DNA of 64,000 nt from Maridesulfovibrio sp. (GTDB taxonomy: Bacteria; Desulfobacterota; Desulfovibrionia; Desulfovibrionales; Desulfovibrionaceae). The position numbers and the translations under genes are program-made. Below are positions 1 through 64,000 of this stretch, in pieces. Numbering within the stretch: the first letter of the stretch is position 1; each line of letters begins with the position of its first letter. The notes under the pieces are model-generated. The model saw nothing but the letters and a program-made list of their open reading frames with translations, had not been told where the DNA came from and did not search any database. The DNA is taken from the NCBI RefSeq assembly GCF_963678865.1, contig NZ_OY787459.1:3464501-3528500 (forward strand), written 5' to 3'.

Positions 1-779
1 TTGCTAATCTGGATAAGTTTATTGATCTGGTTAGAGCTGAACAGGCAAATGTTGTTCTTCTGCAGGAGGTGGACCTTGATTCCAAACGTTCCTGGTATAT
101 GAACCAACTGGAATACATAATGGGCCGTCTGGGCTGGGGATATGCTGCACCGGTGGTGGATTGGGATATGTATTTCCCGTTGCGAAAGGAGCGCAAGATT
201 ACCAAGGCCACAGTGGTTATCTCTAAATTCCCCATTGTTTCAAATGAGTATGTACAAACCTCCTGCAAGCCTAATTTTGAAAGCATGCTCCTGAACATTT
301 TTTATTATCCGTTACTTTGGAAGTCCACCATGCAGCGGGTGGGGGTTGAAGTGGGCGGCAAGCGGCTGGACGTCTACAATGTTCATCTTTGTGTGTGGAA
401 CAGGGCGGCCCGCGTAGCGCAGGCTGAATACCTTTCCAAATGGGTAAACACGGCTAGCTCAGACCTGGATTACATTATAGGTGGAGATTTTAATTTTCAG
501 GCATACATCAGGGGGACTCCTGTACCTTCGGTCGATTTAGCGAAGGCTCCATTCGTAAACGGATTTCGCGACAACTTAAACGGTAGTAAGGAAATTTTGA
601 GCAGGCCCGGTGAATCAGCCGGCAGCATTCATCAAAATATTACCTTCGAAGAAAGGAAACATCGTTACGACTTTATCTTTTATTCAGCAGGGATGACCCT
701 GAAGAATGCAAAAGTAATTACCGGGATAGATGCTTCTGATCATTTCCCTGTGTTTGGAGAGTTCAGTTTTATAGAATAG
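1..779 (+). CDS. Endonuclease/exonuclease/phosphatase family protein, 5' partial
   Basis: The reading frame is already open at base 3 and continues off the left edge, so the N-terminus is missing. The GTG at 69 lies inside the family motif VVLLQEVD and is not the real start. Motifs in order are LLQEVD (metal-binding Glu), YNVHL, GGDFNF and the C-terminal SDHFPV with the catalytic Asp-His pair. This is the layout of the EEP superfamily (DNase I, exonuclease III, sphingomyelinase and inositol phosphatase relatives). It is probably a metal-dependent phosphodiesterase. The substrate cannot be read from the sequence, and the missing start hides whether it is secreted. Confidence 0.85.
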   Translation, partial: ANLDKFIDLVRAEQANVVLLQEVDLDSKRSWYMNQLEYIMGRLGWGYAAPVVDWDMYFPLRKERKITKATVVISKFPIVSNEYVQTSCKPNFESMLLNIFYYPLLWKSTMQRVGVEVGGKRLDVYNVHLCVWNRAARVAQAEYLSKWVNTASSDLDYIIGGDFNFQAYIRGTPVPSVDLAKAPFVNGFRDNLNGSKEILSRPGESAGSIHQNITFEERKHRYDFIFYSAGMTLKNAKVITGIDASDHFPVFGEFSFIE

Positions 780-915
780 ATTGTTTTTTTTGCTGATATA
801 ATTAATAATTTTGGGTAAGTGTGTTTTACTGTCTGTCCTGACGAAAAAATGTTATAGACATGTTCTACAAATAAAAAACATTATGCTGTGAATTTCTGTG
901 GGGCGCGGGGGGCCA

Positions 916-1977
916 ATGAAAAGAAATTATAGTTGTCTTGCCGTATTCATTTTTTTTGCGTTTTTAGTCTGCTGCTTTGCTTTTGCTCTGCCTGCACAGG
1001 CAAAAGATATCTTAATCGTTCACAGTTACGATCTGGATAATATTTGCGGTGCCCCCCAGCAACAGGGAGTATTGGAAAGTCTGGCCGAGGCCGGCTTCAA
1101 GGCCGGGAAAAATCTCACAGTGCATCAATATGCCATGAACACCAAAAAGGAAAATAACACTCCTGAACTTATGGCGAAGCAGGCTGCAGCTGTTCTTGAA
1201 AAAATCAAAAAAATCACCCCGGATGTTCTGGTGCTGCTTGATGATAATGCTTTCAGGACAGTGGGCCTAAAGCTTGTAGATAGTAAATTTAATATTGTTT
1301 TCAGCGGCATGAACGGTCAGCCGGAAGATTATGACCGCAAAGTGAAGTGGATGGATTCATGGTCGAAGCCGGGCCATAATATCACCGGAGTCTACGAGAA
1401 ACTTCATTTTATAGAAGCCTGCATGGTTCAAAAGAAAATTATACCCGGTCTTGAAAAAATATTGGTGGTTACTGATAATTCTCCAACCGGGAGAGCTGTA
1501 CTGAAACAGGTCCGAAAGGAAATGAACGAGGCCGGCAATGAATTAGGCATTGAATTTCAGATACGCATTGCTTCCACGTGGGAAGAATATGTGGAAATTA
1601 TCAGACAGACCGGTACTGATTCATCCATCGGGACCATTTATCCGGCAGCGACCCTGCTTAAGGACCGCGATGGAAAAAGTCATTCAACATCAGAAATCAT
1701 AAAATGGACCGTTGCCAACTCCATGATTCCGGGAATCCCGCTTAACTATTCCTTTTCCCGGCTGGGAATGCTCGGCGGAGTAGGGGTTGATTTCATTGCT
1801 ATGGGCAGGCAGGCCGGGGTAATGGCCGCAGAAATCCTGAAAGGCTCTGCTCCCGGGGAGATACCGATCGAAGAGGCAGAGCGCTATGCGCTGGTTTTCA
1901 ACTTGAACCGGGCCAAAGAGCTGGGAATGGATATTCCTACCGATATACTGATGGCTGCTGATGTTATTTACAAATAA
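916..1977 (+). CDS. Periplasmic ABC-type substrate-binding protein (ABC_sub_bind-like)
   Basis: About 353 residues, starting at ATG 916, which puts a classic signal peptide at the N-terminus (MKRN, a hydrophobic core, then LPAQA before the mature KDILIVHSYD). A GTG at 898 would add six residues before the signal and is less likely. The mature part looks like the ABC_sub_bind family of periplasmic binding proteins. No permease or ATPase gene is adjacent. The gene lies 20 bases before a membrane hybrid histidine kinase on the same strand, so it probably serves as a ligand-sensing partner of that kinase rather than in transport. The partner role is inference; the ligand is unknown. Confidence 0.75.
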   Translation: MKRNYSCLAVFIFFAFLVCCFAFALPAQAKDILIVHSYDLDNICGAPQQQGVLESLAEAGFKAGKNLTVHQYAMNTKKENNTPELMAKQAAAVLEKIKKITPDVLVLLDDNAFRTVGLKLVDSKFNIVFSGMNGQPEDYDRKVKWMDSWSKPGHNITGVYEKLHFIEACMVQKKIIPGLEKILVVTDNSPTGRAVLKQVRKEMNEAGNELGIEFQIRIASTWEEYVEIIRQTGTDSSIGTIYPAATLLKDRDGKSHSTSEIIKWTVANSMIPGIPLNYSFSRLGMLGGVGVDFIAMGRQAGVMAAEILKGSAPGEIPIEEAERYALVFNLNRAKELGMDIPTDILMAADVIYK

Positions 1978-1997
1978 TTCGGATTCGTTTTGCTGAG

Positions 1998-4900
1998 ATG
2001 AATAGCGCAACTTCCTATAAATTATCATCATTGGTGGCGTTCGCCATTTGTGGAATGGCTATTGTGACTGCCCTGGCTTTGGGCAGTGTTTTCTCATACA
2101 GTTATTTTAATACCCTTAAGGATGAATATCATGACCGGGTTCGTGCAGAGGGGCAGGAAGTAAGTCTTGAATTGTACAGCTTTCTGCACCGGGCCATGGG
2201 GCGTCTTGGTGAGTTGAGTAAGGATAACTCCATTCGGGTTGCCATTATGATGGGAGTTGATTATCCGCTTTCCGAAAAACTGTCCGAGTATGATCAGGCC
2301 CAACTGGGAATTGATTTTTTTGTCCTGCGTCAGGAGGATGAAAGGGTTTTTTCTTCCTCAGCCAGACCTTTCAACGAAGTTTATGTACGAAATGCGCTTG
2401 AGCATTCCCCGCATCGCTGTTCTTTCTGCAGGATAGGTGACGGCGGTTTTCTTACTGTTTTTTCCCTGCCAATCCGCAGTCGTTCGGAAGTTGTGGGAAG
2501 TGCCGCCTGCATGGTGGATTTTTCAAGGTCTGAGTTGCAGTCTATCTTCAGCAAATCGGATGTAAGCAGGATGGTTCTTTTCGAAAAGGGCCATGCTTAT
2601 GATTTGCTTTCCGGAGAATCTTTGCCTTTTTCCATGGGGAAAAATGCAGGCGATGGCGATCTTGTGAAAGTCTCCTTTGATGATGATAAAAAAGGTGTGC
2701 TGTACCGCAGTGCATTGGTTCCGGGGCTGGCTTATTTTGTCTCAGATGCCCGCTTCAACGAATCATTACAGCGGACATTCTGGCTGCTGCTCCCTATTTT
2801 CGGGGGAATAATCGGCTTGTGTGTTCTTGTTTCACTTTATCTCAGCAGCATACTTACCCGTCCTTTGAGCAGCATAACTTCTTCTGCCGAGGAGATTTCA
2901 AATGGTCGTGAAGAAGATCTTCCTGACCGGGGAAGTCTCATCACTGAAATTAATGCTCTTGGCAAAGCCCTTTCGTCCATGCTGGAAAGTTTGCGTAAAA
3001 CTAGAGGGCTGGAGCAGTATCAGTTCTTTTTTGACAATGTTGATGATCTGGTCTGTATTACCGATATTGATGGTTTTTTTCTGAGGATAAACAGTCGTGG
3101 TACTGATTCTCTGGGTTACGAATATGATGAGTTCCAGAAAAAAACCATTTTTGAGCTTGTTCCTGCTTATGAGCGGGACAGTCTGCGCGGAATTATGAAC
3201 AGTCTTTTTGCAGAAAAAGGTTCGCGCCAGTTTGAGTGTCCGGTTATCGCCAAATCCGGTGAGATTCTATACACGGACGTGCGTTCCCGCCGGATAGCCT
3301 ATCAAGGGCGGTACGTGCTCTTGAGTGTGGTGCGTGATGTAACCGACCGCAAGCGTGATGAGGAAGAGCTGCAACGCTATGCGACTGAGCTTCTGAAGGC
3401 CAAGGAAGTGGAAGAGAGAAATTCAGCCCATATGGCCGATACCCTGAAAAAGCTTGAAGAGGCCATGAGCCGAGCTGAAATAGCCAGCCGGACCAAAAGT
3501 GAATTCCTTGCTCAGATGAGCCATGAAATCCGTACTCCCATGAACTCGATTCTGGGTATGGCTGATATGCTTTCCGATACCAGGCTTACAGCGGAGCAGG
3601 AAAGTTATGTCTCGATTTTCAGGGATTCCGGTAAGGCTTTGCTGAGCCTCATAAATGATATTTTGGATCTCTCAAAGATTGAGTCCGGTAAACTGACTCT
3701 TGAAGATACAGAATTTAATATTGATGAGCTGGTTGATGAAGTCTCCGGTGTTATGTCTGTGAGTGCCTGGAAAAAGGGCCTTGTTTTCGCCTGCCATGTG
3801 GACCCGCTCTGTCCTGACCGTTTCAGCGGGGACCCGACACGAATCAAGCAGATTCTGCTCAACCTGCTCAGTAATGCCATAAAGTTTACTGATTCCGGTT
3901 CTGTGGTAGTTGAGATATTTTGTGACCCCGTTACAGAAGGACAGCCCATGCTGGACATGGTTGTAAGTGACAGCGGTATCGGGATTTCAGAAGAAAAACT
4001 TAAAATTATTTTTGAGAATTTCGTTCAGGCTGACTCTTCCACCACCAGAAAGTACGGCGGAACAGGGCTTGGTCTTTCTATCACCCGCAATCTGGTTGAG
4101 ATGATGGGAGGGAATATCTCCGTACGTAACCTTCCTTCCGGAGGGGCGGAATTCAGGGCTCAAATTCAGGTCGGTCGGGTAGATACTCAGGAAACCGATG
4201 CCTCAAGAATCCGGTCCGTAATGCAGGATCGTGAAGTGCTGGTTATTGACGAACGTACACTGGTCAGGAGTTATATATGCACATGTCTTAATGAGTGGGG
4301 AGCTAAATGTGTGCATGCCGGTGATTTGAATTTTGCCTGTGTGCAAAGTGAGTCCTGCCGAAGCAATGCCGAACTGGTCATTATTTCAGACAAGCTTGGA
4401 GAAGAGGACGGACTGAGCGAGGTAGAGGCAATCAAGGCCCGGTTGAATAATAACAACCCTATGCTCTGCACCCTTTCCTCTTCTCCCGGAGTAAGTAGCA
4501 ACAGTCCTGAGATCAATATGCTCTTCGGGGTTAAGAGCAGTGTTCGCTGGCCTGTGACCCGTGGTGGCCTGTTGAAGGCAATGCTGAATATTTACGGAGA
4601 TACCGTTGTTTTGTCGGAAAAACAGGAACAGGTTCTCGACCTTAATCCATTGCGAATCCTCGTAGCCGAGGATTCGGAAAACAATCGCATACTCTTTGAT
4701 TTTTTCCTGAAAGACACTCCTTTCAGGATTCGTTATGCCGGTGACGGCGATGAGGCCGTGCGCATATACCGTGAAAATAACTTCGACATGGTGCTGATGG
4801 ATATCCAGATGCCCGGCAAGGACGGTCTGGAAGCTACCCGCGAAATCAGAGCTTATGAATTAGGAAACGGCTACCCGTCTACCCCGGTGGTGGCCCTGAC

Positions 4901-5018
4901 GGCCAATTGCCGGGAGGAAGACAAAAAGCTCTGCCTTGAGGCCGGTTGTAACGGAGTCCTTTCCAAGCCGATTAAAAAAATCAGCCTGATTAAGGGTATT
5001 TTGAAATACAGTTCCTGA
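1998..5018 (+). CDS. Membrane hybrid sensor histidine kinase (HAMP-PAS-HisKA-HATPase-REC)
   Basis: 1006 residues. A first membrane helix (about 14-35), a periplasmic region of about 225 residues, and a second helix (about 262-285) lead into HAMP, a PAS domain (about 345-455), a coiled coil and HisKA. The phosphoacceptor is His509 in MSHEIRTPMN. The ATPase domain has GGTGLGLSI. Two receiver modules follow. The first (about 745-860) looks degenerate. The second (from about 886) is canonical, with Asp935 in LMDIQMPGKDG and the late Lys in SKP. Together with the upstream binding protein it forms a likely two-gene sensory unit. No response regulator with an output domain is adjacent, so phosphate probably goes to a distant partner. 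Confidence 0.88.
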   Translation: MNSATSYKLSSLVAFAICGMAIVTALALGSVFSYSYFNTLKDEYHDRVRAEGQEVSLELYSFLHRAMGRLGELSKDNSIRVAIMMGVDYPLSEKLSEYDQAQLGIDFFVLRQEDERVFSSSARPFNEVYVRNALEHSPHRCSFCRIGDGGFLTVFSLPIRSRSEVVGSAACMVDFSRSELQSIFSKSDVSRMVLFEKGHAYDLLSGESLPFSMGKNAGDGDLVKVSFDDDKKGVLYRSALVPGLAYFVSDARFNESLQRTFWLLLPIFGGIIGLCVLVSLYLSSILTRPLSSITSSAEEISNGREEDLPDRGSLITEINALGKALSSMLESLRKTRGLEQYQFFFDNVDDLVCITDIDGFFLRINSRGTDSLGYEYDEFQKKTIFELVPAYERDSLRGIMNSLFAEKGSRQFECPVIAKSGEILYTDVRSRRIAYQGRYVLLSVVRDVTDRKRDEEELQRYATELLKAKEVEERNSAHMADTLKKLEEAMSRAEIASRTKSEFLAQMSHEIRTPMNSILGMADMLSDTRLTAEQESYVSIFRDSGKALLSLINDILDLSKIESGKLTLEDTEFNIDELVDEVSGVMSVSAWKKGLVFACHVDPLCPDRFSGDPTRIKQILLNLLSNAIKFTDSGSVVVEIFCDPVTEGQPMLDMVVSDSGIGISEEKLKIIFENFVQADSSTTRKYGGTGLGLSITRNLVEMMGGNISVRNLPSGGAEFRAQIQVGRVDTQETDASRIRSVMQDREVLVIDERTLVRSYICTCLNEWGAKCVHAGDLNFACVQSESCRSNAELVIISDKLGEEDGLSEVEAIKARLNNNNPMLCTLSSSPGVSSNSPEINMLFGVKSSVRWPVTRGGLLKAMLNIYGDTVVLSEKQEQVLDLNPLRILVAEDSENNRILFDFFLKDTPFRIRYAGDGDEAVRIYRENNFDMVLMDIQMPGKDGLEATREIRAYELGNGYPSTPVVALTANCREEDKKLCLEAGCNGVLSKPIKKISLIKGILKYSS

Positions 5019-5024
5019 AGACTG

Positions 5025-5450
5025 TTATTTTTTGCCCAGCCAATTTCCCAATGCTTCCTGCAGGGCAGATGAAGCCAAATGGGCGCAGTGCGTTTTGTCT
5101 TCGGGCAGCCCTCCGAGTCTTTCAAGGATGTTTTCACCTCCGATTTCAGAAGCCTCATCAACGGTTTTGCCTGTACTCAGTTCACAGGCCATATCTCCGC
5201 TGACAATGCTGGGACCGCATCCGGTGGTGTAAAATGAAGCCTCGGTAATGACGTTGTTTTCTATCTTGAGGAAAATTTTGATCAGGTCGCCGCAGGTCCC
5301 CTTCATTTCTCCTACAGAGTCCGGTGATTCCATTATCCGGGCATAAGTCGGATTATGCCAGCGGGAGGTTTCCCTGCCGAACATACTGTGGGCTGCATCA
5401 TCGCATTGTTGTTGAATATCAGTAAGAAGTGTGTCCAGATTCTCAATCAT
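5025..5450 (-). CDS. NifU/IscU-type iron-sulfur cluster scaffold protein
   Basis: 141 residues from the ATG at 5450, which has an AAGGAGC ribosome site seven bases upstream; a longer frame to 5546 lacks such a site. The three conserved scaffold cysteines are visible in GTCGDL, TTGCGPSIVSGD and THCAHLASSAL, matching the ligand set of IscU and the NifU N-domain. It would hold a nascent Fe-S cluster before transfer to apoproteins in the cytoplasm. It stands alone, without IscS or IscA next to it, and converges on the preceding kinase gene with only six bases between them. The family call is secure; its role relative to other scaffolds in the cell is not known. Confidence 0.85.
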   Translation of the reverse strand: MIENLDTLLTDIQQQCDDAAHSMFGRETSRWHNPTYARIMESPDSVGEMKGTCGDLIKIFLKIENNVITEASFYTTGCGPSIVSGDMACELSTGKTVDEASEIGGENILERLGGLPEDKTHCAHLASSALQEALGNWLGKK

Positions 5451-5632
5451 AAAAAAAGCTCCTTGTTGAAATAAGGCGAATTGAGGTTCGCTCAACCAGG
5501 AAAAAAATGCAATCAAACTTTTTACCGGTTTTAGAGCTTCTGACATTAATATTGTAATTATACAGGATTTATTGTTGAATAACAGAACGTCGGATGTTTT
5601 GCCGACTCCTTTCAGCTAACGGATTTGAGACT

Positions 5633-6544
5633 ATGGAATTAAGGCAGCTCAGATATTTTGTCGCTGTGGCCGAGGAATTACACTTTGGCCGTGCGGCCCG
5701 CAGGGTGCATATTGCCCAGCCTCCTTTTTCGCAGCAGATCAAGGCGCTGGAAGAGGAACTCGGCGCGCGTCTTCTGGAACGTAACAGCCGCAAAGTCCGG
5801 CTTACAAGCGAGGGCAGGTATTTTTACAAGCAGGCCATGGATATTCTGGCTCAGGTGGAGGAGGCTTCTTCAACAGTAGGCAGGATGGCCAAGGGAGAAT
5901 ACGGGAATATCAGGGTAGGTTTCATGGAGATTGCCATGGACAGCCTGCTGCCCGAAGCCGTGCGTTCCTTCAGCCACAGGTATCCCGGTGTCTCGGTTCG
6001 TTTAAGCCAGTTCGGGGCTTCCATCCAGTTGGAGAGGATTCATACCGGTGAACTTGATGTAGGTTTTTCAACTGTGTACCTGCATGCCATGGAAGGGCTT
6101 TCCTCGGTTAAGCTGTTTTCAAAAAAACATGTGCTTGCCGTGCCCGAAGATCATATCTTTACTGCTCAAAAAAGCGTATCATTGAGTGATATTGCAGGGG
6201 AGAATCTACTCATGTTTCCAAGAACCGGGCAGCCGGACCTTTATGATTCCATCATGAAGGCCTTTGCCTCAAGAGGGCTTGTTCCGAAAGTCAGGCAGGA
6301 AATCTCCGGACTCTCCGGAGCTTCAGCCCTGATTTCATCGGGCATGGGCGTAACATTTCTTCCTGATAACAGCCGTGTTTCCCGGAAAGGTATTGCCATT
6401 GTCCCTATCAGTGACGAGTTTCCCTGCATGGATATCTATATGGTTTGGAACAGGGAGGATTACTCCAACACGGCAGGGGTTTTCATGGAATGGGTTGCTG
6501 ACTATTTTTCCGTGTCCGGTGCTTTTGCCGGACTGGTCAGCTGA
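5633..6544 (+). CDS. LysR-family transcriptional regulator
   Basis: 303 residues from ATG 5633 (MELRQLRYFVAVAEELHFG). An upstream in-frame ATG at 5594 would add 13 residues atypical of the family. The N-terminal winged helix-turn-helix (residues about 1-60, including AARRVHIAQPPFSQQI and LLERNSRKVRLT) is followed by the two-lobed effector-binding domain. It is divergent from the NifU-like gene and 19 bases upstream of the FemAB-like gene on the same strand. Its closest relatives by eye are the CatR/BenM-like subgroup. Targets may include the divergent gene, as is common for LysR proteins; no operator was identified with confidence. Confidence 0.9.
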   Translation: MELRQLRYFVAVAEELHFGRAARRVHIAQPPFSQQIKALEEELGARLLERNSRKVRLTSEGRYFYKQAMDILAQVEEASSTVGRMAKGEYGNIRVGFMEIAMDSLLPEAVRSFSHRYPGVSVRLSQFGASIQLERIHTGELDVGFSTVYLHAMEGLSSVKLFSKKHVLAVPEDHIFTAQKSVSLSDIAGENLLMFPRTGQPDLYDSIMKAFASRGLVPKVRQEISGLSGASALISSGMGVTFLPDNSRVSRKGIAIVPISDEFPCMDIYMVWNREDYSNTAGVFMEWVADYFSVSGAFAGLVS

Positions 6545-6563
6545 TAGTTTTGTGGGTTGTTAA

Positions 6564-7748
6564 ATGACTGATATTCTGGATGGACTTGAAATATCATGGG
6601 TTCCCTCGATCACTGAAGTTGATCGTGATGAGTGGAACCGACTGGCTAAAGCGCTTGATTTTCCTTTTCTGGAGTGGGACTGGCTGCGGCTTATAGAGCA
6701 GAGCGGCAGTGCCACCCCGGAGAGCGGATGGCTTACGGCTCATCTCCTCGTGCGTTATGAAAACAGGCTTGTCGGAGCGGCTCCGCTGTTTGTGCGGGAC
6801 CAGAGCGAAGGTGAGTTTATTTTTGACCGGGTCTGGGCTGAGGTGGCGCAGAAGGGCGGGATTGCTTATTTCCCCAAGATTGTGGGCATGAGTCCGTTTA
6901 CTCCCGCTTCCGGATACCGTTTTCTTATTTCTCCGGATGTTCCCGGTAAAAGGGTCTGCGGCCTGATCTGCCATACCCTTGATCGCTTCTGTGCAGTTAA
7001 CGGTCTGGGCAGCTGTGCTTTCAATTTTGTGGACCCGGACTGGGTTACAGAGATGGAAGCTTTCGGCTATGCCGCTTGGAAGCATCAGGGTTATGTCTGG
7101 GAGAATAATGATTACCGTGATTTTGACCATTGGCTGGGAACCCTGAACAGCAACAGGCGTAAGACGGTACGCCGTGAACGAAACGTCCTTCGCCGTGAAA
7201 ATATCCGGGTGGAAACCCTGACCGGCTATGATATTCCCGAGAGTTATTTCAGCCTGATGTTTCAGTGTTACGAATCCACCAATGATAAATTCGGAGTCTG
7301 GAGCTGTAAATATCTCACTCCCCAGTTTTTTGAGGGGTTGAAGCAGAGCATGCTGGAAAACCTGATGTTTACTGTTGCCTACCGAGGTGATGATCCTGAA
7401 CCTCTGGCTTTGTCCATGTTTGTTTTTTCAGGGGACAAGCTTTGGGGCAGGTATTGGGGCTGTTTTGAGGAAGTGCGTTTCCTCCATTTCGAGCTTTGCT
7501 ATTATGCACCCATAGAGTGGGCCGTGGCCAATGGCATAAATATATATGACCCGGGCATGGGCGGAGAGCACAAAGCCAGACGCGGCTTTTTCTCCACCCC
7601 TTCCTACAGCCTGCATAAATTTACCGACCCGTCCATGGATTTGACTTTCAAGACCTATATTCAGGAAGTGAACAACCTTGAAAACGGGTACATTTGTGAA
7701 ATGAATGACCTCATGCCCGTAGGCCGTTTGGAAGAGGGGAAAGATTAA
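6564..7748 (+). CDS. FemAB-like N-acyltransferase family protein (DUF482/COG3146 type)
   Basis: 394 residues. The phrases FLEWDWLRLIEQSG, AEVAQKGGIAYFPKIVG and SPFTPASGYRFL are typical of the uncharacterised FemAB-like group (PF04339, COG3146), which shares the GNAT-like fold of peptidoglycan bridge aminoacyltransferases. The C-terminal half includes DPGMGGEHKARRGF, a conserved motif of this group. The substrate is unknown; FemAB relatives use aminoacyl-tRNA, but nothing here proves that. The gene follows the LysR gene closely and ends tail-to-tail with the esterase gene, the two stop codons overlapping at 7745-7748. Confidence 0.82.
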   Translation: MTDILDGLEISWVPSITEVDRDEWNRLAKALDFPFLEWDWLRLIEQSGSATPESGWLTAHLLVRYENRLVGAAPLFVRDQSEGEFIFDRVWAEVAQKGGIAYFPKIVGMSPFTPASGYRFLISPDVPGKRVCGLICHTLDRFCAVNGLGSCAFNFVDPDWVTEMEAFGYAAWKHQGYVWENNDYRDFDHWLGTLNSNRRKTVRRERNVLRRENIRVETLTGYDIPESYFSLMFQCYESTNDKFGVWSCKYLTPQFFEGLKQSMLENLMFTVAYRGDDPEPLALSMFVFSGDKLWGRYWGCFEEVRFLHFELCYYAPIEWAVANGINIYDPGMGGEHKARRGFFSTPSYSLHKFTDPSMDLTFKTYIQEVNNLENGYICEMNDLMPVGRLEEGKD

Positions 7749-8356
7749 TTCTGCTGCCGCAGCTGCAGCAGGAAGTTCCGGACCCTTTCATCCTTGCGGG
7801 AGACTTCCCCGTATCCCTGAAACTGGTGATCTGTGTCATATGAAATGATTGCGGCCCCGGCCTTTTTAAGTATTGACTTCATTGCATTCTGGTCGAGCAG
7901 TTCATCATGTTCGCCGATCAATGCCAGTACCTGCCCTCTGCTTGCTCCCTGCTTTGCAATTCTTTTTTCTAATTCTTCCTGCGCTGTTGCGAAGCGGTCT
8001 ACATGTTCCTGTGAAATAAGGATGCTGTCACCGTTGGAAAATTCATAGACATCCCCCAGACGGTTGCGGACCAACTCAGCCGGGGTCAGAGCTGGATTAA
8101 TCAGAAGTGCGGGAATTCTATGCCTTAGGTGCATGATCAGGGAGTAGAATCCGCCCATGGATGATCCCTGCATCACCAGCGGGCGTTCTTTGTTTTCAAC
8201 TATGATCTTATCAATTATCTCAAGGCATTCAAGTGGGTCTGCGGGTAGGTCAGGACTGATTAGCTCATGATCGGGATAATTTTCAATAAGTGCGGCAGCC
8301 TTTGAGTTTGCGCCGGAAGAACCGAATCCGTGTAAGTTAAGGAAAATGTTTTTCAT
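7745..8356 (-). CDS. YqiA/UPF0227-type alpha/beta-hydrolase (esterase)
   Basis: 203 residues from ATG 8356 (MKNIFLNLHGFGSSG). An ATG at 8416 would prepend about 20 residues outside the family. Features are the oxyanion-hole motif LHGFGSS, the nucleophile elbow GSSMGG, an acid in IGEHDELLD and the catalytic His in DTDHQFQGYG. This is the arrangement of E. coli YqiA, a small cytoplasmic esterase. The natural substrate is unknown. The gene is divergent from the CofD-like gene, with about 100 bases between the starts. Confidence 0.85.
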   Translation of the reverse strand: MKNIFLNLHGFGSSGANSKAAALIENYPDHELISPDLPADPLECLEIIDKIIVENKERPLVMQGSSMGGFYSLIMHLRHRIPALLINPALTPAELVRNRLGDVYEFSNGDSILISQEHVDRFATAQEELEKRIAKQGASRGQVLALIGEHDELLDQNAMKSILKKAGAAIISYDTDHQFQGYGEVSRKDERVRNFLLQLRQQN

Positions 8357-8460
8357 ATCAGTAATATTGAGGTATGTTGTTATCCGAGTTGTAATGACTT
8401 GCATAGCCGATATCATAATGCTTACTAATCAAATGTGCGGGGCAGGTAAAGGAGTTGCAG

Positions 8461-9612
8461 TTGAATAAAGAGCATCCGGCGATTGTTTTTTTCAGCGGAG
8501 GGACAGCCTTGAACGGTCTGGCTGCTGAGCTTGCCAAGGTCAACCCGGAGTGCGCCTACATCATAACTACTTTTGATTCAGGGGGCAGTTCTGCTGCTTT
8601 GAGGGAAGTGTTTGACATGCCTGCGGTCGGCGATGTCCGTAACCGTATTCTCGCCCTTGCTGATACTGACAGTCCTGAAAAAGCCAATATTGTTGCCATG
8701 CTCAACACAAGGCTGCCCCGGTATGCGGACCGGACCGCATTATACGGGCAGCTTTCCCATCTTGCCAATGGCTCACATCCCTTGATGGACGGTTTCTCCG
8801 AAGTTGTCCGCAAAATTATTTCCGAACGGTTTGCCTTGTTTATTGAATTGGCCGGAGACAGTTTTGATCCGGTCAATGCAAGTCTGGGTAATATTGTACT
8901 GGCAGCCGGGTTCATGGCCCATCAGCGGGTTTTGGCTCCGCCGATCGCCCAGCTTTCCCGGTTGATAGGAGCCAGAGGCGTTGTCCGCGCATCCACGGTT
9001 GATAACGGGCATCTTGCAGTAAGGTTGATGAATGGTGAGATTCTTGCCGGGCAGCATCTATTTACCGGCAAGGAGAGTGATCCGGTTGCTTCGCCTATTG
9101 ATGGTATGTGGATTTGTTCCGGTATAGATGATCCCTGGCCGCGTTCGGTGCATGGCTCTTCTCTGGCCATAAATCTGATCAATGATGCAGATATGCTTGT
9201 TTATCCCATGGGTAGCTTCTATTCCAGCACATTGGCGGCACTTTCTCCGCAGGGATTGGGTCAGGCCATTTGCAGGAACCCTTGTCCCAAGGTTTTTATC
9301 CCGAATATGGGGTTTGACCCTGAACTCATCGGTCACGACATAAATCTTCAGGTGGAGCGGCTTCTGGAGGTGTTGCGTATGGATTCTGCTGCCTATGTCA
9401 ACTTGAGCAAGGTCTTGAATTTTATTCTCATCGACTCCGTTAACGGCACTTATCAGCAAGAGCAGGATTTTGCAGCCTTGGAAAAACTGCCCGTGAAAGT
9501 AATTGACCGCAGGCTGGTTTCAGATGAATCTGAAGGTCTGATTGACCCCCGCCTACTCGCTCCAGTGCTTATGGAGCTGGCCTCAACCGGTGGAAAGGGG
9601 GGCGTAAGTTAA
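8461..9612 (+). CDS. CofD/YvcK-family protein (paralogue of the GAK CofD-like protein)
   Basis: 383 residues from TTG 8461, chosen because AAAGGAG ends six bases before it; an in-frame TTG at 8455 touches the ribosome site. The N-terminal FFSGGTALNGL, TTFDSGGSSAALR and GDVRNR are the nucleotide-binding signatures of the CofD/YvcK family (2-phospho-L-lactate transferase and gluconeogenesis-factor relatives). It matches the GAK-island protein at 16424-17611 along its whole length (for example GSFYSS and LNFILIDSVNG), so the two are paralogues. It lies 21 bases upstream of nfo. Biochemical function is unknown; coenzyme F420 synthesis is not implied. Confidence 0.8.
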   Translation: MNKEHPAIVFFSGGTALNGLAAELAKVNPECAYIITTFDSGGSSAALREVFDMPAVGDVRNRILALADTDSPEKANIVAMLNTRLPRYADRTALYGQLSHLANGSHPLMDGFSEVVRKIISERFALFIELAGDSFDPVNASLGNIVLAAGFMAHQRVLAPPIAQLSRLIGARGVVRASTVDNGHLAVRLMNGEILAGQHLFTGKESDPVASPIDGMWICSGIDDPWPRSVHGSSLAINLINDADMLVYPMGSFYSSTLAALSPQGLGQAICRNPCPKVFIPNMGFDPELIGHDINLQVERLLEVLRMDSAAYVNLSKVLNFILIDSVNGTYQQEQDFAALEKLPVKVIDRRLVSDESEGLIDPRLLAPVLMELASTGGKGGVS

Positions 9613-9633
9613 ATCTGAAAATAAGGAATTTGT

Positions 9634-10485
9634 ATGTATATAGGCGCTCATATGCCCATTACCGGCGGAGTGGACAAGGCTGTAGAGAGGATTATGTCCA
9701 TAGGCGGGACCGCCTTGCAGATATTTACCCGCAACCAGCGCCAGTGGAAAGTGAAGCCCCTTGATGAAAGCGTGGTCGATAATTTTAAGAGCTTGAGGGA
9801 AGAATGGGGCAATTATCCGGTCAGTGTCCACGATTCCTACCTGATTAATCTGGCTTCTCCCAATCCTGAAAGCGCATCCAAATCCGTGAAGGCTTTTGCA
9901 GAGGAATTACGCAGAACCGAGAGGCTGGGGGTTGAGTCTCTGGTCACCCATCCCGGCTCACATCTTGGTTCAGGCAAAGTGGAAGCACTTGAAAGGTATG
10001 TATCCAACCTTGATCAGGCTATAGCCCTTTCGGAAACAGAGGAAGTAAAGGTCCTCATCGAAAATACCGCAGGGCAGGGAACAAATCTTGGCAGCAGGTT
10101 CGGAGAATTGGCCACTATATTGGAAGACTCCGGTTATACCTCACGTATGGGGGTCTGTTTTGATACCTGTCACGCTTTTGCCGCCGGGTACGATCTGCGC
10201 AGTGCCGAATCGTGCATAGAGGTTTTTGAGCGTTTTGATGAACTTGTCGGATTGGATTTTATCCGCTTTTTTCATTTAAATGACAGTAAACATGAATTGG
10301 GGTCGAAGAAAGACCGTCACGAGCATATTGGAAAGGGACACATTGGACTTGAAGGATTCAGGTTCGTAGTCAATGATACCCGCTTTTCAACCGTCCCCAA
10401 GGTTATTGAAACCCCCAAAGATGATGATCCCGAATTTAAGCTTGATAAAATGAATATAGATCTGCTGCGTTCCTTGCACGGTTAG
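9634..10485 (+). CDS. nfo: Deoxyribonuclease IV (AP endonuclease)
   Basis: 283 residues, the usual length for endonuclease IV. It cleaves the backbone 5' of abasic sites in base-excision repair. Zinc-ligand motifs appear in order: MYIGAHMPITGG, LVTHPGSHLG, LIENTAGQGTNLG, VCFDTCHAFAAGYD and FFHLNDSKHELGS followed by RHEHIGKG. An AAGGAA ribosome site precedes ATG 9634. It is close behind the CofD-like gene on the same strand and is probably co-transcribed, with no obvious functional link. Confidence 0.95.
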   Translation: MYIGAHMPITGGVDKAVERIMSIGGTALQIFTRNQRQWKVKPLDESVVDNFKSLREEWGNYPVSVHDSYLINLASPNPESASKSVKAFAEELRRTERLGVESLVTHPGSHLGSGKVEALERYVSNLDQAIALSETEEVKVLIENTAGQGTNLGSRFGELATILEDSGYTSRMGVCFDTCHAFAAGYDLRSAESCIEVFERFDELVGLDFIRFFHLNDSKHELGSKKDRHEHIGKGHIGLEGFRFVVNDTRFSTVPKVIETPKDDDPEFKLDKMNIDLLRSLHG

Positions 10486-10581
10486 CCGGCTTTATATCGT
10501 TTTTGGAATCTCGGTCTGCTGCAGGCGGACAAAAGACTGTCTCCAAACCGTCTTTCCGCCGCAGTCCTCAGTCGTTTATGT

Positions 10582-10857
10582 TTAGAGGTTTTCAAGGCAG
10601 TTCTTCAAGGTGGACACACCGCAGGAATGGAACATGTGCAGAGGAATCTGTTTTGACTTGGTGTATTTAACAATATCTTTTTTGGCCGCATGGGATATCT
10701 GGTTAGTGAAGATGATTACATGGTCTGCACTACCGAGTTTTGAAGAAACCTTGTTTTCTTTGCCGGTAAAGACCTTGAGCTTGATGCCTTTCTCCTTTGC
10801 TGAAACAATGTAATCCCTTTTGAGCCTGTCCATTCCGCCTATGAGGGCTGCGCACAT
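10582..10857 (-). CDS. DUF2325 domain protein, Fur-box promoter
   Basis: 91 residues with AAGGAGGC just upstream of ATG 10857. The start MCAALIGGMDRLK and the end HMFHSCGVSTLKNCL match the small DUF2325 family, a Rossmann-like single-domain protein with conserved cysteines (HSCGVSTLKNC). The molecular function is unknown. Its promoter holds a perfect Fur-like palindrome between the -35 and -10 hexamers, so iron repression is likely. That fits my recollection that DUF2325 genes often accompany iron-uptake genes, although no feo genes are in this window. Confidence 0.85.
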   Translation of the reverse strand: MCAALIGGMDRLKRDYIVSAKEKGIKLKVFTGKENKVSSKLGSADHVIIFTNQISHAAKKDIVKYTKSKQIPLHMFHSCGVSTLKNCLENL

Positions 10858-10887
10858 GGTTGCCTCCTTTGTTTTGGTTTTAGTAAT

Positions 10888-10916
10888 TTTATAGTGAAAA
10901 TGATTTTCAGTGTCAA
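10888..10916 (-). promoter_or_regulatory. Sigma-70 promoter with Fur box in the spacer
   Basis: Read on the minus strand, TTGACA (10916-10911) and TATAAA (10893-10888) are separated by exactly 17 bases. The spacer contains the perfect 7-1-7 palindrome TGAAAATGATTTTCA (10895-10909), matching the Fur operator pattern of deltaproteobacteria as I recall it. Repressor binding there would exclude RNA polymerase from the DUF2325 gene. Confidence 0.8.
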
Positions 10917-11112
10917 GTAGAGGCGGTAAAAAATATCAGTACCGGGCTGAAGTGCCGCGGCTGTTCTCAGGCAGTCAAAATTGTTGTAATGTCGGTATAT
11001 GTTTTTGCGCAGGTTTGGGGTATTATTCAACACCGGATGTGAAGAGAGTAGACTGGTTTCAAGTCTTTGGAAACGCGGAATTAAATTTTAGTTGGGCGGT
11101 ATTTTTGATTTG

Positions 11113-14100
11113 ATGAAAAATAATGAGGCTATATCTGAATCCGGGATGGGGAATCTAGTTTCACGCATTTTACTTACCTGCGCATTTGCGGTTTTTGCCG
11201 GGTTTGTGGGGCTATCTTTATGGGTCGGGTATTCTTCACAATTGCAGGTCAGGACCACCGCCCGGGATTTGTTTGTGGGCGAGTCTGCGCGGCGGGCAAT
11301 GGCCGTCAGTTTTTATTTTTCCAATCGTGTTTCCGAACTTGAAAATATTGCCTTAAGTGAGTCTGTACATTCCCTGACCGATGTGTTGAGCGAAAAGGGG
11401 CGTGCTGCCTTCACCGATAATTACGCCCTTGTGGAGGATGTTTGTTCGTTTGTGAATAGCAGTCTCTACCAACGCAGCGCTGGCAATGAGCAGGCCTATT
11501 CACGGATTGCAATTCTTGATGACGGGGGCGGGATTATTGTTGATTCTGATGCCGAATGTACGCTGGAAAGCGGTGATCATGAGCTGGAAAAGTTCAGGGT
11601 CCGGCACGGTTCCCCTGCTTTCTTTGCAGGGGAGTATGGTGGAGAACTCGCGATTGTGGTCAGCGTTCCCATTGATGCTTCAAAGGGAATCAGGGGGACT
11701 GTAGTTGGTTGGACAAAATTGGACAGCCTTTACCGCAGTCTCGGTTTCATGACCGTGTCTCCTTCTGTCGGCAGTGATTTCCTGCGAGTGGGAGGAACAG
11801 TCGTTGCCGTTTCAGACAGTTCCGCGCGGCAGAGCGGACAACTTCTGCTTATGGATGTCCTGCATGAGTGGGACGGCCTGACGGTTCTGAAAGCCGGACA
11901 GTCAGGCAGGGAAGTTGATTATCTTGCTATTTCATCTCCGGTGCAGGGGACTTCGCTTAGCGTTATCAGCCTTGTGGAAGAGGAAAAATTATTTGGTTTC
12001 CTTAGCCTCAGGGCTCAGTTTATGCTTTCAATCTTTATCTTTTTGATAATAAGTATCGGCTGCCTCTGGCTGATACGGTCCGTGCTGGCCCGCAAGGTTT
12101 ATGATGCCCGCATGCAGGAGGCCGCAAAGAGGGTTGAGGAAGTCAACAGGCAGAAGGATAAGATCGAGCAGGAAATCAAAAACCGCCATCTTGCCGATGC
12201 GTTGCGCAGGAGGGCTGAAATCAAATTCAGGGATATTTTTGATAATGCACCGATCGGTATTTTCCAAGCCACCCTTGACGGCAGTTATCTGACTGTGAAT
12301 AAGGCTCTTGCAGAGTTGTACGGCTATGAGAGCAGTGAGGACCTGATATCCAAAGTCGAAAGCCTCGGCAGTCAGATCTATGTGAATATGGAAGATTGGA
12401 ACCGTGCCGTACAGATATTGCACTTATCAGGGCGGGTCGCCGGATACGAAGCGGAATGCCGTCGCAGTGACGGTAGTGTGGTCTGGACTTCACGTGATTT
12501 GAGATTGGTCGAGGCTGAACCTGGAATGCCTGCTTATGTGGAAGGTTTTGTCATCAATATAAGTGCCCGCAAAAAGGCTGAAGAGAAGCAGCAGAAGAGC
12601 GAGTGGAGGTTCCGGTCTCTTTTCGAGAATTCTCCGGTGGCCCTGTGGGAGCTGGATATGCGCAAACTCAAGGCTCTTTTCGATTCATACGGTCTGGAAA
12701 AGGGTCCTGCTATTCGAGAGACGTTGCTTTCAGACTTGGAATCGGTGAAACAATCTATGAACTTGGTGGAAATAATAGATGCCAATAACCGCACCCTCGA
12801 ATTTTTCGGTAACAATTCGCGTGAAGAACTAACCAATAAAGGGTTTTCAGCCTACGTTTCTCCGGATTCATGGCGTATATTCCGAACCATAATGCTTGAC
12901 CTGATTGCAGGAGCACAAAGACACCGCAGTGAGTTTAATTTCATCCGGCTGGACGGCAAGGAGCAGTCTTTTATTCTTAATATGAATATTGTTCCGGGAT
13001 TTGAGGACTCCTGGTCCCGTGTGCTGGTTTCTGTCGAAGATATTTCAGAGCTTAAAAGAATCGAGCGTGAGCTGCGGGCCAGCAGGGAGGAGGCGCAGAA
13101 AGCCAATGAAGCCAAAGGACGTTTTCTTGCCAATATGACACATGAATTCAGGACTCCCATGAACGCGGTCAAGGGTATGGTCCAACTCCTGCAACGTTCT
13201 GAATTAACAGCTGAACAGCAGGAGAATCTGCGTTTGATCAAGTCGTCAGTGGATAGCCTGCTGGTTATTGTCAACGATATCCTTGATTATTCCAAACTTG
13301 ATTCCGTGCATGTTGAATTGAATGAAGAGCCTATAGATCTTCCCGTTTTCCTGAGTGATATGCGGGATGTGGTTGATGTGGGGGCCATGAACAAGCCTTT
13401 GCAGGTACTCCTTGAAGCGGAGAATGTGCCGGGGTGCGTGCGGGTTGACAGCCTGCGTCTGCGTCAGGTGCTTGTCAATCTGTTGGGTAATGCCGTTAAA
13501 TTTACCGATAAAGGGTCAGTGACCTTGCGGTGCAGTCTCGATTCACACTCCGCTGAAGACAGCAAAAACTATCTCCATTTCGAGGTCTCTGATACAGGTA
13601 TAGGATTGCCCGAGGAAGCAGTTGAGGATCTATTCAAATCCTTTGTGCAGGCTGATCCCAGCATAACCCGTCGTTACGGCGGAACCGGTCTGGGGCTGTC
13701 AATTTGTTATAAGCTGGTCAAGCATCTTGGGGGAGAACTTTCGGCCTGTAATAACGAGCATGGAGGGGCGTTGTTTTCCTTCTCCCTGCCCGTGGAAGTA
13801 TGTGGCCGTAGTTGCGTTGATGGAGAGTGCGATAGTGTAAATTCCCCCCCCGAAAGTGTCGATTTTTCCGGTATTAAAGTGCTGGTAGCTGATGATAGCA
13901 AGATGAATCGTATTCTGCTGCGTAAGATTTTTGATAAAAACGGACTTACTGATTATGTGATGGTTGAAAACGGCAAAGATGCTGTTGACGCTTTTTCCGA
14001 GTCTGATGATTTTGATCTGATTCTCATGGATATACAGATGCCTGTACTTGACGGTTTTGAAGCTACCCGGGCAATCCGTAAAACCCATTCCCCGGTCAGG

Positions 14101-14235
14101 ATTGTAGCCCTTACAGCCAATGTGGGGGGAGAAATTCTGGATAAATGTATTGAAAGCGGGATGGATTCACGGATTACCAAGCCCTTCAACGTGGATGACC
14201 TGCTTGCGGAATTGGCAAAGGTAGCCCAAAACTAG
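11113..14235 (+). CDS. Membrane hybrid sensor histidine kinase (two PAS, HisKA, HATPase, REC)
   Basis: About 1040 residues from ATG 11113; an in-frame TTG at 11092 is the alternative. Order: membrane helix (about 17-40), extracytoplasmic sensor region of about 260 residues, second helix (about 300-322), coiled coil, PAS 1 (about 370-495), PAS 2 (about 500-655), HisKA with the phosphoacceptor His in MTHEFRTPMN (residue about 677), HATPase with GGTGLGLSI, and one receiver with the phospho-Asp in ILMDIQMPVLDGF (about residue 973). No HAMP domain is obvious. It stands alone with no neighbouring regulator, so the signal and output are unknown. Confidence 0.88.
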   Translation: MKNNEAISESGMGNLVSRILLTCAFAVFAGFVGLSLWVGYSSQLQVRTTARDLFVGESARRAMAVSFYFSNRVSELENIALSESVHSLTDVLSEKGRAAFTDNYALVEDVCSFVNSSLYQRSAGNEQAYSRIAILDDGGGIIVDSDAECTLESGDHELEKFRVRHGSPAFFAGEYGGELAIVVSVPIDASKGIRGTVVGWTKLDSLYRSLGFMTVSPSVGSDFLRVGGTVVAVSDSSARQSGQLLLMDVLHEWDGLTVLKAGQSGREVDYLAISSPVQGTSLSVISLVEEEKLFGFLSLRAQFMLSIFIFLIISIGCLWLIRSVLARKVYDARMQEAAKRVEEVNRQKDKIEQEIKNRHLADALRRRAEIKFRDIFDNAPIGIFQATLDGSYLTVNKALAELYGYESSEDLISKVESLGSQIYVNMEDWNRAVQILHLSGRVAGYEAECRRSDGSVVWTSRDLRLVEAEPGMPAYVEGFVINISARKKAEEKQQKSEWRFRSLFENSPVALWELDMRKLKALFDSYGLEKGPAIRETLLSDLESVKQSMNLVEIIDANNRTLEFFGNNSREELTNKGFSAYVSPDSWRIFRTIMLDLIAGAQRHRSEFNFIRLDGKEQSFILNMNIVPGFEDSWSRVLVSVEDISELKRIERELRASREEAQKANEAKGRFLANMTHEFRTPMNAVKGMVQLLQRSELTAEQQENLRLIKSSVDSLLVIVNDILDYSKLDSVHVELNEEPIDLPVFLSDMRDVVDVGAMNKPLQVLLEAENVPGCVRVDSLRLRQVLVNLLGNAVKFTDKGSVTLRCSLDSHSAEDSKNYLHFEVSDTGIGLPEEAVEDLFKSFVQADPSITRRYGGTGLGLSICYKLVKHLGGELSACNNEHGGALFSFSLPVEVCGRSCVDGECDSVNSPPESVDFSGIKVLVADDSKMNRILLRKIFDKNGLTDYVMVENGKDAVDAFSESDDFDLILMDIQMPVLDGFEATRAIRKTHSPVRIVALTANVGGEILDKCIESGMDSRITKPFNVDDLLAELAKVAQN

Positions 14236-14330
14236 ACGGTGAATAGTTGATTTTTGCTTGGGATGTTGTGCCGGTAAGAAAATGCTTTGAGTGCAGGTAG
14301 TTGTGTGATTTTTGTCCTGTCCGATATTTC

Positions 14331-14359
14331 TTGAACGGTTTTAATTACAATGGTAATTC
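14331..14359 (+). promoter_or_regulatory. Possible sigma-70 promoter for the 14424 gene
   Basis: TTGAAC (14331) and TAATTC (14354) are 17 bases apart, about 65 bases upstream of the start. The spacer and -10 contain the inverted repeat AATTAC-N4-GTAATT (14343-14358). The match is moderate and has no other support. Confidence 0.3.
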
Positions 14360-14423
14360 CCTAGTAATGACGTATGATTTCAGGCTGCCTTAAGGGTTTA
14401 AGTTTTTTTACAGGCGAATTGTG

Positions 14424-14915
14424 ATGATAAAGGCTCTTGCACAGAAAAAATATAATTATTTACGTGTGGCCCCTTTACCCCATTTTGTACTGGGACTCTG
14501 TATCGGCATGGTGGTGACTCTTGCATGGCTGGCGGCTGAGTTCTATCGTGACGGGCACAGTTTCGGCTTCATCACCTCGGCGGCCATTGCCCTGAGCTGG
14601 GTGACCGGGGCTTTCTTTTCCGTGGCCGATATTATCAGCCGTTACCGGGAGTATCTGCGTATCCGCAGAATGCTGATGGATAAAGGTTACAGTGATAAGA
14701 TTTTTAAGACTGTGGCCTCTTCCCGCTGTCAGCGCGACGCTGCTCTCTGGGCTGCCAGACAGGCCGGATACGGGTGCCTGGCCAAGAAGGTCTACCACCG
14801 CCTTGGATACCGCTGGTATCATATTATGCCGGACATGTTGGTCCGTAATCCTTTCCGTTTATTTACCCCTAAATTTTTGCGCATGGCATTTATGCCCGGT
14901 AAGCGTGTTAAATAG
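14424..14915 (+). CDS. Hypothetical membrane protein
   Basis: 163 residues from ATG 14424; a GTG directly before it at 14421 is possible. Two hydrophobic stretches are visible, at about residues 24-45 (LGLCIGMVVTLAWLA) and 53-72 (ITSAAIALSWVTGAFF). A basic, probably cytoplasmic C-terminal region of about 90 residues follows. I do not recognise a family. It is flanked by the hybrid kinase and a hairpin repeat, with its own possible promoter. Confidence 0.6.
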   Translation: MIKALAQKKYNYLRVAPLPHFVLGLCIGMVVTLAWLAAEFYRDGHSFGFITSAAIALSWVTGAFFSVADIISRYREYLRIRRMLMDKGYSDKIFKTVASSRCQRDAALWAARQAGYGCLAKKVYHRLGYRWYHIMPDMLVRNPFRLFTPKFLRMAFMPGKRVK

Positions 14916-14916
14916 G

Positions 14917-14973
14917 TCTGCCTCCGGCGACTGGGGAAGCTCTACTAAAAGTTTCCAAGCCGCCAGAGGCAGA
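14917..14973. repeat. Imperfect palindromic intergenic repeat
   Basis: TCTGCCTC at the left pairs with GAGGCAGA at the right, with further GGCG/CGCC pairing inside. The interior GGGGAAG...AAAAGTTTCC resembles the intergenic elements at 17612-17790 and 59640-59740. It probably belongs to the same REP-like family of this genome and may also act as a terminator for the preceding gene. Confidence 0.55.
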
Positions 14974-15014
14974 ATCATTTCATTAAAAAAGAGTTTAGCG
15001 CATTAAAGGTTTTC

Positions 15015-15878
15015 TTAATGCGTATTGGGCTTTGCCCGGAAAACAAATTTTCCATCCTTTTCTTCAGCAACAGCCTTGTGTCTCGGCGGGATGGCGCGGT
15101 ATTTTACAGCCGGATAGCCTAAGAACAGAGCTCCGTGGGCCATGTGTTCAGCGGGGATGGCGAGAAAATCCAGAACCTTTTGACTATATGCCGCGGCCAG
15201 TACCACGTAGCCTGCCCAGCAGGTCCCATAGCCTTGGGCATGGGCAGCCAGTTCAAGGGTATTGGTGGCGATTACGGTATCGGCCTGCGGGGTGATGCCC
15301 TGCTTCGGCGCCCATGCAACAGCCACAGCCGGTGCCTTACGGCAGATCACATCGTTGCCTTTTTTCCATGCATTAACAATTCCGGCTAGAAATAATTTTT
15401 CAGCCAGCGGATTTTTCTGTTTGACCATATCTTCCATCCACTCAACGATCACCTCGCCAAGCTCGTGGACCTTCTCGGCAGTGTCCAGAACCGTCCATGA
15501 GACAGGCTGTGCGTTGTGACCGGAAGGAGAGTAGGCTGCAGTATGGATGAGTTCACCGATTTCAACTGAACTTATATTTTTTTTCTTGAATTTACGCACG
15601 GAGCGGCGGGTTTTGATCAGGGTTTCAACGGAAGCCGCATCTGGCAGTTCTTCCTTGCTGAAAGGAACTGCTTTTTGTCCTTCAAATGCAGTAAGGGTTA
15701 TGGCTCCGGTGGGGCAGACGGCCATGCAATGACCGCAGTTGATACAGTAGTTTGTTTTCTTGGGATGAACGGTGGGTATCTGCCCTTTTTCTTCCACAGT
15801 CAGTACAGAGAGAGGGCATTCGTTTACGCAAAGTTCGTCCGCTTTGCATAGTTTCGCATCAATTATAACTGGTAACAT
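15015..15878 (-). CDS. Nitroreductase with N-terminal 2[4Fe-4S] ferredoxin domain
   Basis: 287 residues from ATG 15878, with AAGGAAAC upstream. The N-terminus has two ferredoxin clusters (CKADELCVNECP and CINCGHCMAVCP), followed by a nitroreductase fold (RRSVRKFKKK, SPSGHNAQPVSW, then GYGTCWAGYV). It probably passes electrons from the clusters to FMN to reduce an unknown cytoplasmic substrate. It is paralogous to 25870-26676. A perfect palindrome lies upstream of the start, suggesting repressor control. It is separated from the GAK operon by that operon's terminator. Confidence 0.88.
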   Translation of the reverse strand: MLPVIIDAKLCKADELCVNECPLSVLTVEEKGQIPTVHPKKTNYCINCGHCMAVCPTGAITLTAFEGQKAVPFSKEELPDAASVETLIKTRRSVRKFKKKNISSVEIGELIHTAAYSPSGHNAQPVSWTVLDTAEKVHELGEVIVEWMEDMVKQKNPLAEKLFLAGIVNAWKKGNDVICRKAPAVAVAWAPKQGITPQADTVIATNTLELAAHAQGYGTCWAGYVVLAAAYSQKVLDFLAIPAEHMAHGALFLGYPAVKYRAIPPRHKAVAEEKDGKFVFRAKPNTH

Positions 15879-15922
15879 TTTAGTTTCCTTGTTTGTGGGT
15901 ATGAATTTGTGTTTGTGAATAG

Positions 15923-15937
15923 GTAAGCATTGCTTAC
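15923..15937. promoter_or_regulatory. Palindromic operator candidate
   Basis: GTAAGCATTGCTTAC is a perfect 7-1-7 palindrome 45 bases upstream of the nitroreductase start, where it would overlap the promoter. It could bind a dimeric repressor. The cognate regulator is not identifiable here. Confidence 0.5.
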
Positions 15938-15950
15938 GATTTGACCAGCA

Positions 15951-15980
15951 AAAAAACGCCTCTTTGCGGGAGGCGTTTTC
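15951..15980 (-). terminator. Intrinsic terminator of the GAK operon
   Basis: On the minus strand AACGCCTC pairs with GAGGCGTT around a short loop and is followed by a run of T. It lies 50 bases beyond the stop of the last GAK gene. Confidence 0.85.
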
Positions 15981-16029
15981 AGATTGATGACAAAGTCTCA
16001 ATGATTTATTTTCATTGCATTAATTGAAT

Positions 16030-16398
16030 CTACTTCGAAGCCTTTTTAATCACGACAGCTTTGCCGTAGTCAGGCTCAGCATCCTTGGTTTCGGCCCCCG
16101 TTTTTTCCGGTTCTGGATCAATTTTTTCCCCGGATTCGGTTATGCTGAAATCTTCTGCTTCACACGGGAGGTCTTTCCAGGAAAGCTTAATGCTGAGTTT
16201 GTTTTTCCGTTTATTGGTTTTGGCTTTGATCTCCATGTTGATTTTATCGGAAGGGATCAGAGTCGCAGATTCTTCCCCGTTCTGGATGATCATGTTACCC
16301 GCTTTGAATCCTTTAAGGATGTCTTCCAGAATGGTGATTGCTTCTTCCTGCCCGACTTTCTTTTTCAGGCTGACTTTGGTTTTTTCTTCTTTGCCCAT
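16030..16398 (-). CDS. Amphi-Trp domain protein (GAK island, distal copy)
   Basis: 122 residues. The body follows the amphi-Trp pattern: an amphipathic helix (ITILEDILKGFKAGN), beta strands (MIIQNGEESATLIPSD), then NMEIKAKTNKRKN and the closing KLSIKLSWKD with the invariant Trp. A charged tail of about 45 residues (many Glu, Lys and Pro) follows. TIGRFAM, as I recall it, defines this small domain as part of the GAK (grasp, amphipathic, kinase) system of unknown function. An AGGCAGG ribosome site precedes the start. It is the last gene of the operon, 25 bases after the CofD-like gene. Confidence 0.82.
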   Translation of the reverse strand: MGKEEKTKVSLKKKVGQEEAITILEDILKGFKAGNMIIQNGEESATLIPSDKINMEIKAKTNKRKNKLSIKLSWKDLPCEAEDFSITESGEKIDPEPEKTGAETKDAEPDYGKAVVIKKASK

Positions 16399-16423
16399 AC
16401 GTACCTGCCTTTTTCTGTGGTCA

Positions 16424-17611
16424 TCAGGTCAGTGAGAGCAGGGCCTGCGAGAGAAGATGCGGGTCCAGATAGGGAGTGCTTTCTTCGCTGACAAGCTCGC
16501 AGTCTATTACCCGAATACCGAGTTTGTTGATTTCTCTTTTATCTATTCCGCCGGGGTAGATCCCGTTTACCGAGTCCACAAGTATGAAATTGAGTACATC
16601 GCTGATAGCTATATTGTATGGATCGTCCTTGCGCAGGTAATAGAGGAGCTTGTGAATCTGATCGGTCAGGGAATGGCCTTTCAGTTCCGGATCGGTTCCG
16701 GTATTGGGGGTAAAAATTTTCGGGCACCTGTTTTCGCTGATTGCTTTGCCGATACCTTCAGGCAGCAGGTTGGCCACCACACTGGAATAAAAGCTCCCCA
16801 AGGGATAGCAGATCAGTTCCGCGCTGCAGATCAGCTTGCTCATTTTATTGCGGATTTTAACTGTGCAGGGGGTGGAATCGTCCAGTTCTTTAGCCAGCCA
16901 GAGTTTCTTGATGCCGGAACCGATGGGTGAGGCTTCTTTCCCGGTAAGCAGGTGCTGCCCGACCACAAATGTACCGTCTTCCAGTTCTGCCGCAAGATGG
17001 ATATCCCTGTTGACCGTAGGGCGCACAATACCGCGAACCTCAACCAGCTTTGAGAAAATATAAATTACCGGATCAATGTGGCGGCGGTTGTTGATGTATC
17101 CGGCGGTGAGAATAATATTGCCGATACTGGCTCCGCGCAGGTTGAAATCCTCCATCACGTCTGCAAATTGAATGAAATGGGTACGGATTATTTTGCGCAT
17201 GGGGGCAGGAATATCGCGAACCAGCGGGTGTTTGCACGCCATCATTTCTTCGAATTCCGCACGCAGTTCATCATCGTCAGCATTCTTGGGCAGGCGGTAG
17301 GCGAAAAGCTTGTATATTTCCGGGTTGCCCAGCACAGATTGATCAGCAAGAGCCATTAGTCTGTTGCGGATATCACCTATTCCAAACATATTAAACTGGC
17401 TGCGAATGACAGCCGAGCTGCCCCCGGAATCAAAAGGCGTTATCACGTGGATGCTGTTGTGAGTGTACTGGGTCAGTACGGTGGAAGTCTTTTTAAGCGC
17501 AGTACCGCCGCTGAAAAAAAGAATTCTGGGGCCCAGGTCCGGGGTTCTTCTGTAGCGTTCCAGTTTAATCGGGTCCGGCACCCGTACTTCACGTTTGATT
17601 TTAATGCGCAT
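16424..17611 (-). CDS. GAK system CofD-like protein
   Basis: 395 residues from ATG 17611, chosen because GGAGGC sits eight bases upstream; a longer frame to 17686 begins inside an intergenic repeat. Signature motifs are FFSGGTALKK, TPFDSGGSSAV, GIGDIRNRLMALAD, CYPLGSFYSSV and LNFILVDSVNG. CofD transfers a phospholactyl group from a GTP-derived donor, and YvcK binds a nucleotide sugar; which chemistry applies here is unknown. It is the seventh gene of the operon, separated from the kinase gene by a 180-base repeat-containing spacer, so it may depend on read-through. Confidence 0.85.
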   Translation of the reverse strand: MRIKIKREVRVPDPIKLERYRRTPDLGPRILFFSGGTALKKTSTVLTQYTHNSIHVITPFDSGGSSAVIRSQFNMFGIGDIRNRLMALADQSVLGNPEIYKLFAYRLPKNADDDELRAEFEEMMACKHPLVRDIPAPMRKIIRTHFIQFADVMEDFNLRGASIGNIILTAGYINNRRHIDPVIYIFSKLVEVRGIVRPTVNRDIHLAAELEDGTFVVGQHLLTGKEASPIGSGIKKLWLAKELDDSTPCTVKIRNKMSKLICSAELICYPLGSFYSSVVANLLPEGIGKAISENRCPKIFTPNTGTDPELKGHSLTDQIHKLLYYLRKDDPYNIAISDVLNFILVDSVNGIYPGGIDKREINKLGIRVIDCELVSEESTPYLDPHLLSQALLSLT

Positions 17612-17794
17612 TTTGTTGCCTCCGGCAGTTGGGGAAGGGGAACTTTCCCCGCTGCCATCCCCTCGAAACTTTTTAGTATGCTTCACAGCTTCGTTTATTA
17701 AAGCGGCGAAGCCTTAATAAAAGGTTTTGGGATTCTTAAACCCTTTTGGAAAAGGATTTAAGGCCTCCGGCAGGGCCACCGGAGGCTATATCAG
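17612..17794. repeat. Intergenic repeats inside the GAK operon
   Basis: Two repeat-like units lie here. At 17618-17687 a GCCTCCGGCAG-type end is followed by GGGGAAGGGGAACTTTCCCC. At 17702-17787 GGCGAAGCCTTAATAAAAGG runs on through TTTGGGATTCTTAAACCC to CCTCCGGCAGGGCC and GGAGGC. The second unit is nearly identical to one at 59650-59740 between trpF and trpB. No reading frame is evident. The units can fold and may affect read-through to the CofD-like gene. Confidence 0.75.
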
Positions 17795-18883
17795 TTAGAT
17801 CGATCCGTCTTTCATAAATTTCAAACAGGCATCGGCAGCTTTGTCGAAATCCACACCGCCGCTGATTTCAATGAGAGTAGTCTTTGACAGAAAGTCCGCA
17901 TAGGCGTCAACATCGGGATCGCTTTCTTTTTCAGGAGAATCGGGACGGTAAAAAAGTCCGGTTCCCTTCATGAATGCGGGAAGCAGGTCTTTGCGTTCTT
18001 TGGGGTCGACGATATTGACTGTTGTTTCGGAATTATCGCGCTTCCAGTTAAGGATTACCAGTCCGCTTAAGGGAGCCTTGAGGATGAATTTATTTTTGCC
18101 GTAGCATTCGTCGATAAGAGCATCATATTTGTGTTCGAGTTCCCACAGTTCTTCCTTGGGCATGGCGAGAAAACGCTCCTTGTCTTCACGAGTCACGATG
18201 CAGGAAAGGTCCGGGTTGTTCAAGGCGGTGCCGGGATTGATGCGCGGCTGTTTGGCTACCCCGTACATGGTCAGGGAATCGCCGTTGTCTTCGGCCATTA
18301 CCCGGTCATTGCTGACAAAGGTGGTGCCCCGGCTCATCAGGTGCAGGGCGAGGGTGGATTTACCCATGCCTGAGAATCCGGCCATGGCAATTCCGCGTCC
18401 ATTTTCAATCACACCTGCGGCATGTCCGAGAAAGCACCCGTTGTTAAGTTTGTACTCAATAAAGCGGTTGTTAATGAAGTTAATGACCTGATTGGAGTTT
18501 TCAATGCAGGGACCGATGGCGATGTTGTCCTCCCCACCGAAAACGAAGAGCATCCCGGTCAGTCTTTTGTAAACAACACGGCCATCAGGAAGATTATGAA
18601 ATTCTTCTTTGATTTTGGTCTTGCCCGGATCAGGCTGCTTTACGGTGTATTCAAGGCCGAGGTCCGCTACGGGACATTCATGTGCGGTGATAAGGATGTC
18701 ACCTTTGTCTGTATCTACCAAAAATTCTTTGAAGTAGTTGTTCAGATCGGCCAGCAGCTGAGAGTTGTTGACTCTTGTTTCGATTACACAGCCCCCGAAG
18801 TCGATAAACAGGGATTCGGTTGCGGGGAAATCTTTGCGGTATTTTTCAATAATTGCGGATTTGGTGATTGCGCTCTGGTTCAT
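17795..18883 (-). CDS. HprK-related kinase B (GAK island)
   Basis: 362 residues. The Walker A motif GFSGMGKST lies near residue 170 in the HPr kinase context (AMAGFSGMGKSTLALHLM), followed by NDRVMAE and PRINPGTALNNPDLSCIV. The N-terminal 150 residues are specific to this family. HPr kinases phosphorylate a protein Ser, so a protein or small-molecule phosphotransfer is expected here, but no HPr partner is nearby. The start overlaps the stop of the ATP-grasp gene as TAATG, indicating translational coupling and suggesting matched amounts of the two enzymes. Confidence 0.85.
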   Translation of the reverse strand: MNQSAITKSAIIEKYRKDFPATESLFIDFGGCVIETRVNNSQLLADLNNYFKEFLVDTDKGDILITAHECPVADLGLEYTVKQPDPGKTKIKEEFHNLPDGRVVYKRLTGMLFVFGGEDNIAIGPCIENSNQVINFINNRFIEYKLNNGCFLGHAAGVIENGRGIAMAGFSGMGKSTLALHLMSRGTTFVSNDRVMAEDNGDSLTMYGVAKQPRINPGTALNNPDLSCIVTREDKERFLAMPKEELWELEHKYDALIDECYGKNKFILKAPLSGLVILNWKRDNSETTVNIVDPKERKDLLPAFMKGTGLFYRPDSPEKESDPDVDAYADFLSKTTLIEISGGVDFDKAADACLKFMKDGSI

Positions 18884-19758
18884 TATTCTTCTACCTTTTT
18901 GATAACATAGTCTACGTAATGGGCAGCAGCGTCTATGCCGCGGGCATCAAGCAGGCCGCGGAATCCGCCGAAGGCTGATACTTCAAAAATAAAGGGTCCC
19001 TCAGGGGTGATGGCAACGTCCACACAGGTGAAATCGAGGTTGAATATGGCCTGCGCTTTACGGGCGAGGTCGATGATTTCCTGCGGGGGATCAACTGGCG
19101 CGTATTTGCCGCCGTTTACGGTGGTGGTATTCCATGAGTCGGTGGTTTTGCAGCGGGCGTAAGTGGTCAGATATTCACCGCCGAGAAAGACGATGCCGAG
19201 GTCGCTGTCATTGAGGTCGATAGTTTTCTGGATGTACATGGTGTTGTACTCTTTATGGTAATCCTCAATAATCTTACGGGCGTCGGGGCCCGGTTTGAGT
19301 ACAAACATCCCCCGGGCCTTGGTGCTGTACAGGGGTTTGAAAACAGCCTCGCCGTATTCTTCAACTGCGGCCAGCGCGTGGTTCACGTCTTCGGTGATGG
19401 TGGTCGGAGGCATGGGAATATCGCCGAGCTGGAGGGAAATGGTGCAGGTCAGGCGGTCCAGAACACGCAGGATGGAGTAGGGGGAGGAGAAAAATTTTAC
19501 CCCGCGCCCTTCAAGCATGCGTAGCATTTCAAGCCTGTCGAGCAGGTCCGGTGAGTACTGCTTACCGATTTTTTTGATTATCAGCGCGTCATAAGTGGAA
19601 AGGTCTTCCCCTTCCACCATGGCCCGTCCTGATGGCAGGTCCAGACGTACATCCTGCATTTCGAAGATTTTTGTCTCGCGACCTGTTTTTTCAGCCACAG
19701 CCTTGGCGAGTTGTTCGGATGACCAAGCGCCTTTCAGGCCAATTACACCTATTTTCAT
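18883..19758 (-). CDS. GAK system ATP-grasp enzyme
   Basis: 291 residues from ATG 19758 (MKIGVIGLKGAW), preceded by AAGGTG; an ATG at 19767 adds three residues. It resembles RimK-type ATP-grasp ligases: AVFKPLYSTKARGM (ATP-binding Lys and flexible loop), MYIQKTIDLNDSDLG, CVDVAITPEGPFIFEVSAFGGF with the metal-binding Asp and Glu. Such enzymes join a carboxylate to an amine or thiol through an acyl phosphate. The substrate is unknown; the small island proteins are plausible acceptors by context only. It lies 24 bases after the PhoU-phosphotransferase gene. Confidence 0.85.
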   Translation of the reverse strand: MKIGVIGLKGAWSSEQLAKAVAEKTGRETKIFEMQDVRLDLPSGRAMVEGEDLSTYDALIIKKIGKQYSPDLLDRLEMLRMLEGRGVKFFSSPYSILRVLDRLTCTISLQLGDIPMPPTTITEDVNHALAAVEEYGEAVFKPLYSTKARGMFVLKPGPDARKIIEDYHKEYNTMYIQKTIDLNDSDLGIVFLGGEYLTTYARCKTTDSWNTTTVNGGKYAPVDPPQEIIDLARKAQAIFNLDFTCVDVAITPEGPFIFEVSAFGGFRGLLDARGIDAAAHYVDYVIKKVEE

Positions 19759-19782
19759 TGTCAGCACCTTTTGTTTTGCTTG

Positions 19783-21441
19783 TTAGTAATGAAGGATGTC
19801 TTCCGGCAGAATAAACTTATCCCACTTGCCGCTGTAGCGGTTCATCTTTTCCAAGAGGAACATGGAGCGGTTGAACATTTCCTTGGCAAAACCGTAATTG
19901 AATTCGAAACGGGTGGAAGTATAGAAAGAGCGGGCCAGTGCCAGTGCCATCCTGGCCTGCCATGTGTCATCTTTGTTTTCCTGCGCGAATTCTTCAGTGA
20001 AACTGTACATGCGTGAAATCACCGCATTGATTTTGTTCCTGATGGGACGGTCAAAAACAGGCATGCGGAAACCTGAAACAAGGAAGACCGAGAGGTCCTG
20101 AATGTAGTCGAAATCACGGGAGCGGTGCAGGTCAATGAATCTGACTCTTTCATCTTCGTTACTGTAAACGACATTATTGCAGTTAAAGTCGCCGTGAATG
20201 AATACTGTGAACGGGGCCGGAAGAGTGTTTTCGATACTCGCACATTCATTGAGCAGGGCTTCGGAGGAGACTATTTCCGCAGACCCCATCTGGCTTGCGC
20301 TGCGGTGGAATTCCGGGTGAACCTGCAGCACTCCGTTCTGGCGGGCCTTGAGTTGTTCCATGAAAGTGGTTCGGACCGGCTGATTCTTTTTGGTCGTGGT
20401 CCAGACATGACGCAGGGTCTGTTCAAGGGTGAACAGGGCGTTTTCGAGGTCTGTGTCATCCGAGGTCAGGATCATGGTATCAAGGGTACAGCCGGGCAGA
20501 AACTCGACCAGCATGGAGCCTTTGTTTTCTTCTTTGGTTTCGTGAAAACCGAATATTTCAGGAACCATGCCCGGAAAGCGTGCTCCCCATTCTTCAAGGC
20601 TTCGTTTTTCAAGCTTGATTTTATCCAGATTGCCTTCTTTATAAATACTTCCCTGTGCCACCGGGGGATTGTTACTGTTTTCATCACCTTTGGCCTGAAT
20701 GTGTCCTATGCGGCAACCTGAGCGCGATCCCCAGATTCCTTGAAAGTCGATGTCCGAGAACGAACCATCGTAACCGGAAACGCTCAGGGTTTGTTGCAGT
20801 GATTCAAACTGTTCGATTTTAATGCGTTCTCCGAGGATGGAAAAAATGATTGCCTCGCCGATATTAAGCAGGGAATCACCGATCCGTTCAAGGTAGCGAA
20901 AGATGAACAGGCAGGTCACAAGGTCGGGAATGTTTTTTCCACTGCCCATCTCAGCCATGATGCGGTTGAAATTCTCTTTGTACAGGGAATCCAGACGGTA
21001 TTCTGATTTACATATTTCGAGTGCCAGAGGCATATCCTCATCGCTGAATCCAGCTGCAATTTTTTCTACAGTCTCTTCAATAATATCAAACGCTTCTGAG
21101 CATTCGTAGCGATTTATTTGGCCTTTGTCCTCAAGGTAGGCCATCTGGTTTACAATATTGACGCAATGATCTCCGATACGCTCCAGATTGACCGATGAAA
21201 CTTGAATGGCCCTGATTTTATTAAGCAGCTTGGTATCAAGATCGATGGAACTATTGATCCGCGAGTATGACTTATTCTCGATAACTGTTTTTAGGTTGTC
21301 GATATAGTCGTCGCGGGAGGTGATCTTGCGGAAAAGGGAACGGGAGGGTGAATTTACGAATTCCCGTGTAGCCTTGAGTTGATTTAAGACTTCGATGATA
21401 AGAAACTTGAAGTTCTCATCCAAACCTTCAAAAGTAAGCAT
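19783..21441 (-). CDS. PhoU-domain / aminoglycoside-phosphotransferase-fold fusion protein
   Basis: 552 residues. The N-terminal half (about 1-220) is helical with two PhoU-like repeats (INSSIDLDTKLLNKIRAIQ and NLERIGDHCVNIVNQM; later YLERIGDSLLNIGEAI, the repeated E-R-I-G-D motif). A linker leads into a phosphotransferase fold (about 280-552) with the Brenner-type loop FIHGDFNCNNV near residue 415 and the metal-binding FIDLHRS after it. The catalytic residues are intact, so it is probably an active small-molecule kinase. The PhoU part may sense or bind metal-phosphate. The fusion is unusual. It starts two bases after the amphi-Trp stop. Confidence 0.8.
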   Translation of the reverse strand: MLTFEGLDENFKFLIIEVLNQLKATREFVNSPSRSLFRKITSRDDYIDNLKTVIENKSYSRINSSIDLDTKLLNKIRAIQVSSVNLERIGDHCVNIVNQMAYLEDKGQINRYECSEAFDIIEETVEKIAAGFSDEDMPLALEICKSEYRLDSLYKENFNRIMAEMGSGKNIPDLVTCLFIFRYLERIGDSLLNIGEAIIFSILGERIKIEQFESLQQTLSVSGYDGSFSDIDFQGIWGSRSGCRIGHIQAKGDENSNNPPVAQGSIYKEGNLDKIKLEKRSLEEWGARFPGMVPEIFGFHETKEENKGSMLVEFLPGCTLDTMILTSDDTDLENALFTLEQTLRHVWTTTKKNQPVRTTFMEQLKARQNGVLQVHPEFHRSASQMGSAEIVSSEALLNECASIENTLPAPFTVFIHGDFNCNNVVYSNEDERVRFIDLHRSRDFDYIQDLSVFLVSGFRMPVFDRPIRNKINAVISRMYSFTEEFAQENKDDTWQARMALALARSFYTSTRFEFNYGFAKEMFNRSMFLLEKMNRYSGKWDKFILPEDILHY

Positions 21442-21443
21442 GA

Positions 21444-21716
21444 TTATGTATTGATGTTAAGTGTTTTTACAGTGGGTGATTCATCCCCGTCGGAATCTTT
21501 CCAACCTATTTTAATATTGATTTTGTTGCCGCTTTCCTTGCGCTTGGCTTTTACGGTGAAATTGAGCAGCCCTTCGGGGTGCAGCTCAATTTCGTCGCCG
21601 TTGGTGGAAAGATTGATTGTTCCGGATTCAAAACCGTCAACAAGTGACTGTAGGAAGGTACGGATGCTTTCCGCATCCTGAAGTGATTCAAATACGAATT
21701 TTTTTTCGCTGGCCAT
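21444..21716 (-). CDS. Amphi-Trp domain protein (GAK island, proximal copy)
   Basis: 90 residues from ATG 21716, which has TGGAGA upstream; a longer frame to 21863 overlaps the preceding gene. The helix SIRTFLQSLVDGFESGTI, the strand NGDEIELHPE, and LNFTVKAKRKES followed by INIKIGWKDS with the invariant Trp match the amphi-Trp domain. It is shorter than the distal copy, with only a brief acidic tail. Function is unknown; it could be a scaffold or substrate for the enzymes around it. Its stop is two bases from the next start, so co-translation with the PhoU fusion is likely. Confidence 0.82.
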   Translation of the reverse strand: MASEKKFVFESLQDAESIRTFLQSLVDGFESGTINLSTNGDEIELHPEGLLNFTVKAKRKESGNKINIKIGWKDSDGDESPTVKTLNINT

Positions 21717-21813
21717 CAGATTTCTCCATAAGATGTTTTGCTGCTTACTAGCACTATGTGTAACATGAATGATTGCAGCAATGTAACGATTTGATGACGA
21801 AGAGGTTGTCCAG

Positions 21814-22956
21814 CTAACCGGCCATGCGTGCTTTATACTCTTCAATGACTGAGGGACGGTCAATTCCGGCTACAATCAGTTTTTTTCTGATATTCAGATC
21901 ATCCCATGCGGGTTGCAAACCTATTTCACGGGCGGCTTTGGCTGAGTCCTGAGTATCCAGCGGTTTGGTTTTTTCGCTCATGTGGCAGTCATCACCCATG
22001 AAAATGAGTAATTCCTTGTCCCCGCCGGTGCGGGAGGCGTTCTGTTCATTGACCACGGAAATAAGGAAATCAGTGTAACGCTGGGATTGCGGATTCCAGA
22101 CTTCAATGCCGTCCACATCATATTTTGCCAGCAGAATAGGCCAGAACTCTTCCGGGTGGGGGATGACCACGCAACCGCCAAGAGAGCGCGCTTCTTCAAT
22201 CACTTCGGTAGCCCGGTAGAAGAATTTAAGTGAAAAGTCGGCTTTGACCAGCTTTTTAACCTCCTTGAGGTAAGCCTGTATGCGGTTGATCAGGTTGTCG
22301 CCGTATTTGGGGCGCATGGCGTCGAAATAGTTACGCAGCAGTTTGTTCTTTATGGAATCCTTGGGTACGGTGGACCACTCTTGATCAAGCATGGTCTGGA
22401 TCTTGGTTACATAGACCCGGACCATCTCCACGAGGTCTTCATCTGCACCGGTGGATTTAGCCGCTTTTGCAATGCGATCCTCCATGGGTTTGGTGATGGT
22501 GTCCATGTATTCAAAAAGTTGTGAGGAACGGTATTTGAAAGTGTGGGACAGCATGGATTTAAGTACGTGCGCTTCTTCAACTTTTTCATTTTCAAAGTGG
22601 AGCAGGAGCTGTACTTTCTGATTGAATCCGCTTGCATAGCAGTCCACTTCAACTCCGGTGTAATCACCGTAACTCATGAGAACGTTATGCTGGGTGGGTA
22701 TCATCAGCTTGTCGTGAACATTGGGGAACATCTTCTCCACGCGCTGGGTGATGTACTTGAATGGCACGAATTCAGGATGCCAGTGAACGGCCAGCAGGTT
22801 TTCCTGCCGGGCGTATATTTTGGAAGGTGTAACCACCTGCTCAATCTGCCAGTCGGCAAGTTCAGTTGAGATTACTTCGTGGAACCTCTGGCGGTCCTCA
22901 TCCGAGATTTCGGGGGAAACTTTTACTGCCGCTGGGCAGGAAGCTGCTGCGTTCAT
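21814..22956 (-). CDS. PHP-like metal-dependent hydrolase of the GAK island
   Basis: 380 residues with AGGACG upstream of ATG 22956. Likely metal ligands resemble the PHP phosphoesterase layout: H58-W-H60-P-E, H90 in PTQHNVLMSY, E103 in TGVEVDCY, then CVVIPHPEEFWP, DGIEVWNPQ and MGDDCHMSEK near the C-terminus. The middle (about 125-240) is a helical insert longer than in typical PHP domains. A phosphatase or phosphodiesterase role is inferred from these motifs, not from whole-family identity. It is the second gene of the operon. Confidence 0.65.
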   Translation of the reverse strand: MNAAASCPAAVKVSPEISDEDRQRFHEVISTELADWQIEQVVTPSKIYARQENLLAVHWHPEFVPFKYITQRVEKMFPNVHDKLMIPTQHNVLMSYGDYTGVEVDCYASGFNQKVQLLLHFENEKVEEAHVLKSMLSHTFKYRSSQLFEYMDTITKPMEDRIAKAAKSTGADEDLVEMVRVYVTKIQTMLDQEWSTVPKDSIKNKLLRNYFDAMRPKYGDNLINRIQAYLKEVKKLVKADFSLKFFYRATEVIEEARSLGGCVVIPHPEEFWPILLAKYDVDGIEVWNPQSQRYTDFLISVVNEQNASRTGGDKELLIFMGDDCHMSEKTKPLDTQDSAKAAREIGLQPAWDDLNIRKKLIVAGIDRPSVIEEYKARMAG

Positions 22957-23004
22957 TTTTTTATTCGTCCTGTTTTTGGGGGCTGTTTGGATTAAATTTT
23001 TGTT

Positions 23005-23559
23005 TCAGTCGTACTTTGCGTGGCATCTGGTTTTCATGTGGTTCAACTCATCGCATGCTGCATGAGTCTTCTCCACGTCACCTTCATCGAATGCTTTTTG
23101 GAATGCGTTGCAAAGCGCGATGTATTCTTCATAATACTCATCACCCAACCCCTTATCCTCGTCTGTGACCATGAGTCGGGAGTCATCGATAAATTCCTGC
23201 ACAACCTCAGCCGGGGGAAGTTCTCCGGAATGCAGGGTTTTGAAAATTATCTTGAATGATTTCCTCATTTTCTTTTTCAAGTTGCTGTATTTGGGCTTTG
23301 CCGGAGTAGACGAATCTCCTGATACCGCTTCAGGGGCAGGACCAATGGAAAACTCTTTGGAAGGTTTAGCTTTGATTTTGATTACTGTCTGACCTTGTTC
23401 ATTGCGGATATTCATCTTAAGTTTTTCAAAGCCTTCAATGGATGCGAGGTAAGCGTCTTCATCTGTGGCACCATTTTCTATTGCTGAAGCCATTTTGCGG
23501 AGAAAACCAGGTAATTCCTCTGCACTTATCATTCTTTCGATTTTATTTTCTTTTCCCAT
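23005..23559 (-). CDS. GAK system XXXCH protein
   Basis: 184 residues, with GGAGCG upstream of ATG 23559. The C-terminus ends with Cys-His close to the end (MKTRCHAKYD), the hallmark that names the XXXCH family. The N-terminal 75 residues (helix LPGFLRKMASAIENGA, then FEKLKMNIRNEQG and VIKIKAKPS) resemble the amphi-Trp domain without its final Trp. A basic linker and a helical C-terminal region follow. Function is unknown. It is the first gene of the operon, and its terminal Cys-His could bind metal or be modified. Confidence 0.8.
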   Translation of the reverse strand: MGKENKIERMISAEELPGFLRKMASAIENGATDEDAYLASIEGFEKLKMNIRNEQGQTVIKIKAKPSKEFSIGPAPEAVSGDSSTPAKPKYSNLKKKMRKSFKIIFKTLHSGELPPAEVVQEFIDDSRLMVTDEDKGLGDEYYEEYIALCNAFQKAFDEGDVEKTHAACDELNHMKTRCHAKYD

Positions 23560-23598
23560 AACTGCGCTCCGGCTTGTTCTGCGGTTTTTGTTTATCCC

Positions 23599-23621
23599 AT
23601 CAGTATGTATCTGATCAGTAT
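23599..23621 (-). promoter_or_regulatory. Direct-repeat operator candidate upstream of the GAK operon
   Basis: ATACTGAT occurs twice on the minus strand (23621-23614 and 23606-23599), 15 bases apart, 40 to 62 bases before the first GAK gene. The first copy overlaps TATACT, a plausible -10 hexamer with only a weak -35. It may bind a regulator of the operon. Confidence 0.35.
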
Positions 23622-23752
23622 ATCATAAAAGTTGCGATATTGTTACGTTTTTGTGACCAAGTATGGTGATGAAAAATAAAGATACAGAGCTGGATTGATC
23701 AGGTATTATGTATGGTACACCCAAGAGGTGGGACAAGGCCAGCATGAATTTC

Positions 23753-23791
23753 TAAAAAAACCCGGAACCATCTTGGATTCCGGGTTTTTTT
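23753..23791. terminator. Bidirectional intrinsic terminator between the HD and XXXCH genes
   Basis: CCCGGAA and TTCCGGG form a stem, with a run of A on the left and a run of T on the right. It ends the minus-strand HD transcript and separates that gene from the GAK operon. Confidence 0.85.
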
Positions 23792-23813
23792 GCTGTGAGT
23801 CAGGGTGGGAAAT

Positions 23814-24347
23814 TTATTCTTCGGCAATAGCCAGCTCTTCGAGGTTCTTGCCTGTTTCCTGCTCAATGGATGTCTTGATGCGCAGGGCGTTTTCTTTGCT
23901 GTGTTTCAATTGGGACAGCAACCGGGCGTCGGTGCAGGATTTAATTTTATGGTCAAACATATAAACAACGGTAACCATCTGTTCGCCTTTGACCAATTTG
24001 TCGGCAATAAAGACGATTTCCTTTTCCGTAACCGGGAGCTCTCCCGAGTATTCAATATTATTATGGGCAGCAATAATATCCGCTACTTCGCCATAGCCTT
24101 GTTTTCGCACTATCTCTGCTCCGGCGGAAGCATGTTCCGGTTGTCCTTTGGCTATGTCGTGCAGCAGGGCAGCAGCCGTAATCAGAGCCAGATTCGGGCC
24201 TCTATCGCGCAGCCATTTCAGGTCGCGCCCGATGCGTCTTGCTACATCGCGGACTATTCGTGAGTGCTTAACGGTCTTTTCCGGGGTATTGCAGGAGGCA
24301 AGGAGCTGTTCACATTGTTCGGGGGTTGGGATGTTGGGATGTGTCAA
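23814..24347 (-). CDS. HD-domain phosphohydrolase
   Basis: 177 residues from TTG 24347 with AAGGAAC nine bases upstream. HD-superfamily motifs: HSRIVRDVARRIG (first His), AALLHDIAKGQPEH (the His-Asp pair) and IIAAHNNI. The metal site looks intact, so a phosphomonoesterase or phosphodiesterase acting on a nucleotide or similar substrate is likely. It is transcribed in the same direction as the GAK operon but is separated from it by a terminator, so membership in that system is unproven. Confidence 0.82.
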   Translation of the reverse strand: MTHPNIPTPEQCEQLLASCNTPEKTVKHSRIVRDVARRIGRDLKWLRDRGPNLALITAAALLHDIAKGQPEHASAGAEIVRKQGYGEVADIIAAHNNIEYSGELPVTEKEIVFIADKLVKGEQMVTVVYMFDHKIKSCTDARLLSQLKHSKENALRIKTSIEQETGKNLEELAIAEE

Positions 24348-24446
24348 CTATAGGTTCCTTCTGATTGTATGATTTCGGTTCAGAAAAGATTGAAGAAATA
24401 AAATTACCGGGCAATGTCAAGGTTTCCCGATTGATAAAAGTTGCGG

Positions 24447-25343
24447 TCAGGCTGAATTCCTTTCAATCCGTTCCCGGTAAAATTCAATAAAATTCTGCAC
24501 CAGCGGGGTTATGCGTTCGGGATTCCAGATCATGCCGATTTCGAAGGGGGGCAGCTCTATTTCCAAGGGTTTGAGGGCGATGCCGTCGGGAATGGTTCCT
24601 GCGGAATCACTGTTGATTACTGTCCAGCCGTGTCCGGCAGCCACAAACACGTTTCCGGTGTGCTTACGCTCATACTGCATGCCGATTTTCAGCTCGAGGT
24701 CTTTTTCGGCGAAAATGCGCTGCATCTCTTTTACGCGCATGCGGCAGTATGAATCTGTGCTGCAAATGTAAGGCAGTTCTGAAATATCCTTCAAGGTCAG
24801 TACATCCTTTTTTGCCAGCGGGTGGTTGGCGGGGATGGCAGCACAGGTTCTGGAATTGTGTACGATCATACTTTCGAGACCCTTGGTGTCGACCAGATTC
24901 ATGGTAACAAAACCCACATGGCGGGTTCCTTCCTTGACTGCATTGACTTGGAAATATGTATTTTCATCATGTAGGCAGACCTCCACATCAGGATATTGCC
25001 CGATGAAATCACCCATTATGTGCGGGAATGCCGAAGACAGGGCCAGATAAATGAAGCTTATCTTCAGCTTGCCTGCAGTTCCGTTTCCCATTGCTTGCAA
25101 TGTTGTTTTGGAACGGTCCATGACGGCCAACATCTCCTTGGCTTCTTTCAGGAAATACCTGCCTTCTTCTGTAAGCTCAACCTTACGGTTGGTGCGCTTG
25201 AAAAGCGTAACTTCAAGCTCCTCCTCAAGCTTTTGAATTTGTCTGCTGAGCGGAGGTTGTTGAATATGGAGTTTTTCCGCTGCTTTTCCGAAATGAAGTT
25301 CCTCTGCAAGAGCTTTGAAATACCGAAGTTGACGTATTCTCAC
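24447..25343 (-). CDS. LysR-family transcriptional regulator
   Basis: 298 residues from GTG 25343 with AAGGTAT upstream. The N-terminal helix-turn-helix (LRYFKALAEELHFGKAAEKL, LFKRTNRKVELT) is followed by the effector-binding domain. It is clearly related to the LysR protein at 5633-6544. It is divergent from the secreted protein and nitroreductase pair, with 97 bases between the starts, the classical LysR arrangement in which the regulator controls the divergent operon and itself. Confidence 0.9.
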   Translation of the reverse strand: MRIRQLRYFKALAEELHFGKAAEKLHIQQPPLSRQIQKLEEELEVTLFKRTNRKVELTEEGRYFLKEAKEMLAVMDRSKTTLQAMGNGTAGKLKISFIYLALSSAFPHIMGDFIGQYPDVEVCLHDENTYFQVNAVKEGTRHVGFVTMNLVDTKGLESMIVHNSRTCAAIPANHPLAKKDVLTLKDISELPYICSTDSYCRMRVKEMQRIFAEKDLELKIGMQYERKHTGNVFVAAGHGWTVINSDSAGTIPDGIALKPLEIELPPFEIGMIWNPERITPLVQNFIEFYRERIERNSA

Positions 25344-25440
25344 AATGATACCTTTTAGGTCTTAAAAATGGATTAAATGGTATTGGATTTGTATTATATC
25401 TTGCCGTAGCTTAAATCAAACACAAATTGGAGTTCTTAAA
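25344..25440. promoter_or_regulatory. Divergent control region with LysR-type site
   Basis: The gap contains GATACC at 25347 and GGTAT at 25379 in inverted orientation around an AT-rich centre, which fits the loose dyad of LysR operators. It probably carries both promoters. The exact binding site is not certain. Confidence 0.4.
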
Positions 25441-25854
25441 ATGTATGGACAATATTTTTCAGATTTTGTGCGTCGAGGTGCTGTAACGGCCTTATTTGTG
25501 ATGCTTTTTATGGGATTGATCGTGGAATATTCTGTTGCGGGGATGCTGGTGGCAGAAGGTAAACATAGTCATTACGTCGCCAATCAGGAAGAGGGCGTTG
25601 TCTATATTGTGTATGGCGATGGAGAGTGGGTTCAGTTCGCGGACGGATTCGGGTATATCAGCGGGCTTTGCTCTGCTCCCGACAAATCTCTTTATGTTCT
25701 GTCCGGATCGCAGCGCAGGCTGTATCGAGTAGCCGCTGACGGCATGGTGCAGACGGTCTGCAAGGTCGGTTCCTCACCTCAGGCTATTTTTGTGGATCGG
25801 GACGGGGATGTGAAATTTGTGCAGCGCAAGGGCGTTGTGACTGAGATTAAGTAG
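25441..25854 (+). CDS. Small exported protein, beta-propeller-like fragment
   Basis: 137 residues with TTGGAG upstream of ATG 25441. A hydrophobic segment at about 12-34 (VTALFVMLFMGLIVEYSVAG) looks like an uncleaved anchor or signal peptide. The rest contains strand repeats of the form SLYVLSGSQRRLYRV and AIFVDRDGDVKFV, like two blades of an NHL or lyase-type propeller. That is too short for a closed propeller, so it may oligomerise or be a remnant. It shares an operon with the nitroreductase gene 15 bases downstream. Confidence 0.6.
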   Translation: MYGQYFSDFVRRGAVTALFVMLFMGLIVEYSVAGMLVAEGKHSHYVANQEEGVVYIVYGDGEWVQFADGFGYISGLCSAPDKSLYVLSGSQRRLYRVAADGMVQTVCKVGSSPQAIFVDRDGDVKFVQRKGVVTEIK

Positions 25855-25869
25855 ATAGGACAACCTCTT

Positions 25870-26676
25870 ATGTTGATTAAAGTGGATACAGATAGCTGTG
25901 TGCAGTGCGGAATTTGTGTGAAAGCATGTCCTGTGGGAGTGATTACATTCGGTAATTCAGGGCCGGAGGCTCTTTCCGAAAATGGTTGTAACCGTTGCGG
26001 GCATTGCGTTGCTGTCTGCCCGAAGGATGCTCTTAGGCATAGATATGTGGATATTTCAAAGCAGAAGGTTATTGATTCGTATCCTGTTATTGATGCGGAA
26101 ACGGCCGAAAACTTTTTGCGTTCCCGACGTTCAATCCGGTATTACAAAAAGAAGTCAGTGCCTCGTGAGCAACTTCTTCAACTTGTTGATATTGCCCGAT
26201 TCGCACCCTCAGCCAGCAATTCGCAGAGCGTTTCATACTATATAATTGAGAACCGCACTGTGCTGGATGAGTTGCTGGAGTCAGTTATGGAGTGGATGGA
26301 AAAGCAGATTGCAACAGGTGAGTTTCATCATAGTTTTCCGATTCACGTAGATTCATGGAAGAATGGAAAGGATCCTGTTTTTAGGGGGGCTCCCCATCTT
26401 ATTGTTGCCGCTGCTCCTAGGGAATTAAAGAATAGGCGTGACAATACCGTGCTCAACTTGGCCTATCTGGAATTGTATGCCGGATCTGCAGGTCTCGGCA
26501 GTTGCTGGGCCGGTCTTTTTGAGTTTTTTGCAGCTGATAATGAAGAGTTTGTTTCCAAGCGGTTGGGATTGAAAAAAGGGCTGGTTCTGAGCGGAGCTGT
26601 AATGGTCGGATTTTCTGCTGAACGGTATTTAAAGCTTGTGGAGCGAAATCAGCTTCAGGTTTCATGGGTGGAATGA
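25870..26676 (+). CDS. Nitroreductase with N-terminal 2[4Fe-4S] ferredoxin domain
   Basis: 268 residues. Ferredoxin clusters CVQCGICVKACP and CNRCGHCVAVCP are followed by the nitroreductase part (RRSIRYYKKKSV, APSASNSQSVSYY, GSCWAGLFEF). It has the same architecture as 15015-15878 and is a diverged paralogue. It probably moves electrons from ferredoxin-type clusters to FMN; the substrate is unknown. It lies behind the exported protein and is probably controlled by the divergent LysR regulator. Confidence 0.88.
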   Translation: MLIKVDTDSCVQCGICVKACPVGVITFGNSGPEALSENGCNRCGHCVAVCPKDALRHRYVDISKQKVIDSYPVIDAETAENFLRSRRSIRYYKKKSVPREQLLQLVDIARFAPSASNSQSVSYYIIENRTVLDELLESVMEWMEKQIATGEFHHSFPIHVDSWKNGKDPVFRGAPHLIVAAAPRELKNRRDNTVLNLAYLELYAGSAGLGSCWAGLFEFFAADNEEFVSKRLGLKKGLVLSGAVMVGFSAERYLKLVERNQLQVSWVE

Positions 26677-26696
26677 TTTTGCGGAATGTTTCCGTA

Positions 26697-26737
26697 AAGA
26701 AAAAAAGGATTGAATCTTGCGATTCAATCCTTTTTTT
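26697..26737. terminator. Bidirectional intrinsic terminator
   Basis: AAAGGATTGAATC and GATTCAATCCTTT form a 13-bp stem around a four-base loop, with A and T runs outside. It terminates the nitroreductase operon on the plus strand and the tRNA array on the minus strand. Confidence 0.9.
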
Positions 26738-26745
26738 ATGAAAAG

Positions 26746-26823
26746 TGGCGTCCCCAAGGGGATTTGAACCCCTGTCGCCTGCGTGAAAGGCAGGTGTCCT
26801 GGGCCAGGCTAGACGATGGGGAC
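26746..26823 (-). tRNA. tRNA-Glu (TTC), array 1 copy 1
   Basis: 78 bases including an encoded CCA. The acceptor stem GTCCCCA/TGGGGAC, an anticodon stem CCTGC/GCAGG and loop CTTTCAC give anticodon TTC. The T loop TTCAAAT is normal. It is the last tRNA of its array on the minus strand. Confidence 0.95.
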
Positions 26824-26919
26824 GCATCTAAAATAGCTACCTGCTTCAGTGGCCTGAATCACTTTTGGCGAAGCGGGATTTTTATATAAAGACCTGTCTA
26901 TGCAAGTCGTTTTTACTGA

Positions 26920-26997
26920 TGGCGTCCCCAAGGGGATTTGAACCCCTGTCGCCTGCGTGAAAGGCAGGTGTCCTGGGCCAGGCTAGACGATGGGGAC
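26920..26997 (-). tRNA. tRNA-Glu (TTC), array 1 copy 2
   Basis: Sequence identical to the copy at 26746-26823, including the encoded CCA and anticodon TTC. It lies 174 bases away, and the spacer is nearly identical to the next one, so it arose by tandem duplication. Confidence 0.95.
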
Positions 26998-27092
26998 GCA
27001 TCTAAAATAGTTACCAGCTTCAGTGGCCTGAATCACTTTTGGCGAAGCGGGATTTTATATAAAGACCTGACTATGCAAGTCGTTTTTACTGA

Positions 27093-27170
27093 TGGCGTCC
27101 CCAAGGGGATTTGAACCCCTGTCGCCTGCGTGAAAGGCAGGTGTCCTGGGCCAGGCTAGACGATGGGGAC
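27093..27170 (-). tRNA. tRNA-Glu (TTC), array 1 copy 3
   Basis: Identical to the two preceding copies, 173 bases from copy 2, with encoded CCA and anticodon TTC. Confidence 0.95.
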
Positions 27171-27233
27171 GCATCTGTATAAAAGACCCGCTTCAGTAGC
27201 CTGATACTTAATGAAGCGGGTAAAAATTTTTGC

Positions 27234-27308
27234 TGGCTGGGACACAAGGACTCGAACCTTGATTAACGGAACCAGAACCCGTCGTCCTGCCAATTGAACG
27301 ATGTCCCA
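27234..27308 (-). tRNA. tRNA-Gln (CTG), array 1
   Basis: 75 bases with encoded CCA. The acceptor stem TGGGACA/TGTCCCA, anticodon stem ACGGG/TCCGT and loop TTCTGGT give anticodon CTG, which reads CAG. It is the promoter-proximal tRNA of array 1. Confidence 0.93.
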
Positions 27309-27321
27309 GCAGCGAGAAAAC

Positions 27322-27350
27322 CTTTTATGTAGAATTGAGGTTACTGTCAA
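27322..27350 (-). promoter_or_regulatory. Promoter of tRNA array 1
   Basis: On the minus strand TTGACA (27350-27345) is followed after 17 bases by TAAAAG (27327-27322), just upstream of tRNA-Gln. The second array has the same arrangement. Confidence 0.65.
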
Positions 27351-27411
27351 CAAGAAAGTAAGACTTTTTGTAAAAAAGTGAAGGTTCCCACTGTAGCAAA
27401 AGCGGGAAGTC

Positions 27412-30400
27412 CTAAAACTGTTTGTGCCTTCTGGCTAAATATCCGATCGCGGCGATCAGGAGAAGTATGATTTCTGTGCCTCCCGAAGAGCCTGTTGAGA
27501 GCGTGCAGCCGGTAGATCCCCCCGAAGATCCTGTTGCTCCGGAAGCCGTTCCCGATGCCGTCAGCAGGGATGGGTCCCTGATGGCGTTTACTGTTGAGTT
27601 AAGGTCGAAGTTGCCGTTGTCCTCTACAACTATATTTACCATGTAAGTACTGTCGGCACTAACCGATTCATCTGTTGTTAATACGTTGCCGGTCAGGTCT
27701 GATAGCCACCAGTTCCCGTCGTTGAATGTTCCGAAGTCAGAATATGTAAAATCTAAAGTTGTGTTGTCATCCTTGAGTTTCAAGAGTTTAAATGTGGACA
27801 CCTTGCGGTCGCGGTCGGCTGTGATGGGGTATGAGAATGAGGCCAGCGAATCCTGTCCAGCAGCGGGATTGATAGTCATGGTTGAGTCTATTTTTTCCCC
27901 TACGGGTGAGACTGAGTTGATTTGATACCTGCTTTCAAGTTCAGTGGCGCCCAGCGGTTCGGTGGACTGGGATAGTATTGTTGTGTCCGGGACGGTCTGC
28001 GGTTTTGCGGTAATCGGGGCCACACTGCTTGGTATTTCACCGTTAAGTCCGCTAATGACAAGTGCATATGGTTGCGGTCCATCTGGTATATTGTAACCTT
28101 GTACGGTAAAGGTCCACCTGCCTTTTTCCGGTTTATCCACTATTATGCCTACTGCGTTGTTGACCCGGTCAAAGCTGTTGGAAGTCGGGTATTTGTACGT
28201 TTCAATATCGACCTGAAACGGTTTGAGTGCTGTTTTTTCGATAGTGGATTGCCCTAAGCTGCTTTGATAGATATAGCGTTGATTTGTGGCAGGGGAGGCG
28301 GAGGTTGTTTTGAATTCAATGTTATAAAGAAGGGGTTGAAGTCTGAGGTACATTTTCTTTGATTTGCTTGTCGGGCATGGTTGATAGCCGGTGAAAACCA
28401 GTTCTGTTGAACCTTGCGCAAATTGGTCGTGATAACCGCTGATTCCATAAAACTCTTCGCCGTCTAATACCATTATTGTAACTGAGATAAGGGTGTTCTC
28501 TGCGAGAGGGGCGCTTAGAGGTATGGTTATTTTTGAAAAACCAGAAATATCGTCCGGGAATGCGGGAAGCTCGACAAGAAGGCCTTTGCCGGCAGCAAGG
28601 GGTTCACTGCCCCCATCCGAGGGATAGGATACGGTAGCCGAGGTTTCAAGGGGCAGGCGCGCATTGTTCGGGTAATGGATTTGCCCTGAAGGAGACCGGG
28701 CCATCAGGTCCAGATCGTTGACCAGACTGTTGTTTGAAATCTCGCTTCCGGCCTGATCGGTCCATACAAGATGCGCTTTGAGCGGCCGACTTGAGTCTTG
28801 AACGTCAAAAGTGAAAGATTTTGAATAGCCGGTGGTGACTGTCTCGCTTGTCATGTCATAATAATTGATGGCAAACGGCGATTTCGGAGACAGAGCTTCC
28901 CGGACATTAAGCAGACCCCAGCCGCATACGCTGTTCGGAACTGAGAGGATTTCCCGGTATTCACCAGATCCGTATTGGCCGTTTCCCATATCTTTAGCAC
29001 TGTTGAGTAAAATAGCTTTCATCAGTGCAGCTGAGGGGGTGTTCATGCCCTTTTCTTTTTGCAGGTATTCCCTGACGAGAGCCGCAGCCCCGGCTACCTG
29101 CGGGGCTGCCATGCTTGTACCTGCCTTGTTCACGTAGGGTGCGGTTTCCCAATTTTCGTATGTTGTCGACATTACGCTACTGGCCGGGGCCAGAATATCA
29201 GGTTTGTATCGTCCGTCCAAAGTCGGGCCCCTTGAGCTGAATGCTGCAACACCTACTGTGCAGTTTGCACGATAGTCTGTAAGGACAGGCATACTCAAAG
29301 TCCAGCCGATCGAGCCGGGATTGGAAAAATCAGGCCATTTGATGTTTTCTGACGGACGGTAGCTTTCGGAAGCGCCTACGATAATCATATTTTTTGCTGT
29401 AGAGTCGGGGTTTATGGAACTTTTATCTATTATCCCGTCTCGATTCGCATCCGTGCCCCTGTTTCCGGCTGCGGTTATGGTTAGAAAGTCTTTTTTATTG
29501 AAAAGATAGTTGTCTATAATTCTGGATACGTCAGAATTAAATCTCAGACTGGTCGTTGATATACGGGCGTTCAGGTCATAGGCTTGCGTATAGGTGGCCA
29601 GATAGTCGGCTGTGGCATAACTGTGCTGTTCGCCAAATGCTGCTTGAAATATGAGTGTCGCCTTTGGAGCTATGCCGGCATAACAGGTGTCCGGAAAGCT
29701 GTTTTCCGCCGGTTTTGCTCCGGACATAATGCCATTGCCAAGTACGGTTCCGGCCACATGGGTGCCGTGTCCGTTGTAGTCATCCAGTCTTCCGGTGGTG
29801 TTAAATATTGCAGCGATCAGGACAGCTACCCTGTTACCTCCGTTTCCATCGGAAAAATCCGGGTGCAGGTTGTTGATGTCTCCACCGCATAGACCGGAGT
29901 CAAGAACAGCAACTGTCTGACCTTCTCCGTAGTATCCAAGATCAGCACCGACACCACGCGCTCCGGTGATAAGGGAGGCCGTGTCATTGTTGAATGTTAT
30001 TTCTATCGGGGTAGAGATCCACTTAATCCCGGCTATTTTCGCGACAGGGTAAAGTTGAGTGCTTTCAATGTTGATTTCAATGAAATGGGTGCTGCCGGAG
30101 TTGCTTACGGAATTTATAACTCCGCCGAGCGCAGTGATGGCAGTGCAGATCCTTTCCGCATCTTCATTTTTAAACGTGGTAATAACGAATGTTTTGTCTC
30201 CAGAGCCGGATGTGGCAAGTTCCATCGCTGCTGAACTGATAATGAATTCCGGTGATAGTGGTGTGATGCTGGAAACAAAAGGAAAGGAAAGAATAGTGCC
30301 GGTATTTTTGTTTTTGGTGCGGCAGATGAACGCAAAGTCCGGTACATAATCTAGAATGTCCACACCTATCCGGGTTAATTCTGATTTCCATTGTTCGTGA

Positions 30401-30591
30401 ACTGGTCCAGTGAATTGAACGATACAGTATTCAATTTGGAGATCATTGTTGGTCGGAAGTATTTGTTCTGTGTCTGGAGTGATGTTCTGATTGTGTAGAC
30501 GCAGTTTTTTTGCGTCTACATGTGGAGAAATGGTTAAAATTGCCATCGCGGTGAAAAGTATGGCGAATAGTAATGATCCTGCTTTGTGCAC
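27412..30591 (-). CDS. Secreted S8 subtilisin-like protease with C-terminal sorting signal
   Basis: 1059 residues from GTG 30591, with TGGAG upstream and a signal peptide ending near VDA (about residue 27). A propeptide-like region precedes the catalytic domain. Catalytic residues are Asp231 in VAVLDSGL, His275 in NGHGTHVAG and Ser near 492 in AGTSMAAPQVAG. After the protease domain come beta-rich regions to about 1010. The end has a Gly/Ser-rich stretch with GCTLS, a hydrophobic helix (EIILLLIAAIGYLA) and RRHKQF, a tripartite CTERM-like sorting signal such as the JDVT/GlyGly type. It is probably displayed at the cell surface. It sits between two tRNA arrays. Confidence 0.9.
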   Translation of the reverse strand: MHKAGSLLFAILFTAMAILTISPHVDAKKLRLHNQNITPDTEQILPTNNDLQIEYCIVQFTGPVHEQWKSELTRIGVDILDYVPDFAFICRTKNKNTGTILSFPFVSSITPLSPEFIISSAAMELATSGSGDKTFVITTFKNEDAERICTAITALGGVINSVSNSGSTHFIEINIESTQLYPVAKIAGIKWISTPIEITFNNDTASLITGARGVGADLGYYGEGQTVAVLDSGLCGGDINNLHPDFSDGNGGNRVAVLIAAIFNTTGRLDDYNGHGTHVAGTVLGNGIMSGAKPAENSFPDTCYAGIAPKATLIFQAAFGEQHSYATADYLATYTQAYDLNARISTTSLRFNSDVSRIIDNYLFNKKDFLTITAAGNRGTDANRDGIIDKSSINPDSTAKNMIIVGASESYRPSENIKWPDFSNPGSIGWTLSMPVLTDYRANCTVGVAAFSSRGPTLDGRYKPDILAPASSVMSTTYENWETAPYVNKAGTSMAAPQVAGAAALVREYLQKEKGMNTPSAALMKAILLNSAKDMGNGQYGSGEYREILSVPNSVCGWGLLNVREALSPKSPFAINYYDMTSETVTTGYSKSFTFDVQDSSRPLKAHLVWTDQAGSEISNNSLVNDLDLMARSPSGQIHYPNNARLPLETSATVSYPSDGGSEPLAAGKGLLVELPAFPDDISGFSKITIPLSAPLAENTLISVTIMVLDGEEFYGISGYHDQFAQGSTELVFTGYQPCPTSKSKKMYLRLQPLLYNIEFKTTSASPATNQRYIYQSSLGQSTIEKTALKPFQVDIETYKYPTSNSFDRVNNAVGIIVDKPEKGRWTFTVQGYNIPDGPQPYALVISGLNGEIPSSVAPITAKPQTVPDTTILSQSTEPLGATELESRYQINSVSPVGEKIDSTMTINPAAGQDSLASFSYPITADRDRKVSTFKLLKLKDDNTTLDFTYSDFGTFNDGNWWLSDLTGNVLTTDESVSADSTYMVNIVVEDNGNFDLNSTVNAIRDPSLLTASGTASGATGSSGGSTGCTLSTGSSGGTEIILLLIAAIGYLARRHKQF

Positions 30592-30691
30592 TCTCCAGTC
30601 TCCACTAAGCTAACGTTGGTTTTGTTCTGCAATTACAAGAAATATATTGATATGATATATGCGCTGGAGGCGTCAATGCTGTGAAAACGAA

Positions 30692-30719
30692 AAAGCCCGA
30701 TTCTTGCGAATCGGGCTTT
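30692..30719 (-). terminator. Intrinsic terminator of tRNA array 2
   Basis: AAAGCCCGATTC and GAATCGGGCTTT form a 12-bp stem with a short loop; on the minus strand TTTTTCGTTTT follows. It lies just beyond the last tRNA-Glu and before the subtilase gene. Confidence 0.82.
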
Positions 30720-30728
30720 GAAATATCG

Positions 30729-30806
30729 TGGCGTCCCCAAGGGGATTTGAACCCCTGTCGCCTGCGTGAAAGGCAGGTGTCCTGGGCCAGGCTAGACGAT
30801 GGGGAC
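30729..30806 (-). tRNA. tRNA-Glu (TTC), array 2 copy 1
   Basis: Identical to the array 1 tRNA-Glu copies, with encoded CCA and anticodon TTC. Confidence 0.95.
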
Positions 30807-30902
30807 GCATCTTGAATATGTACCTGCTTCACTATGGCCTTTTAGCGTGAAGCCGGATTTTCGGGTGACTTGATTCTGGCTGGTCAAGTCGATTTTATTG
30901 AG

Positions 30903-30980
30903 TGGCGTCCCCAAGGGGATTTGAACCCCTGTCGCCTGCGTGAAAGGCAGGTGTCCTGGGCCAGGCTAGACGATGGGGAC
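30903..30980 (-). tRNA. tRNA-Glu (TTC), array 2 copy 2
   Basis: Identical to the other four tRNA-Glu genes. The spacer to the previous copy keeps the 174-base period and the GCTTCA/TGAAGC hairpin (30835-30854), but is otherwise diverged from array 1. Confidence 0.95.
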
Positions 30981-31001
30981 GCATCTCATAAAATTTGTTG
31001 T

Positions 31002-31076
31002 TGGCTGGGACACAAGGACTCGAACCTTGATTAACGGAACCAGAACCCGTCGTCCTGCCAATTGAACGATGTCCCA
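31002..31076 (-). tRNA. tRNA-Gln (CTG), array 2
   Basis: Identical to the tRNA-Gln of array 1 (anticodon CTG, encoded CCA) and again the promoter-proximal gene of its array. Confidence 0.93.
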
Positions 31077-31089
31077 GCAACGAGAAGAG

Positions 31090-31118
31090 TGTTTATTTGG
31101 AAAGACTCTTCCTGTCAA
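31090..31118 (-). promoter_or_regulatory. Promoter of tRNA array 2
   Basis: TTGACA (31118-31113) is followed after 17 bases by TAAACA (31095-31090) on the minus strand, 14 bases before tRNA-Gln. The layout copies that of array 1. Confidence 0.65.
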
Positions 31119-31161
31119 CAACTATTTTCGGTTTTTTGAATATATTCCGAAAATAAAATTA

Positions 31162-31509
31162 TTACAGAGATCTAGAGAGTGCGCGAGTCTGCTTTTTCAT
31201 TCTGTTGATTTTGCGACGGAGCTGGCAACGCTCTTTGCGGCCTTCAACAGCTTTTTTCTCAATGCGCATTCCTCTCATCTTTCTTTTGATGGAAAGAATC
31301 TGGTCTTTGTAAGGGGAGACAGCACCTTCTTCTTCTTCAATTCCCAGATATTCCTTGATGTTGGAAATCAGGGTTTCCTTGTCCATAGCGGAAGCACCGG
31401 CGATCAGGGGCATTTTGTTAATGCAGAGCTGACGCAGGTCTTTAGTTGTCATTTTTTCGAGGGGCTTGGTAAGTTCCAGACTCTCGAGGGTGGGGGTTTC
31501 TTCACTCAT
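31162..31509 (-). CDS. Rho_N-domain-like small protein
   Basis: 115 residues with a strong GGAGGATAAC before ATG 31509. The region KMTTKDLRQLCINKMPLIAG followed by KETLISNIKEYLGI resembles the N-terminal helical domain of transcription terminator Rho, found in many small proteins. The C-terminal 50 residues are very basic and probably helical (Lys/Arg-rich, IKRKMRGMRIEKK), which suggests nucleic-acid binding. Function is unknown. It lies 37 bases behind the DUF721 gene on the same strand, so the two are probably co-transcribed. Confidence 0.7.
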   Translation of the reverse strand: MSEETPTLESLELTKPLEKMTTKDLRQLCINKMPLIAGASAMDKETLISNIKEYLGIEEEEGAVSPYKDQILSIKRKMRGMRIEKKAVEGRKERCQLRRKINRMKKQTRALSRSL

Positions 31510-31545
31510 GTTATCCTCCTTAAGGTGGGCTTGGTGCCCTGAAAT

Positions 31546-32049
31546 TTATGATTTTTCAAAAAGGCGGACGTATTTTAGATAACATCTTCCGACCGCCGAT
31601 TCAGGATCAAATTTGTCTTTCAACCCGCCTAATTTGCCGGGTTTCTTGATCTTGGCGTCCCTGAACTCGGTACGTTGTAATTCGTACCCGTCCAATGGAA
31701 CCCTGCCGTTTAACAGCTCAAACAGTACCTTGTCAAAGACTTCTTCACCAAAAAACGAATTTATTCTTTCCAGAATTTCCGGGGCAAAATATGAAAGCTC
31801 CTGTGCAGCCACAGAGTCATCCGATGCGAGGATGAGGGTCCGTTTGCGGTGGCCCAAGGGCTTGGCGAATTCTGCCAGCTCCCCCATGAGTTCGGGCCAT
31901 GCCTTCCAAAGCCTCGGGATCATTAACTTGTAATCTCCGTCCATGGTCGAGACATAGTCGCCCATAGCTTCTCCGAGATGACGCACTTTTCGTTGCCGGG
32001 GGTGGAAGACACGTTTGCGCGGGCCGTTATATTTTTTTTTTGCTGCCAT
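31546..32049 (-). CDS. DUF721 (DciA-like) protein
   Basis: 167 residues. The core (about 30-120) with IPRLWKAWPELMGELAEFAKPLGHRKRTLILASDDSVAAQEL in pieces (notably LWKAWPELMG and LILASDDSVAAQEL) fits the DUF721 family, whose best-known member DciA loads the replicative helicase in many bacteria lacking DnaC. The N-terminus is basic (KKKYNGPRKR). A DciA role is possible but unproven. No clear ribosome site is seen upstream of ATG 32049. Confidence 0.7.
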   Translation of the reverse strand: MAAKKKYNGPRKRVFHPRQRKVRHLGEAMGDYVSTMDGDYKLMIPRLWKAWPELMGELAEFAKPLGHRKRTLILASDDSVAAQELSYFAPEILERINSFFGEEVFDKVLFELLNGRVPLDGYELQRTEFRDAKIKKPGKLGGLKDKFDPESAVGRCYLKYVRLFEKS

Positions 32050-32262
32050 TTTATATGATATACCCGTAATGTTCTAGGTGAAGCTTCTTTATACATTAAA
32101 TTTAACCTTGGCAAAAGTTTTCAGAGAGTTCACCGAGATTCATCTGATTTTTCGTCTTGAATATGGCCTTTTTTATGCCTTGCGGGGGATTTAATCGGTG
32201 CACATTATTTAGTGCTTGACGCTTTCTGATACTGCGGGTAGTGCTCATTGAGATTTTGTTAT

Positions 32263-32278
32263 ATAAAGATGTCGTTAT
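32263..32278. promoter_or_regulatory. Candidate SahR binding site
   Basis: ATAAAGAT joined to GTCGTTAT is an imperfect 8+8 palindrome (six of eight positions agree between half-sites), 22 bases before the sahR-like start. SahR regulators autoregulate their own operons; the exact consensus could not be checked here. Confidence 0.4.
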
Positions 32279-32299
32279 GTTCTGCCGGTGGGGTATTTG

Positions 32300-33211
32300 A
32301 TGGAAATTTTGAAATTCAGCAAGGCGTTGTCTGATGAAATCAGGATCAGGCTTTTGGCCATGTTGCGAGACAACGAACTCAATGTCGGTGAGGTTGTTCA
32401 GGTTCTGGGCATGTCCCAGCCGCGTGTTTCCCGTCATTTGAAAATCTTGCACGAGAGCGGTCTTCTTGAATCCAGAAGGGAAGGGCTCTGGAATTTCTAT
32501 CGTCTGGCCCGTTCCGGCAGCGGAAACCGTTTTGCGGAGTCCATCAGTTGGCTCATTGAAAACGAGCCCGAGGTTGAGGAAGACCGTCTCCGGGTGGCCA
32601 AAGTGCTGGCTGAACGGAATATGGAGACGCGCAAATTTTTTGATGAAATCGCCGAGGATTGGGAACGCTTGCAGAGCGACGTTTTCGGAGATTTCAATCT
32701 GGACAGCGAATTGCTGACTCTTGTGGACCGCTGCAACGTGGGGGTTGATCTCGGTTGCGGAAACGGATCCCTGCTGGAGAGCCTGCTTTCCAAGTGTAAA
32801 ACTGTCATTGGTGTAGACAGTTCTCCCAAAATGCTGGAACTGGCCGAAAAACGTCTGGGCAACCATCCTGACGTGAGCCTGCGTATCGGTGAACTGACTC
32901 ACCTGCCCCTGCGCGACTGGGAGGCGGACCTGACCTTTATTTCTATGGTCCTGCATCACCTGCCGCGTCCTGATAAGGCTGTTGCGGAAGCGGCGCGAAC
33001 CTTGTCCAGCGGCGGAAAACTGGTTATCGCTGACTTCCTCTCCCACTCCAATGAGCGGATGCGCAGTGAATTCGGCGACCGCAGGTTAGGTTTTACAGAA
33101 GAAGAACTCAGCGGCTGGATGAAAGATGCCGGACTCGGCTCTATGGATGCCCGCCGTTATCCCGTAAATGAAGGACTTACCGTCCTTGTATGCATATCCG
33201 AAAAAAAATAA
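32300..33211 (+). CDS. sahR: ArsR-family regulator fused to SAM-dependent methyltransferase (SahR-like)
   Basis: 303 residues from ATG 32300, with TGGGG seven bases before it. The N-terminal winged helix (about 1-85, including VVQVLGMSQPRVSRHLKIL) is followed by a class I methyltransferase fold with motif I GVDLGCGNGSLL and post-motifs GVDSSPKML and LHHLPRPD. This is the architecture of SahR, which is known to sense S-adenosylhomocysteine and control methionine-cycle genes. It sits 34 bases upstream of ahcY on the same strand, which supports that role. Whether the methyltransferase domain is catalytic is not known. Confidence 0.85.
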   Translation: MEILKFSKALSDEIRIRLLAMLRDNELNVGEVVQVLGMSQPRVSRHLKILHESGLLESRREGLWNFYRLARSGSGNRFAESISWLIENEPEVEEDRLRVAKVLAERNMETRKFFDEIAEDWERLQSDVFGDFNLDSELLTLVDRCNVGVDLGCGNGSLLESLLSKCKTVIGVDSSPKMLELAEKRLGNHPDVSLRIGELTHLPLRDWEADLTFISMVLHHLPRPDKAVAEAARTLSSGGKLVIADFLSHSNERMRSEFGDRRLGFTEEELSGWMKDAGLGSMDARRYPVNEGLTVLVCISEKK

Positions 33212-33245
33212 AATTTGGGCCAAGTGTCCTTAAATGGAGGTTTCC

Positions 33246-34664
33246 ATGTTTAAAGTAGATCCGAAACTTGATTACAAAGTTGCTGACATTTCCCTCGCCG
33301 ATTGGGGTAACAAGGAAATGCAGCTTTCCGAGCGTGAAATGCCCGGTCTTATGGCTATCCGTGAAAAATACGGTAAAGAAAAGCCCCTCAAGGGCCTGAA
33401 AGTCATGGGTTCCCTGCACATGACCATCCAGACCGCAATGCTCATTGAGACCCTGCACGCTCTGGGTGCTGACATCCGCTGGGCTTCCTGCAACATTTTT
33501 TCCACTCAGGATCACGCTGCAGCAGCTATCGCAGCCAACGGCACTGCAAAAGTATTCGCATGGAAGGGTGAAACCCTTGAAGAATACTGGTGGTGCACCG
33601 AGCAGGCCCTGACCTGGCCCGACGGTTCCGGCCCTGACCTCATCGTTGATGACGGCGGCGACGCAACCCTCCTCATCCATCACGGTGTAAAGGCTGAAAA
33701 GGATGCTTCCGTTGCTGACGAGAAGACTGACAACAAAGAATTTCAGTGCGTTCTGGACCGCATCAAACTTTCTCTCGCAGAAACTCCCGGCAAGTGGACC
33801 GCCATTGCAGGAAAAGTACGCGGTGTTTCTGAAGAAACAACCACCGGTGTTCACCGCCTCTACCAGATGCAGGAAGCAGGCGAACTGCTCTTCCCTGCAA
33901 TCAACGTTAACGACTCTGTTACCAAGTCCAAGTTCGATAACCTTTACGGTTGCCGTGAATCACTTGCTGACGGTATCAAACGCGCTACTGACGTAATGAT
34001 CGCCGGTAAGGTCGTTGTTGTTGTCGGTTACGGCGATGTTGGTAAGGGCTGCGCGCAGTCCATGCGCGGTTTCGGCGCCCGTGTTCTTGTTACTGAGATC
34101 GACCCCATCTGCGCACTTCAGGCTGCAATGGAAGGTTTCGAAGTCTGCACCATGGACAAGGCTGTTGAACGCGGTGATGTTTTTGTTACCTGTACCGGTA
34201 ACTACCACGTTATCAGGGGCGAGCACATTGCACGCATGAAAGATGAAGCAATTATCTGCAACATCGGTCACTTCGATAACGAAATCGAAATGGGTTACCT
34301 CGAAAACGACGCCAAGGCACAGAAAATCGAAATCAAGCCTCAGGTTGATAAATGGGTTATGGAATCCGGTAAGTCCGTCATCGTTCTTGCTGAAGGCCGT
34401 CTCGTAAACCTCGGTTGTGCTACCGGACACCCCAGTTTTGTAATGTCCAACAGCTTCACCAACCAGGCTCTTGCTCAGATTGATCTCGCTCAGAACGATT
34501 ACGAGCCCAAAGTAATGATCCTCTCCAAGAAACTCGACGAAGAAGTTGCAAGACTTCACCTCGAGCGTCTTGGTGTAGAGCTTGATGTTCTTTCCGAAGA
34601 ACAGGCTGCTTACATCAGCGTTGATGTTGAAGGTCCTTACAAGCCTGCTCACTACCGCTACTAA
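33246..34664 (+). CDS. ahcY: Adenosylhomocysteinase
   Basis: 472 residues from ATG 33246, with TGGAGG directly upstream. It hydrolyses S-adenosylhomocysteine to adenosine and homocysteine, relieving methyltransferase inhibition. Visible motifs: the NAD-binding [43 protein letters not shown] and the C-terminal KPAHYRY that completes the neighbouring NAD site. The length fits the bacterial enzyme. It is co-transcribed with sahR and ends at a clear terminator. Confidence 0.97.
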
Positions 34665-34700
34665 TCAGATTCCTTCACGGGATGTTGATTTGAATATAAG

Positions 34701-34734
34701 ATTCCGCAGTGCTTCGGTGCTGCGGAATTTTTTT
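34701..34734 (+). terminator. Intrinsic terminator of sahR-ahcY
   Basis: ATTCCGCAG and CTGCGGAAT form the stem around TGCTTCGGTG, followed by seven T. Confidence 0.9.
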
Positions 34735-34829
34735 ATGGTTTGCTGGACTAAGGGGCAATAGTGAATATAAACAGAAGCGAGGTTTGTTTTTGGATATAGT
34801 TCTTGTGACCAACACCGAGGAGACTGGGA

Positions 34830-36416
34830 ATGCTAAATGAAGGTGAAGTGTTAAAAGGTAAGCTGTTGGATATGGTGTTGGATTCTGAAATAACTAGGAC
34901 ACAAAATGAAATTGAAAGACATTTAGCGCAGTTTGATCCTGATTATGTTTTTGATTTGTCGCATTCTTTTTTTCGGTCTATGGAAGAGTTTATTAATATT
35001 TTCTTAGAAACTGAATTTTCTGAGTGTGTCCCAAATAGTATTTTAAACGTTAGATTGGGTAATAGTTATCTTCATAATGAGAGTAATCAGAGAGATGTCG
35101 CTGTTTTTTTGATCAATAAGTATGATAAGAGAATTTGCCGAAGAGTTTTGAATTTTTTGATAATGACTAGTGCGTTCAAAGGGGCGGCTGAAGCTAATCA
35201 TGGAATGGGGTATTTCAAGTATCGTGGCGGACCATTTTCGGTAGGAGAGGCTGCTAAATATTATCAATCAAGACGGAAAACTATTGTTGATCTGTTGTTT
35301 TATTTGCCCGGAGTGTGTGTGGGTAATCGTAAGCCTTGCACGGAAGATTTTTTTTATGAATTGATGCATGTTGCTGAAACTGGACTAAGTTCTTTGCATT
35401 TAATGAGGACTAAGCAGGTTCTCGCTTTACTGCATAATGATTATGAGGTTACTGTTGTTGATAATGGTCTCTTGGGCAATATGAATTTAGAGGTGCTTGA
35501 GGATGGGTTTTATGAACCGCAGCGTATTTCTTTGGTTGATCAGCAGAAATATCGTGAGTCCGACAGCGTCCAGTCTGAATATGAAGATGTCCCTACTGGT
35601 GTTCTTTTTTCCGTGCAAGAATTTAGGAATTCAATGAGAATTATCCTGGATCAGGTGGATGATTTCAGGTCAAGAGATCAAGCGAAGCCAGAGACTTCTG
35701 CTTTCACTGCTTCTTATTCTTTGTTTATGAAAGTCTATGAAATATTATTGATTGTTTCATCTCATTGTAGTGATGGTTACAATATTGATATGGGATTTGA
35801 TAAATTTCTTGAGATTGTGACATCTGTTGTTGGTGATAATGTCGATAGTATTTTCAATGTAATGTGTTGTGAGGGGCGTGGTTGGTTTGATCTTGTTGGT
35901 ACAGAATATTGTTTTATTATTGCTGGTGGTAAGGTAAGGTCTAATGTAAATCTTATGATGCGTTTTTCGCAGTACTTAAGCAATAAAACTCTAGAAAAAA
36001 ACAAAAAATTTCAAATCAATTCGGGGTTTCTTTTTGAAAAAAAACTTAGAGATATTTTAATAAATAAGGGCTTTAAGTCTGAAAATATTACACGAATAGA
36101 GAATAAAGAGTTTGATGTAATTGTTAGTCGTGACAACGTGGTGTATAATTTTCAGTGTAAAAATAATATCCTAAACGTTAGAGATGTTGATGTTAATGTT
36201 AAAAGGTTTGTTAGGCACAATAAAAGATTAGTAAATTCATTTAAAAATGCCTTAGAGAAAGAATGTCAACGAGAAGACCTATTGAAAAAAAAGCTAGGGG
36301 TAAACTCTGTTTGTCATTATGTTGTTAGCAGATTTCCTGTTTTTTCTGAAAATGATAGTATTATTTCATATAATAAGTTTGAAGAATTTGTAGATGAAAT
36401 TTTGCTTCAAAATTAA
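34830..36416 (+). CDS. AT-rich orphan gene with C-terminal PD-(D/E)XK nuclease-like domain
   Basis: 528 residues with GAGGAG before ATG 34830. I do not recognise the N-terminal 390 residues, which look helical. The C-terminal part has the layout of a restriction-type nuclease core: FEKKLRDILINKGF, then an acidic NKEFDVIVSRDN and YNFQCKNN (Asp ... Gln-x-Lys). Base composition and codon use are clearly more AT-rich than the flanking genes, with many ATT, AAT and TTT codons, suggesting horizontal transfer. It is a single gene between two housekeeping genes. A role in defence or DNA processing is inference only. Confidence 0.7.
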   Translation: MLNEGEVLKGKLLDMVLDSEITRTQNEIERHLAQFDPDYVFDLSHSFFRSMEEFINIFLETEFSECVPNSILNVRLGNSYLHNESNQRDVAVFLINKYDKRICRRVLNFLIMTSAFKGAAEANHGMGYFKYRGGPFSVGEAAKYYQSRRKTIVDLLFYLPGVCVGNRKPCTEDFFYELMHVAETGLSSLHLMRTKQVLALLHNDYEVTVVDNGLLGNMNLEVLEDGFYEPQRISLVDQQKYRESDSVQSEYEDVPTGVLFSVQEFRNSMRIILDQVDDFRSRDQAKPETSAFTASYSLFMKVYEILLIVSSHCSDGYNIDMGFDKFLEIVTSVVGDNVDSIFNVMCCEGRGWFDLVGTEYCFIIAGGKVRSNVNLMMRFSQYLSNKTLEKNKKFQINSGFLFEKKLRDILINKGFKSENITRIENKEFDVIVSRDNVVYNFQCKNNILNVRDVDVNVKRFVRHNKRLVNSFKNALEKECQREDLLKKKLGVNSVCHYVVSRFPVFSENDSIISYNKFEEFVDEILLQN

Positions 36417-36706
36417 TTTTGCCGCTCGAGGTATTTTGGGGGGAAGCTGGTTTGTCGTAATCTCTATTTTATAGTTTCTCTCCCATTCCGCTTTACATTT
36501 ACCCCATAATAAGTCACTTACACCCACCTCGGCGTGACTGGACGCATGCAAAGATCATATTCTTATTATCCGGAAATCAGCTTCGCTTTTCGAAGCCCTT
36601 ATCCCCTACGTCCCAGAGATTATTAAGTATTCGGAAATTAATTCCGCAGCACGGTAGCCGTCACGCGCAGCCGTCAGACATAGTCCTTTCACCACTGGAT
36701 ATATTT
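36417..36706. other. 290-base gap before the helicase gene
   Basis: No credible gene, tRNA or strong terminator is visible. A small hairpin (CTTCGCTTTTCGAAG near 36585) is present. Composition returns toward that of the rest of the window, so the right edge of the AT-rich segment is near 36420. Confidence 0.5.
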
Positions 36707-38167
36707 GTGAGTTTTAAACAATTTTCTTTTGACCGGCGTATTCTGGCCGGAATCAATGCTTGCGGCTATGAAAAGCCGACCCCCATTCAGGAAAAAGCCA
36801 TCCCCGAAGTGCTCAAAGGGCGCGATGTAATGGGGTTGGCCCAGACCGGAACCGGTAAAACAGCAGCCTTTGCACTGCCCATAATGCAGCGGTTGCTGGA
36901 GAACAAAATTTCCGGTCAGGGACCGATCCGAGTGCTCGTACTCGCACCGACCCGCGAGCTTGCCTTGCAGATTCATGAGAATTTTATGGAGCTTGGCGTA
37001 GAGGCTGGAATTAGAAGTTCCGCTGTTTTCGGCGGAGTGGGTGCCATGCCCCAGATTCAGGCGGCACGGCGCTCTTCCATTGTTGTTGCCTGTCCCGGAC
37101 GTTTGCTGGACTTGATGAATCAGGATGTAATCAAACTTGATATGGTGGACACCCTTGTGCTGGACGAGGCCGACCGCATGCTGGATATGGGCTTCCTGCC
37201 GGATATCCGCAGGATCATGTCCAAATTGCCCAAACGTCGCCAGAATTTACTTTTTTCTGCGACCATGCCCAATGATATCCGCGACCTTGCGGATAAAATT
37301 CTTTATCGCCCGGCAACGGTGCAGGTGGCGAATACTGCTCCGGCCAAGACTGTGGAGCATGCATTTTATCCGGTCAGTCAGCATTTGAAGAACGGCCTGT
37401 TGTTCAAGGTACTTGCTGAAACTGATTATGACAGCCTGCTCATTTTTACCAGAACCAAGCACAAGGCTAAGAATCTTTCCCGCAGATTGGTTGCTCGTGG
37501 GCATAAGGCAACATTTCTGCAGGGGAATATGAGCCAGAACCAGCGGCAGCGTTCCTTGGACGGATTTCGGGACGGGACATTCAAAGTTATGGTGGCAACC
37601 GATATTGCCGCGCGCGGTATTGATTGCGACCGCATAACCCATGTTATCAACCTCGATATTCCCGATACCGCCGAGACTTATACCCATCGCATAGGCAGGA
37701 CCGGACGGGCAGGGCGCAGCGGCAGTGCTTTTACTTTCGTTACCCGCGATGATCTGCGTCTGATGCGCGAGATTGAAAAAGCTGTTGGCTATCCCATTGA
37801 GCACCGCACTCTGGAAGATTTTGATTACGATAAACCCAACACCCATCCTGATACAGATAAAGGGTACAGCCGCAAACCCGCCGCAGCTCGCAAACCTGAG
37901 GGGGGCCGTAAGCCGGGGAGAGGCCGCAAACCTGCTGAAGCCGGCAGTGTTGATGATGCCCGTAATGCAGGGGAAGGCCGCAAGCAAGGCGGTAGACGCA
38001 AACCGGGGAGCGGACCTGCAAAACATTCAGATGAAAGGCGTGATTCCCGCCCCGTCAATAAGCGTAAACCCGGCAGCTCCAAGAACAGTGATGATGAAGG
38101 TGTAAAACGCAAAACAGGTCGGCCTTCAAGAAAACGCCGCCGTCCATCACGTTTTTCTAAAGTATAA
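36707..38167 (+). CDS. DEAD-box RNA helicase, RhlE-like
   Basis: 486 residues from GTG 36707 (MSFKQFSFDRRI). All core motifs are present: GYEKPTPIQ, AQTGTGKT, PTRELALQI, VLDEADRMLD, SATMP, LIFTRT, ATDIAARGID and HRIGRTGRAGR. The last 120 residues are a basic low-complexity tail with repeats of the type RKPxxGRKPG, probably a nonspecific RNA-binding tail. It unwinds structured RNA in ribosome assembly or cold adaptation. An RRM protein gene of cold-shock type follows about 250 bases downstream. Confidence 0.92.
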   Translation: MSFKQFSFDRRILAGINACGYEKPTPIQEKAIPEVLKGRDVMGLAQTGTGKTAAFALPIMQRLLENKISGQGPIRVLVLAPTRELALQIHENFMELGVEAGIRSSAVFGGVGAMPQIQAARRSSIVVACPGRLLDLMNQDVIKLDMVDTLVLDEADRMLDMGFLPDIRRIMSKLPKRRQNLLFSATMPNDIRDLADKILYRPATVQVANTAPAKTVEHAFYPVSQHLKNGLLFKVLAETDYDSLLIFTRTKHKAKNLSRRLVARGHKATFLQGNMSQNQRQRSLDGFRDGTFKVMVATDIAARGIDCDRITHVINLDIPDTAETYTHRIGRTGRAGRSGSAFTFVTRDDLRLMREIEKAVGYPIEHRTLEDFDYDKPNTHPDTDKGYSRKPAAARKPEGGRKPGRGRKPAEAGSVDDARNAGEGRKQGGRRKPGSGPAKHSDERRDSRPVNKRKPGSSKNSDDEGVKRKTGRPSRKRRRPSRFSKV

Positions 38168-38413
38168 TCAGCAGTTTTTTTATCGACGCTGAGATTGTTT
38201 ATATGGAAATAATTTATTTTTGAAATATTTCCCTTGACTTTTATAGGGAAGTAGTCAAACAGTGTATTCAGTCGCCAGCGGCCTCTGCGAAGGAAGTTGG
38301 TTTTAGTTCGAACAGGTATATCAAGGAGCAGTGTACGCATCTTGTGCGCTGCCCTTTTTTTGTACCTGACGCATTTGCGTGAAAGTTTTTTACATTTTTT
38401 AGGAGAATTTTTA
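38168..38413 (+). promoter_or_regulatory. Long 5' region of the RRM gene
   Basis: 246 bases without a gene. TTGACT at 38235 is a possible -35 hexamer, which would leave a leader of more than 100 bases before the AGGAG at 38401. Long leaders are usual for cold-inducible genes, but no known thermosensor motif was recognised. Confidence 0.35.
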
Positions 38414-38677
38414 ATGTCCAAGAACATCTATGTCGGTAACCTGCCCTGGTCTGCAACTGAAGACGAAGTCCGCGCTGCTTTCGAAGCTTACGGTGAAGTT
38501 GTATCTGTTAAACTCATCGAAGACAGAGAAACCGGTCGTCCCCGTGGTTTCGGTTTTGTTGAAATGGAAGACGCTGGCGCAATGGATGCTATCGACAATC
38601 TGGATGGTAAAGACTTCGGCGGCCGTAACCTTAAGGTTAACGAAGCGAAGCCCCGCGCACCTCGCCCCCGCTGGTAG
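38414..38677 (+). CDS. RRM-type RNA-binding protein
   Basis: 87 residues from ATG 38414 with AGGAG nine bases upstream; a longer frame to 38297 runs through the leader. RNP2 (IYVGNLPW) and RNP1 (RGFGFVEM) are complete, with a short basic tail (PRAPRPRW). This is the single-RRM family common in cyanobacteria and deltaproteobacteria, often cold-induced and involved in RNA stability. Position behind a DEAD-box helicase fits RNA remodelling. Confidence 0.92.
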   Translation: MSKNIYVGNLPWSATEDEVRAAFEAYGEVVSVKLIEDRETGRPRGFGFVEMEDAGAMDAIDNLDGKDFGGRNLKVNEAKPRAPRPRW

Positions 38678-38703
38678 TCAATATATAGTTTGACTGTCTT
38701 TTC

Positions 38704-38735
38704 GGCCCGCTTTCATTTTGAAGGCGGGCCTTTTG
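38704..38735 (+). terminator. Intrinsic terminator of the RRM gene
   Basis: GGCCCGC pairs with GCGGGCC, followed by TTTTGTGTTTT. Confidence 0.85.
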
Positions 38736-38824
38736 TGTTTTCAGTTGGTTCTCATTTCGCTATAAAAGCAACGGTTTCTTAATTAGCTATCCCCAGCCGG
38801 CCTTTATTACCGGAGATTTATCTT

Positions 38825-39820
38825 ATGTTGCGCAAGCTTGTTTTTCTTATTTGTTTATTGATTTCCCCTTCCATGGTTATGGCTCAGCCTTTTCATGTGC
38901 GGACTTCTTCTTTTGTTCCCATGGAGTCCGAGACTATTTTTGATGGTAAATATCTCACCGACGGTAATGCCACTACCGGTTGGATAGAAAATAGTGGAGG
39001 CAGCGGAACAGGAGAGTGGCTGCACTTTTTTTTCCCGGCACAGGTTATCGTGGATTCAGTGCAGATTGTGAACGGCGGGGAGGGCAGCAAAGTGGGTAAG
39101 GTCGCCCGTATCAAGGATGTTTCAGTTTCATTTTCCGGCGGGCAGCGGCAGGAGTTTACCCTTGTGGATTCAGACCAGAAACAGCAGCCCAGAATTCGTA
39201 AGTTTCCTACCAACAGTCTCGGTTTGAATATTAATTCTGTTTATAAGCAGAAGGATGTGAAACATGCCGGATTTGCCGAGGTATATATCAAGTACCATCG
39301 TATAACCCCGGAAGAGGTGGCAGCTGTTACGGCTTCAAAAAAGGCAAATGTAACAGGAGTTGCCAGCGGGGAGGCGGTAATTGTCAAACCTCGTAAAATG
39401 AGCGTGGAAGAGAAAAAAGTACTTTATGAGAAGATGAGTGCGCTTGAGAAGAAGCAGGCCGTGCTCGATGAAATGAAGGTCTTTTTCGATAAATTTTATA
39501 CCAATTTTGTCACCATGAATGAAGAGTATCCGCGCATGTATACTCAGGATAAATTTTTGTTAGAAAGTTCCACCTTTGAAAATTTCCGGGCAATGCTTGA
39601 GAAACGAAAGGTGCTCGATAAATACAAGAGTGCGGTGGTATCCACTTCCGGATTGCGTTTCAGTATTCGTACCTTGACTCCTACACAAGTGGAGCTTTGG
39701 GTTAAAGGTGATTATACCGTCATTTACGATATGCAGTCGCACCAGATTACGGAAAATGCCCTGTTTCATTTGAAAAAAGAATACGGGGAATGGAAAGTGA
39801 ACAGTAAGACCGAGTTTTAA
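38825..39820 (+). CDS. Secreted protein with discoidin-like (NADase-type glycan-binding) domain
   Basis: 331 residues with a signal peptide ending near VMAQP (about residue 21). The first half (about 25-160) has the discoidin-like signature seen in NADase-type glycan-binding domains: FDGKYLTDGNATTGWIE, EWLHFFFP, VDSVQIVNGG and VSVSFSGG. The middle is charged and helical. The C-terminal part (about 215-331) may be an NTF2-like or SH3-like domain (VELWVKGDYTVIYD). It probably binds a surface ligand in the periplasm. The call rests on pattern, not alignment. Confidence 0.7.
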   Translation: MLRKLVFLICLLISPSMVMAQPFHVRTSSFVPMESETIFDGKYLTDGNATTGWIENSGGSGTGEWLHFFFPAQVIVDSVQIVNGGEGSKVGKVARIKDVSVSFSGGQRQEFTLVDSDQKQQPRIRKFPTNSLGLNINSVYKQKDVKHAGFAEVYIKYHRITPEEVAAVTASKKANVTGVASGEAVIVKPRKMSVEEKKVLYEKMSALEKKQAVLDEMKVFFDKFYTNFVTMNEEYPRMYTQDKFLLESSTFENFRAMLEKRKVLDKYKSAVVSTSGLRFSIRTLTPTQVELWVKGDYTVIYDMQSHQITENALFHLKKEYGEWKVNSKTEF

Positions 39821-39824
39821 AAAA

Positions 39825-39857
39825 CGGGGGATGATCTCAGATCATCCCCCGCTTTTT
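39825..39857 (+). terminator. Intrinsic terminator
   Basis: CGGGGGATGATC and GATCATCCCCCG form a long stem followed by six T. Confidence 0.9.
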
Positions 39858-39944
39858 TGTTGTATTTATAGAAGTCATGCAGGAGCATTCTGCTCTAGTC
39901 TTAAGTGTATGGTTGAACTGGATCTGTATAAGTCCCGAAGATAT

Positions 39945-41168
39945 CTATCTGGTTTGATGGGTCCAGTATTCAACATCCGGGCTGATATGCAGCAGGCCGA
40001 ATTCCTGCCCCAGTTCAATGAGCAGTACTGCGGCGAAACAGACAATGAGCACCATGCCTGAATATTTTCGTATGGAACCCTCTGGGGAATATTTCCAGAC
40101 AATCAGTCCGGGAAGGATGCCGAAGATAATGCATTCGCCCACTCCGCCGACGAGGTTGATCGCAATAAGGAAAATATCGGGATAGACCAGTCCGACCAGC
40201 AGTGGGGGAATGAACGACAGGCTCCAGATAACGATTCTATTCTCAATGCCGAAATTGCTTGATGCAAGATCGCGCATAAAACTCATAAGCGCGGTTCCGT
40301 TAGCCATGAATGATGTGGAGATGGCTGCAACGGCGAAAATGAGAGCTGCATATGTAAATGCGGGGGTCTGGAGCAGTTGTTCCAGCGGAATTGTTGCCGG
40401 GTCGTTTTTGCCGAAGGCGGTAATCAGGTCGATATGGGTTTCAGGATTGGAAAGCGGCACTGCGCCGAGAACCACCAGAAGCCATGCCAGATTCATGACC
40501 AGTCCGATGGTGGTGCCGCCGATTATGGCGGTGCGGATTTTTGTACGGTCATGGCCCAGCGAACGACATATGCTGGGAATGATGTTATGGAAATGAAAGG
40601 CCATAAGCAGCACCGGCAGTCCAGCCGGAATATATGTCCAGTCAAATTTTTCGAGGTTGACTGCGCTTACGTCGGGAACGACCATGAAAACCAGAGCCCC
40701 GAAAGTAATCCACATTGCAATTACCATATAGAGGGTGCATTTTTCCATCAACTTCATGCCGAAAGAGGTCATTCCGGTCACCATCAAAAAATATAGGAAC
40801 ATGACTACCGGCTTGGAAAGTGTAGTCTGCAGGCTCATGATGATGGCGGAAATGCCGCAGAGATATGCAACGAGGACGCCGTAAAGAATGATCAGGTTGG
40901 CGACAATGGTTACCCATTTTCCGGCATTACCCAGTTCGTCATGGAAGAATGTCGGTAAATCGGCATTTTCACTGGTGGTCAGGCTTTTCTGCTCCGAGTA
41001 AATCAGGGCGGTGTAGGTCATGAGCACCCACATGAGCAGTGTGGCGGCGATGGAGGGATAAAATCCTGCTGCGCAGAGGTTTACAGGCAGGGCGAGAATG
41101 CCGGCACCGAGCATGTTCCCGACAACAACGAACATCATGGACAGGGTGGATGCTTGTTTTTCCTGCAT
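39945..41168 (-). CDS. Aromatic amino acid permease, HAAAP family
   Basis: 407 residues with about eleven hydrophobic segments. The N-terminus VVVGNMLGAGILALPVN is the family signature of the hydroxy/aromatic amino acid permeases (TyrP, Mtr, TnaB), inner-membrane proton symporters for Tyr or Trp. The specific substrate cannot be set by eye. It lies downstream of aspA but after that gene's terminator, so it is probably expressed separately or by read-through. Confidence 0.85.
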   Translation of the reverse strand: MQEKQASTLSMMFVVVGNMLGAGILALPVNLCAAGFYPSIAATLLMWVLMTYTALIYSEQKSLTTSENADLPTFFHDELGNAGKWVTIVANLIILYGVLVAYLCGISAIIMSLQTTLSKPVVMFLYFLMVTGMTSFGMKLMEKCTLYMVIAMWITFGALVFMVVPDVSAVNLEKFDWTYIPAGLPVLLMAFHFHNIIPSICRSLGHDRTKIRTAIIGGTTIGLVMNLAWLLVVLGAVPLSNPETHIDLITAFGKNDPATIPLEQLLQTPAFTYAALIFAVAAISTSFMANGTALMSFMRDLASSNFGIENRIVIWSLSFIPPLLVGLVYPDIFLIAINLVGGVGECIIFGILPGLIVWKYSPEGSIRKYSGMVLIVCFAAVLLIELGQEFGLLHISPDVEYWTHQTR

Positions 41169-41198
41169 TATTCGTATCTCCTGTTGAATATCAGTTGA

Positions 41199-41235
41199 AA
41201 AAAAAGCCCGCAGAGCAGAAGCTTTGCGGGCTTTA
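41199..41235 (-). terminator. Intrinsic terminator of aspA
   Basis: On the minus strand AAAGCCCGCAAAGC pairs with GCTCTGCGGGCTTT and is followed by a T run. It sits between aspA and the permease gene. Confidence 0.85.
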
Positions 41236-41243
41236 TGGTATTT

Positions 41244-42662
41244 TTACTTGTTGGTTTCAATTAGGCTCAGGGGATGGGTGTGGACCATGGCCTCAGGTGA
41301 AAGTGCTTTATCCAGATCTTCTTTGGACATGTAGCCTTTCTCAATGACAATGTCATACACCGAGCGTCCAGACTTGAGGGCCTCGTTTGCGACTTCGGTT
41401 GATTTTTCGTAACCGATGTAAGGATTGAGTGCGGTAACCAGTCCGATGCTGTTTTCCACATAACCGCGGCAGACATCTTCATTGGCGGTTATTCCGGAGA
41501 TGCAGCGGTCGGCCAGAGTGCGAAAACCCCGGCGCATAATTGTCAGGGAATTTAGCAGGCTGGCGGAGATTACCGGTTCCATGACGTTAAGCTCCAGCTG
41601 TCCTGCTTCGGCGGCCATGCTGACGGTTACATCGCTGCCGATGACCGTGAAGGCAATCTGGTTGACCACTTCCGGGATGATGGGGTTGACCTTGCCGGGC
41701 ATGATTGAAGAACCCGGAGCCATGCGCGGCAGGTTGATTTCATTGAGCCCGCACCTCGGTCCTGAAGAGAGCAGACGCAGGTCATTGCATATTTTGGAAA
41801 TTTTAACGGCCACGCGTTTGAGTACGCCGGAGAGTTGCACATAGGCTCCGGTATCCTGAGTGGCTTCTACAAGATCCGGGGCCAGCTCAAGATCGAATCC
41901 GCTGATTTCTTTAAGCTTCTCAGTGACAATCTGGGCATATTTGGGCGGTGCGTTTAATCCGGTGCCGATGGCTGTTCCGCCCATGTTGATTTCACATATC
42001 AGGGCCTTTGCTTCACGTACCCGTTCAATATCTTCCCCGACCATGACCCCGTAGGAAGTGAATTCCTGCCCAAGAGTCATGGGCACTGCATCCTGCAGCT
42101 GGGTGCGGCCCATTTTCAGGATATGGGAAAATTCCTTGCCCTTTGCTGCAAAACTTTCCTGCAGGTACTCCATGGATTCAATGAGCTGGTCCATCTTGGC
42201 AAGCAGGCTCAGCCTTAGGCAGGTGGGGTACACGTCATTGGTGGACTGGGCCATGTTGACGTGGATGTTGGGGTGCAGATTGTCGTATTCACCGCGTTTG
42301 AAGCCTAAATGTTCAAGCCCGATGTTGGCGATGACCTCGTTGGCGTTCATGTTGGTAGATGTTCCGGCTCCGCCCTGAATGATGTCTACAACAAATTGAT
42401 CATGGTACTTGTCGGCCAGCAGCTCTTCGCAGGCAAAGACAATAGCTTTTGTCTTTTCATCATCAAGTTTACCCAGCTCATTGTTGGTCAGTGCTGCGGC
42501 TTTTTTGATCTGGGCCAGTGAATAAATGATATGCGGGTAATGGGAAATGGGTATCCCGGTGATGCGGAAATTTTCGGATGCCCGCATGGTTTGGGCTCCG
42601 TAGAGGGCGTCTTCCGGAACTTCCTTTGGGCCAATACAATCGTGCTCATTACGGAATTTCAT
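41244..42662 (-). CDS. aspA: Aspartate ammonia-lyase
   Basis: 472 residues from ATG 42662, placed six bases after TTGGAG; a TTG at 42674 would overlap that site. It deaminates aspartate to fumarate and ammonia. The fumarase/aspartase signature GSSIMPGKVNPIIPEVVNQ is present, with QGGAGTSTNMNANEV in the active site. Choice of AspA over fumarase rests on NPIIPEVVNQ and overall likeness. Fumarate made here could feed fumarate respiration. Upstream 185 bases hold no other gene. Confidence 0.9.
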   Translation of the reverse strand: MKFRNEHDCIGPKEVPEDALYGAQTMRASENFRITGIPISHYPHIIYSLAQIKKAAALTNNELGKLDDEKTKAIVFACEELLADKYHDQFVVDIIQGGAGTSTNMNANEVIANIGLEHLGFKRGEYDNLHPNIHVNMAQSTNDVYPTCLRLSLLAKMDQLIESMEYLQESFAAKGKEFSHILKMGRTQLQDAVPMTLGQEFTSYGVMVGEDIERVREAKALICEINMGGTAIGTGLNAPPKYAQIVTEKLKEISGFDLELAPDLVEATQDTGAYVQLSGVLKRVAVKISKICNDLRLLSSGPRCGLNEINLPRMAPGSSIMPGKVNPIIPEVVNQIAFTVIGSDVTVSMAAEAGQLELNVMEPVISASLLNSLTIMRRGFRTLADRCISGITANEDVCRGYVENSIGLVTALNPYIGYEKSTEVANEALKSGRSVYDIVIEKGYMSKEDLDKALSPEAMVHTHPLSLIETNK

Positions 42663-42847
42663 TTCTTTCTCCAAAGAATTCTAATTTGTTTCTACGGGGG
42701 AGAAAGTACCGGATAAAAGGCGGCACAGTATCACCCCGTGTGTATGTTTTAACATATCGTCATAGGGGGTCAATATAACTATATGAAATCTTTGTTTACC
42801 CAGTCAGTAACAGGAAATATCCCTTTTTTGTGAAATCTGTATTCAGC

Positions 42848-45142
42848 TTAAAACGAGAATCCGTTTTTGCCCCGGCTTTTGGCCTTGTACATGGCTTCAT
42901 CGGCAATGCGGATCAGTCGGTCCTTATCCTCACTGTGGTCCGGGAAGACACTGATGCCGATGCTGACTCCTATTCTGTAGACTTTTTCACCTAAATAAAA
43001 GGGCGCACGCATGGAATCGATGATGCGTTGGGCAACCACTTCGATTTCATTGTGTGTTCCCACGTCCTGCAGGATAAAGATGAATTCATCGCCGCCGATG
43101 CGCGAGAGGGTGTCGCTGGTACGCAGGCAGTCGCTGAATCTTCCGGAAATTTCTTTGAGTACGGAGTCTCCGGCCATGTGCCCCAATTCATCATTGACCT
43201 GTTTGAAATTATCAAGGTCGGCGTAGAGTATTGCAACTTTCAGACGGTTGCGGTTTGCGTGTGAAAGAGCCTGTCTGAGGCGGTCGTCAAAGAGAACCCG
43301 GTTCGGTAATCCGGTCAGGTTGTCGAACATAGCCAGACGGCGCATAGTTTCCTCATGCTCCTTGCGTTCGGAGATATCCATGAGAAATCCATCTATACGC
43401 ATAATATTGCCGTCTTGATCCTTGATGGCCATGATGGATTCGCTGGCCCAGAAAGTGGTTCCGTCCCTGCGTTTGTGTCTGGACTCGAAGTTGTCTGTGT
43501 GACCGAATTTGTCAAGGATGGTTAAAAGCCGGTTCCTTTCTCCTGAGACAACGTAACAGTCTTTTGAAATGTTCGAGATGTCTTTAATGAATTTTTCAGG
43601 GGAATCGTATCCGTAATATGAAGCCATCTGGCTGTTGACACTGATAAATTTCCCCTGCGGGGTGCTTTGGAAGATTCCCAGCGGTGCAGCGGTTATCAGT
43701 GCGCTGTAGTCTTCTTCCGCCTGACGCAGAGCTTTCTCTTCGTTTTTGCGGTCCGTAATATCAAGTATGAATCCGACCAGACCTCCTTCTTCCGGAAGTT
43801 GGGTTCCTTTTTCATAAACCCAGCGTTCATTACCGTCACTGCAGATTATACGGTATTCGTATTCAAAAGAGCGGTTGCTGCCCAGAGCCGTGCTGATCTC
43901 ATTTATCAGTCCTGTACGGTCATCCGGGTGGACGAGATCATAATACATGCTTTTGCCGCCTTTCATGAAGTCTGCTGCATCGTATCCAGTAACCTTGGAA
44001 ACTTTGGAACTGATATAATGCATTTCATAGGGGTAGCTTACGTCGCATTTATAGATAATCCCCGGTGCATTACCGGCAATTGCTTCAAACAAATTATCCT
44101 TGTTTCGCAGTTCTCTGTTCCGGTGAATAAGGATTTGCTGGGCTCTGTGGTGGTAATAAAAGAAAACTATTGCGAAAAAAAGCAGTAGTATAAAGACCAG
44201 CATTGCGGCACGTATCGCCCGTGCTGATGCCATGGAACTCGTGGCATCTGTTTCCGGAGCTGAAATAGCAACAATAAGCCTCATTTCACCAAGTTTGGCT
44301 GTGTGCCAGGCAACCAGTTTGCGTTCAACATATTTGTCGCGGGTTACAGTAAACGAGTATTCCCCTGTCCCGTATAATTCGTGCAACATACGGGAGTCTA
44401 TTTTGACCAGCTCCTGATAGCCTTTGTGAAGATCAAAGATGTTTTTGCCCAGTATCTGTGTTTCCTGGTCGAAAACAACAGTCCCGGAACCGTCAACAAT
44501 GTACCCGGAGCCGAATTTACCAAGCTGCAGCGGTGCTATGTATTTATCGGTGAGCTTGTCCAGATCAATAACAACAGTTAACATTCCGGCAAATTGGTCG
44601 TTACTCAAGACCGGCATGACCAGCCCGGCCAGACGCACTTTCTCATTAATAACCGGTTTTGGGGTAATGAAACCGGTGCGCATGCCGGAAACAGCGGAGA
44701 AATATTTTTCAGCCCAGGCCTTTGCTAAGTACTGGGCCTGCATCAGTTTCGGTGAATTGATTTCAGAAGTCAGCGGCTCTTTGTGGGGAGAGGTATGAAA
44801 GCTCAGCAGAAAGAGTGAGGAGAGATTATTTTGTTTAATTTTGAACAGACGTTTAATGGATTCAGCTGAACGTTTTCCGGTAATGAAATCAACCAGAGAA
44901 TATTTTGCCAGTGTAGCAGATTTGTCAATCAGACTGTCCAGCTTGTCTTCCAGAGCGGTAGCAACAAGTCTTGCCTGCATGGCTTGTTGCTCATTGAAGA
45001 TCCTCTCCTGATCGTGGATGGACATGGTGTCCAGCCTGATGCAGAGGTAGCTGGCAACTCCCAGAATTGTGATCAGGGGAATAATCAGCTTGAGAGGAAT
45101 CCATCTGCTGAAGAAGAATTTTGTCTTGTCTGAGAGATTCAA
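42848..45142 (-). CDS. Membrane diguanylate cyclase (Cache-PAS-PAS-GGDEF)
   Basis: 764 residues from TTG 45142 with GGAG ten bases before it. A first membrane helix (about 17-36), a periplasmic Cache domain, and a second helix (about 308-328) are followed by two PAS domains (about 350-465 and 475-595) and GGDEF (about 600-764). The active site RIGGDEFIFIL is intact and is preceded at the right spacing by the inhibitory-site motif RTSD, so the enzyme should be active and product-inhibited. No EAL domain is attached. An EAL phosphodiesterase gene lies about 1 kb upstream on the same strand. Confidence 0.92.
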   Translation of the reverse strand: MNLSDKTKFFFSRWIPLKLIIPLITILGVASYLCIRLDTMSIHDQERIFNEQQAMQARLVATALEDKLDSLIDKSATLAKYSLVDFITGKRSAESIKRLFKIKQNNLSSLFLLSFHTSPHKEPLTSEINSPKLMQAQYLAKAWAEKYFSAVSGMRTGFITPKPVINEKVRLAGLVMPVLSNDQFAGMLTVVIDLDKLTDKYIAPLQLGKFGSGYIVDGSGTVVFDQETQILGKNIFDLHKGYQELVKIDSRMLHELYGTGEYSFTVTRDKYVERKLVAWHTAKLGEMRLIVAISAPETDATSSMASARAIRAAMLVFILLLFFAIVFFYYHHRAQQILIHRNRELRNKDNLFEAIAGNAPGIIYKCDVSYPYEMHYISSKVSKVTGYDAADFMKGGKSMYYDLVHPDDRTGLINEISTALGSNRSFEYEYRIICSDGNERWVYEKGTQLPEEGGLVGFILDITDRKNEEKALRQAEEDYSALITAAPLGIFQSTPQGKFISVNSQMASYYGYDSPEKFIKDISNISKDCYVVSGERNRLLTILDKFGHTDNFESRHKRRDGTTFWASESIMAIKDQDGNIMRIDGFLMDISERKEHEETMRRLAMFDNLTGLPNRVLFDDRLRQALSHANRNRLKVAILYADLDNFKQVNDELGHMAGDSVLKEISGRFSDCLRTSDTLSRIGGDEFIFILQDVGTHNEIEVVAQRIIDSMRAPFYLGEKVYRIGVSIGISVFPDHSEDKDRLIRIADEAMYKAKSRGKNGFSF

Positions 45143-45205
45143 ATTATGCTCCGGGCTGAATTTTCCAGCATATTATTTCTGTTTTTTCAGCTTAAATCAT
45201 TACGG

Positions 45206-46105
45206 TTAATTGCTGAGGTTCGACACTGCTTTGAGATTTTTACTCAGCCCATCGGCAATATAGATTGCAATTCCGCTCCATATGAAGGCGAAGGTTACCA
45301 GTCTCGCGAAATTAAACGGTTCGCCGAATACGAAAACTCCGAGCATCAGAGCGAGGGTGGGGGCGATATACTGCATCATTCCCAGTGTAACCAGCCTCAG
45401 CCTGCGCGCTCCATGGGCGAAAAAGATGAGAGGCAGCGAAGTCGCTGCTCCTGCTCCAAGCAACAGGATGTTATCCAATAATCCTATTTTATGTATACTT
45501 ATTTCGCCTGAAAAAGCCAGCCAGATAAGGTATCCTGCGGAGGCAGGTGCAAGTACAGCTGTCTCTACAAAAAGGCCCGGCAGGGATTCCACCTTCATAA
45601 CTTTGCGGACCAGTCCGTAAAAAGCGAAAGATACAGCCAGAGTCAATGCTATATAAGGAACGTGTCCGTAATCAATTATAGAATAGATGACGCCGCATGT
45701 TGCAAGCGTGATGGCAGCAGCCTGCATCCTGCTCAGCCTTTCTTTCATGAAAATGAAGCCCAGCAGGGCATTCATAAGTGGAGTCATGTAGTATCCCATG
45801 CTGGTGTCCACCACATGGCTATGGTTGACTGCCCATATATAAACGAACCAGTTGATGCCGATGAGAATGCTGCTTGTGCTGAGCAGGATCTTGCCCTTTT
45901 TGTCTGCAAGTGCAGACCTGACTTCCGCCCAGCGTTTTTTGCAGGAAAGTAAAATCCCTACGAAAAAAAGCGACCAGACAATTCTGTTGCAGAGAAGCTC
46001 CAGAGCCGGAACCTCTTCAAGGGCTTTCCAATAGACGGGCAGGAGTCCCCACATAATGAAGGCGGCTGCAGCATATATTATTCCATCGTGAGTATCTTTA
46101 TTCAT
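45206..46105 (-). CDS. rarD: RarD-type EamA permease
   Basis: 299 residues with ten predicted membrane helices. AAFIMWGLLPVYWKALEEVP, INWFVYIWAVNHSHVVDTS (in parts) and GYYMTPLMNALLG are characteristic of RarD within the drug/metabolite transporter superfamily. AGGAAAA precedes ATG 46105. The transported compound is unknown; RarD was named for chloramphenicol sensitivity. Confidence 0.88.
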   Translation of the reverse strand: MNKDTHDGIIYAAAAFIMWGLLPVYWKALEEVPALELLCNRIVWSLFFVGILLSCKKRWAEVRSALADKKGKILLSTSSILIGINWFVYIWAVNHSHVVDTSMGYYMTPLMNALLGFIFMKERLSRMQAAAITLATCGVIYSIIDYGHVPYIALTLAVSFAFYGLVRKVMKVESLPGLFVETAVLAPASAGYLIWLAFSGEISIHKIGLLDNILLLGAGAATSLPLIFFAHGARRLRLVTLGMMQYIAPTLALMLGVFVFGEPFNFARLVTFAFIWSGIAIYIADGLSKNLKAVSNLSN

Positions 46106-46151
46106 TTTTCCTGTCCTTTTAATCTAATAAGGCAGGAAAGATATGCCAAAC

Positions 46152-46195
46152 ACCGCATGGTTGCAACTGACTTTACAGTTACAACCATGCGGTCC
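46152..46195 (-). terminator. Hairpin terminator after the EAL gene
   Basis: CCGCATGGTTG and CAACCATGCGG form an 11-bp stem with extra inner pairs. On the minus strand a modest T-rich stretch follows (GTGTTTGGC). It lies between the EAL gene and rarD. Confidence 0.6.
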
Positions 46196-46201
46196 TTTTG
46201 A

Positions 46202-47422
46202 TTATGTGCTGATATCAATGCAGAGGATAGGGGATTTGGGGGTGTCATACATTTTGTTGGAAACTGTGACACAGTTGTTGCCGGAAGCAAGTGATATGTA
46301 TGGGGCGGTCGTGTGCCATTTGTTGCCGGTCTTGATGGTCAGGTAGTATTCCTTCAGGGAATGGTCTGCACCGATCGGGGCCGGCTGGTAGATGAGGCGT
46401 CTGCTTTCCTTGAGCTTGAATGGATTACAGATGGTTCCGGAAATCTGAATCCCGTTGGTGTCAAGGATATAGGCACATTCGATGTTGGTATTTTCCGTTA
46501 TGAATGCCGAAAGCGCTGAGTCCGCATTAGCGGGGATTCCGTCCATGAGGGCTTCACGAAGTTTGTCAGCCATTCGCCTGTAGCTCTTTTCCATTATTTT
46601 CTTGTGGTTCAGTTTTTCAAGAACATGGGTTTTGAAACGTGAGGCTAAAAAGCTGACAGGGGTCATGTCCGGATTAACGGCCAAAGTTGCCGGAGCCGGT
46701 CTGCTGAAGAAAAAGCCCTGAAAAACATCGATGCCCATGCTCATCAGGGTCAGGGCTTCTTCTACTGTTTCAACTCCTTCCGCCAGCGGAAGGCAGCCGG
46801 TCCTTTCGGCAAGGTTGATCAGTGAACGGGTTACTTCCATATTATGAAATTTTTTATTTATATCGGTGATGAGGGAACGGTCGATTTTGATTATATCCGG
46901 CTTGAGTGAGGGAATCCGGTCTAGATTTGAATGTCCTGTCCCCACGTCATCAAGGGCAATAAGAAAACCGTGTTTACGGGATTTTTTTACAAATGCGGTA
47001 AGGGCGATTTCGCATCCTGCCTTGGATTCTATTATTTCAAGGATGATGTTTCCGGTGGGGATGGAGCATTCCTTAGCCATTTTCAGTGTCAGACCGTAGT
47101 TGAAAGTTTCTTCATTGATGATGGCAGCGTCAATATTTACGGACAAAAGCAGTGAACGGTCATTTTTCGAAATGGGAGCGAATGTTTCAAAGGCTTTTTT
47201 GCGGCAGGCCCGGTCCAGCTTGGCCAGAGTGCTTATGTCTTTACACATGCTGAACAGGGTTACCGGAGAAATATTCTCGCCAGTACGGGGATTGGTTGCA
47301 CGGATCAGCGCTTCAAAACCAATCAATCCTTTACGGTTCATGGAAATGAGCGGCTGCAGAACTGTTGTCAGACAATCGTTATCGATAAGTTCGTGGATGG
47401 TAAAATCAAATGTAGTATTCAT
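46202..47422 (-). CDS. EAL-domain c-di-GMP phosphodiesterase with C-terminal sensor-like domain
   Basis: 406 residues from ATG 47422; upstream frame runs into structured noncoding DNA and lacks family likeness. EAL-domain motifs: GFEALIRATN, ILEIIES, ALDDVGTGHSNL, IIKIDRSLI, LAEGVET and FQGFFFSRP, all catalytic positions apparently kept. About 150 residues follow (ADSALSAFITENTNIECAYI, LDTNGIQISGTI) resembling a cytoplasmic Cache-like domain. It would hydrolyse c-di-GMP under control of that domain. The ribosome site is weak. Confidence 0.85.
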   Translation of the reverse strand: MNTTFDFTIHELIDNDCLTTVLQPLISMNRKGLIGFEALIRATNPRTGENISPVTLFSMCKDISTLAKLDRACRKKAFETFAPISKNDRSLLLSVNIDAAIINEETFNYGLTLKMAKECSIPTGNIILEIIESKAGCEIALTAFVKKSRKHGFLIALDDVGTGHSNLDRIPSLKPDIIKIDRSLITDINKKFHNMEVTRSLINLAERTGCLPLAEGVETVEEALTLMSMGIDVFQGFFFSRPAPATLAVNPDMTPVSFLASRFKTHVLEKLNHKKIMEKSYRRMADKLREALMDGIPANADSALSAFITENTNIECAYILDTNGIQISGTICNPFKLKESRRLIYQPAPIGADHSLKEYYLTIKTGNKWHTTAPYISLASGNNCVTVSNKMYDTPKSPILCIDIST

Positions 47423-47451
47423 AACTGCAGTCGCTTTGTTCTGTTTTGCCA

Positions 47452-47560
47452 AATAAAAGCGGCCGAAAGGGTGGGAAGTCCCTTCCGGCCGTTGGGGTTC
47501 GATGGAGGTGGGCATCGAACCGGGACCGGGCTTAACTGCCGATGAAAAACCCGGCCTGCT
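47452..47560 (-). ncRNA. Structured region between glnB and the EAL gene
   Basis: Three inverted repeats occur in series: CCGGG/CCCGG (47527-47554), GGTTCGATG/CATCGAACC (47496-47521, nine perfect pairs), and a GGCCGGAAGGG stem (47461-47491) followed on the minus strand by CTTTTATTT. The last is a good terminator for amtB-glnB. The whole could be a stable 3' RNA or small RNA. I do not recognise the family. Confidence 0.4.
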
Positions 47561-47600
47561 GTACACTAATTGGGGTTAGAGTTGCTATGTGAGTGTTTCT

Positions 47601-47930
47601 TTAGAGTGATTCTTCGCCTGTTCTGATCCTGATGGTCTGGTTCAGGTCCTGAACAAAGATGACACCGTCACCTTCTTTGCCTGTCTGGGCGCCGGTTTTA
47701 ATGGCTTCCAGCGCTCCTTCCAGTTTGGCTTCGTCCAGTCCGATTTCGATGCGGACTTTTTTGAGCAGGTTAACTTCCATTACAACACCGCGGTATGTTT
47801 CAGTGAATCCGGCTCCTCGGCCTGATCCGAGGATGTTAGTTACCGACATGGAGTAGATGCCTTTGGCGTAGAGGGCCTGCTTTACCGGAGTAAGGCATTC
47901 GGGCCTGATATATGTGATGATGAGTTTCAT
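47601..47930 (-). CDS. glnB: PII nitrogen regulatory protein
   Basis: 109 residues. PII proteins bind ATP, ADP and 2-oxoglutarate and plug AmtB. The T loop reads GRGAGFTETYRGVVMEVN, and the C-terminal GKEGDGVIFVQDLNQTIRIRTGE fits the family. Alignment without gaps to E. coli GlnK puts Met at position 51, the Tyr that is uridylylated in enteric PII; Tyr46 is kept. It lies 30 bases after amtB and is probably co-transcribed with it from the sigma-54 promoter. Confidence 0.93.
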   Translation of the reverse strand: MKLIITYIRPECLTPVKQALYAKGIYSMSVTNILGSGRGAGFTETYRGVVMEVNLLKKVRIEIGLDEAKLEGALEAIKTGAQTGKEGDGVIFVQDLNQTIRIRTGEESL

Positions 47931-47960
47931 TATATTATTCCTCTCTTTGTGATAGTTGGA

Positions 47961-49331
47961 TTATTCGTTGGAGAAGATCTGGAAACCGTTGTAGGACTCC
48001 ATGCCGTGTTCGCTGATGTCGAGGCCTTTCATTTCTTCTTCCGCGGTAACCCTGACGCCCATTACAGCCTTGGCGATGCTGAAAGCAAGGTAGCCCATGC
48101 CGAATGCCCAGACAAAGCAGACTGCGATACCGATGATCTGAGGGATAAGCAGTGCGAACCCGCCGCCGTAGAAGAGGCCGCCTGCGCCATCGTTAAGTGC
48201 GGGAGAGGTGAACAGTCCGCAAGCCAGAGTTCCCCAGGCACCGCATACACCGTGTACGGAGACAGCACCGACCGGGTCGTCGATTTTGAGTATTTTATCA
48301 ATGAATTCGATAGAGAGAACTACCAGTATACCTGCAATGAGACCGATGATGATGGAAGCTGCAGGGGTTACAGTTGCACAGGGAGCGGTGATACCTACCA
48401 GGCCTGCCAGCGCGCCGTTACAGGTCATGGAGATATCAGGCTTGCCGTATTTGAACCATGAGGTGAACATTGCGCCGAGGGTACCTGCACATGCAGAGAG
48501 GCTTGTGGTCACAGCGATGAGACCGATGGAGCCGTCAGCAGTGGTGGTGGAGCCGGGGTTAAAACCGAACCAGCCGAACCAGAGGATGAAAACACCGAGG
48601 GATGCCAGCGGAATGTTGTGACCGGGGATAGCTTTTGCTTTGCCGTCAGCAGTGTATTTGCCGATACGGGGGCCGAGGATCATGGCACCGGCCAGTGCAA
48701 TCCAGCCACCTACGGAGTGAACAACAGTGGAGCCTGCGAAGTCCATGAAACCGAGGCCTTCAAGCCAGCCGGCGCCGGAGTCGCCGAGCCAGAGGGAGCC
48801 CCATGCCCAGTGACCGGAGACAGGATAGATAAGCCCGGTAACAAGACAGGTTACGAGAATATAGCTGCTGAATTTAGTACGCTCGGCAATACCGCCGGAT
48901 ACGATTGTGGCTGCGGTGGCTGCGAATACAGACTGGAAGAACCAGAAAGTAATAGTCCACTGAGCGTCGGGATCGGTAAGTCCGGTTCCGGCAAGTGAGA
49001 ACCCGGTGGTTCCAACGAACCCGCCGGCGTCTATGCCGAACATAAGGCCGAATCCTAAAAGGAAAAAGATGATTGACCCGGCTGCAAAGTCGAGAAAGTT
49101 TTTCATCAGGATGTTACCTGCACTCTTGGCACGGGTGAATCCTGCTTCAACGCATGCAAATCCTGCCTGCATAAAAAATACGAGGATAGCCGCGAGAAGG
49201 GTCCAGAGAATGTTGGCGTGAGTCTGGGACATGGCTTCTTCAGCTGCGAAAGCTGCGGAAGGTGCCGCCAGGAGCATGAGAGTTGCGAGGGCCGGAATTT
49301 TGCGGCCTACCATTGAACGTTTAATAGTCAT
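47961..49331 (-). CDS. amtB: Ammonium transporter
   Basis: 456 residues from ATG 49331, with AAGGAGG six bases upstream. A cleavable signal peptide (LMLLAAPSAAFA) precedes eleven membrane helices, as usual for AmtB. Family phrases include FFMQAGFACVEAGF, FAGSTVVHSVGGW, LWFGWFGFNPGS and GVCGAWGTLACGLF, with the pore histidines in them. It forms a trimeric channel for ammonium in the inner membrane, inhibited by the PII protein encoded next. Confidence 0.96.
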   Translation of the reverse strand: MTIKRSMVGRKIPALATLMLLAAPSAAFAAEEAMSQTHANILWTLLAAILVFFMQAGFACVEAGFTRAKSAGNILMKNFLDFAAGSIIFFLLGFGLMFGIDAGGFVGTTGFSLAGTGLTDPDAQWTITFWFFQSVFAATAATIVSGGIAERTKFSSYILVTCLVTGLIYPVSGHWAWGSLWLGDSGAGWLEGLGFMDFAGSTVVHSVGGWIALAGAMILGPRIGKYTADGKAKAIPGHNIPLASLGVFILWFGWFGFNPGSTTTADGSIGLIAVTTSLSACAGTLGAMFTSWFKYGKPDISMTCNGALAGLVGITAPCATVTPAASIIIGLIAGILVVLSIEFIDKILKIDDPVGAVSVHGVCGAWGTLACGLFTSPALNDGAGGLFYGGGFALLIPQIIGIAVCFVWAFGMGYLAFSIAKAVMGVRVTAEEEMKGLDISEHGMESYNGFQIFSNE

Positions 49332-49378
49332 ACAGTCCTCCTTAGGGGTGTTGATTGCTTCAAGGATGTTTTTCCTAA

Positions 49379-49395
49379 AGCATGGACCGTGCCAA
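49379..49395 (-). promoter_or_regulatory. Sigma-54 promoter of amtB-glnB
   Basis: TTGGCACGGTCCATGCT on the minus strand carries the invariant GG and GC of the -24/-12 element with ten bases between them. It lies 48 bases before the amtB start. It implies nitrogen control through RpoN and an enhancer-binding activator. Confidence 0.85.
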
Positions 49396-49603
49396 AAGTT
49401 TAACATACTGAAATAGCTGTGTTTTTTTTAATTAACTCAAAAATGTGGATTACAAAAATGTATTTTTGAACTTTTTTGTCGTATTGAGGTGTGGTGTAAA
49501 TTACAAAAAGGTAAAGTTTGATTTTTCAAGAATCGTATGGCGTGGGGTGAAATTACAAATGGTTCATATTATATTAATGATGATAAAAAAATAAATAAAG
49601 TTG

Positions 49604-49633
49604 TTGACATTTTTTTCGGGACGCGGTTAGTAA
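49604..49633 (+). promoter_or_regulatory. Promoter of the aromatic attenuator leader
   Basis: TTGACA (49604-49609) with TAGTAA (49628-49633) after 18 bases. The start point would fall near 49640, the A of the leader ATG, so the leader may be translated as a leaderless message. An additional upstream promoter (TATTAT near 49568) is possible. Confidence 0.6.
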
Positions 49634-49639
49634 ATAGTC

Positions 49640-49750
49640 ATGCAAACTTTCAACACCCTTGGCGCTAGCCGTTCATACTTTTTTTACTTTTTTTATTTTT
49701 GGTGCTCCCACGCTTGTGGTCGGGTGGAGGTTTGCTTGTACAAAAAGTAA
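49640..49750 (+). CDS. Aromatic leader peptide (36 residues)
   Basis: ATG 49640 opens a frame of 36 codons ending at TAA 49748. Codons 13-21 (49676-49702) encode Y-F-F-Y-F-F-Y-F-W, nine aromatic residues in a row comprising three Tyr, five Phe and one Trp. The frame sits 31 bases before a strong terminator upstream of the aro-trp genes. It is the sensor part of an attenuator: starvation for any aromatic tRNA would stall the ribosome here. No Shine-Dalgarno is obvious. The T-rich codons could arise by chance in an AT-rich leader, but TGG closing the run and the downstream structures argue against it. Confidence 0.75.
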   Translation: MQTFNTLGASRSYFFYFFYFWCSHACGRVEVCLYKK

Positions 49751-49820
49751 AAAGAGAACATAGCAAACGACCTCTACGAAAGGGCCGCAGGCGAAGAATC
49801 GCCGGCGGCCCTTTTTTTTT
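49711..49820 (+). terminator. Attenuator: terminator and competing antiterminator
   Basis: The terminator is GGGCCGC/GCGGCCC plus GGCGA/TCGCC (49782-49811) with nine T (49812-49820). The competing helix pairs 49711-49721 (CGCTTGTGGTC) with 49783-49793 (GGCCGCAGGCG), 11 pairs counting three G-U, and removes the terminator 5' arm. A hairpin at 49727-49774 nests inside the antiterminator loop. A ribosome stalled at codons 13-21 leaves 49711-49721 free; a ribosome reaching the stop covers it and the terminator forms. Confidence 0.75.
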
Positions 49821-49883
49821 ACGGGTCGCCAAAAAGGGAAGCGGATCTTGGAGAACTAGAGGCAAACTTCAGGAGAAATTAAA

Positions 49884-50681
49884 ATGCAGATCGGAAAAAG
49901 CGTAAGAATGGAGCGGATCATTAACCGCAATACAGGCCGGACTATTGTTGTTCCCATGGACCACGGTGTCAGCGTCGGCCCGTTGAAAGGACTTCGTTCA
50001 ATGCGGCGGGCTGTTAACGATATGGTCAAAGGCGGAGCCAATGCCGTGCTCATGCATAAAGGCCTTGTCCGCTGCTCCCATCGTGAAGAAGGCGGCGATA
50101 TCGGTCTCATCGTTCATCTCTCCGCCTCAACCTGTCTTTCCCCCCTCCCTAATAAAAAAACTCTAGTCGGTACTGTTGAAGATGCACTTCGTCTCGGTGC
50201 AGATGCTGTTTCCGTTCATGTCAATCTTGGCGACGAAGCCGAATCCCAGATGCTTTCCGATCTCGGTGAAGTTGCATCCTCTGCTACCAACTGGGGTGTT
50301 CCGGTGCTGGCTATGGTTTACGCCCGCGGCCCGAAAGTCAAAGACGAATTTGATCCCGAAGTCGTGGCCCTCTGCGCCCGCGCAGGCGAAGAACTGGGTG
50401 CTGATATTGTAAAAGTCCCTTACACCGGCGACATTGAATCTTTCAAAACCGTAGTCGAAGGCTGCTGTATTCCGGTTGTTATTGCCGGAGGACCCAAGCT
50501 CGATTCCACCCGCGATTTTCTGCAGATGGTTTCCGATTCCATTGAAGCTGGCGGTGCCGGTCTTTCTGTCGGCCGTAATGTTTTTCAGCATGAAAACCGC
50601 GTTAAGTTGATGGAAGCCCTGCACATGATTGTTCACAATGATGAAACTGTAGATACCGCTCTCGCGCATATCGGCGAATAG
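49884..50681 (+). CDS. 2-amino-3,7-dideoxy-D-threo-hept-6-ulosonate (ADH) synthase
   Basis: 265 residues with AGGAG before ATG 49884. It belongs to the class I fructose-bisphosphate aldolase family (VPMDHGVSVGP, VLMHKGL, IVKVPYTGD with the Schiff-base Lys region, VIAGGPKLDS). In the archaeal-type pathway it condenses 6-deoxy-5-ketofructose 1-phosphate with aspartate semialdehyde, replacing DAHP synthase. The pairing with 3-dehydroquinate synthase II immediately downstream supports this function over aldolase. It is the first gene behind the attenuator. Confidence 0.92.
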   Translation: MQIGKSVRMERIINRNTGRTIVVPMDHGVSVGPLKGLRSMRRAVNDMVKGGANAVLMHKGLVRCSHREEGGDIGLIVHLSASTCLSPLPNKKTLVGTVEDALRLGADAVSVHVNLGDEAESQMLSDLGEVASSATNWGVPVLAMVYARGPKVKDEFDPEVVALCARAGEELGADIVKVPYTGDIESFKTVVEGCCIPVVIAGGPKLDSTRDFLQMVSDSIEAGGAGLSVGRNVFQHENRVKLMEALHMIVHNDETVDTALAHIGE

Positions 50682-50701
50682 TTGAATTCAGGAATACGAA
50701 A

Positions 50702-51685
50702 ATGAAAAAAATTATTTTTAAAGCGATCCCTTTCGATAAAAAACTGGTCAGTCTTGCTCTGGAGTCCGGTGTGGATGCAATCCTCACCTCACCTGAAGAT
50801 AAGGAAACCATCGAATCCCTTGGGCGCGTAACAGTAATCACTCCCGATGACATGCCGTGCGTAGCCATTAACGAAAAGGCTGATGAAGCTGTCGCTGTTG
50901 ATCTTGACAAAAAAGGCAAAGATGTCTGCCTTGCCGCCGGCTGGGAAATTATCCCGGTCGAAAACCTGCTGGCCCAGATTGATGCCCTTGCTCTCGAAGC
51001 CGAGTCGCTTGAACGGGCTCGGTTGGCTGCCAGTGTAATGGAACGCGGTGCCGATTCAATCGTGGTTACTCCCGAAGGTGCCGCAGATCTTAAACAAATC
51101 GTAGCTGAACTGAAACTCTCGCAGGGCAAGATGGATTTACAAAAAGCAACAGTCACCAAGATTGAATCCGCAGGGCTGGCCCACCGGGTCTGCGTGGATA
51201 CCACTTCCAAGCTCAAGAAGGGGCAGGGCATTCTGACCGGAAATTCTTCAGCCTTTACCTTTCTCGTGCATGCTGAAACTGAATCCAACCCGTACGTTGC
51301 TGCGCGTCCGTTTCGAGTGAATGCCGGAGCTGTCCATGCTTACGCTATCCAGCCCGGTGATAAGACCATTTATCTCGAAGAGCTGCGTTCCGGTTCCGAG
51401 GTGCTGGTCGTGGATAAAAGCGGAGAGACTTCTGTGGCTGTGGTCGGACGCAGCAAGCTTGAAGTGCGACCCATGCTGCTGATTACCGCCGAGGTCCAGA
51501 CTCCCGAGGGACCGATTTCCGGCAAGGTTTTCCTCCAGAATGCGGAAACCATCAGAGTTGTCAGCGGTGCCGGTGAGCCTGTCAGTGTGGTAACACTGAA
51601 AGAAGGCGATGAAGTTCTTTGCCGTATTGATGAAGCGGGACGCCATTTCGGAATGCGAATCAAAGAAGAAATTTCAGAGGATTAA
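50702..51685 (+). CDS. 3-dehydroquinate synthase II
   Basis: 327 residues with the archaeal-type sequence (MKKIIFKAIPFDK, ERGADSIVVTPEG, GLAHRVCVDTTSKLKKGQG, RPFRVNAGAVHAYA). It oxidatively deaminates and cyclises ADH to 3-dehydroquinate using NAD. It is unrelated to the usual AroB. It lies 20 bases after the ADH synthase gene and the two together form the alternative entry to the shikimate pathway known from methanogens and Desulfovibrio. Confidence 0.94.
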   Translation: MKKIIFKAIPFDKKLVSLALESGVDAILTSPEDKETIESLGRVTVITPDDMPCVAINEKADEAVAVDLDKKGKDVCLAAGWEIIPVENLLAQIDALALEAESLERARLAASVMERGADSIVVTPEGAADLKQIVAELKLSQGKMDLQKATVTKIESAGLAHRVCVDTTSKLKKGQGILTGNSSAFTFLVHAETESNPYVAARPFRVNAGAVHAYAIQPGDKTIYLEELRSGSEVLVVDKSGETSVAVVGRSKLEVRPMLLITAEVQTPEGPISGKVFLQNAETIRVVSGAGEPVSVVTLKEGDEVLCRIDEAGRHFGMRIKEEISED

Positions 51686-51692
51686 TAATAAA

Positions 51693-52796
51693 ATGTCACA
51701 GTCCAGCACAAAAAATCTTGGCGATCTGCGGGTGGAAATCGATTCCCTCGACAGTGAGATTCTTGAGCTTCTCAACAAGCGTGCCGCTGCATCTCTGGCA
51801 GTCGGAGCAATCAAGGCCGGATCATCTGATCAGATTTTCAAGCCTTTCCGGGAACAGGAAGTACTGCGCGGCCTTATCAAGCGCAATCCCGGAACTCTCC
51901 CGCCTGAGCACCTTGAAGCAATTTATCGCGAAATTATTTCTTCTTCCCGCAGGCTGCAAAGGCCTGAGCGTGTGGTCTATCTAGGCCCCGAAGGGACATT
52001 TTCATATTTTGCCGGACTGCAGCATATGGGGCGTCAGGCCGACCTGATTCCCAAGAATAATTTTGAGAATATTTTTGTGGCCGTTTCCAAGGGCGAAGCC
52101 GATCTCGGCATTATCCCCCTTGAAAATTCGCTCAAGGGAACGGTCGGGCAGAACGTTGATCTCTTCATGCGTTACCCGGTTTTCATTCAGGCCGAGCTGT
52201 ATCATCGCATCAGCCACGGACTGATGACCAAGGGTACCGACATCAGCGAGATCAAAACGGTCTACTCACACTCCAAGGCACTTGAGCAATGCACAGGGTG
52301 GTTGCGTGCCAACATGCCCGGTGCAGAGCTCGTGTCTGTGGAATCAACTGCCAAGGCCGCTCAGATGGTTGCTGAAAACGATGGTCCTATAGCCGCAGTT
52401 GGTCACGTAAAGCTCGCAAATCTCTTCGGCCTGCATGTTGCTGCCGAAGCCATTGAGGATCTGCCCGATAACTGGACCAGATTCTTGATCATCGGCCCCA
52501 GACCCGGACAGGAAGATAAGCGCGACAAGACTTCGCTGCTGTTCACCACCCCGGACAGACCCGGTGCGCTGGTGGAAGTTCTCAACGAGCTTTCCGGTCA
52601 TGATATCAACATGACCAAGCTGGAGTCTCGGCCCGCTCTCGGCGAGAAGTGGAAGTACATGTTTTTTGTCGACCTGCAGGGCGATCTTGGAGCCGATGAA
52701 CATGCATCATTAATTGAAGACCTCAAGGGTCGCTGCCTTACTTTTAAAATACTTGGCTGCTATCCGGCTGGCGCACAGGACGGCAGCAAGTTTTAA
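51693..52796 (+). CDS. pheA: Chorismate mutase / prephenate dehydratase
   Basis: 367 residues from ATG 51693; an upstream frame overlaps the previous gene. The N-terminal AroQ chorismate mutase (about 1-90, RVEIDSLDSEILELLNKRA) leads into prephenate dehydratase (about 95-275, VVYLGPEGTFSYFA, PLENSLKGTVGQNVDL, DNWTRFLIIG) and an ACT domain (about 290-360) with GALVE and ESRP, the Phe-binding motifs. It makes phenylpyruvate and should be feedback-inhibited by Phe. It lies seven bases after the previous stop. Confidence 0.95.
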   Translation: MSQSSTKNLGDLRVEIDSLDSEILELLNKRAAASLAVGAIKAGSSDQIFKPFREQEVLRGLIKRNPGTLPPEHLEAIYREIISSSRRLQRPERVVYLGPEGTFSYFAGLQHMGRQADLIPKNNFENIFVAVSKGEADLGIIPLENSLKGTVGQNVDLFMRYPVFIQAELYHRISHGLMTKGTDISEIKTVYSHSKALEQCTGWLRANMPGAELVSVESTAKAAQMVAENDGPIAAVGHVKLANLFGLHVAAEAIEDLPDNWTRFLIIGPRPGQEDKRDKTSLLFTTPDRPGALVEVLNELSGHDINMTKLESRPALGEKWKYMFFVDLQGDLGADEHASLIEDLKGRCLTFKILGCYPAGAQDGSKF

Positions 52797-52939
52797 GGCT
52801 TAATGCCGCAGTCGGCTAAGGAGGGTAACTTTTGGAAAGAGTTTCTCTCCTCAGCCACCACTCCTTCAAAATTTTTTATTAGGCTTAGCCGCTTTGAATA
52901 AAGATTATCATCAGGCCTTATAAGCCGGGAATATATAAA

Positions 52940-54274
52940 ATGACTTCTGAGAATGTAATTGTAATTAAAGCTCCATCTTCTAAATCCCTGTCTCACAGGG
53001 CTTTGATCGCCGGGGCTTTGTCCGAAGGGAATACTGTTGTTCTCGATCCTCTGGACAGTAATGACATCAACCGGACTATGGATTGCCTTGCCACCATGGG
53101 AGCCAAGTTCAATATTGACGGCACAGCAACCACTGTTACCGGAATGGACGGAGGACCCAAGGGCGGCGAGAAGGAACCTGCTATTCTGGAAATGCGTGAT
53201 TCCGGCACTACCTGTCGTTTAATCACTGCTCTTGCCGGAGCCGGCAAAGGCCTTTTCCGGGTGCAGGGAACCCCGCGCATGCATGACCGTCCCATCGGGG
53301 CTTTGACCAGCGCGCTGGAATCACAGGGAACCAAGGTTACTTTTTCCGACAAAGAGGGTTATCCGCCGGTGACTCTTGAAGCGGGCGGCTTCAAAGGTAA
53401 GGAAATGGATATCTCTCTTGAGGAATCCAGTCAGTATATTTCCGGTCTGCTTCTCGGAGCCCCGCTGGCTGACGAGACTACTATAATTAATGTAGTGGGA
53501 AAAAAAGCAGTATCATGGCCTTACGTTGCCCTGACTTTGAACGTCATGGAAGATTTCAGAATCAAGTTTCAAGTCCAGATCAGAAAAAACGGTATGTGGA
53601 AAAAGACCGATTGGAGAAAAGTCGAAAAGGTCGTTCCTGGTGAAATCCGTTTTGTGGTCGAACCTTCAAAGTTCGAGCGTGACGAATACAGGGTGGAAGG
53701 AGATTGGTCCAACGCTTCCTATTTCCTTGCTGCCGGAGCTGTAGGTAACAATCCTGTTAAGATTGACGGAATGAACGTAAATTCCCTTCAGGGTGACAAG
53801 GCAATCATGTACATCCTTGAATCAATGGGGGCAAAAATTGAGAGTGACGAACACAGCGTAACAGTGTACCCTTCCAATCTTCACGGTGTGGAAGTGGATA
53901 TGAGTAAATGTCCTGATCTCGTCCCCACTGTGGCAATGGTCGCCGCTTTTGCGGACAGCCCTACCACGATCACCAATGTGGCCCACCTGCGTATCAAGGA
54001 ATGTGACCGCTTGGAAGCCAGTGCTGCCGAGGTCATGCGTGCGGGCGGTAAGGCTGAGATCACAGATGATTCCATCACCATATTCCCGGCACCGCTCAAG
54101 AAAGGTGAACGTATTGTCTTCACTACCTATGATGATCACCGCCTTGCCATGTGTACTGCTATTTTTGCTCTGGCAGGCATTGAATCAATCCCCGAAGAGC
54201 CGGGCTGTGTAGCCAAATCCTTCCCCGGTTTCTGGGATGAATGGGAAAAAGTTAAAAAAGGAAATGGTTGTTAG
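52940..54274 (+). CDS. aroA: EPSP synthase (3-phosphoshikimate 1-carboxyvinyltransferase)
   Basis: 444 residues. Motifs: APSSKSLSHRALIAGALSEG, MRDSGTTCRLI, RIKECDRLEASAAEV and DDHRLAM. It joins phosphoenolpyruvate to shikimate 3-phosphate. The substrate Lys in the N-terminal motif is present. A gap of 143 bases before it contains no clear gene. Confidence 0.96.
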   Translation: MTSENVIVIKAPSSKSLSHRALIAGALSEGNTVVLDPLDSNDINRTMDCLATMGAKFNIDGTATTVTGMDGGPKGGEKEPAILEMRDSGTTCRLITALAGAGKGLFRVQGTPRMHDRPIGALTSALESQGTKVTFSDKEGYPPVTLEAGGFKGKEMDISLEESSQYISGLLLGAPLADETTIINVVGKKAVSWPYVALTLNVMEDFRIKFQVQIRKNGMWKKTDWRKVEKVVPGEIRFVVEPSKFERDEYRVEGDWSNASYFLAAGAVGNNPVKIDGMNVNSLQGDKAIMYILESMGAKIESDEHSVTVYPSNLHGVEVDMSKCPDLVPTVAMVAAFADSPTTITNVAHLRIKECDRLEASAAEVMRAGGKAEITDDSITIFPAPLKKGERIVFTTYDDHRLAMCTAIFALAGIESIPEEPGCVAKSFPGFWDEWEKVKKGNGC

Positions 54275-54276
54275 TC

Positions 54277-55053
54277 ATGGAGTGCGAGTTTAATAAAATT
54301 CATAGCGTAGCCATCGTCGGGTCCCGTGGACAGATGGGGGGCTTCCTCGCGCTCACTGCCGAACGGGCAGGTATGATGGTCTACCGTTTTGACACGCCTC
54401 TTGATCAGGAAAAGATGGCCCGGCGTCTGCCGGATACCGATCTGGTGATCCTGTGCATCCCGGTAACAGTTATGGATGATGTTCTGCCCGTTGTTATTCC
54501 GCATATGAAAAAGGGCGCGATCCTTTCAGACGTGGGCTCGGTTAAAGGGCGTCCGGTTCAGCAGATGATCCGTGCCTACAATGGCCCTGTTGTGGGGACT
54601 CATCCTCTGTTCGGACCGGTGATTCCTACTGATTTCAACCCAACCGTGGCTCTTGTCGCTGAACGAGAAGAAGACCGTTCTGCTCTGCTGGCGGTAAAGG
54701 ACTTTTTTGAGCGTCTGAATTTCGGTGCTTTCGAGTCTTCCGTTGAGGAACACGACAAGGCTATGGCCATGATTCAGGCCCTGAATTTCAGTTCCACAAT
54801 TGCTTTTCTGGCCTGTTCACGGGAAATTCCCAATATCAAGAAATTTGTAACCCCGTCTTTCAAGCGCAGGCTTGAGTCCGCGCGCAAGATGGTCACTCAG
54901 GACAGCGATCTTTTCGGAACTATTACCGATGCAAATCAGTATAGTCAGGAAGCAACTCGCCTATTCCGTTCTTTTCTCTCCCTCGCAGCAGCAGGTGACA
55001 TGGATCTGCTTGCAGACCGTGCTTCTTGGTGGTGGCGTGAAAGTAATACCTAG
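54277..55053 (+). CDS. tyrA: Prephenate dehydrogenase
   Basis: 258 residues from ATG 54277; a TTG at 54268 overlapping aroA is possible and has AAGGAAA nearby. The nucleotide-binding VAIVGSRGQMGGFLA, DVGSVKGRPVQQM and GTHPLFGP (with the catalytic His) identify the family. It oxidises prephenate to 4-hydroxyphenylpyruvate for Tyr. No ACT domain is attached. A terminator follows. Confidence 0.92.
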   Translation: MECEFNKIHSVAIVGSRGQMGGFLALTAERAGMMVYRFDTPLDQEKMARRLPDTDLVILCIPVTVMDDVLPVVIPHMKKGAILSDVGSVKGRPVQQMIRAYNGPVVGTHPLFGPVIPTDFNPTVALVAEREEDRSALLAVKDFFERLNFGAFESSVEEHDKAMAMIQALNFSSTIAFLACSREIPNIKKFVTPSFKRRLESARKMVTQDSDLFGTITDANQYSQEATRLFRSFLSLAAAGDMDLLADRASWWWRESNT

Positions 55054-55078
55054 GGAGAAGTGCATCTAAAAAAGATAA

Positions 55079-55113
55079 GACCGCGTTCTCCCGGAACGCG
55101 GTCTTTTTTTTTG
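55079..55113 (+). terminator. Strong terminator between tyrA and trpE
   Basis: GACCGCGTTC and GAACGCGGTC form a ten-bp stem with a short loop, followed by nine T. It splits the aromatic block into an aro half and a trp half unless read through. A possible extended -10 (TGCTATAAA, 55138-55146) lies after it. Confidence 0.9.
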
Positions 55114-55211
55114 ATATATAAAATTGGTATGAGTACTTGCTATAAATGTTCTTTGGCTCCCGGAAGGCCGCCGGAGGCATTAAGCACATAATTAAAACGG
55201 AGAATTTTACG

Positions 55212-56627
55212 ATGAAGATTGAACTTACCCAGTATGGCAAATGGTTGCCTGCTGATACGCAGACCCCGATCAGCCTGTATCTCGGGCTTGTGGGCGATGC
55301 TCCGGGTATTCTATTGGAAAGTGCTGAAGTTGATGGCAGGCTGGGGCGTTACAGTCTGATTGCCTGGGATTTCAGGCTCAAGCTATCGCCTGTGCGCGGC
55401 AAGCTGTCCGTGGAGTGTGCTGACTCAAGGTTGGCCGGACTGGCGAGCTATTCGGGAATGGATTTTCTGGATGGTATGCGTGCAGTCATGAAAGCCCTGC
55501 ATTTGAAGGCCCAGCCAGAAGTTGGCGATCTGCCTGCCCTTACCCGTGGGCTTTACGGCACATTGGGATACGGAATAGCCGGCATGCTGGAGCCTAAGTT
55601 GAAAGACAAGCTGCCCGCTGATGACGCAGAGGTCCGTTTGGCCCTGCCCGGTAGGGTGGTTCTGTTTGATCATCTCAAGCACAGTTGTTGCTTTCTGTCT
55701 CTGGATAAAGATGATGCCCCTGAGTTTACTCCTCCTGTTTTCGGTGCAACCTGTGAACCAACCAAGGTTGGTGATCCTGTTGCCGTGCCGGGTAAGGAAA
55801 AATATATGGAAGGGGTTAAAAAGGTGAAGGAACTCATTGCCGAGGGTGAGTGCATTCAGGTGGTTCTTTCCACCCGTTTTTCCGCTCCTTTCAGTGGAGA
55901 TTCCTTTGATCTGTACCGTCGCTTGCGGCAGGCCAACCCCTCTCCATTCATGTTTTACATGAAGTTCAGCCGGGAGGAAATCCTGCTCGGTTCTTCCCCG
56001 GAATTGATGGCCCGCTGCGATAAGGGAAGGCTGGAAGTACGGCCCATCGCCGGAACCCGTCCACGCGGCAAGGATGCTGCCGGAGACCGCAAGTTTGCTG
56101 AAGAGTTGCTTGCAGACCCCAAGGAAATTGCCGAACACGTAATGCTTGTTGATCTCGGTAGGAACGACCTTGGACGTATTGCCAAGGCAGGTTCCGTGAG
56201 CGTGGAAAAGTTCAAGCAGATCGAATACTTCAGCCATGTCATGCACATCACTTCCTATGTGGAGGCGGATCTGCGTGATGATCATGATGCCATCGACGTG
56301 CTGCAGTCCACTTTCCCGGCCGGGACTCTTTCCGGTGCCCCGAAGATCAGGGCCATGGAAATCATCGCCGAAATTGAAGAAGTCCCGCGCGGGCCATACG
56401 GCGGCTGCATAGGGTTTATCGGTCTGGACAAGGATTCCGTTAATCTTGATACCGGAATCACCATCCGCTCCATGTGGATTCGTGACGGAAAGTGCCATTG
56501 GCAGGCCGGGGCCGGAATCGTGTATGATTCTGATCCTGAAATGGAATGGAAAGAATGTAACAACAAGGCAAGGGTGCTTAAGGAAATCCTGCAGTCGGAG
56601 GGCGGTGATGTTTTTACTCGTGGATAA
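55212..56627 (+). CDS. trpE: Anthranilate synthase component I
   Basis: 471 residues from ATG 55212 with CGGAG upstream. The N-terminal regulatory motif LLES (residues 34-37) is the Trp-binding site, so feedback inhibition is likely. The catalytic half carries PIAGTRPRGKD, EHVMLVDLGRNDLG and FPAGTLSGAPK. It converts chorismate to anthranilate with the TrpG amidotransferase. Its last 20 bases overlap trpG. Confidence 0.96.
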   Translation: MKIELTQYGKWLPADTQTPISLYLGLVGDAPGILLESAEVDGRLGRYSLIAWDFRLKLSPVRGKLSVECADSRLAGLASYSGMDFLDGMRAVMKALHLKAQPEVGDLPALTRGLYGTLGYGIAGMLEPKLKDKLPADDAEVRLALPGRVVLFDHLKHSCCFLSLDKDDAPEFTPPVFGATCEPTKVGDPVAVPGKEKYMEGVKKVKELIAEGECIQVVLSTRFSAPFSGDSFDLYRRLRQANPSPFMFYMKFSREEILLGSSPELMARCDKGRLEVRPIAGTRPRGKDAAGDRKFAEELLADPKEIAEHVMLVDLGRNDLGRIAKAGSVSVEKFKQIEYFSHVMHITSYVEADLRDDHDAIDVLQSTFPAGTLSGAPKIRAMEIIAEIEEVPRGPYGGCIGFIGLDKDSVNLDTGITIRSMWIRDGKCHWQAGAGIVYDSDPEMEWKECNNKARVLKEILQSEGGDVFTRG

Positions 56628-57180
56628 TTTTGATTCGTTTACTTTCAATCTGGTGCAGGCGTTCCAGCAGTTGGGAGCCGACCCGCTGGTGCTGCGTAAT
56701 GACCGTGAGGAAATCCTCGAGTTGGCCGAATCCGGCAAGCTGGAGCGGGTCTGCCTCTCTCCCGGACCGAGCAACCCGGAGAATGCAGGTTATTCCCTTG
56801 AGTTCCTTTCTCGGCTTCCCAAAGAAATCCCGGTACTGGGGGTCTGCCTCGGACACCAGACCTTAGGTCATTTTGCAGGGGCTTCCGTGGTCCGGGCCGG
56901 ACGGATAATGCACGGCAAGACTTCGGATGTTTACCATAACGGTGATGGCCTTTTTACTGGATTGGACAATCCGTTCAATGTCTGCCGTTACCACTCTCTG
57001 GTGGTAAACGTAGATGAAGCTCCTGATAAGCTGGAGCTGACTGCATGGACCGATCAGGATGAGGTCATGGGCTTGCGTTACAAAGACCGCCCATGGACAG
57101 GGGTGCAGTTTCATCCCGAGTCTATTCTGACTCCTGATGGACCGAAATTGCTTGAGAATTTTTTGGACGGTAATATTTAA
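56608..57180 (+). CDS. trpG: Anthranilate synthase component II (glutamine amidotransferase)
   Basis: 190 residues from ATG 56608, inside the end of trpE, with GGAGGG upstream. Class I amidotransferase motifs: LLVDNFDSFTFN, GVCLGHQTLGHFAG with the nucleophile Cys, and GVQFHPES with the His-Glu pair. It supplies ammonia to TrpE. It is not fused to trpD. Confidence 0.96.
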   Translation: MFLLVDNFDSFTFNLVQAFQQLGADPLVLRNDREEILELAESGKLERVCLSPGPSNPENAGYSLEFLSRLPKEIPVLGVCLGHQTLGHFAGASVVRAGRIMHGKTSDVYHNGDGLFTGLDNPFNVCRYHSLVVNVDEAPDKLELTAWTDQDEVMGLRYKDRPWTGVQFHPESILTPDGPKLLENFLDGNI

Positions 57181-57211
57181 CTCTATCATCAATATATAGA
57201 AGGAAATACAC

Positions 57212-58201
57212 ATGTCACAGATAATAAGCGAAGCCCTGACTGCTCTGTGTGCAGGTCAGGACCTTACAACAGAACTGGCAGATGCTGTTTTTGAGGAACT
57301 TTTTTCCGGAGAAATGACTCATGCTCAGGCGGGCGCATTGCTCATGGGGTTGCGCAGTAAGGGCGAAAAGGCTGTGGAAGTAGCAGCGGGAGTTCGTGCG
57401 GCTTTGCGTGAAGCCAAGCTTATCAAGGGTATCAACAGTCCATGTATTGATACCTGCGGCACCGGCGGTGACGGGACCAACAGCTTTAACTGCTCAACAG
57501 CAGTGGCTCTTTATCTTGCGGATATGGGCTATCTGGTTACCAAGCACGGCAACCGGGCTGTATCTTCTTCCTGCGGTTCAGCTGATGTTCTTGAAGATCT
57601 GGGCGTTTCGCTGGGCACGACTGTAAACGAAGCACGTGATGTGTTGATTGAGAATAAATTTGTGTTCCTGTTTGCCCCCAATTACCATCCGGCCTTTGGA
57701 AAAATTGCTCCAATCCGTAAGGAATTGGGAATTCCTACCCTGTTTAACCTCATGGGCCCCCTGTTGAACCCCGCCCGTCCCACCCATCAGATATTAGGCG
57801 TGGGCAGGCCGGAGATTATGCGCCTTATGGCAGAAGTACTGGCTTTGACCAATGTGGAGAAGGCTTACGTTGTGCATGGGGCTGGCAATTTTGACGAATT
57901 GACCCCGTTCGGTGTGAACGATGCCATTTTGGTGGAGAACGGTGAACTGACTGAAGTTAAGATTGATCCTGCTGATTATGGATTTGCAACAGCCAAGCCT
58001 GAAGATGTGGCGGTGCAGAACCGAGCAGAGGCTCTGGCAGCTATCCGTAAGGTTCTGGCCGGGCAGGCTCCGCAAGCCATGCTTGATATGGTGGCACTTA
58101 ACCTCGGCGCGTCCATATCCATCATGGATGGTATCTCTTTAGAAGAAGGCATGGAAAAAGCGAAGAGCAAGGTCGCCATGGGCGTGGACAAGGAATACTA
58201 G
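57212..58201 (+). CDS. trpD: Anthranilate phosphoribosyltransferase
   Basis: 329 residues. [17 protein letters not shown] is the phosphoribosyl-pyrophosphate-binding signature, followed by [18 protein letters not shown]. It transfers phosphoribose to anthranilate. It lies 31 bases after trpG and three before trpC. Confidence 0.96.
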
Positions 58202-58204
58202 GCC

Positions 58205-58984
58205 ATGCTGGATAAATTCAGAAAAGCAAAACAGGCCGAGCTGGATATGCTCCAGCAGATGCAGGAAGAGGGAAAAAAGTTTACTCCTTACGCCGGTAAA
58301 CGTCTTTCTTTTGCCGATGCAATCCGCCGTGACGATTCCGGGCTGAAGGTCATTGCCGAGTATAAGCGTGCTTCTCCTTCAAAGGGTGACATCAATCTGG
58401 GTTTAAGTGCTGCGGATGTTGCCGGAATGTATGCTGCCGGAGGAGCTTCGGCTATTTCCGTGCTCACCGAAGAGGAGTACTTCAAAGGAAATCTGGGTTA
58501 TCTTGATGAGATCAAACCCAGCGGACTTCCTATGCTGCGCAAGGATTTCCTGACCGATCTGATGCAGGTTGAGCAGACCTTGGCAACTCCGGCTTCAGCT
58601 TTGCTGATCATCGTCCGTATGTTCGAGGATGACGGTTACCTTAAAGAAATGATCGAGAGCACTCATGCCGCAGGGCTGGATGCAGTAGTTGAAGCTTTTG
58701 ATGAAGCTGATCTTATCCGGGCAAAGAAAGCCGGTGCGAAGATTATCCAGATCAACAACCGCGATCTCGATACCCTTGGCATCGACATGAACCGTTCAAT
58801 TGAATTCATCAAGCAGAAGGACGAAGGTGAGATTTGGATCTGCGCCAGCGGAATCAGCGAACCGGAAGACTGCTCACAGATGAATGGCCTTGGGTATGAT
58901 ACTGTGCTCATCGGAACCTCCATCATGTCCAGTCCGGACCCGCAGGCCAAACTTGCAGCTCTGGTTGCTGGAGGTAAATCATGA
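58205..58984 (+). CDS. trpC: Indole-3-glycerol-phosphate synthase
   Basis: 259 residues, a TIM barrel with VIAEYKRASPSKGDI, LRKDFLTDLMQV and QINNRDLDTLGID, the conserved substrate-binding strands. It closes the indole ring. Its stop overlaps the trpF start as ATGA, so the two are translationally coupled. Confidence 0.96.
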   Translation: MLDKFRKAKQAELDMLQQMQEEGKKFTPYAGKRLSFADAIRRDDSGLKVIAEYKRASPSKGDINLGLSAADVAGMYAAGGASAISVLTEEEYFKGNLGYLDEIKPSGLPMLRKDFLTDLMQVEQTLATPASALLIIVRMFEDDGYLKEMIESTHAAGLDAVVEAFDEADLIRAKKAGAKIIQINNRDLDTLGIDMNRSIEFIKQKDEGEIWICASGISEPEDCSQMNGLGYDTVLIGTSIMSSPDPQAKLAALVAGGKS

Positions 58985-59598
58985 GCCTGCTGGTCAAGGT
59001 TTGCGGGATGACATCTGCAGAAGATGCAGCCATGTGTGAAGAGCAGGACGTTGATTTTCTGGGGTTCATCTTTCACCCTTCCAGTCCGCGCAATGTGGAT
59101 ACGGATTTTGCCCGATCAATTAAGCCTGCTTCAGCAAAGAAAGTCGGCGTATTTGTCAAGCAGAGTGCGGCGCAAGTGATTGAGACCTTGAAAAACGGCG
59201 ATCTTGATTTTGCCCAATTGCACGGCGGGCAGAATGAAGAATTCTGCAAGGCCGTGGGCAGGGAACGGGTTATCAAAGTCTTCTGGCCCCAGAAATACGA
59301 TTCGGTAAAAGAGTTGCAGGCGGAGATTGACCGCTTCGCTCCACACTGTACCTACATGCTTTTTGATGCTGGAAAGTCCGGCGGAGGACATGGTGTTTCC
59401 ATGGAATTCGATGTCTTTAAAGATGTTACTATTCCGGTTCCATGGCTTTTGGCGGGAGGCCTTTCCGCCGATAATTTAAAAGAGGCACTGGACACAGCCA
59501 AACCGTACGGGGTTGATCTTAATTCCGGCGTTGAGTCTGAACCGGGTAGAAAAGATAAAGATAAATTGAGGGAGGCCCTTGCGGTCATAACTCAATAA
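58981..59598 (+). CDS. trpF: Phosphoribosylanthranilate isomerase
   Basis: 205 residues. VKVCGMTSAEDA carries the catalytic Cys, and FLGFIFHPSSPRNV, LFDAGKSGGGHG and GVDLNSGVESEPGRKD complete the family pattern. It overlaps trpC by four bases. The gap to trpB holds a repeat. Confidence 0.95.
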   Translation: MSLLVKVCGMTSAEDAAMCEEQDVDFLGFIFHPSSPRNVDTDFARSIKPASAKKVGVFVKQSAAQVIETLKNGDLDFAQLHGGQNEEFCKAVGRERVIKVFWPQKYDSVKELQAEIDRFAPHCTYMLFDAGKSGGGHGVSMEFDVFKDVTIPVPWLLAGGLSADNLKEALDTAKPYGVDLNSGVESEPGRKDKDKLREALAVITQ

Positions 59599-59639
59599 AA
59601 TAGTTAACCTCAGCTTCGACCGTCCAGCCCAATGATGCC

Positions 59640-59745
59640 CTGTCATAGAATCGGCGAAGCCCCAATAAAAGTTTTTGGGATTCTTAAACCCATTTTTACA
59701 AAAAGGGTTTAAAGCCCCCGGCAGGGCCGCCGGAGGCATCCCATA
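59640..59745. repeat. Intergenic repeat between trpF and trpB
   Basis: GGCGAAGCCCCAATAAAAG, TTTGGGATTCTTAAACCC, a short A/T-rich middle with AAAAAGGGTTTAA, then CCCGGCAGGGCCGCCGGAGGC. It matches the element at 17702-17787 nearly base for base outside the middle. It can fold through AAACCC/GGGTTT. Confidence 0.8.
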
Positions 59746-59762
59746 TAAAAAAGGAAAAGATC

Positions 59763-60941
59763 ATGAAAAGAGGATACTTTGGAGATTATGGCGGACAGTT
59801 TGTACCTGAACTGCTCATGCCGCCGCTGCTCGAGCTTGAAGAGGCCATGGAAAAGATTATGAAGTCAGACGAATTCCAGCAGGAATTCACCCGTCTGCTC
59901 AAAGATTTCGTAGGCCGCCCCACCGCGCTGACCCATTGCGCTAATATCTCCCGCGAACTGGGTTTCAACCTTTGGCTCAAGCGTGAAGACCTCGCCCATA
60001 CCGGAGCGCATAAGGTCAATAACACTGTCGGTCAGGCTCTGTTGACCAAGATGATGGGTAAACCCATGCTGCTGGCTGAAACAGGTGCCGGACAGCACGG
60101 AGTTGCCACCGCAACCGCTGCGGCCCTGCTCGATCTTGACTGTGAAATCTATATGGGCGCACTGGATGTGAAACGTCAGTCTCACAACGTTCGGCGTATG
60201 GAGCTTCTTGGTGCCAAGTGCGTACCTGTAGAATCAGGTACTCAGACCTTGAAGGACGCAATCAATGCCGCCCTGCGTAAATGGATTGCCGACCAACGGA
60301 CCACGCATTACTGCTTCGGTACTGCTGCCGGCCCGCATCCTTTTCCGCTGCTGGTGCGTGAATTTCAGGCAATTATAGGCCGTGAAGCCAAGGCCCAGTT
60401 CAAGGAAAAAACCGGAGAGCTGCCTTACATGGTAGTAGCCTGTGTTGGTGGTGGTTCCAATGCCATCGGCATGTTCCACGAATTTGTACAGGAAGAGTCG
60501 GTCAAAATTGTAGGTGTCGAGGCTGCTGGAACCGGTGAACCGGGCTGCACCAACTCTGCACCTATCAATCTCGGGACTCCCGGTGTGCTGCACGGGATGA
60601 ACACCTTGCTGCTCCAGACCGATGAAGGCCAGATCATGCCATCCCATTCCATCGCTCCCGGTCTTGATTATCCCGGTGTAGGTCCCGAACACGTGCATCT
60701 GCACGCAACCGGCCGCGCCCAGTACGGAACCGTAAATGACCATCAGGCCTTGAAGGCATTCCAGATGCTTTGCCGTAAGGAAGGCATTCTGCCCGCGCTG
60801 GAAAGTTCCCACGCTGTGGCTTGGGTGCTTGAGAACCGGGATTCCATACCCAAAGACGCCAACGTCATAGTCAACCTGTCCGGTCGCGGCGACAAGGACA
60901 TGGGCATTCTCGAAGATTATCTCGCCGAGCACGGAAAATAG
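59763..60941 (+). CDS. trpB: Tryptophan synthase beta chain
   Basis: 392 residues. HTGAHKVNN holds the pyridoxal-phosphate Lys (residue 84), ETGAGQHGVATA and CVGGGSNAIGMF bind substrate and cofactor phosphate. It condenses indole with serine. Length and N-terminus (GYFGDYGGQFVPE) fit the TrpB1 type that pairs with TrpA. Confidence 0.97.
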   Translation: MKRGYFGDYGGQFVPELLMPPLLELEEAMEKIMKSDEFQQEFTRLLKDFVGRPTALTHCANISRELGFNLWLKREDLAHTGAHKVNNTVGQALLTKMMGKPMLLAETGAGQHGVATATAAALLDLDCEIYMGALDVKRQSHNVRRMELLGAKCVPVESGTQTLKDAINAALRKWIADQRTTHYCFGTAAGPHPFPLLVREFQAIIGREAKAQFKEKTGELPYMVVACVGGGSNAIGMFHEFVQEESVKIVGVEAAGTGEPGCTNSAPINLGTPGVLHGMNTLLLQTDEGQIMPSHSIAPGLDYPGVGPEHVHLHATGRAQYGTVNDHQALKAFQMLCRKEGILPALESSHAVAWVLENRDSIPKDANVIVNLSGRGDKDMGILEDYLAEHGK

Positions 60942-61065
60942 CAGGCTGTTGAAAAACGGCGATCTGCGTCGTTGTTTCAAAAAGTTCAAATCCTCACGTA
61001 CGGGGAGTACGCTTCGGTCTTGAACTTTTTTCGCGCCTAGCATCTCACCATTTTTGAACAGCCTG
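60942..61065. repeat. Palindromic MITE-like element between trpB and trpA
   Basis: Outer ends CAGGCTGTT(G)AAAAA and TTTTTGAACAGCCTG are inverted repeats. The centre has AAAAAGTTCAA and TTGAACTTTTT around CACGTACGGGGAGTACG. With about 124 bases, no reading frame and terminal inverted repeats, it looks like a nonautonomous mobile element. It starts one base after the trpB stop. It may form a terminator-like structure within the operon. Confidence 0.7.
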
Positions 61066-61104
61066 TGTGTTGGTTTTTTAACAGGCTAATGAAGGAAATC
61101 TAAA

Positions 61105-61875
61105 ATGAGTATTACCAAACTTGCAGATAAAATTAATGAGGCTAAGTCACAGGGACGTATCGGACTGATTCCGTTTCTTCCCGGCGGATATCCCAACCGT
61201 GAGCAGTTCTGGAAGGAAATTCTTGAGCTTGATGAAAACGGTGCCGACGTTATTGAGATCGGTATGCCTTTTTCCGATCCCGTAGCAGACGGCCCTGTAG
61301 TTGAGGCTGCATCGCTCAAATGCCTTGAAGACGGCATCAATCTGAAATGGATTCTTGCAGGACTTTCTGAACACCGGGCAAAAATCAGCGCCGGGGTGCT
61401 GCTTATGGGATACTATAATCCGGTACTGCAGTATGGATTGGAAAACTTTGCCAAGGATGCCTGTGCGGCCGGGGTTAACGGGTTGATCATTGCCGACCTG
61501 CCGTATGAGGAAGGAGTGGAATTTCGCGATCTGCTCGCCAAGTATGACATAGCGCTCATCCCGCTGGTAGGGCTGAATACCGAACCGGAACGCATGGGAC
61601 TTTATGCCAAGGGCGGCAACGGTTTCTGCTACTACGTCTCAGTTCTCGGCACCACAGGGGACCGTGATTCCCTGCCCGAAGAAGTAAAAGATGGTCTCGC
61701 CAAGGCGCAGGATGTTTTTAATATTCCTGTTGCTCTCGGTTTCGGTCTCAAGGAACCTTCCCAGCTCAAGGAACTGGAAGGGCTGGTCGATGCAGCTGTC
61801 TTTGGGTCCGCGCTGATCCGGCATATTGATTCCGGGAAAAGTTCTGCGGAATTTATGAAGGTCTGGAAGAAATAG
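61105..61875 (+). CDS. trpA: Tryptophan synthase alpha chain
   Basis: 256 residues. DVIEIGMPFSDPVADGP carries the catalytic Glu, IADLPYEE the catalytic Asp. It cleaves indoleglycerol phosphate to indole for TrpB. A GAAGGAA ribosome site lies before ATG 61105. A hairpin terminator follows. Confidence 0.96.
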   Translation: MSITKLADKINEAKSQGRIGLIPFLPGGYPNREQFWKEILELDENGADVIEIGMPFSDPVADGPVVEAASLKCLEDGINLKWILAGLSEHRAKISAGVLLMGYYNPVLQYGLENFAKDACAAGVNGLIIADLPYEEGVEFRDLLAKYDIALIPLVGLNTEPERMGLYAKGGNGFCYYVSVLGTTGDRDSLPEEVKDGLAKAQDVFNIPVALGFGLKEPSQLKELEGLVDAAVFGSALIRHIDSGKSSAEFMKVWKK

Positions 61876-61901
61876 GGTTGATTGGAATTGGTAAAAAATC
61901 A

Positions 61902-61931
61902 AAATCCCGCTGGCTTTGGCTGGCGGGATTT
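61902..61931. terminator. Terminator after trpA
   Basis: AATCCCGC pairs with GCGGGATT around a 14-base loop, with A and T runs outside, so it can serve both trpA and the convergent gene. Confidence 0.75.
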
Positions 61932-61946
61932 TGTTGATGAAATTTT

Positions 61947-62609
61947 TTATGAAATCGGTTTGAGCTTTTTGATAAACTCTATGAGTTCGGGAAGTTCTGT
62001 CATGGGGTTGGTAAGTGGTTTGTGGGATTTAATTTGGGTTGCGTAGGGAAGTTTGGCTGAAATGTTTAACTTTTTGTCATGCTCAATAGCCTTGTCCATG
62101 TTTAGACAGAATATTTCAGCTTCTTTTTTACTTCGGGGCATTGGTTTTTCATACTCAGGAAATATTGCTTTTAGCTGCCGTTCGGAGTCACTAGCGTTTT
62201 TGCATGCATATATTTTGTCGCAAAAATGTAAGGTGTACCAGATTTCTATTGCCGGGTAGTTATAGAAAACAGCCCATTTACTTTTTTCTCTTTTCATTTT
62301 TCCGAGCTTCGTTACCTGATCCAGTTCAGCTTTAAGGTTGTTTATTTGAGTTTGTGAAAGCTGAGTATTTTCCAAGTCGCGTAAGAAAAGGACCGCATCG
62401 AAAGTTTTCGGGTCGCGGTCCATATAACGTAGAGCCTGATCTACACGTGTAAAAGTTTTAGGGGTGATTACTACCGGATTCTCTTTGGATGAAAGACACT
62501 CGTTGAGAACAAACTTGGCGTAGTTTTGTTCAGTCTGTCCGTCACATGCTAGTAGAACGTTAATTTTCTTCCTGCGTAGAGAGCTGCCTGATTTTTTGGG
62601 GCGGGCCAT
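61947..62609 (-). CDS. RloB-like protein (AbiL-type pair, second gene)
   Basis: 220 residues. INVLLACDGQTEQNYAKFV near the N-terminus, FDAVLFLRDLENTQ and the late KWAVFYNYPAIEIWYTLHF match the RloB family, a TOPRIM-like fold with an acidic site. RloB proteins pair with AAA ATPases in defence modules, and AbiLii of Lactococcus has this domain as I recall. The start overlaps the stop of the ATPase gene as TAATG, so the two are coupled. A phage-defence role is inferred. Confidence 0.8.
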   Translation of the reverse strand: MARPKKSGSSLRRKKINVLLACDGQTEQNYAKFVLNECLSSKENPVVITPKTFTRVDQALRYMDRDPKTFDAVLFLRDLENTQLSQTQINNLKAELDQVTKLGKMKREKSKWAVFYNYPAIEIWYTLHFCDKIYACKNASDSERQLKAIFPEYEKPMPRSKKEAEIFCLNMDKAIEHDKKLNISAKLPYATQIKSHKPLTNPMTELPELIEFIKKLKPIS

Positions 62610-63895
62610 TAAATTCCGCCCTCCCAGTCAACGTCCGGTACTGCTCCGAATCTGCCATTCAGATAATCCTTATAAAGCTTTTCTCCACGGTCATTTTTGC
62701 TGACACTTCCCATGCCTTTGAATTCAGCAAGACTATAAAGTCTTGTCTCAAATGTTTCTTTGTCTTTTTCCGTGAAGTAGATTTCATCGGGACGGAGCAG
62801 GGTTTTATCCATGACTGTTACATCATGGGTGGTGAAAATTAATTGTGCGCCATGTGGATTTGTTTTTTTGTTCGTAAAAAGTTGAATAATCCTTCGGATT
62901 AGGTAGGGATGTAGAGATATATCTAATTCGTCAATTAGCATTGTAGCACCAATTCGAAGCGCTGAAAGTATGAGGCTTGCCAAGGCAAAGTATGTTCTCG
63001 TCCCGTTTGATTCATCTTCTTCAAGACTTAGAAATACATTATTCCCCTCTGTATCTGTATGGGCAAATTGTGTTTTAAGATTAGGCTTAATTCTCCCATT
63101 GGTTGCGTGCAATTGTTCTCGTTGTGTCTCTGTTAATAAATTTTTATCAATATTTTCTTGTGTTATTTTTATATCACAAATATTGAAATCAGCACTCTGA
63201 AGGTATTTAAGTATTGGCTCTTTTTTTTCATGTTGCCGTAAGATAGTGTTTGATGTGACAATATGTGCCCTAGCCTCTGGATATATTAGTCCTGTTATAG
63301 AAAACCAGTCTACAACTGACTCAAGAATGTCTACTTCTCCTTTATTAGATAAATATGCTAATGCTGTCTGCTGCTTGTTTAAGTCTGCTGACCACAAGTC
63401 TAAAAATGCTTTTTTATGATATATTGATTTATGGAATTTCGTTTTCTGACCTTCTCTTGCAATTAGTGTCTTAACTCTTGATCCCTTAGCAGGGCTAATA
63501 ACTGTTAAAATTTCTTTAGTAATTGCTTCAGGGGTAATTTCTATATGGTAGTTGTATATTTTCCCAAAAGATAAGAATTTAATTTTGAAAATAGTCGGTT
63601 TTTGAGAATAGGTAGGGTTGAGTTTAAATGAGTAATCTAGATAGTGATCATTTTTAGTTCTGTTTGCAGAAATATAAATTATTTCTCTTAATATTTCTAT
63701 GCCTTTTAGTATATTAGACTTCCCCGAAGCATTAGCCCCCAAAATAGCCACCACTGGCAAAGCCTGCGGTTCTCTCTTGATACCCGTCTCTAAGATATTG
63801 TGATCTTCGTCCTTATTTTTAAAGGCTGGCTGCATATATAAAGTCTGCTCTTCTCCGATTGACCGGAAATTTGCGACGCTGAATTCTAAAAGCAT
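62609..63895 (-). CDS. AAA family ATPase (AbiL-type pair, first gene)
   Basis: 428 residues from ATG 63895 (MLLEFSVANFRSIGEEQ), the usual start for this family; an ATG at 63934 would add 13 residues. Walker A ILGANASGKSNI, the signature-like DESNGTRTYFALASLI, Walker B TMLIDELDISLHP and a late IFTTHDVTVMD give an AAA_15/21 ATPase of the SMC/ABC-like OLD relatives. With RloB it likely forms an abortive-infection complex. It is AT-richer than the trp genes. Confidence 0.85.
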   Translation of the reverse strand: MLLEFSVANFRSIGEEQTLYMQPAFKNKDEDHNILETGIKREPQALPVVAILGANASGKSNILKGIEILREIIYISANRTKNDHYLDYSFKLNPTYSQKPTIFKIKFLSFGKIYNYHIEITPEAITKEILTVISPAKGSRVKTLIAREGQKTKFHKSIYHKKAFLDLWSADLNKQQTALAYLSNKGEVDILESVVDWFSITGLIYPEARAHIVTSNTILRQHEKKEPILKYLQSADFNICDIKITQENIDKNLLTETQREQLHATNGRIKPNLKTQFAHTDTEGNNVFLSLEEDESNGTRTYFALASLILSALRIGATMLIDELDISLHPYLIRRIIQLFTNKKTNPHGAQLIFTTHDVTVMDKTLLRPDEIYFTEKDKETFETRLYSLAEFKGMGSVSKNDRGEKLYKDYLNGRFGAVPDVDWEGGI

Positions 63896-63953
63896 ATTTA
63901 ATCCCATGGTGTATTTTTTGGGTGAAAATCTCACATTGGCAAATTCAATATAT

Positions 63954-64000
63954 GGAAAAAAAACAAAAAATGGAACGAGAAATCTCTTCTCATTCCATTT
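63954..64000 (-). terminator. Minus-strand terminator of a gene beyond the right edge
   Basis: AATGGAA/TTCCATT and GAGAA/TTCTC form a stem; on the minus strand ATTTTTTGTTTTTTTT follows. It ends a transcript entering from the right of the window. Confidence 0.75.

Follow-up and report, generated by a model that had tools for sequence, protein, structure and literature searches.

A predicted attenuator with phenylalanine, tyrosine and tryptophan codons at the front of the aromatic amino acid operon of Maridesulfovibrio sp., and a putative tryptophan-only attenuator at tyrA-trpE

The aromatic amino acid operon of a Maridesulfovibrio sp. is very probably controlled by a ribosome-mediated attenuator of the classical proteobacterial type with a mixed Phe/Tyr/Trp sensor and a predicted leaderless transcript, joined downstream by a putative Trp-only attenuator at the tyrA-trpE junction. 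Comparison across the Desulfovibrionaceae supports the tri-aromatic front attenuator well. The parts of the switch, their conservation, their covariation, and the way in which the identity of the sensor codons follows gene context are read directly from the sequences. The mechanism is classical, while the combination appears to be a new one: a tri-aromatic attenuator stands in one operon with a structural gene whose tail seems to be its neighbor's leader peptide. The family also amounts to an experiment of nature: gene context appears to change which amino acid is sensed, and the RNA switch stays the same.

Materials and Methods

The window is the whole 64,000-nt stretch of DNA analyzed here, from Maridesulfovibrio sp. 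(GCF_963678865.1, NZ_OY787459.1, 3,464,501-3,528,500, forward strand). Coordinates are relative to the window, and features lie on its plus strand unless stated otherwise. We searched 199 genomes of the family Desulfovibrionaceae, at least 189 of which matched the first enzyme of the operon, 2-amino-3,7-dideoxy-D-threo-hept-6-ulosonate (ADH) synthase (ADHS). A phylum search of 395 genomes gave a first-enzyme match at 1e-60 in 121, and an extra scan of named genomes gave 49 loci. Regions were read around part of the matches (120 + 40 + 20 + 20), in addition to the loci returned by the searches.

The starting set comprised 112 loci, of which 98 were kept after leader and terminator filters. Nine had no leader by the cut-off (L191, L200, L206, L220, L222, L232, L238, L247, and L255), and five had no terminator by the finder (L229, L235, L243, L246, and L261). 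L200 and L220 were leaderless in this first set only through cut upstream DNA and were refetched as L346 and L347. The tree has 98 rows, with L191, L200, L206, L218, L220, L222, L224, L232, L238, L247, L249, and L262 excluded by hand. The 94-row front alignment (64 operon and 30 solo leaders) omits L209, L221, and L257, which have a weak terminator pick, as well as L218. A hand-chosen subset of 34 of these 94 sequences was used for the front helix and terminator tests.

Three loci fit neither the operon nor the solo class: L262 and L249, which are Phe-only, and L224, in which ADHS lies directly before trpE and the leader has all three aromatics. Further loci without aroB' in short DNA were kept out of the 33 solo leaders: L334, L335, and L339 have a Phe-only leader, and L348 has one with Phe and Tyr; in L338 a W follows the run; L366 has W and lies next to a divergent trpE; the leader of L344/L359 was too weak; and L324 has tandem ADHS genes.

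The front leader and its alternative folds

A preliminary description, made from the letters of the window, proposed a 36-codon leader with nine consecutive aromatic codons, a strong terminator before the operon, and an 11-bp alternative pairing, and all three were borne out. The leader ORF (49640-49750, 36 codons plus stop, probably leaderless) translates to MQTFNTLGASRSYFFYFFYFWCSHACGRVEVCLYKK followed by the stop. Its codons 13-21 (49676-49702) form the sensor YFFYFFYFW, which contains a single Trp codon. No ORF with nine consecutive aromatics arose in 5,000 dinucleotide shuffles of 49600-49883, where the maximum was six. For the 212-nt leader, the folding energy is -73.2 kcal/mol (z -4.36), lower than in any of 200 shuffles. 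Folded from the run onward, the RNA forms the terminator stem 49778-49815, which overlaps a tract of nine T (49812-49820) to complete the front terminator (49778-49820). When the terminator 3' arm is removed, region 2 (49711-49721, the antiterminator 5' arm) pairs instead with region 3 (49783-49793), which serves as the antiterminator 3' arm and also belongs to the terminator 5' arm; an inner stem, stacked under this helix, joins 49724-49739 to 49758-49777. Directly 3' of the run lies a short hairpin, CCAC-GCUU-GUGG (49708-49719), the putative region 1:2 protector. The leader thus contains a short ORF with a cluster of end-product codons, a terminator before the first gene, and an exclusive antiterminator with evolutionary support.

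By eye, the front terminator stem contains a mismatch, and the match to a -10 element is poor; scanning 49300-50000 with a simple consensus gave no terminator, and the TTGACA at 49604 was not picked up as part of a promoter. The upstream gene, presumably ammonium-transporter-like by resemblance, is divergent, so a plus-strand terminator at this position could act only on the operon's own leader transcript.

A leader this strongly structured could also be read as a metabolite- or protein-sensing element (riboswitch, T-box, or TRAP-like) with an incidental ORF. We consider this hardly credible, because no Rfam family reached its gathering score in 17 loci, and both the distance to the start codon and the aromatic run are conserved. 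Membership in the Rfam Phe_leader family (RF01859), the best match in the window, was rejected at 29.4 bits (E 0.019) against a gathering score of 55.

Pairing and covariation of the front switch

We evaluated the antiterminator by comparing its pairing with that of rearranged sequences. Across 94 family sequences, 94.4% of the cells of 49711-49721:49783-49793 are paired, versus 90.8% when whole 3' arms are swapped between sequences (sd 0.37, maximum 92.1%). Among the 34 hand-chosen rows, 95.7% of cells are paired, a value reached by 0/500 shuffles, and 14 cells are changed on both sides versus 2.8 in shuffled data (0/500). Slid partners of region 2 pair at only 37-44% in the same rows. The pair 49715:49789 is T-A in 28, C-G in 25, T-G in 7, and A-T in 4 of the 64 operon rows, with zero mismatches. 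Position 49789 has no partner in the predicted terminator fold, so this pattern is not a by-product of the terminator. The homologous terminator stem is 99.7% paired in the 34 rows. Conservation and covariation in relatives had been named in the preliminary description as its check, with a lack of conservation as grounds for refutation. The run and the pairing are conserved in relatives, so the description withstood this test, and the antiterminator covaries across the family. Among genus members alone, the 2:3 helix does not vary, and the helices show no covariation excess.

The 1:2 hairpin is 82.9% paired in the 64 operon leaders versus 79.3% when shuffled (maximum 81.7%), and 2/500 shuffles were as high in the 34 rows. 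Its pair 49710:49717 is A-T in 24, G-C in 20, G-T in 6, and another combination in 14 of the operon leaders; the 30 solo leaders have no pairing excess over shuffles. In 57 of the 64 operon rows, the final aromatic codon has its end 6 or 9 nt upstream of 49712. This spacing fits a ribosome that, stalled there with the usual footprint, would cover region 1 and keep region 2 mostly accessible.

Transcript start and proposed mechanism

A TTGACA motif with at most one mismatch lies upstream of 89 of the 98 family leaders, and in 83 of those 89 its end is 29-33 nt from the start codon (29 nt in 5, 30 nt in 44, 31 nt in 24, 32 nt in 7, and 33 nt in 3). In the window, the 3' end of this -35 element (49604-49609) lies 30 nt before the leader AUG. 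Given the usual spacer and -10 element, this conserved spacing would put the 5' end of the leader mRNA on its own AUG or immediately beside it, here no more than a base or two from 49640. Of the 98 family leaders, 9 show an SD-like motif. Outside the family it is found in 53 of 82 leaders, so the leaderless form seems to be a family trait. According to the part of PMC7298713 available, a leaderless start has been shown by experiment for trpL of S. meliloti. The trpL-trpE(G) system likewise has a transcript from the leader AUG and no Trp-dependent repression; it differs in sensing Trp only and in that its start is experimental, whereas ours is predicted (PMC7298713, seen in part).

We infer stalling, the operation of both switches, and the response to each amino acid as follows. 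Transcription would begin on or beside the leader AUG, with no Shine-Dalgarno site used in translating the leader. When all three charged tRNAs are abundant, the ribosome would clear the run and cover or disrupt region 2, allowing region 3 to form the terminator. If any one aromatic aminoacyl-tRNA were short, the ribosome would stall in the run and mask region 1, region 2 would pair with region 3, and termination would be prevented. The front leader would then be an OR gate, in which a shortage of any aromatic admits RNA polymerase into the ADHS-aroB'-pheA-aroA-tyrA-trp operon, and the Trp-only attenuator at the tyrA end would decide whether polymerase continues into trpE. Questions thereby opened to experiment are how three inputs are integrated by a single leader, how one Trp codon competes with many Phe and Tyr codons, and how aromatic synthesis is controlled in sulfate reducers without a Trp repressor.

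Genes of the operon

Twelve genes follow the leader on the same strand: ADH synthase, aroB', pheA, aroA, tyrA, and trpEGDCFBA. The first is ADH synthase (49884-50681; TIGR01949, 390 bits, cut-off 299), followed by aroB', encoding 3-dehydroquinate synthase II (50702-51685; NF002628, 569 bits, cut-off 508), pheA, encoding chorismate mutase/prephenate dehydratase (51693-52796, start uncertain; NF008865, 238 bits, cut-off 219), and aroA (52940-54274; TIGR01356, 380 bits, cut-off 287). For tyrA (54268-55053, start uncertain), whose last codons seem to double as a Trp leader, the top matches are prephenate dehydrogenases, below cut-offs. The trp genes span 55212-61875 as ORFs, with trpE, trpD, trpC, trpB, and trpA placed by family matches, those of trpE and trpC below NCBIfam cut-offs; trpG and trpF we assume from resemblance and position. 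Downstream of the block, an ORF pair on the minus strand (61947-63934), which we take by resemblance to encode an RloB-like protein and an AAA ATPase, is a possible defence pair.

The genome also encodes the classical DAHP synthase/chorismate mutase fusion, followed by aroB (L271/L272, G000:C1:1713291-1714379, minus strand), and the fusion was found in 17/17 genus genomes searched. The operon is therefore not the sole entry to the pathway, and two routes to dehydroquinate seem to coexist. Upstream of the classical DAHP synthase gene here, we looked for an aromatic leader and found none. Tandem ADHS genes occur at the front of some operons: two copies are seen in L323 (= L200), L324, and L368, and they are probable in L213, L214, L219, and L220 from the aroB' distance or start position.

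A putative Trp attenuator at the end of tyrA

The preliminary description assigned the whole block to one attenuator, which is incomplete: a second, Trp-only attenuator seems to use tyrA's own 3' end as its leader. TyrA ends in RASWWWRESNT before the stop at 55051-55053, with the sensor TGG TGG TGG at 55027-55035. In the fold, 55019-55027 pairs with 55055-55063 as region 1:2, and a terminator stem (55078-55104) is followed by a T tract (55104-55112). With the 3' arm removed, the antiterminator forms between GGGAGAA (55053-55059) and UUCUCCC (55086-55092), extended by 55061-55063 with 55083-55085. The fold has a z of -3.78, and 0/200 shuffles were that low. Trp codons, an antiterminator, and a terminator are thus all found before trpE, with the tyrA end in place of a separate leader ORF.

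The arrangement recurs in relatives. Among 40 family loci with adjacent tyrA and trpE (25 plus 15 further genus genomes), 33 have WWW in the tyrA tail; before trpE, 30 of the 33 also have a hairpin of -16 kcal/mol or lower, the hairpin being weak in L213, L214, and L215. The seven loci without WWW have no strong hairpin in the tyrA-trpE gap either. We aligned only the 30 loci with both WWW and a strong hairpin, leaving out L213-L215 and the seven without WWW. In these rows, 2:3 is 85.8% paired versus 80.7% shuffled (maximum 84.5%), 1:2 is 75.6% paired versus 70.4% (maximum 74.8%), and the terminator is 92.7% paired versus 83.5% (maximum 86.8%). The 16 genus rows alone show no pairing excess for 2:3 or 1:2.

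Where trpE is detached from the operon, it tends to have a Trp leader of its own: an ORF with WW or WWW and a hairpin lie upstream in 12 of 13 cases (L370, L372-L377, and L379-L383), as in KGWWWRIQLRGGDVR, MFWWWRVSDVKGGVR, and GRWWQG. No WW/WWW leader was found upstream of the detached trpE in G001. Compared by eye, detached Trp leaders and TyrA tails share WWWR followed by GG and V (WWWRIQLRGGDVR; WWWRSHTERGGVR), suggesting that an ancestral trp leader was fused to tyrA. With an internal Trp attenuator present, trp expression probably depends on more than the front leader. The accessible part of a D. hydrothermalis study reports that the genes between and including an ADHS-like aldolase and trpF, ten in all, drop together at 26 versus 0.1 MPa, and that only trpE, G, and D of those ten also drop at 10 versus 0.1 MPa (PMC4162548). 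This pattern fits a mix of joint and separate control in that relative, although pressure is not amino acid supply.

Sensor codons follow gene context

The first set contained 67 family loci with aroB' adjoining the ADHS gene. A leader was visible in 65, and F, Y, and W occur in the best 14-residue window of all 65; the remaining two, whose upstream DNA had been cut, also have F, Y, and W once refetched. Another 30 operon copies came from further genomes; F, Y, and W are all present in 22, and eight have F and Y but no W (L350, L351, L352, L355, L356, L361, L364, and L365). In total, F and Y are present in 97/97 and W in 89/97 family operon leaders, counted as one copy per genome picked among the matches listed rather than drawn at random. 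The wider sampling thus rules out that every family operon leader has Trp codons, and the proposal that one leader carries codons for all three end products stands for Phe and Tyr throughout, with W missing in 8/97; that codon identity follows context speaks for it.

We next compared the presence of W with linkage to trpE, in a comparison that covers 59 of the 97 genomes. All 42 operon leaders with trpE shown downstream carry W (24 by local DNA, 16 genus genomes, and G032 and G038 by position). We searched for trpE in 19 further genomes, chosen for missing W or missing linked trp genes. Among those without W, four gave no trpE match at 1e-60 (G008, G003, G042, and G012, two of them less than 90% complete), and four have trpE elsewhere in the genome (G019, G049, G006, and G053). 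W is retained in nine genomes whose trpE lies elsewhere (G005, G089, G040, G102, G137, G162, G001, G026, and G056). These nine rule out that W in the front leader needs linked trp genes, and the tie between W and trp is a loose one, a tendency.

The order of the run varies within the genus (YFFYFFYFW, YFYYFYFW, FFYYFYFW), with F and Y interchanging, and the run persists across DNA of 44-72% GC in 65 operon leaders. Since the order varies and the run is kept at up to 72% GC, aromatic kind is conserved rather than a sequence. Trp codons lie nearest the 3' end of the run, at a mean of 2.2 codons from the end versus 4.9 for Phe and 4.3 for Tyr (65 leaders). This conservation of kind and not of residue order, with the rest of the leader tracking RNA pairing, makes it very unlikely that the ORF and terminator are a constitutive brake or the source of a trans-acting peptide or small RNA, even though peTrpL and rnTrpL do act in trans in S. 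meliloti (PMC7298713, available in part). The leader may have an extra role in trans alongside attenuation.

Stand-alone ADHS copies have differently coded leaders. At 40 loci, ADHS has no aroB', pheA, or trpE nearby; 35 of these have an aromatic leader by the cut-off, one of them (L206) probably spurious, and five have none. The solo leaders (L195, L204, L216, L230, L234-L268, and others) are Phe-dominated, such as ARFFFFFSFYFRNACG, or Tyr-dominated, such as GPYYYYGLRARG. Across the 98 tree rows, the run includes W in 65/65 operon leaders versus 1/33 solo leaders, a count that would be 2/33 had L245 not been scored W-negative by hand for having its W codons after the run, and for which a Fisher comparison ignores kinship and is not to be leaned on. 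The dominant residue makes up a mean share of 0.89 in solo versus 0.50 in operon leaders. Within a single genome, G061, the operon leader is SFSQYWYYWFSRACG and the solo leader is SFSRFFGFSRARG. The supported branches of the tree force at least four changes for the solo-Phe label and at least two for solo-Tyr. Four independent pairs go in the same direction in 3.5 cases on average and never in the opposite one, and are too few for significance.

These contrasts bear on whether the front attenuator effectively senses one amino acid, the other aromatic codons being filler from TTT/TAT interchange in T-rich sequence. The window leader has a lone Trp codon and a T-rich run, F and Y swap within the genus, and a separate Trp attenuator before trpE lessens the need for a Trp codon in front. 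Against this stand the presence of F and Y in every operon copy and of W in most, at up to 72% GC, the shift of solo copies to one dominant residue, and the contrast in G061; we regard single-amino-acid sensing as unlikely. A mixed sensor remains our preferred reading of the front leader.

The stand-alone ADHS copies are like isozymes of the first pathway step. E. coli has three DAHP synthase isozymes, AroF, AroG, and AroH, each tied to one aromatic amino acid. These are likewise separate first-step enzymes, differing in that the enzyme is another one and that control is by TyrR/TrpR instead of leader codons. On balance, we lean towards a broader view in which leader codons largely run the aromatic supply of the Desulfovibrionaceae, through the leaderless OR-gate front, the Trp leader fused to the TyrA end at the point of union of the aro and trp genes, re-coded isozyme leaders, and Phe-coded symporter and ligase leaders. 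As part of this joint reading, duplicated first-step enzymes would have been made Phe- or Tyr-specific by re-coding the same leader several times.

Relation to known leaders

Several amino acids in one leader are not new in kind: the E. coli ilvGMEDA, ilvBN, and thr leaders and the Rfam leu-phe leader have codons for several end products. These resemble the front leader in serving several end products and differ in that theirs are not the three aromatics, and we know of no context-linked re-coding among them. Candidate ilvB leaders of actinobacteria have Ile/Val/Leu codons (PMC1262725, seen in part). The trpL and pheL leaders of E. coli likewise combine a short ORF with regulatory codons and an exclusive antiterminator and terminator before a biosynthetic operon, as outlined in the available part of PMC1183508 and in general background; they differ in being dedicated to one amino acid each and in Shine-Dalgarno translation. 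The E. coli trp operon is also under TrpR, and since we found no Trp repressor homologue in this genome, we rejected TrpR control here.

The preliminary description knew of no account of this leader. We also found none of the peptide, but a putative attenuator for D. vulgaris aroA'>aroB'>aroQ-pheA>aroF>tyrA>[trp], taken from a web list, appeared in 2005 in Table 7 of PMC1173090. It has the same gene order and is very probably the homologous front element; the part of that article available gives no peptide, no codons, and no tyrA-trpE attenuator, and lacks the word "leader". The available parts of PMC545781 and PMC2965389 do not treat this leader. Titles and abstracts, in which subscription journals are thinly covered, yielded no Phe/Tyr/Trp leader or tyrA-borne Trp leader.

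Related leaders in the genome and beyond the family

A covariance model of the front post-run region scored the window element at 73.1 bits and found one other strong full-length site in the same genome, at 41.8 bits. This site (L293, G000:C1:4341100-4341195, minus strand) belongs to a Phe-only leader with the same architecture as the front one, and a small ORF and an SSS symporter gene follow it; by eye, a Phe-rich leader precedes a similar protein in six related genomes (L329-L333 and L345). A weak match (L297, G000:C1:1068493-1068571, plus strand; 23.1 bits, E 0.048) has the leader MINHIFFPFFFFFFFKTEI and a hairpin, and precedes a PaaK-like phenylacetate-CoA ligase (624 bits, cut-off 646), possibly reflecting Phe-controlled Phe synthesis from phenylacetate. 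Both L293 and L297 have TTGAC[A/G] at a spacing of 31-32 nt, by eye.

Beyond the main family set, we read 126 loci (L035-L080 and L110-L189), which include some contigs twice, some archaeal loci, and some truncated ones. The more distant ADHS loci among them (L171-L189) mostly showed no leader. An ORF with at least 6 aromatics in eleven, together with 60 nt of upstream DNA, is present in 82 of the 126. F and Y occur in all 82 and W in 50; a few of the 82 are probably chance ORFs. More than 12 kb downstream was available for 27: the two with trp genes both have W, and of the 25 without, 16 have W and nine have none.
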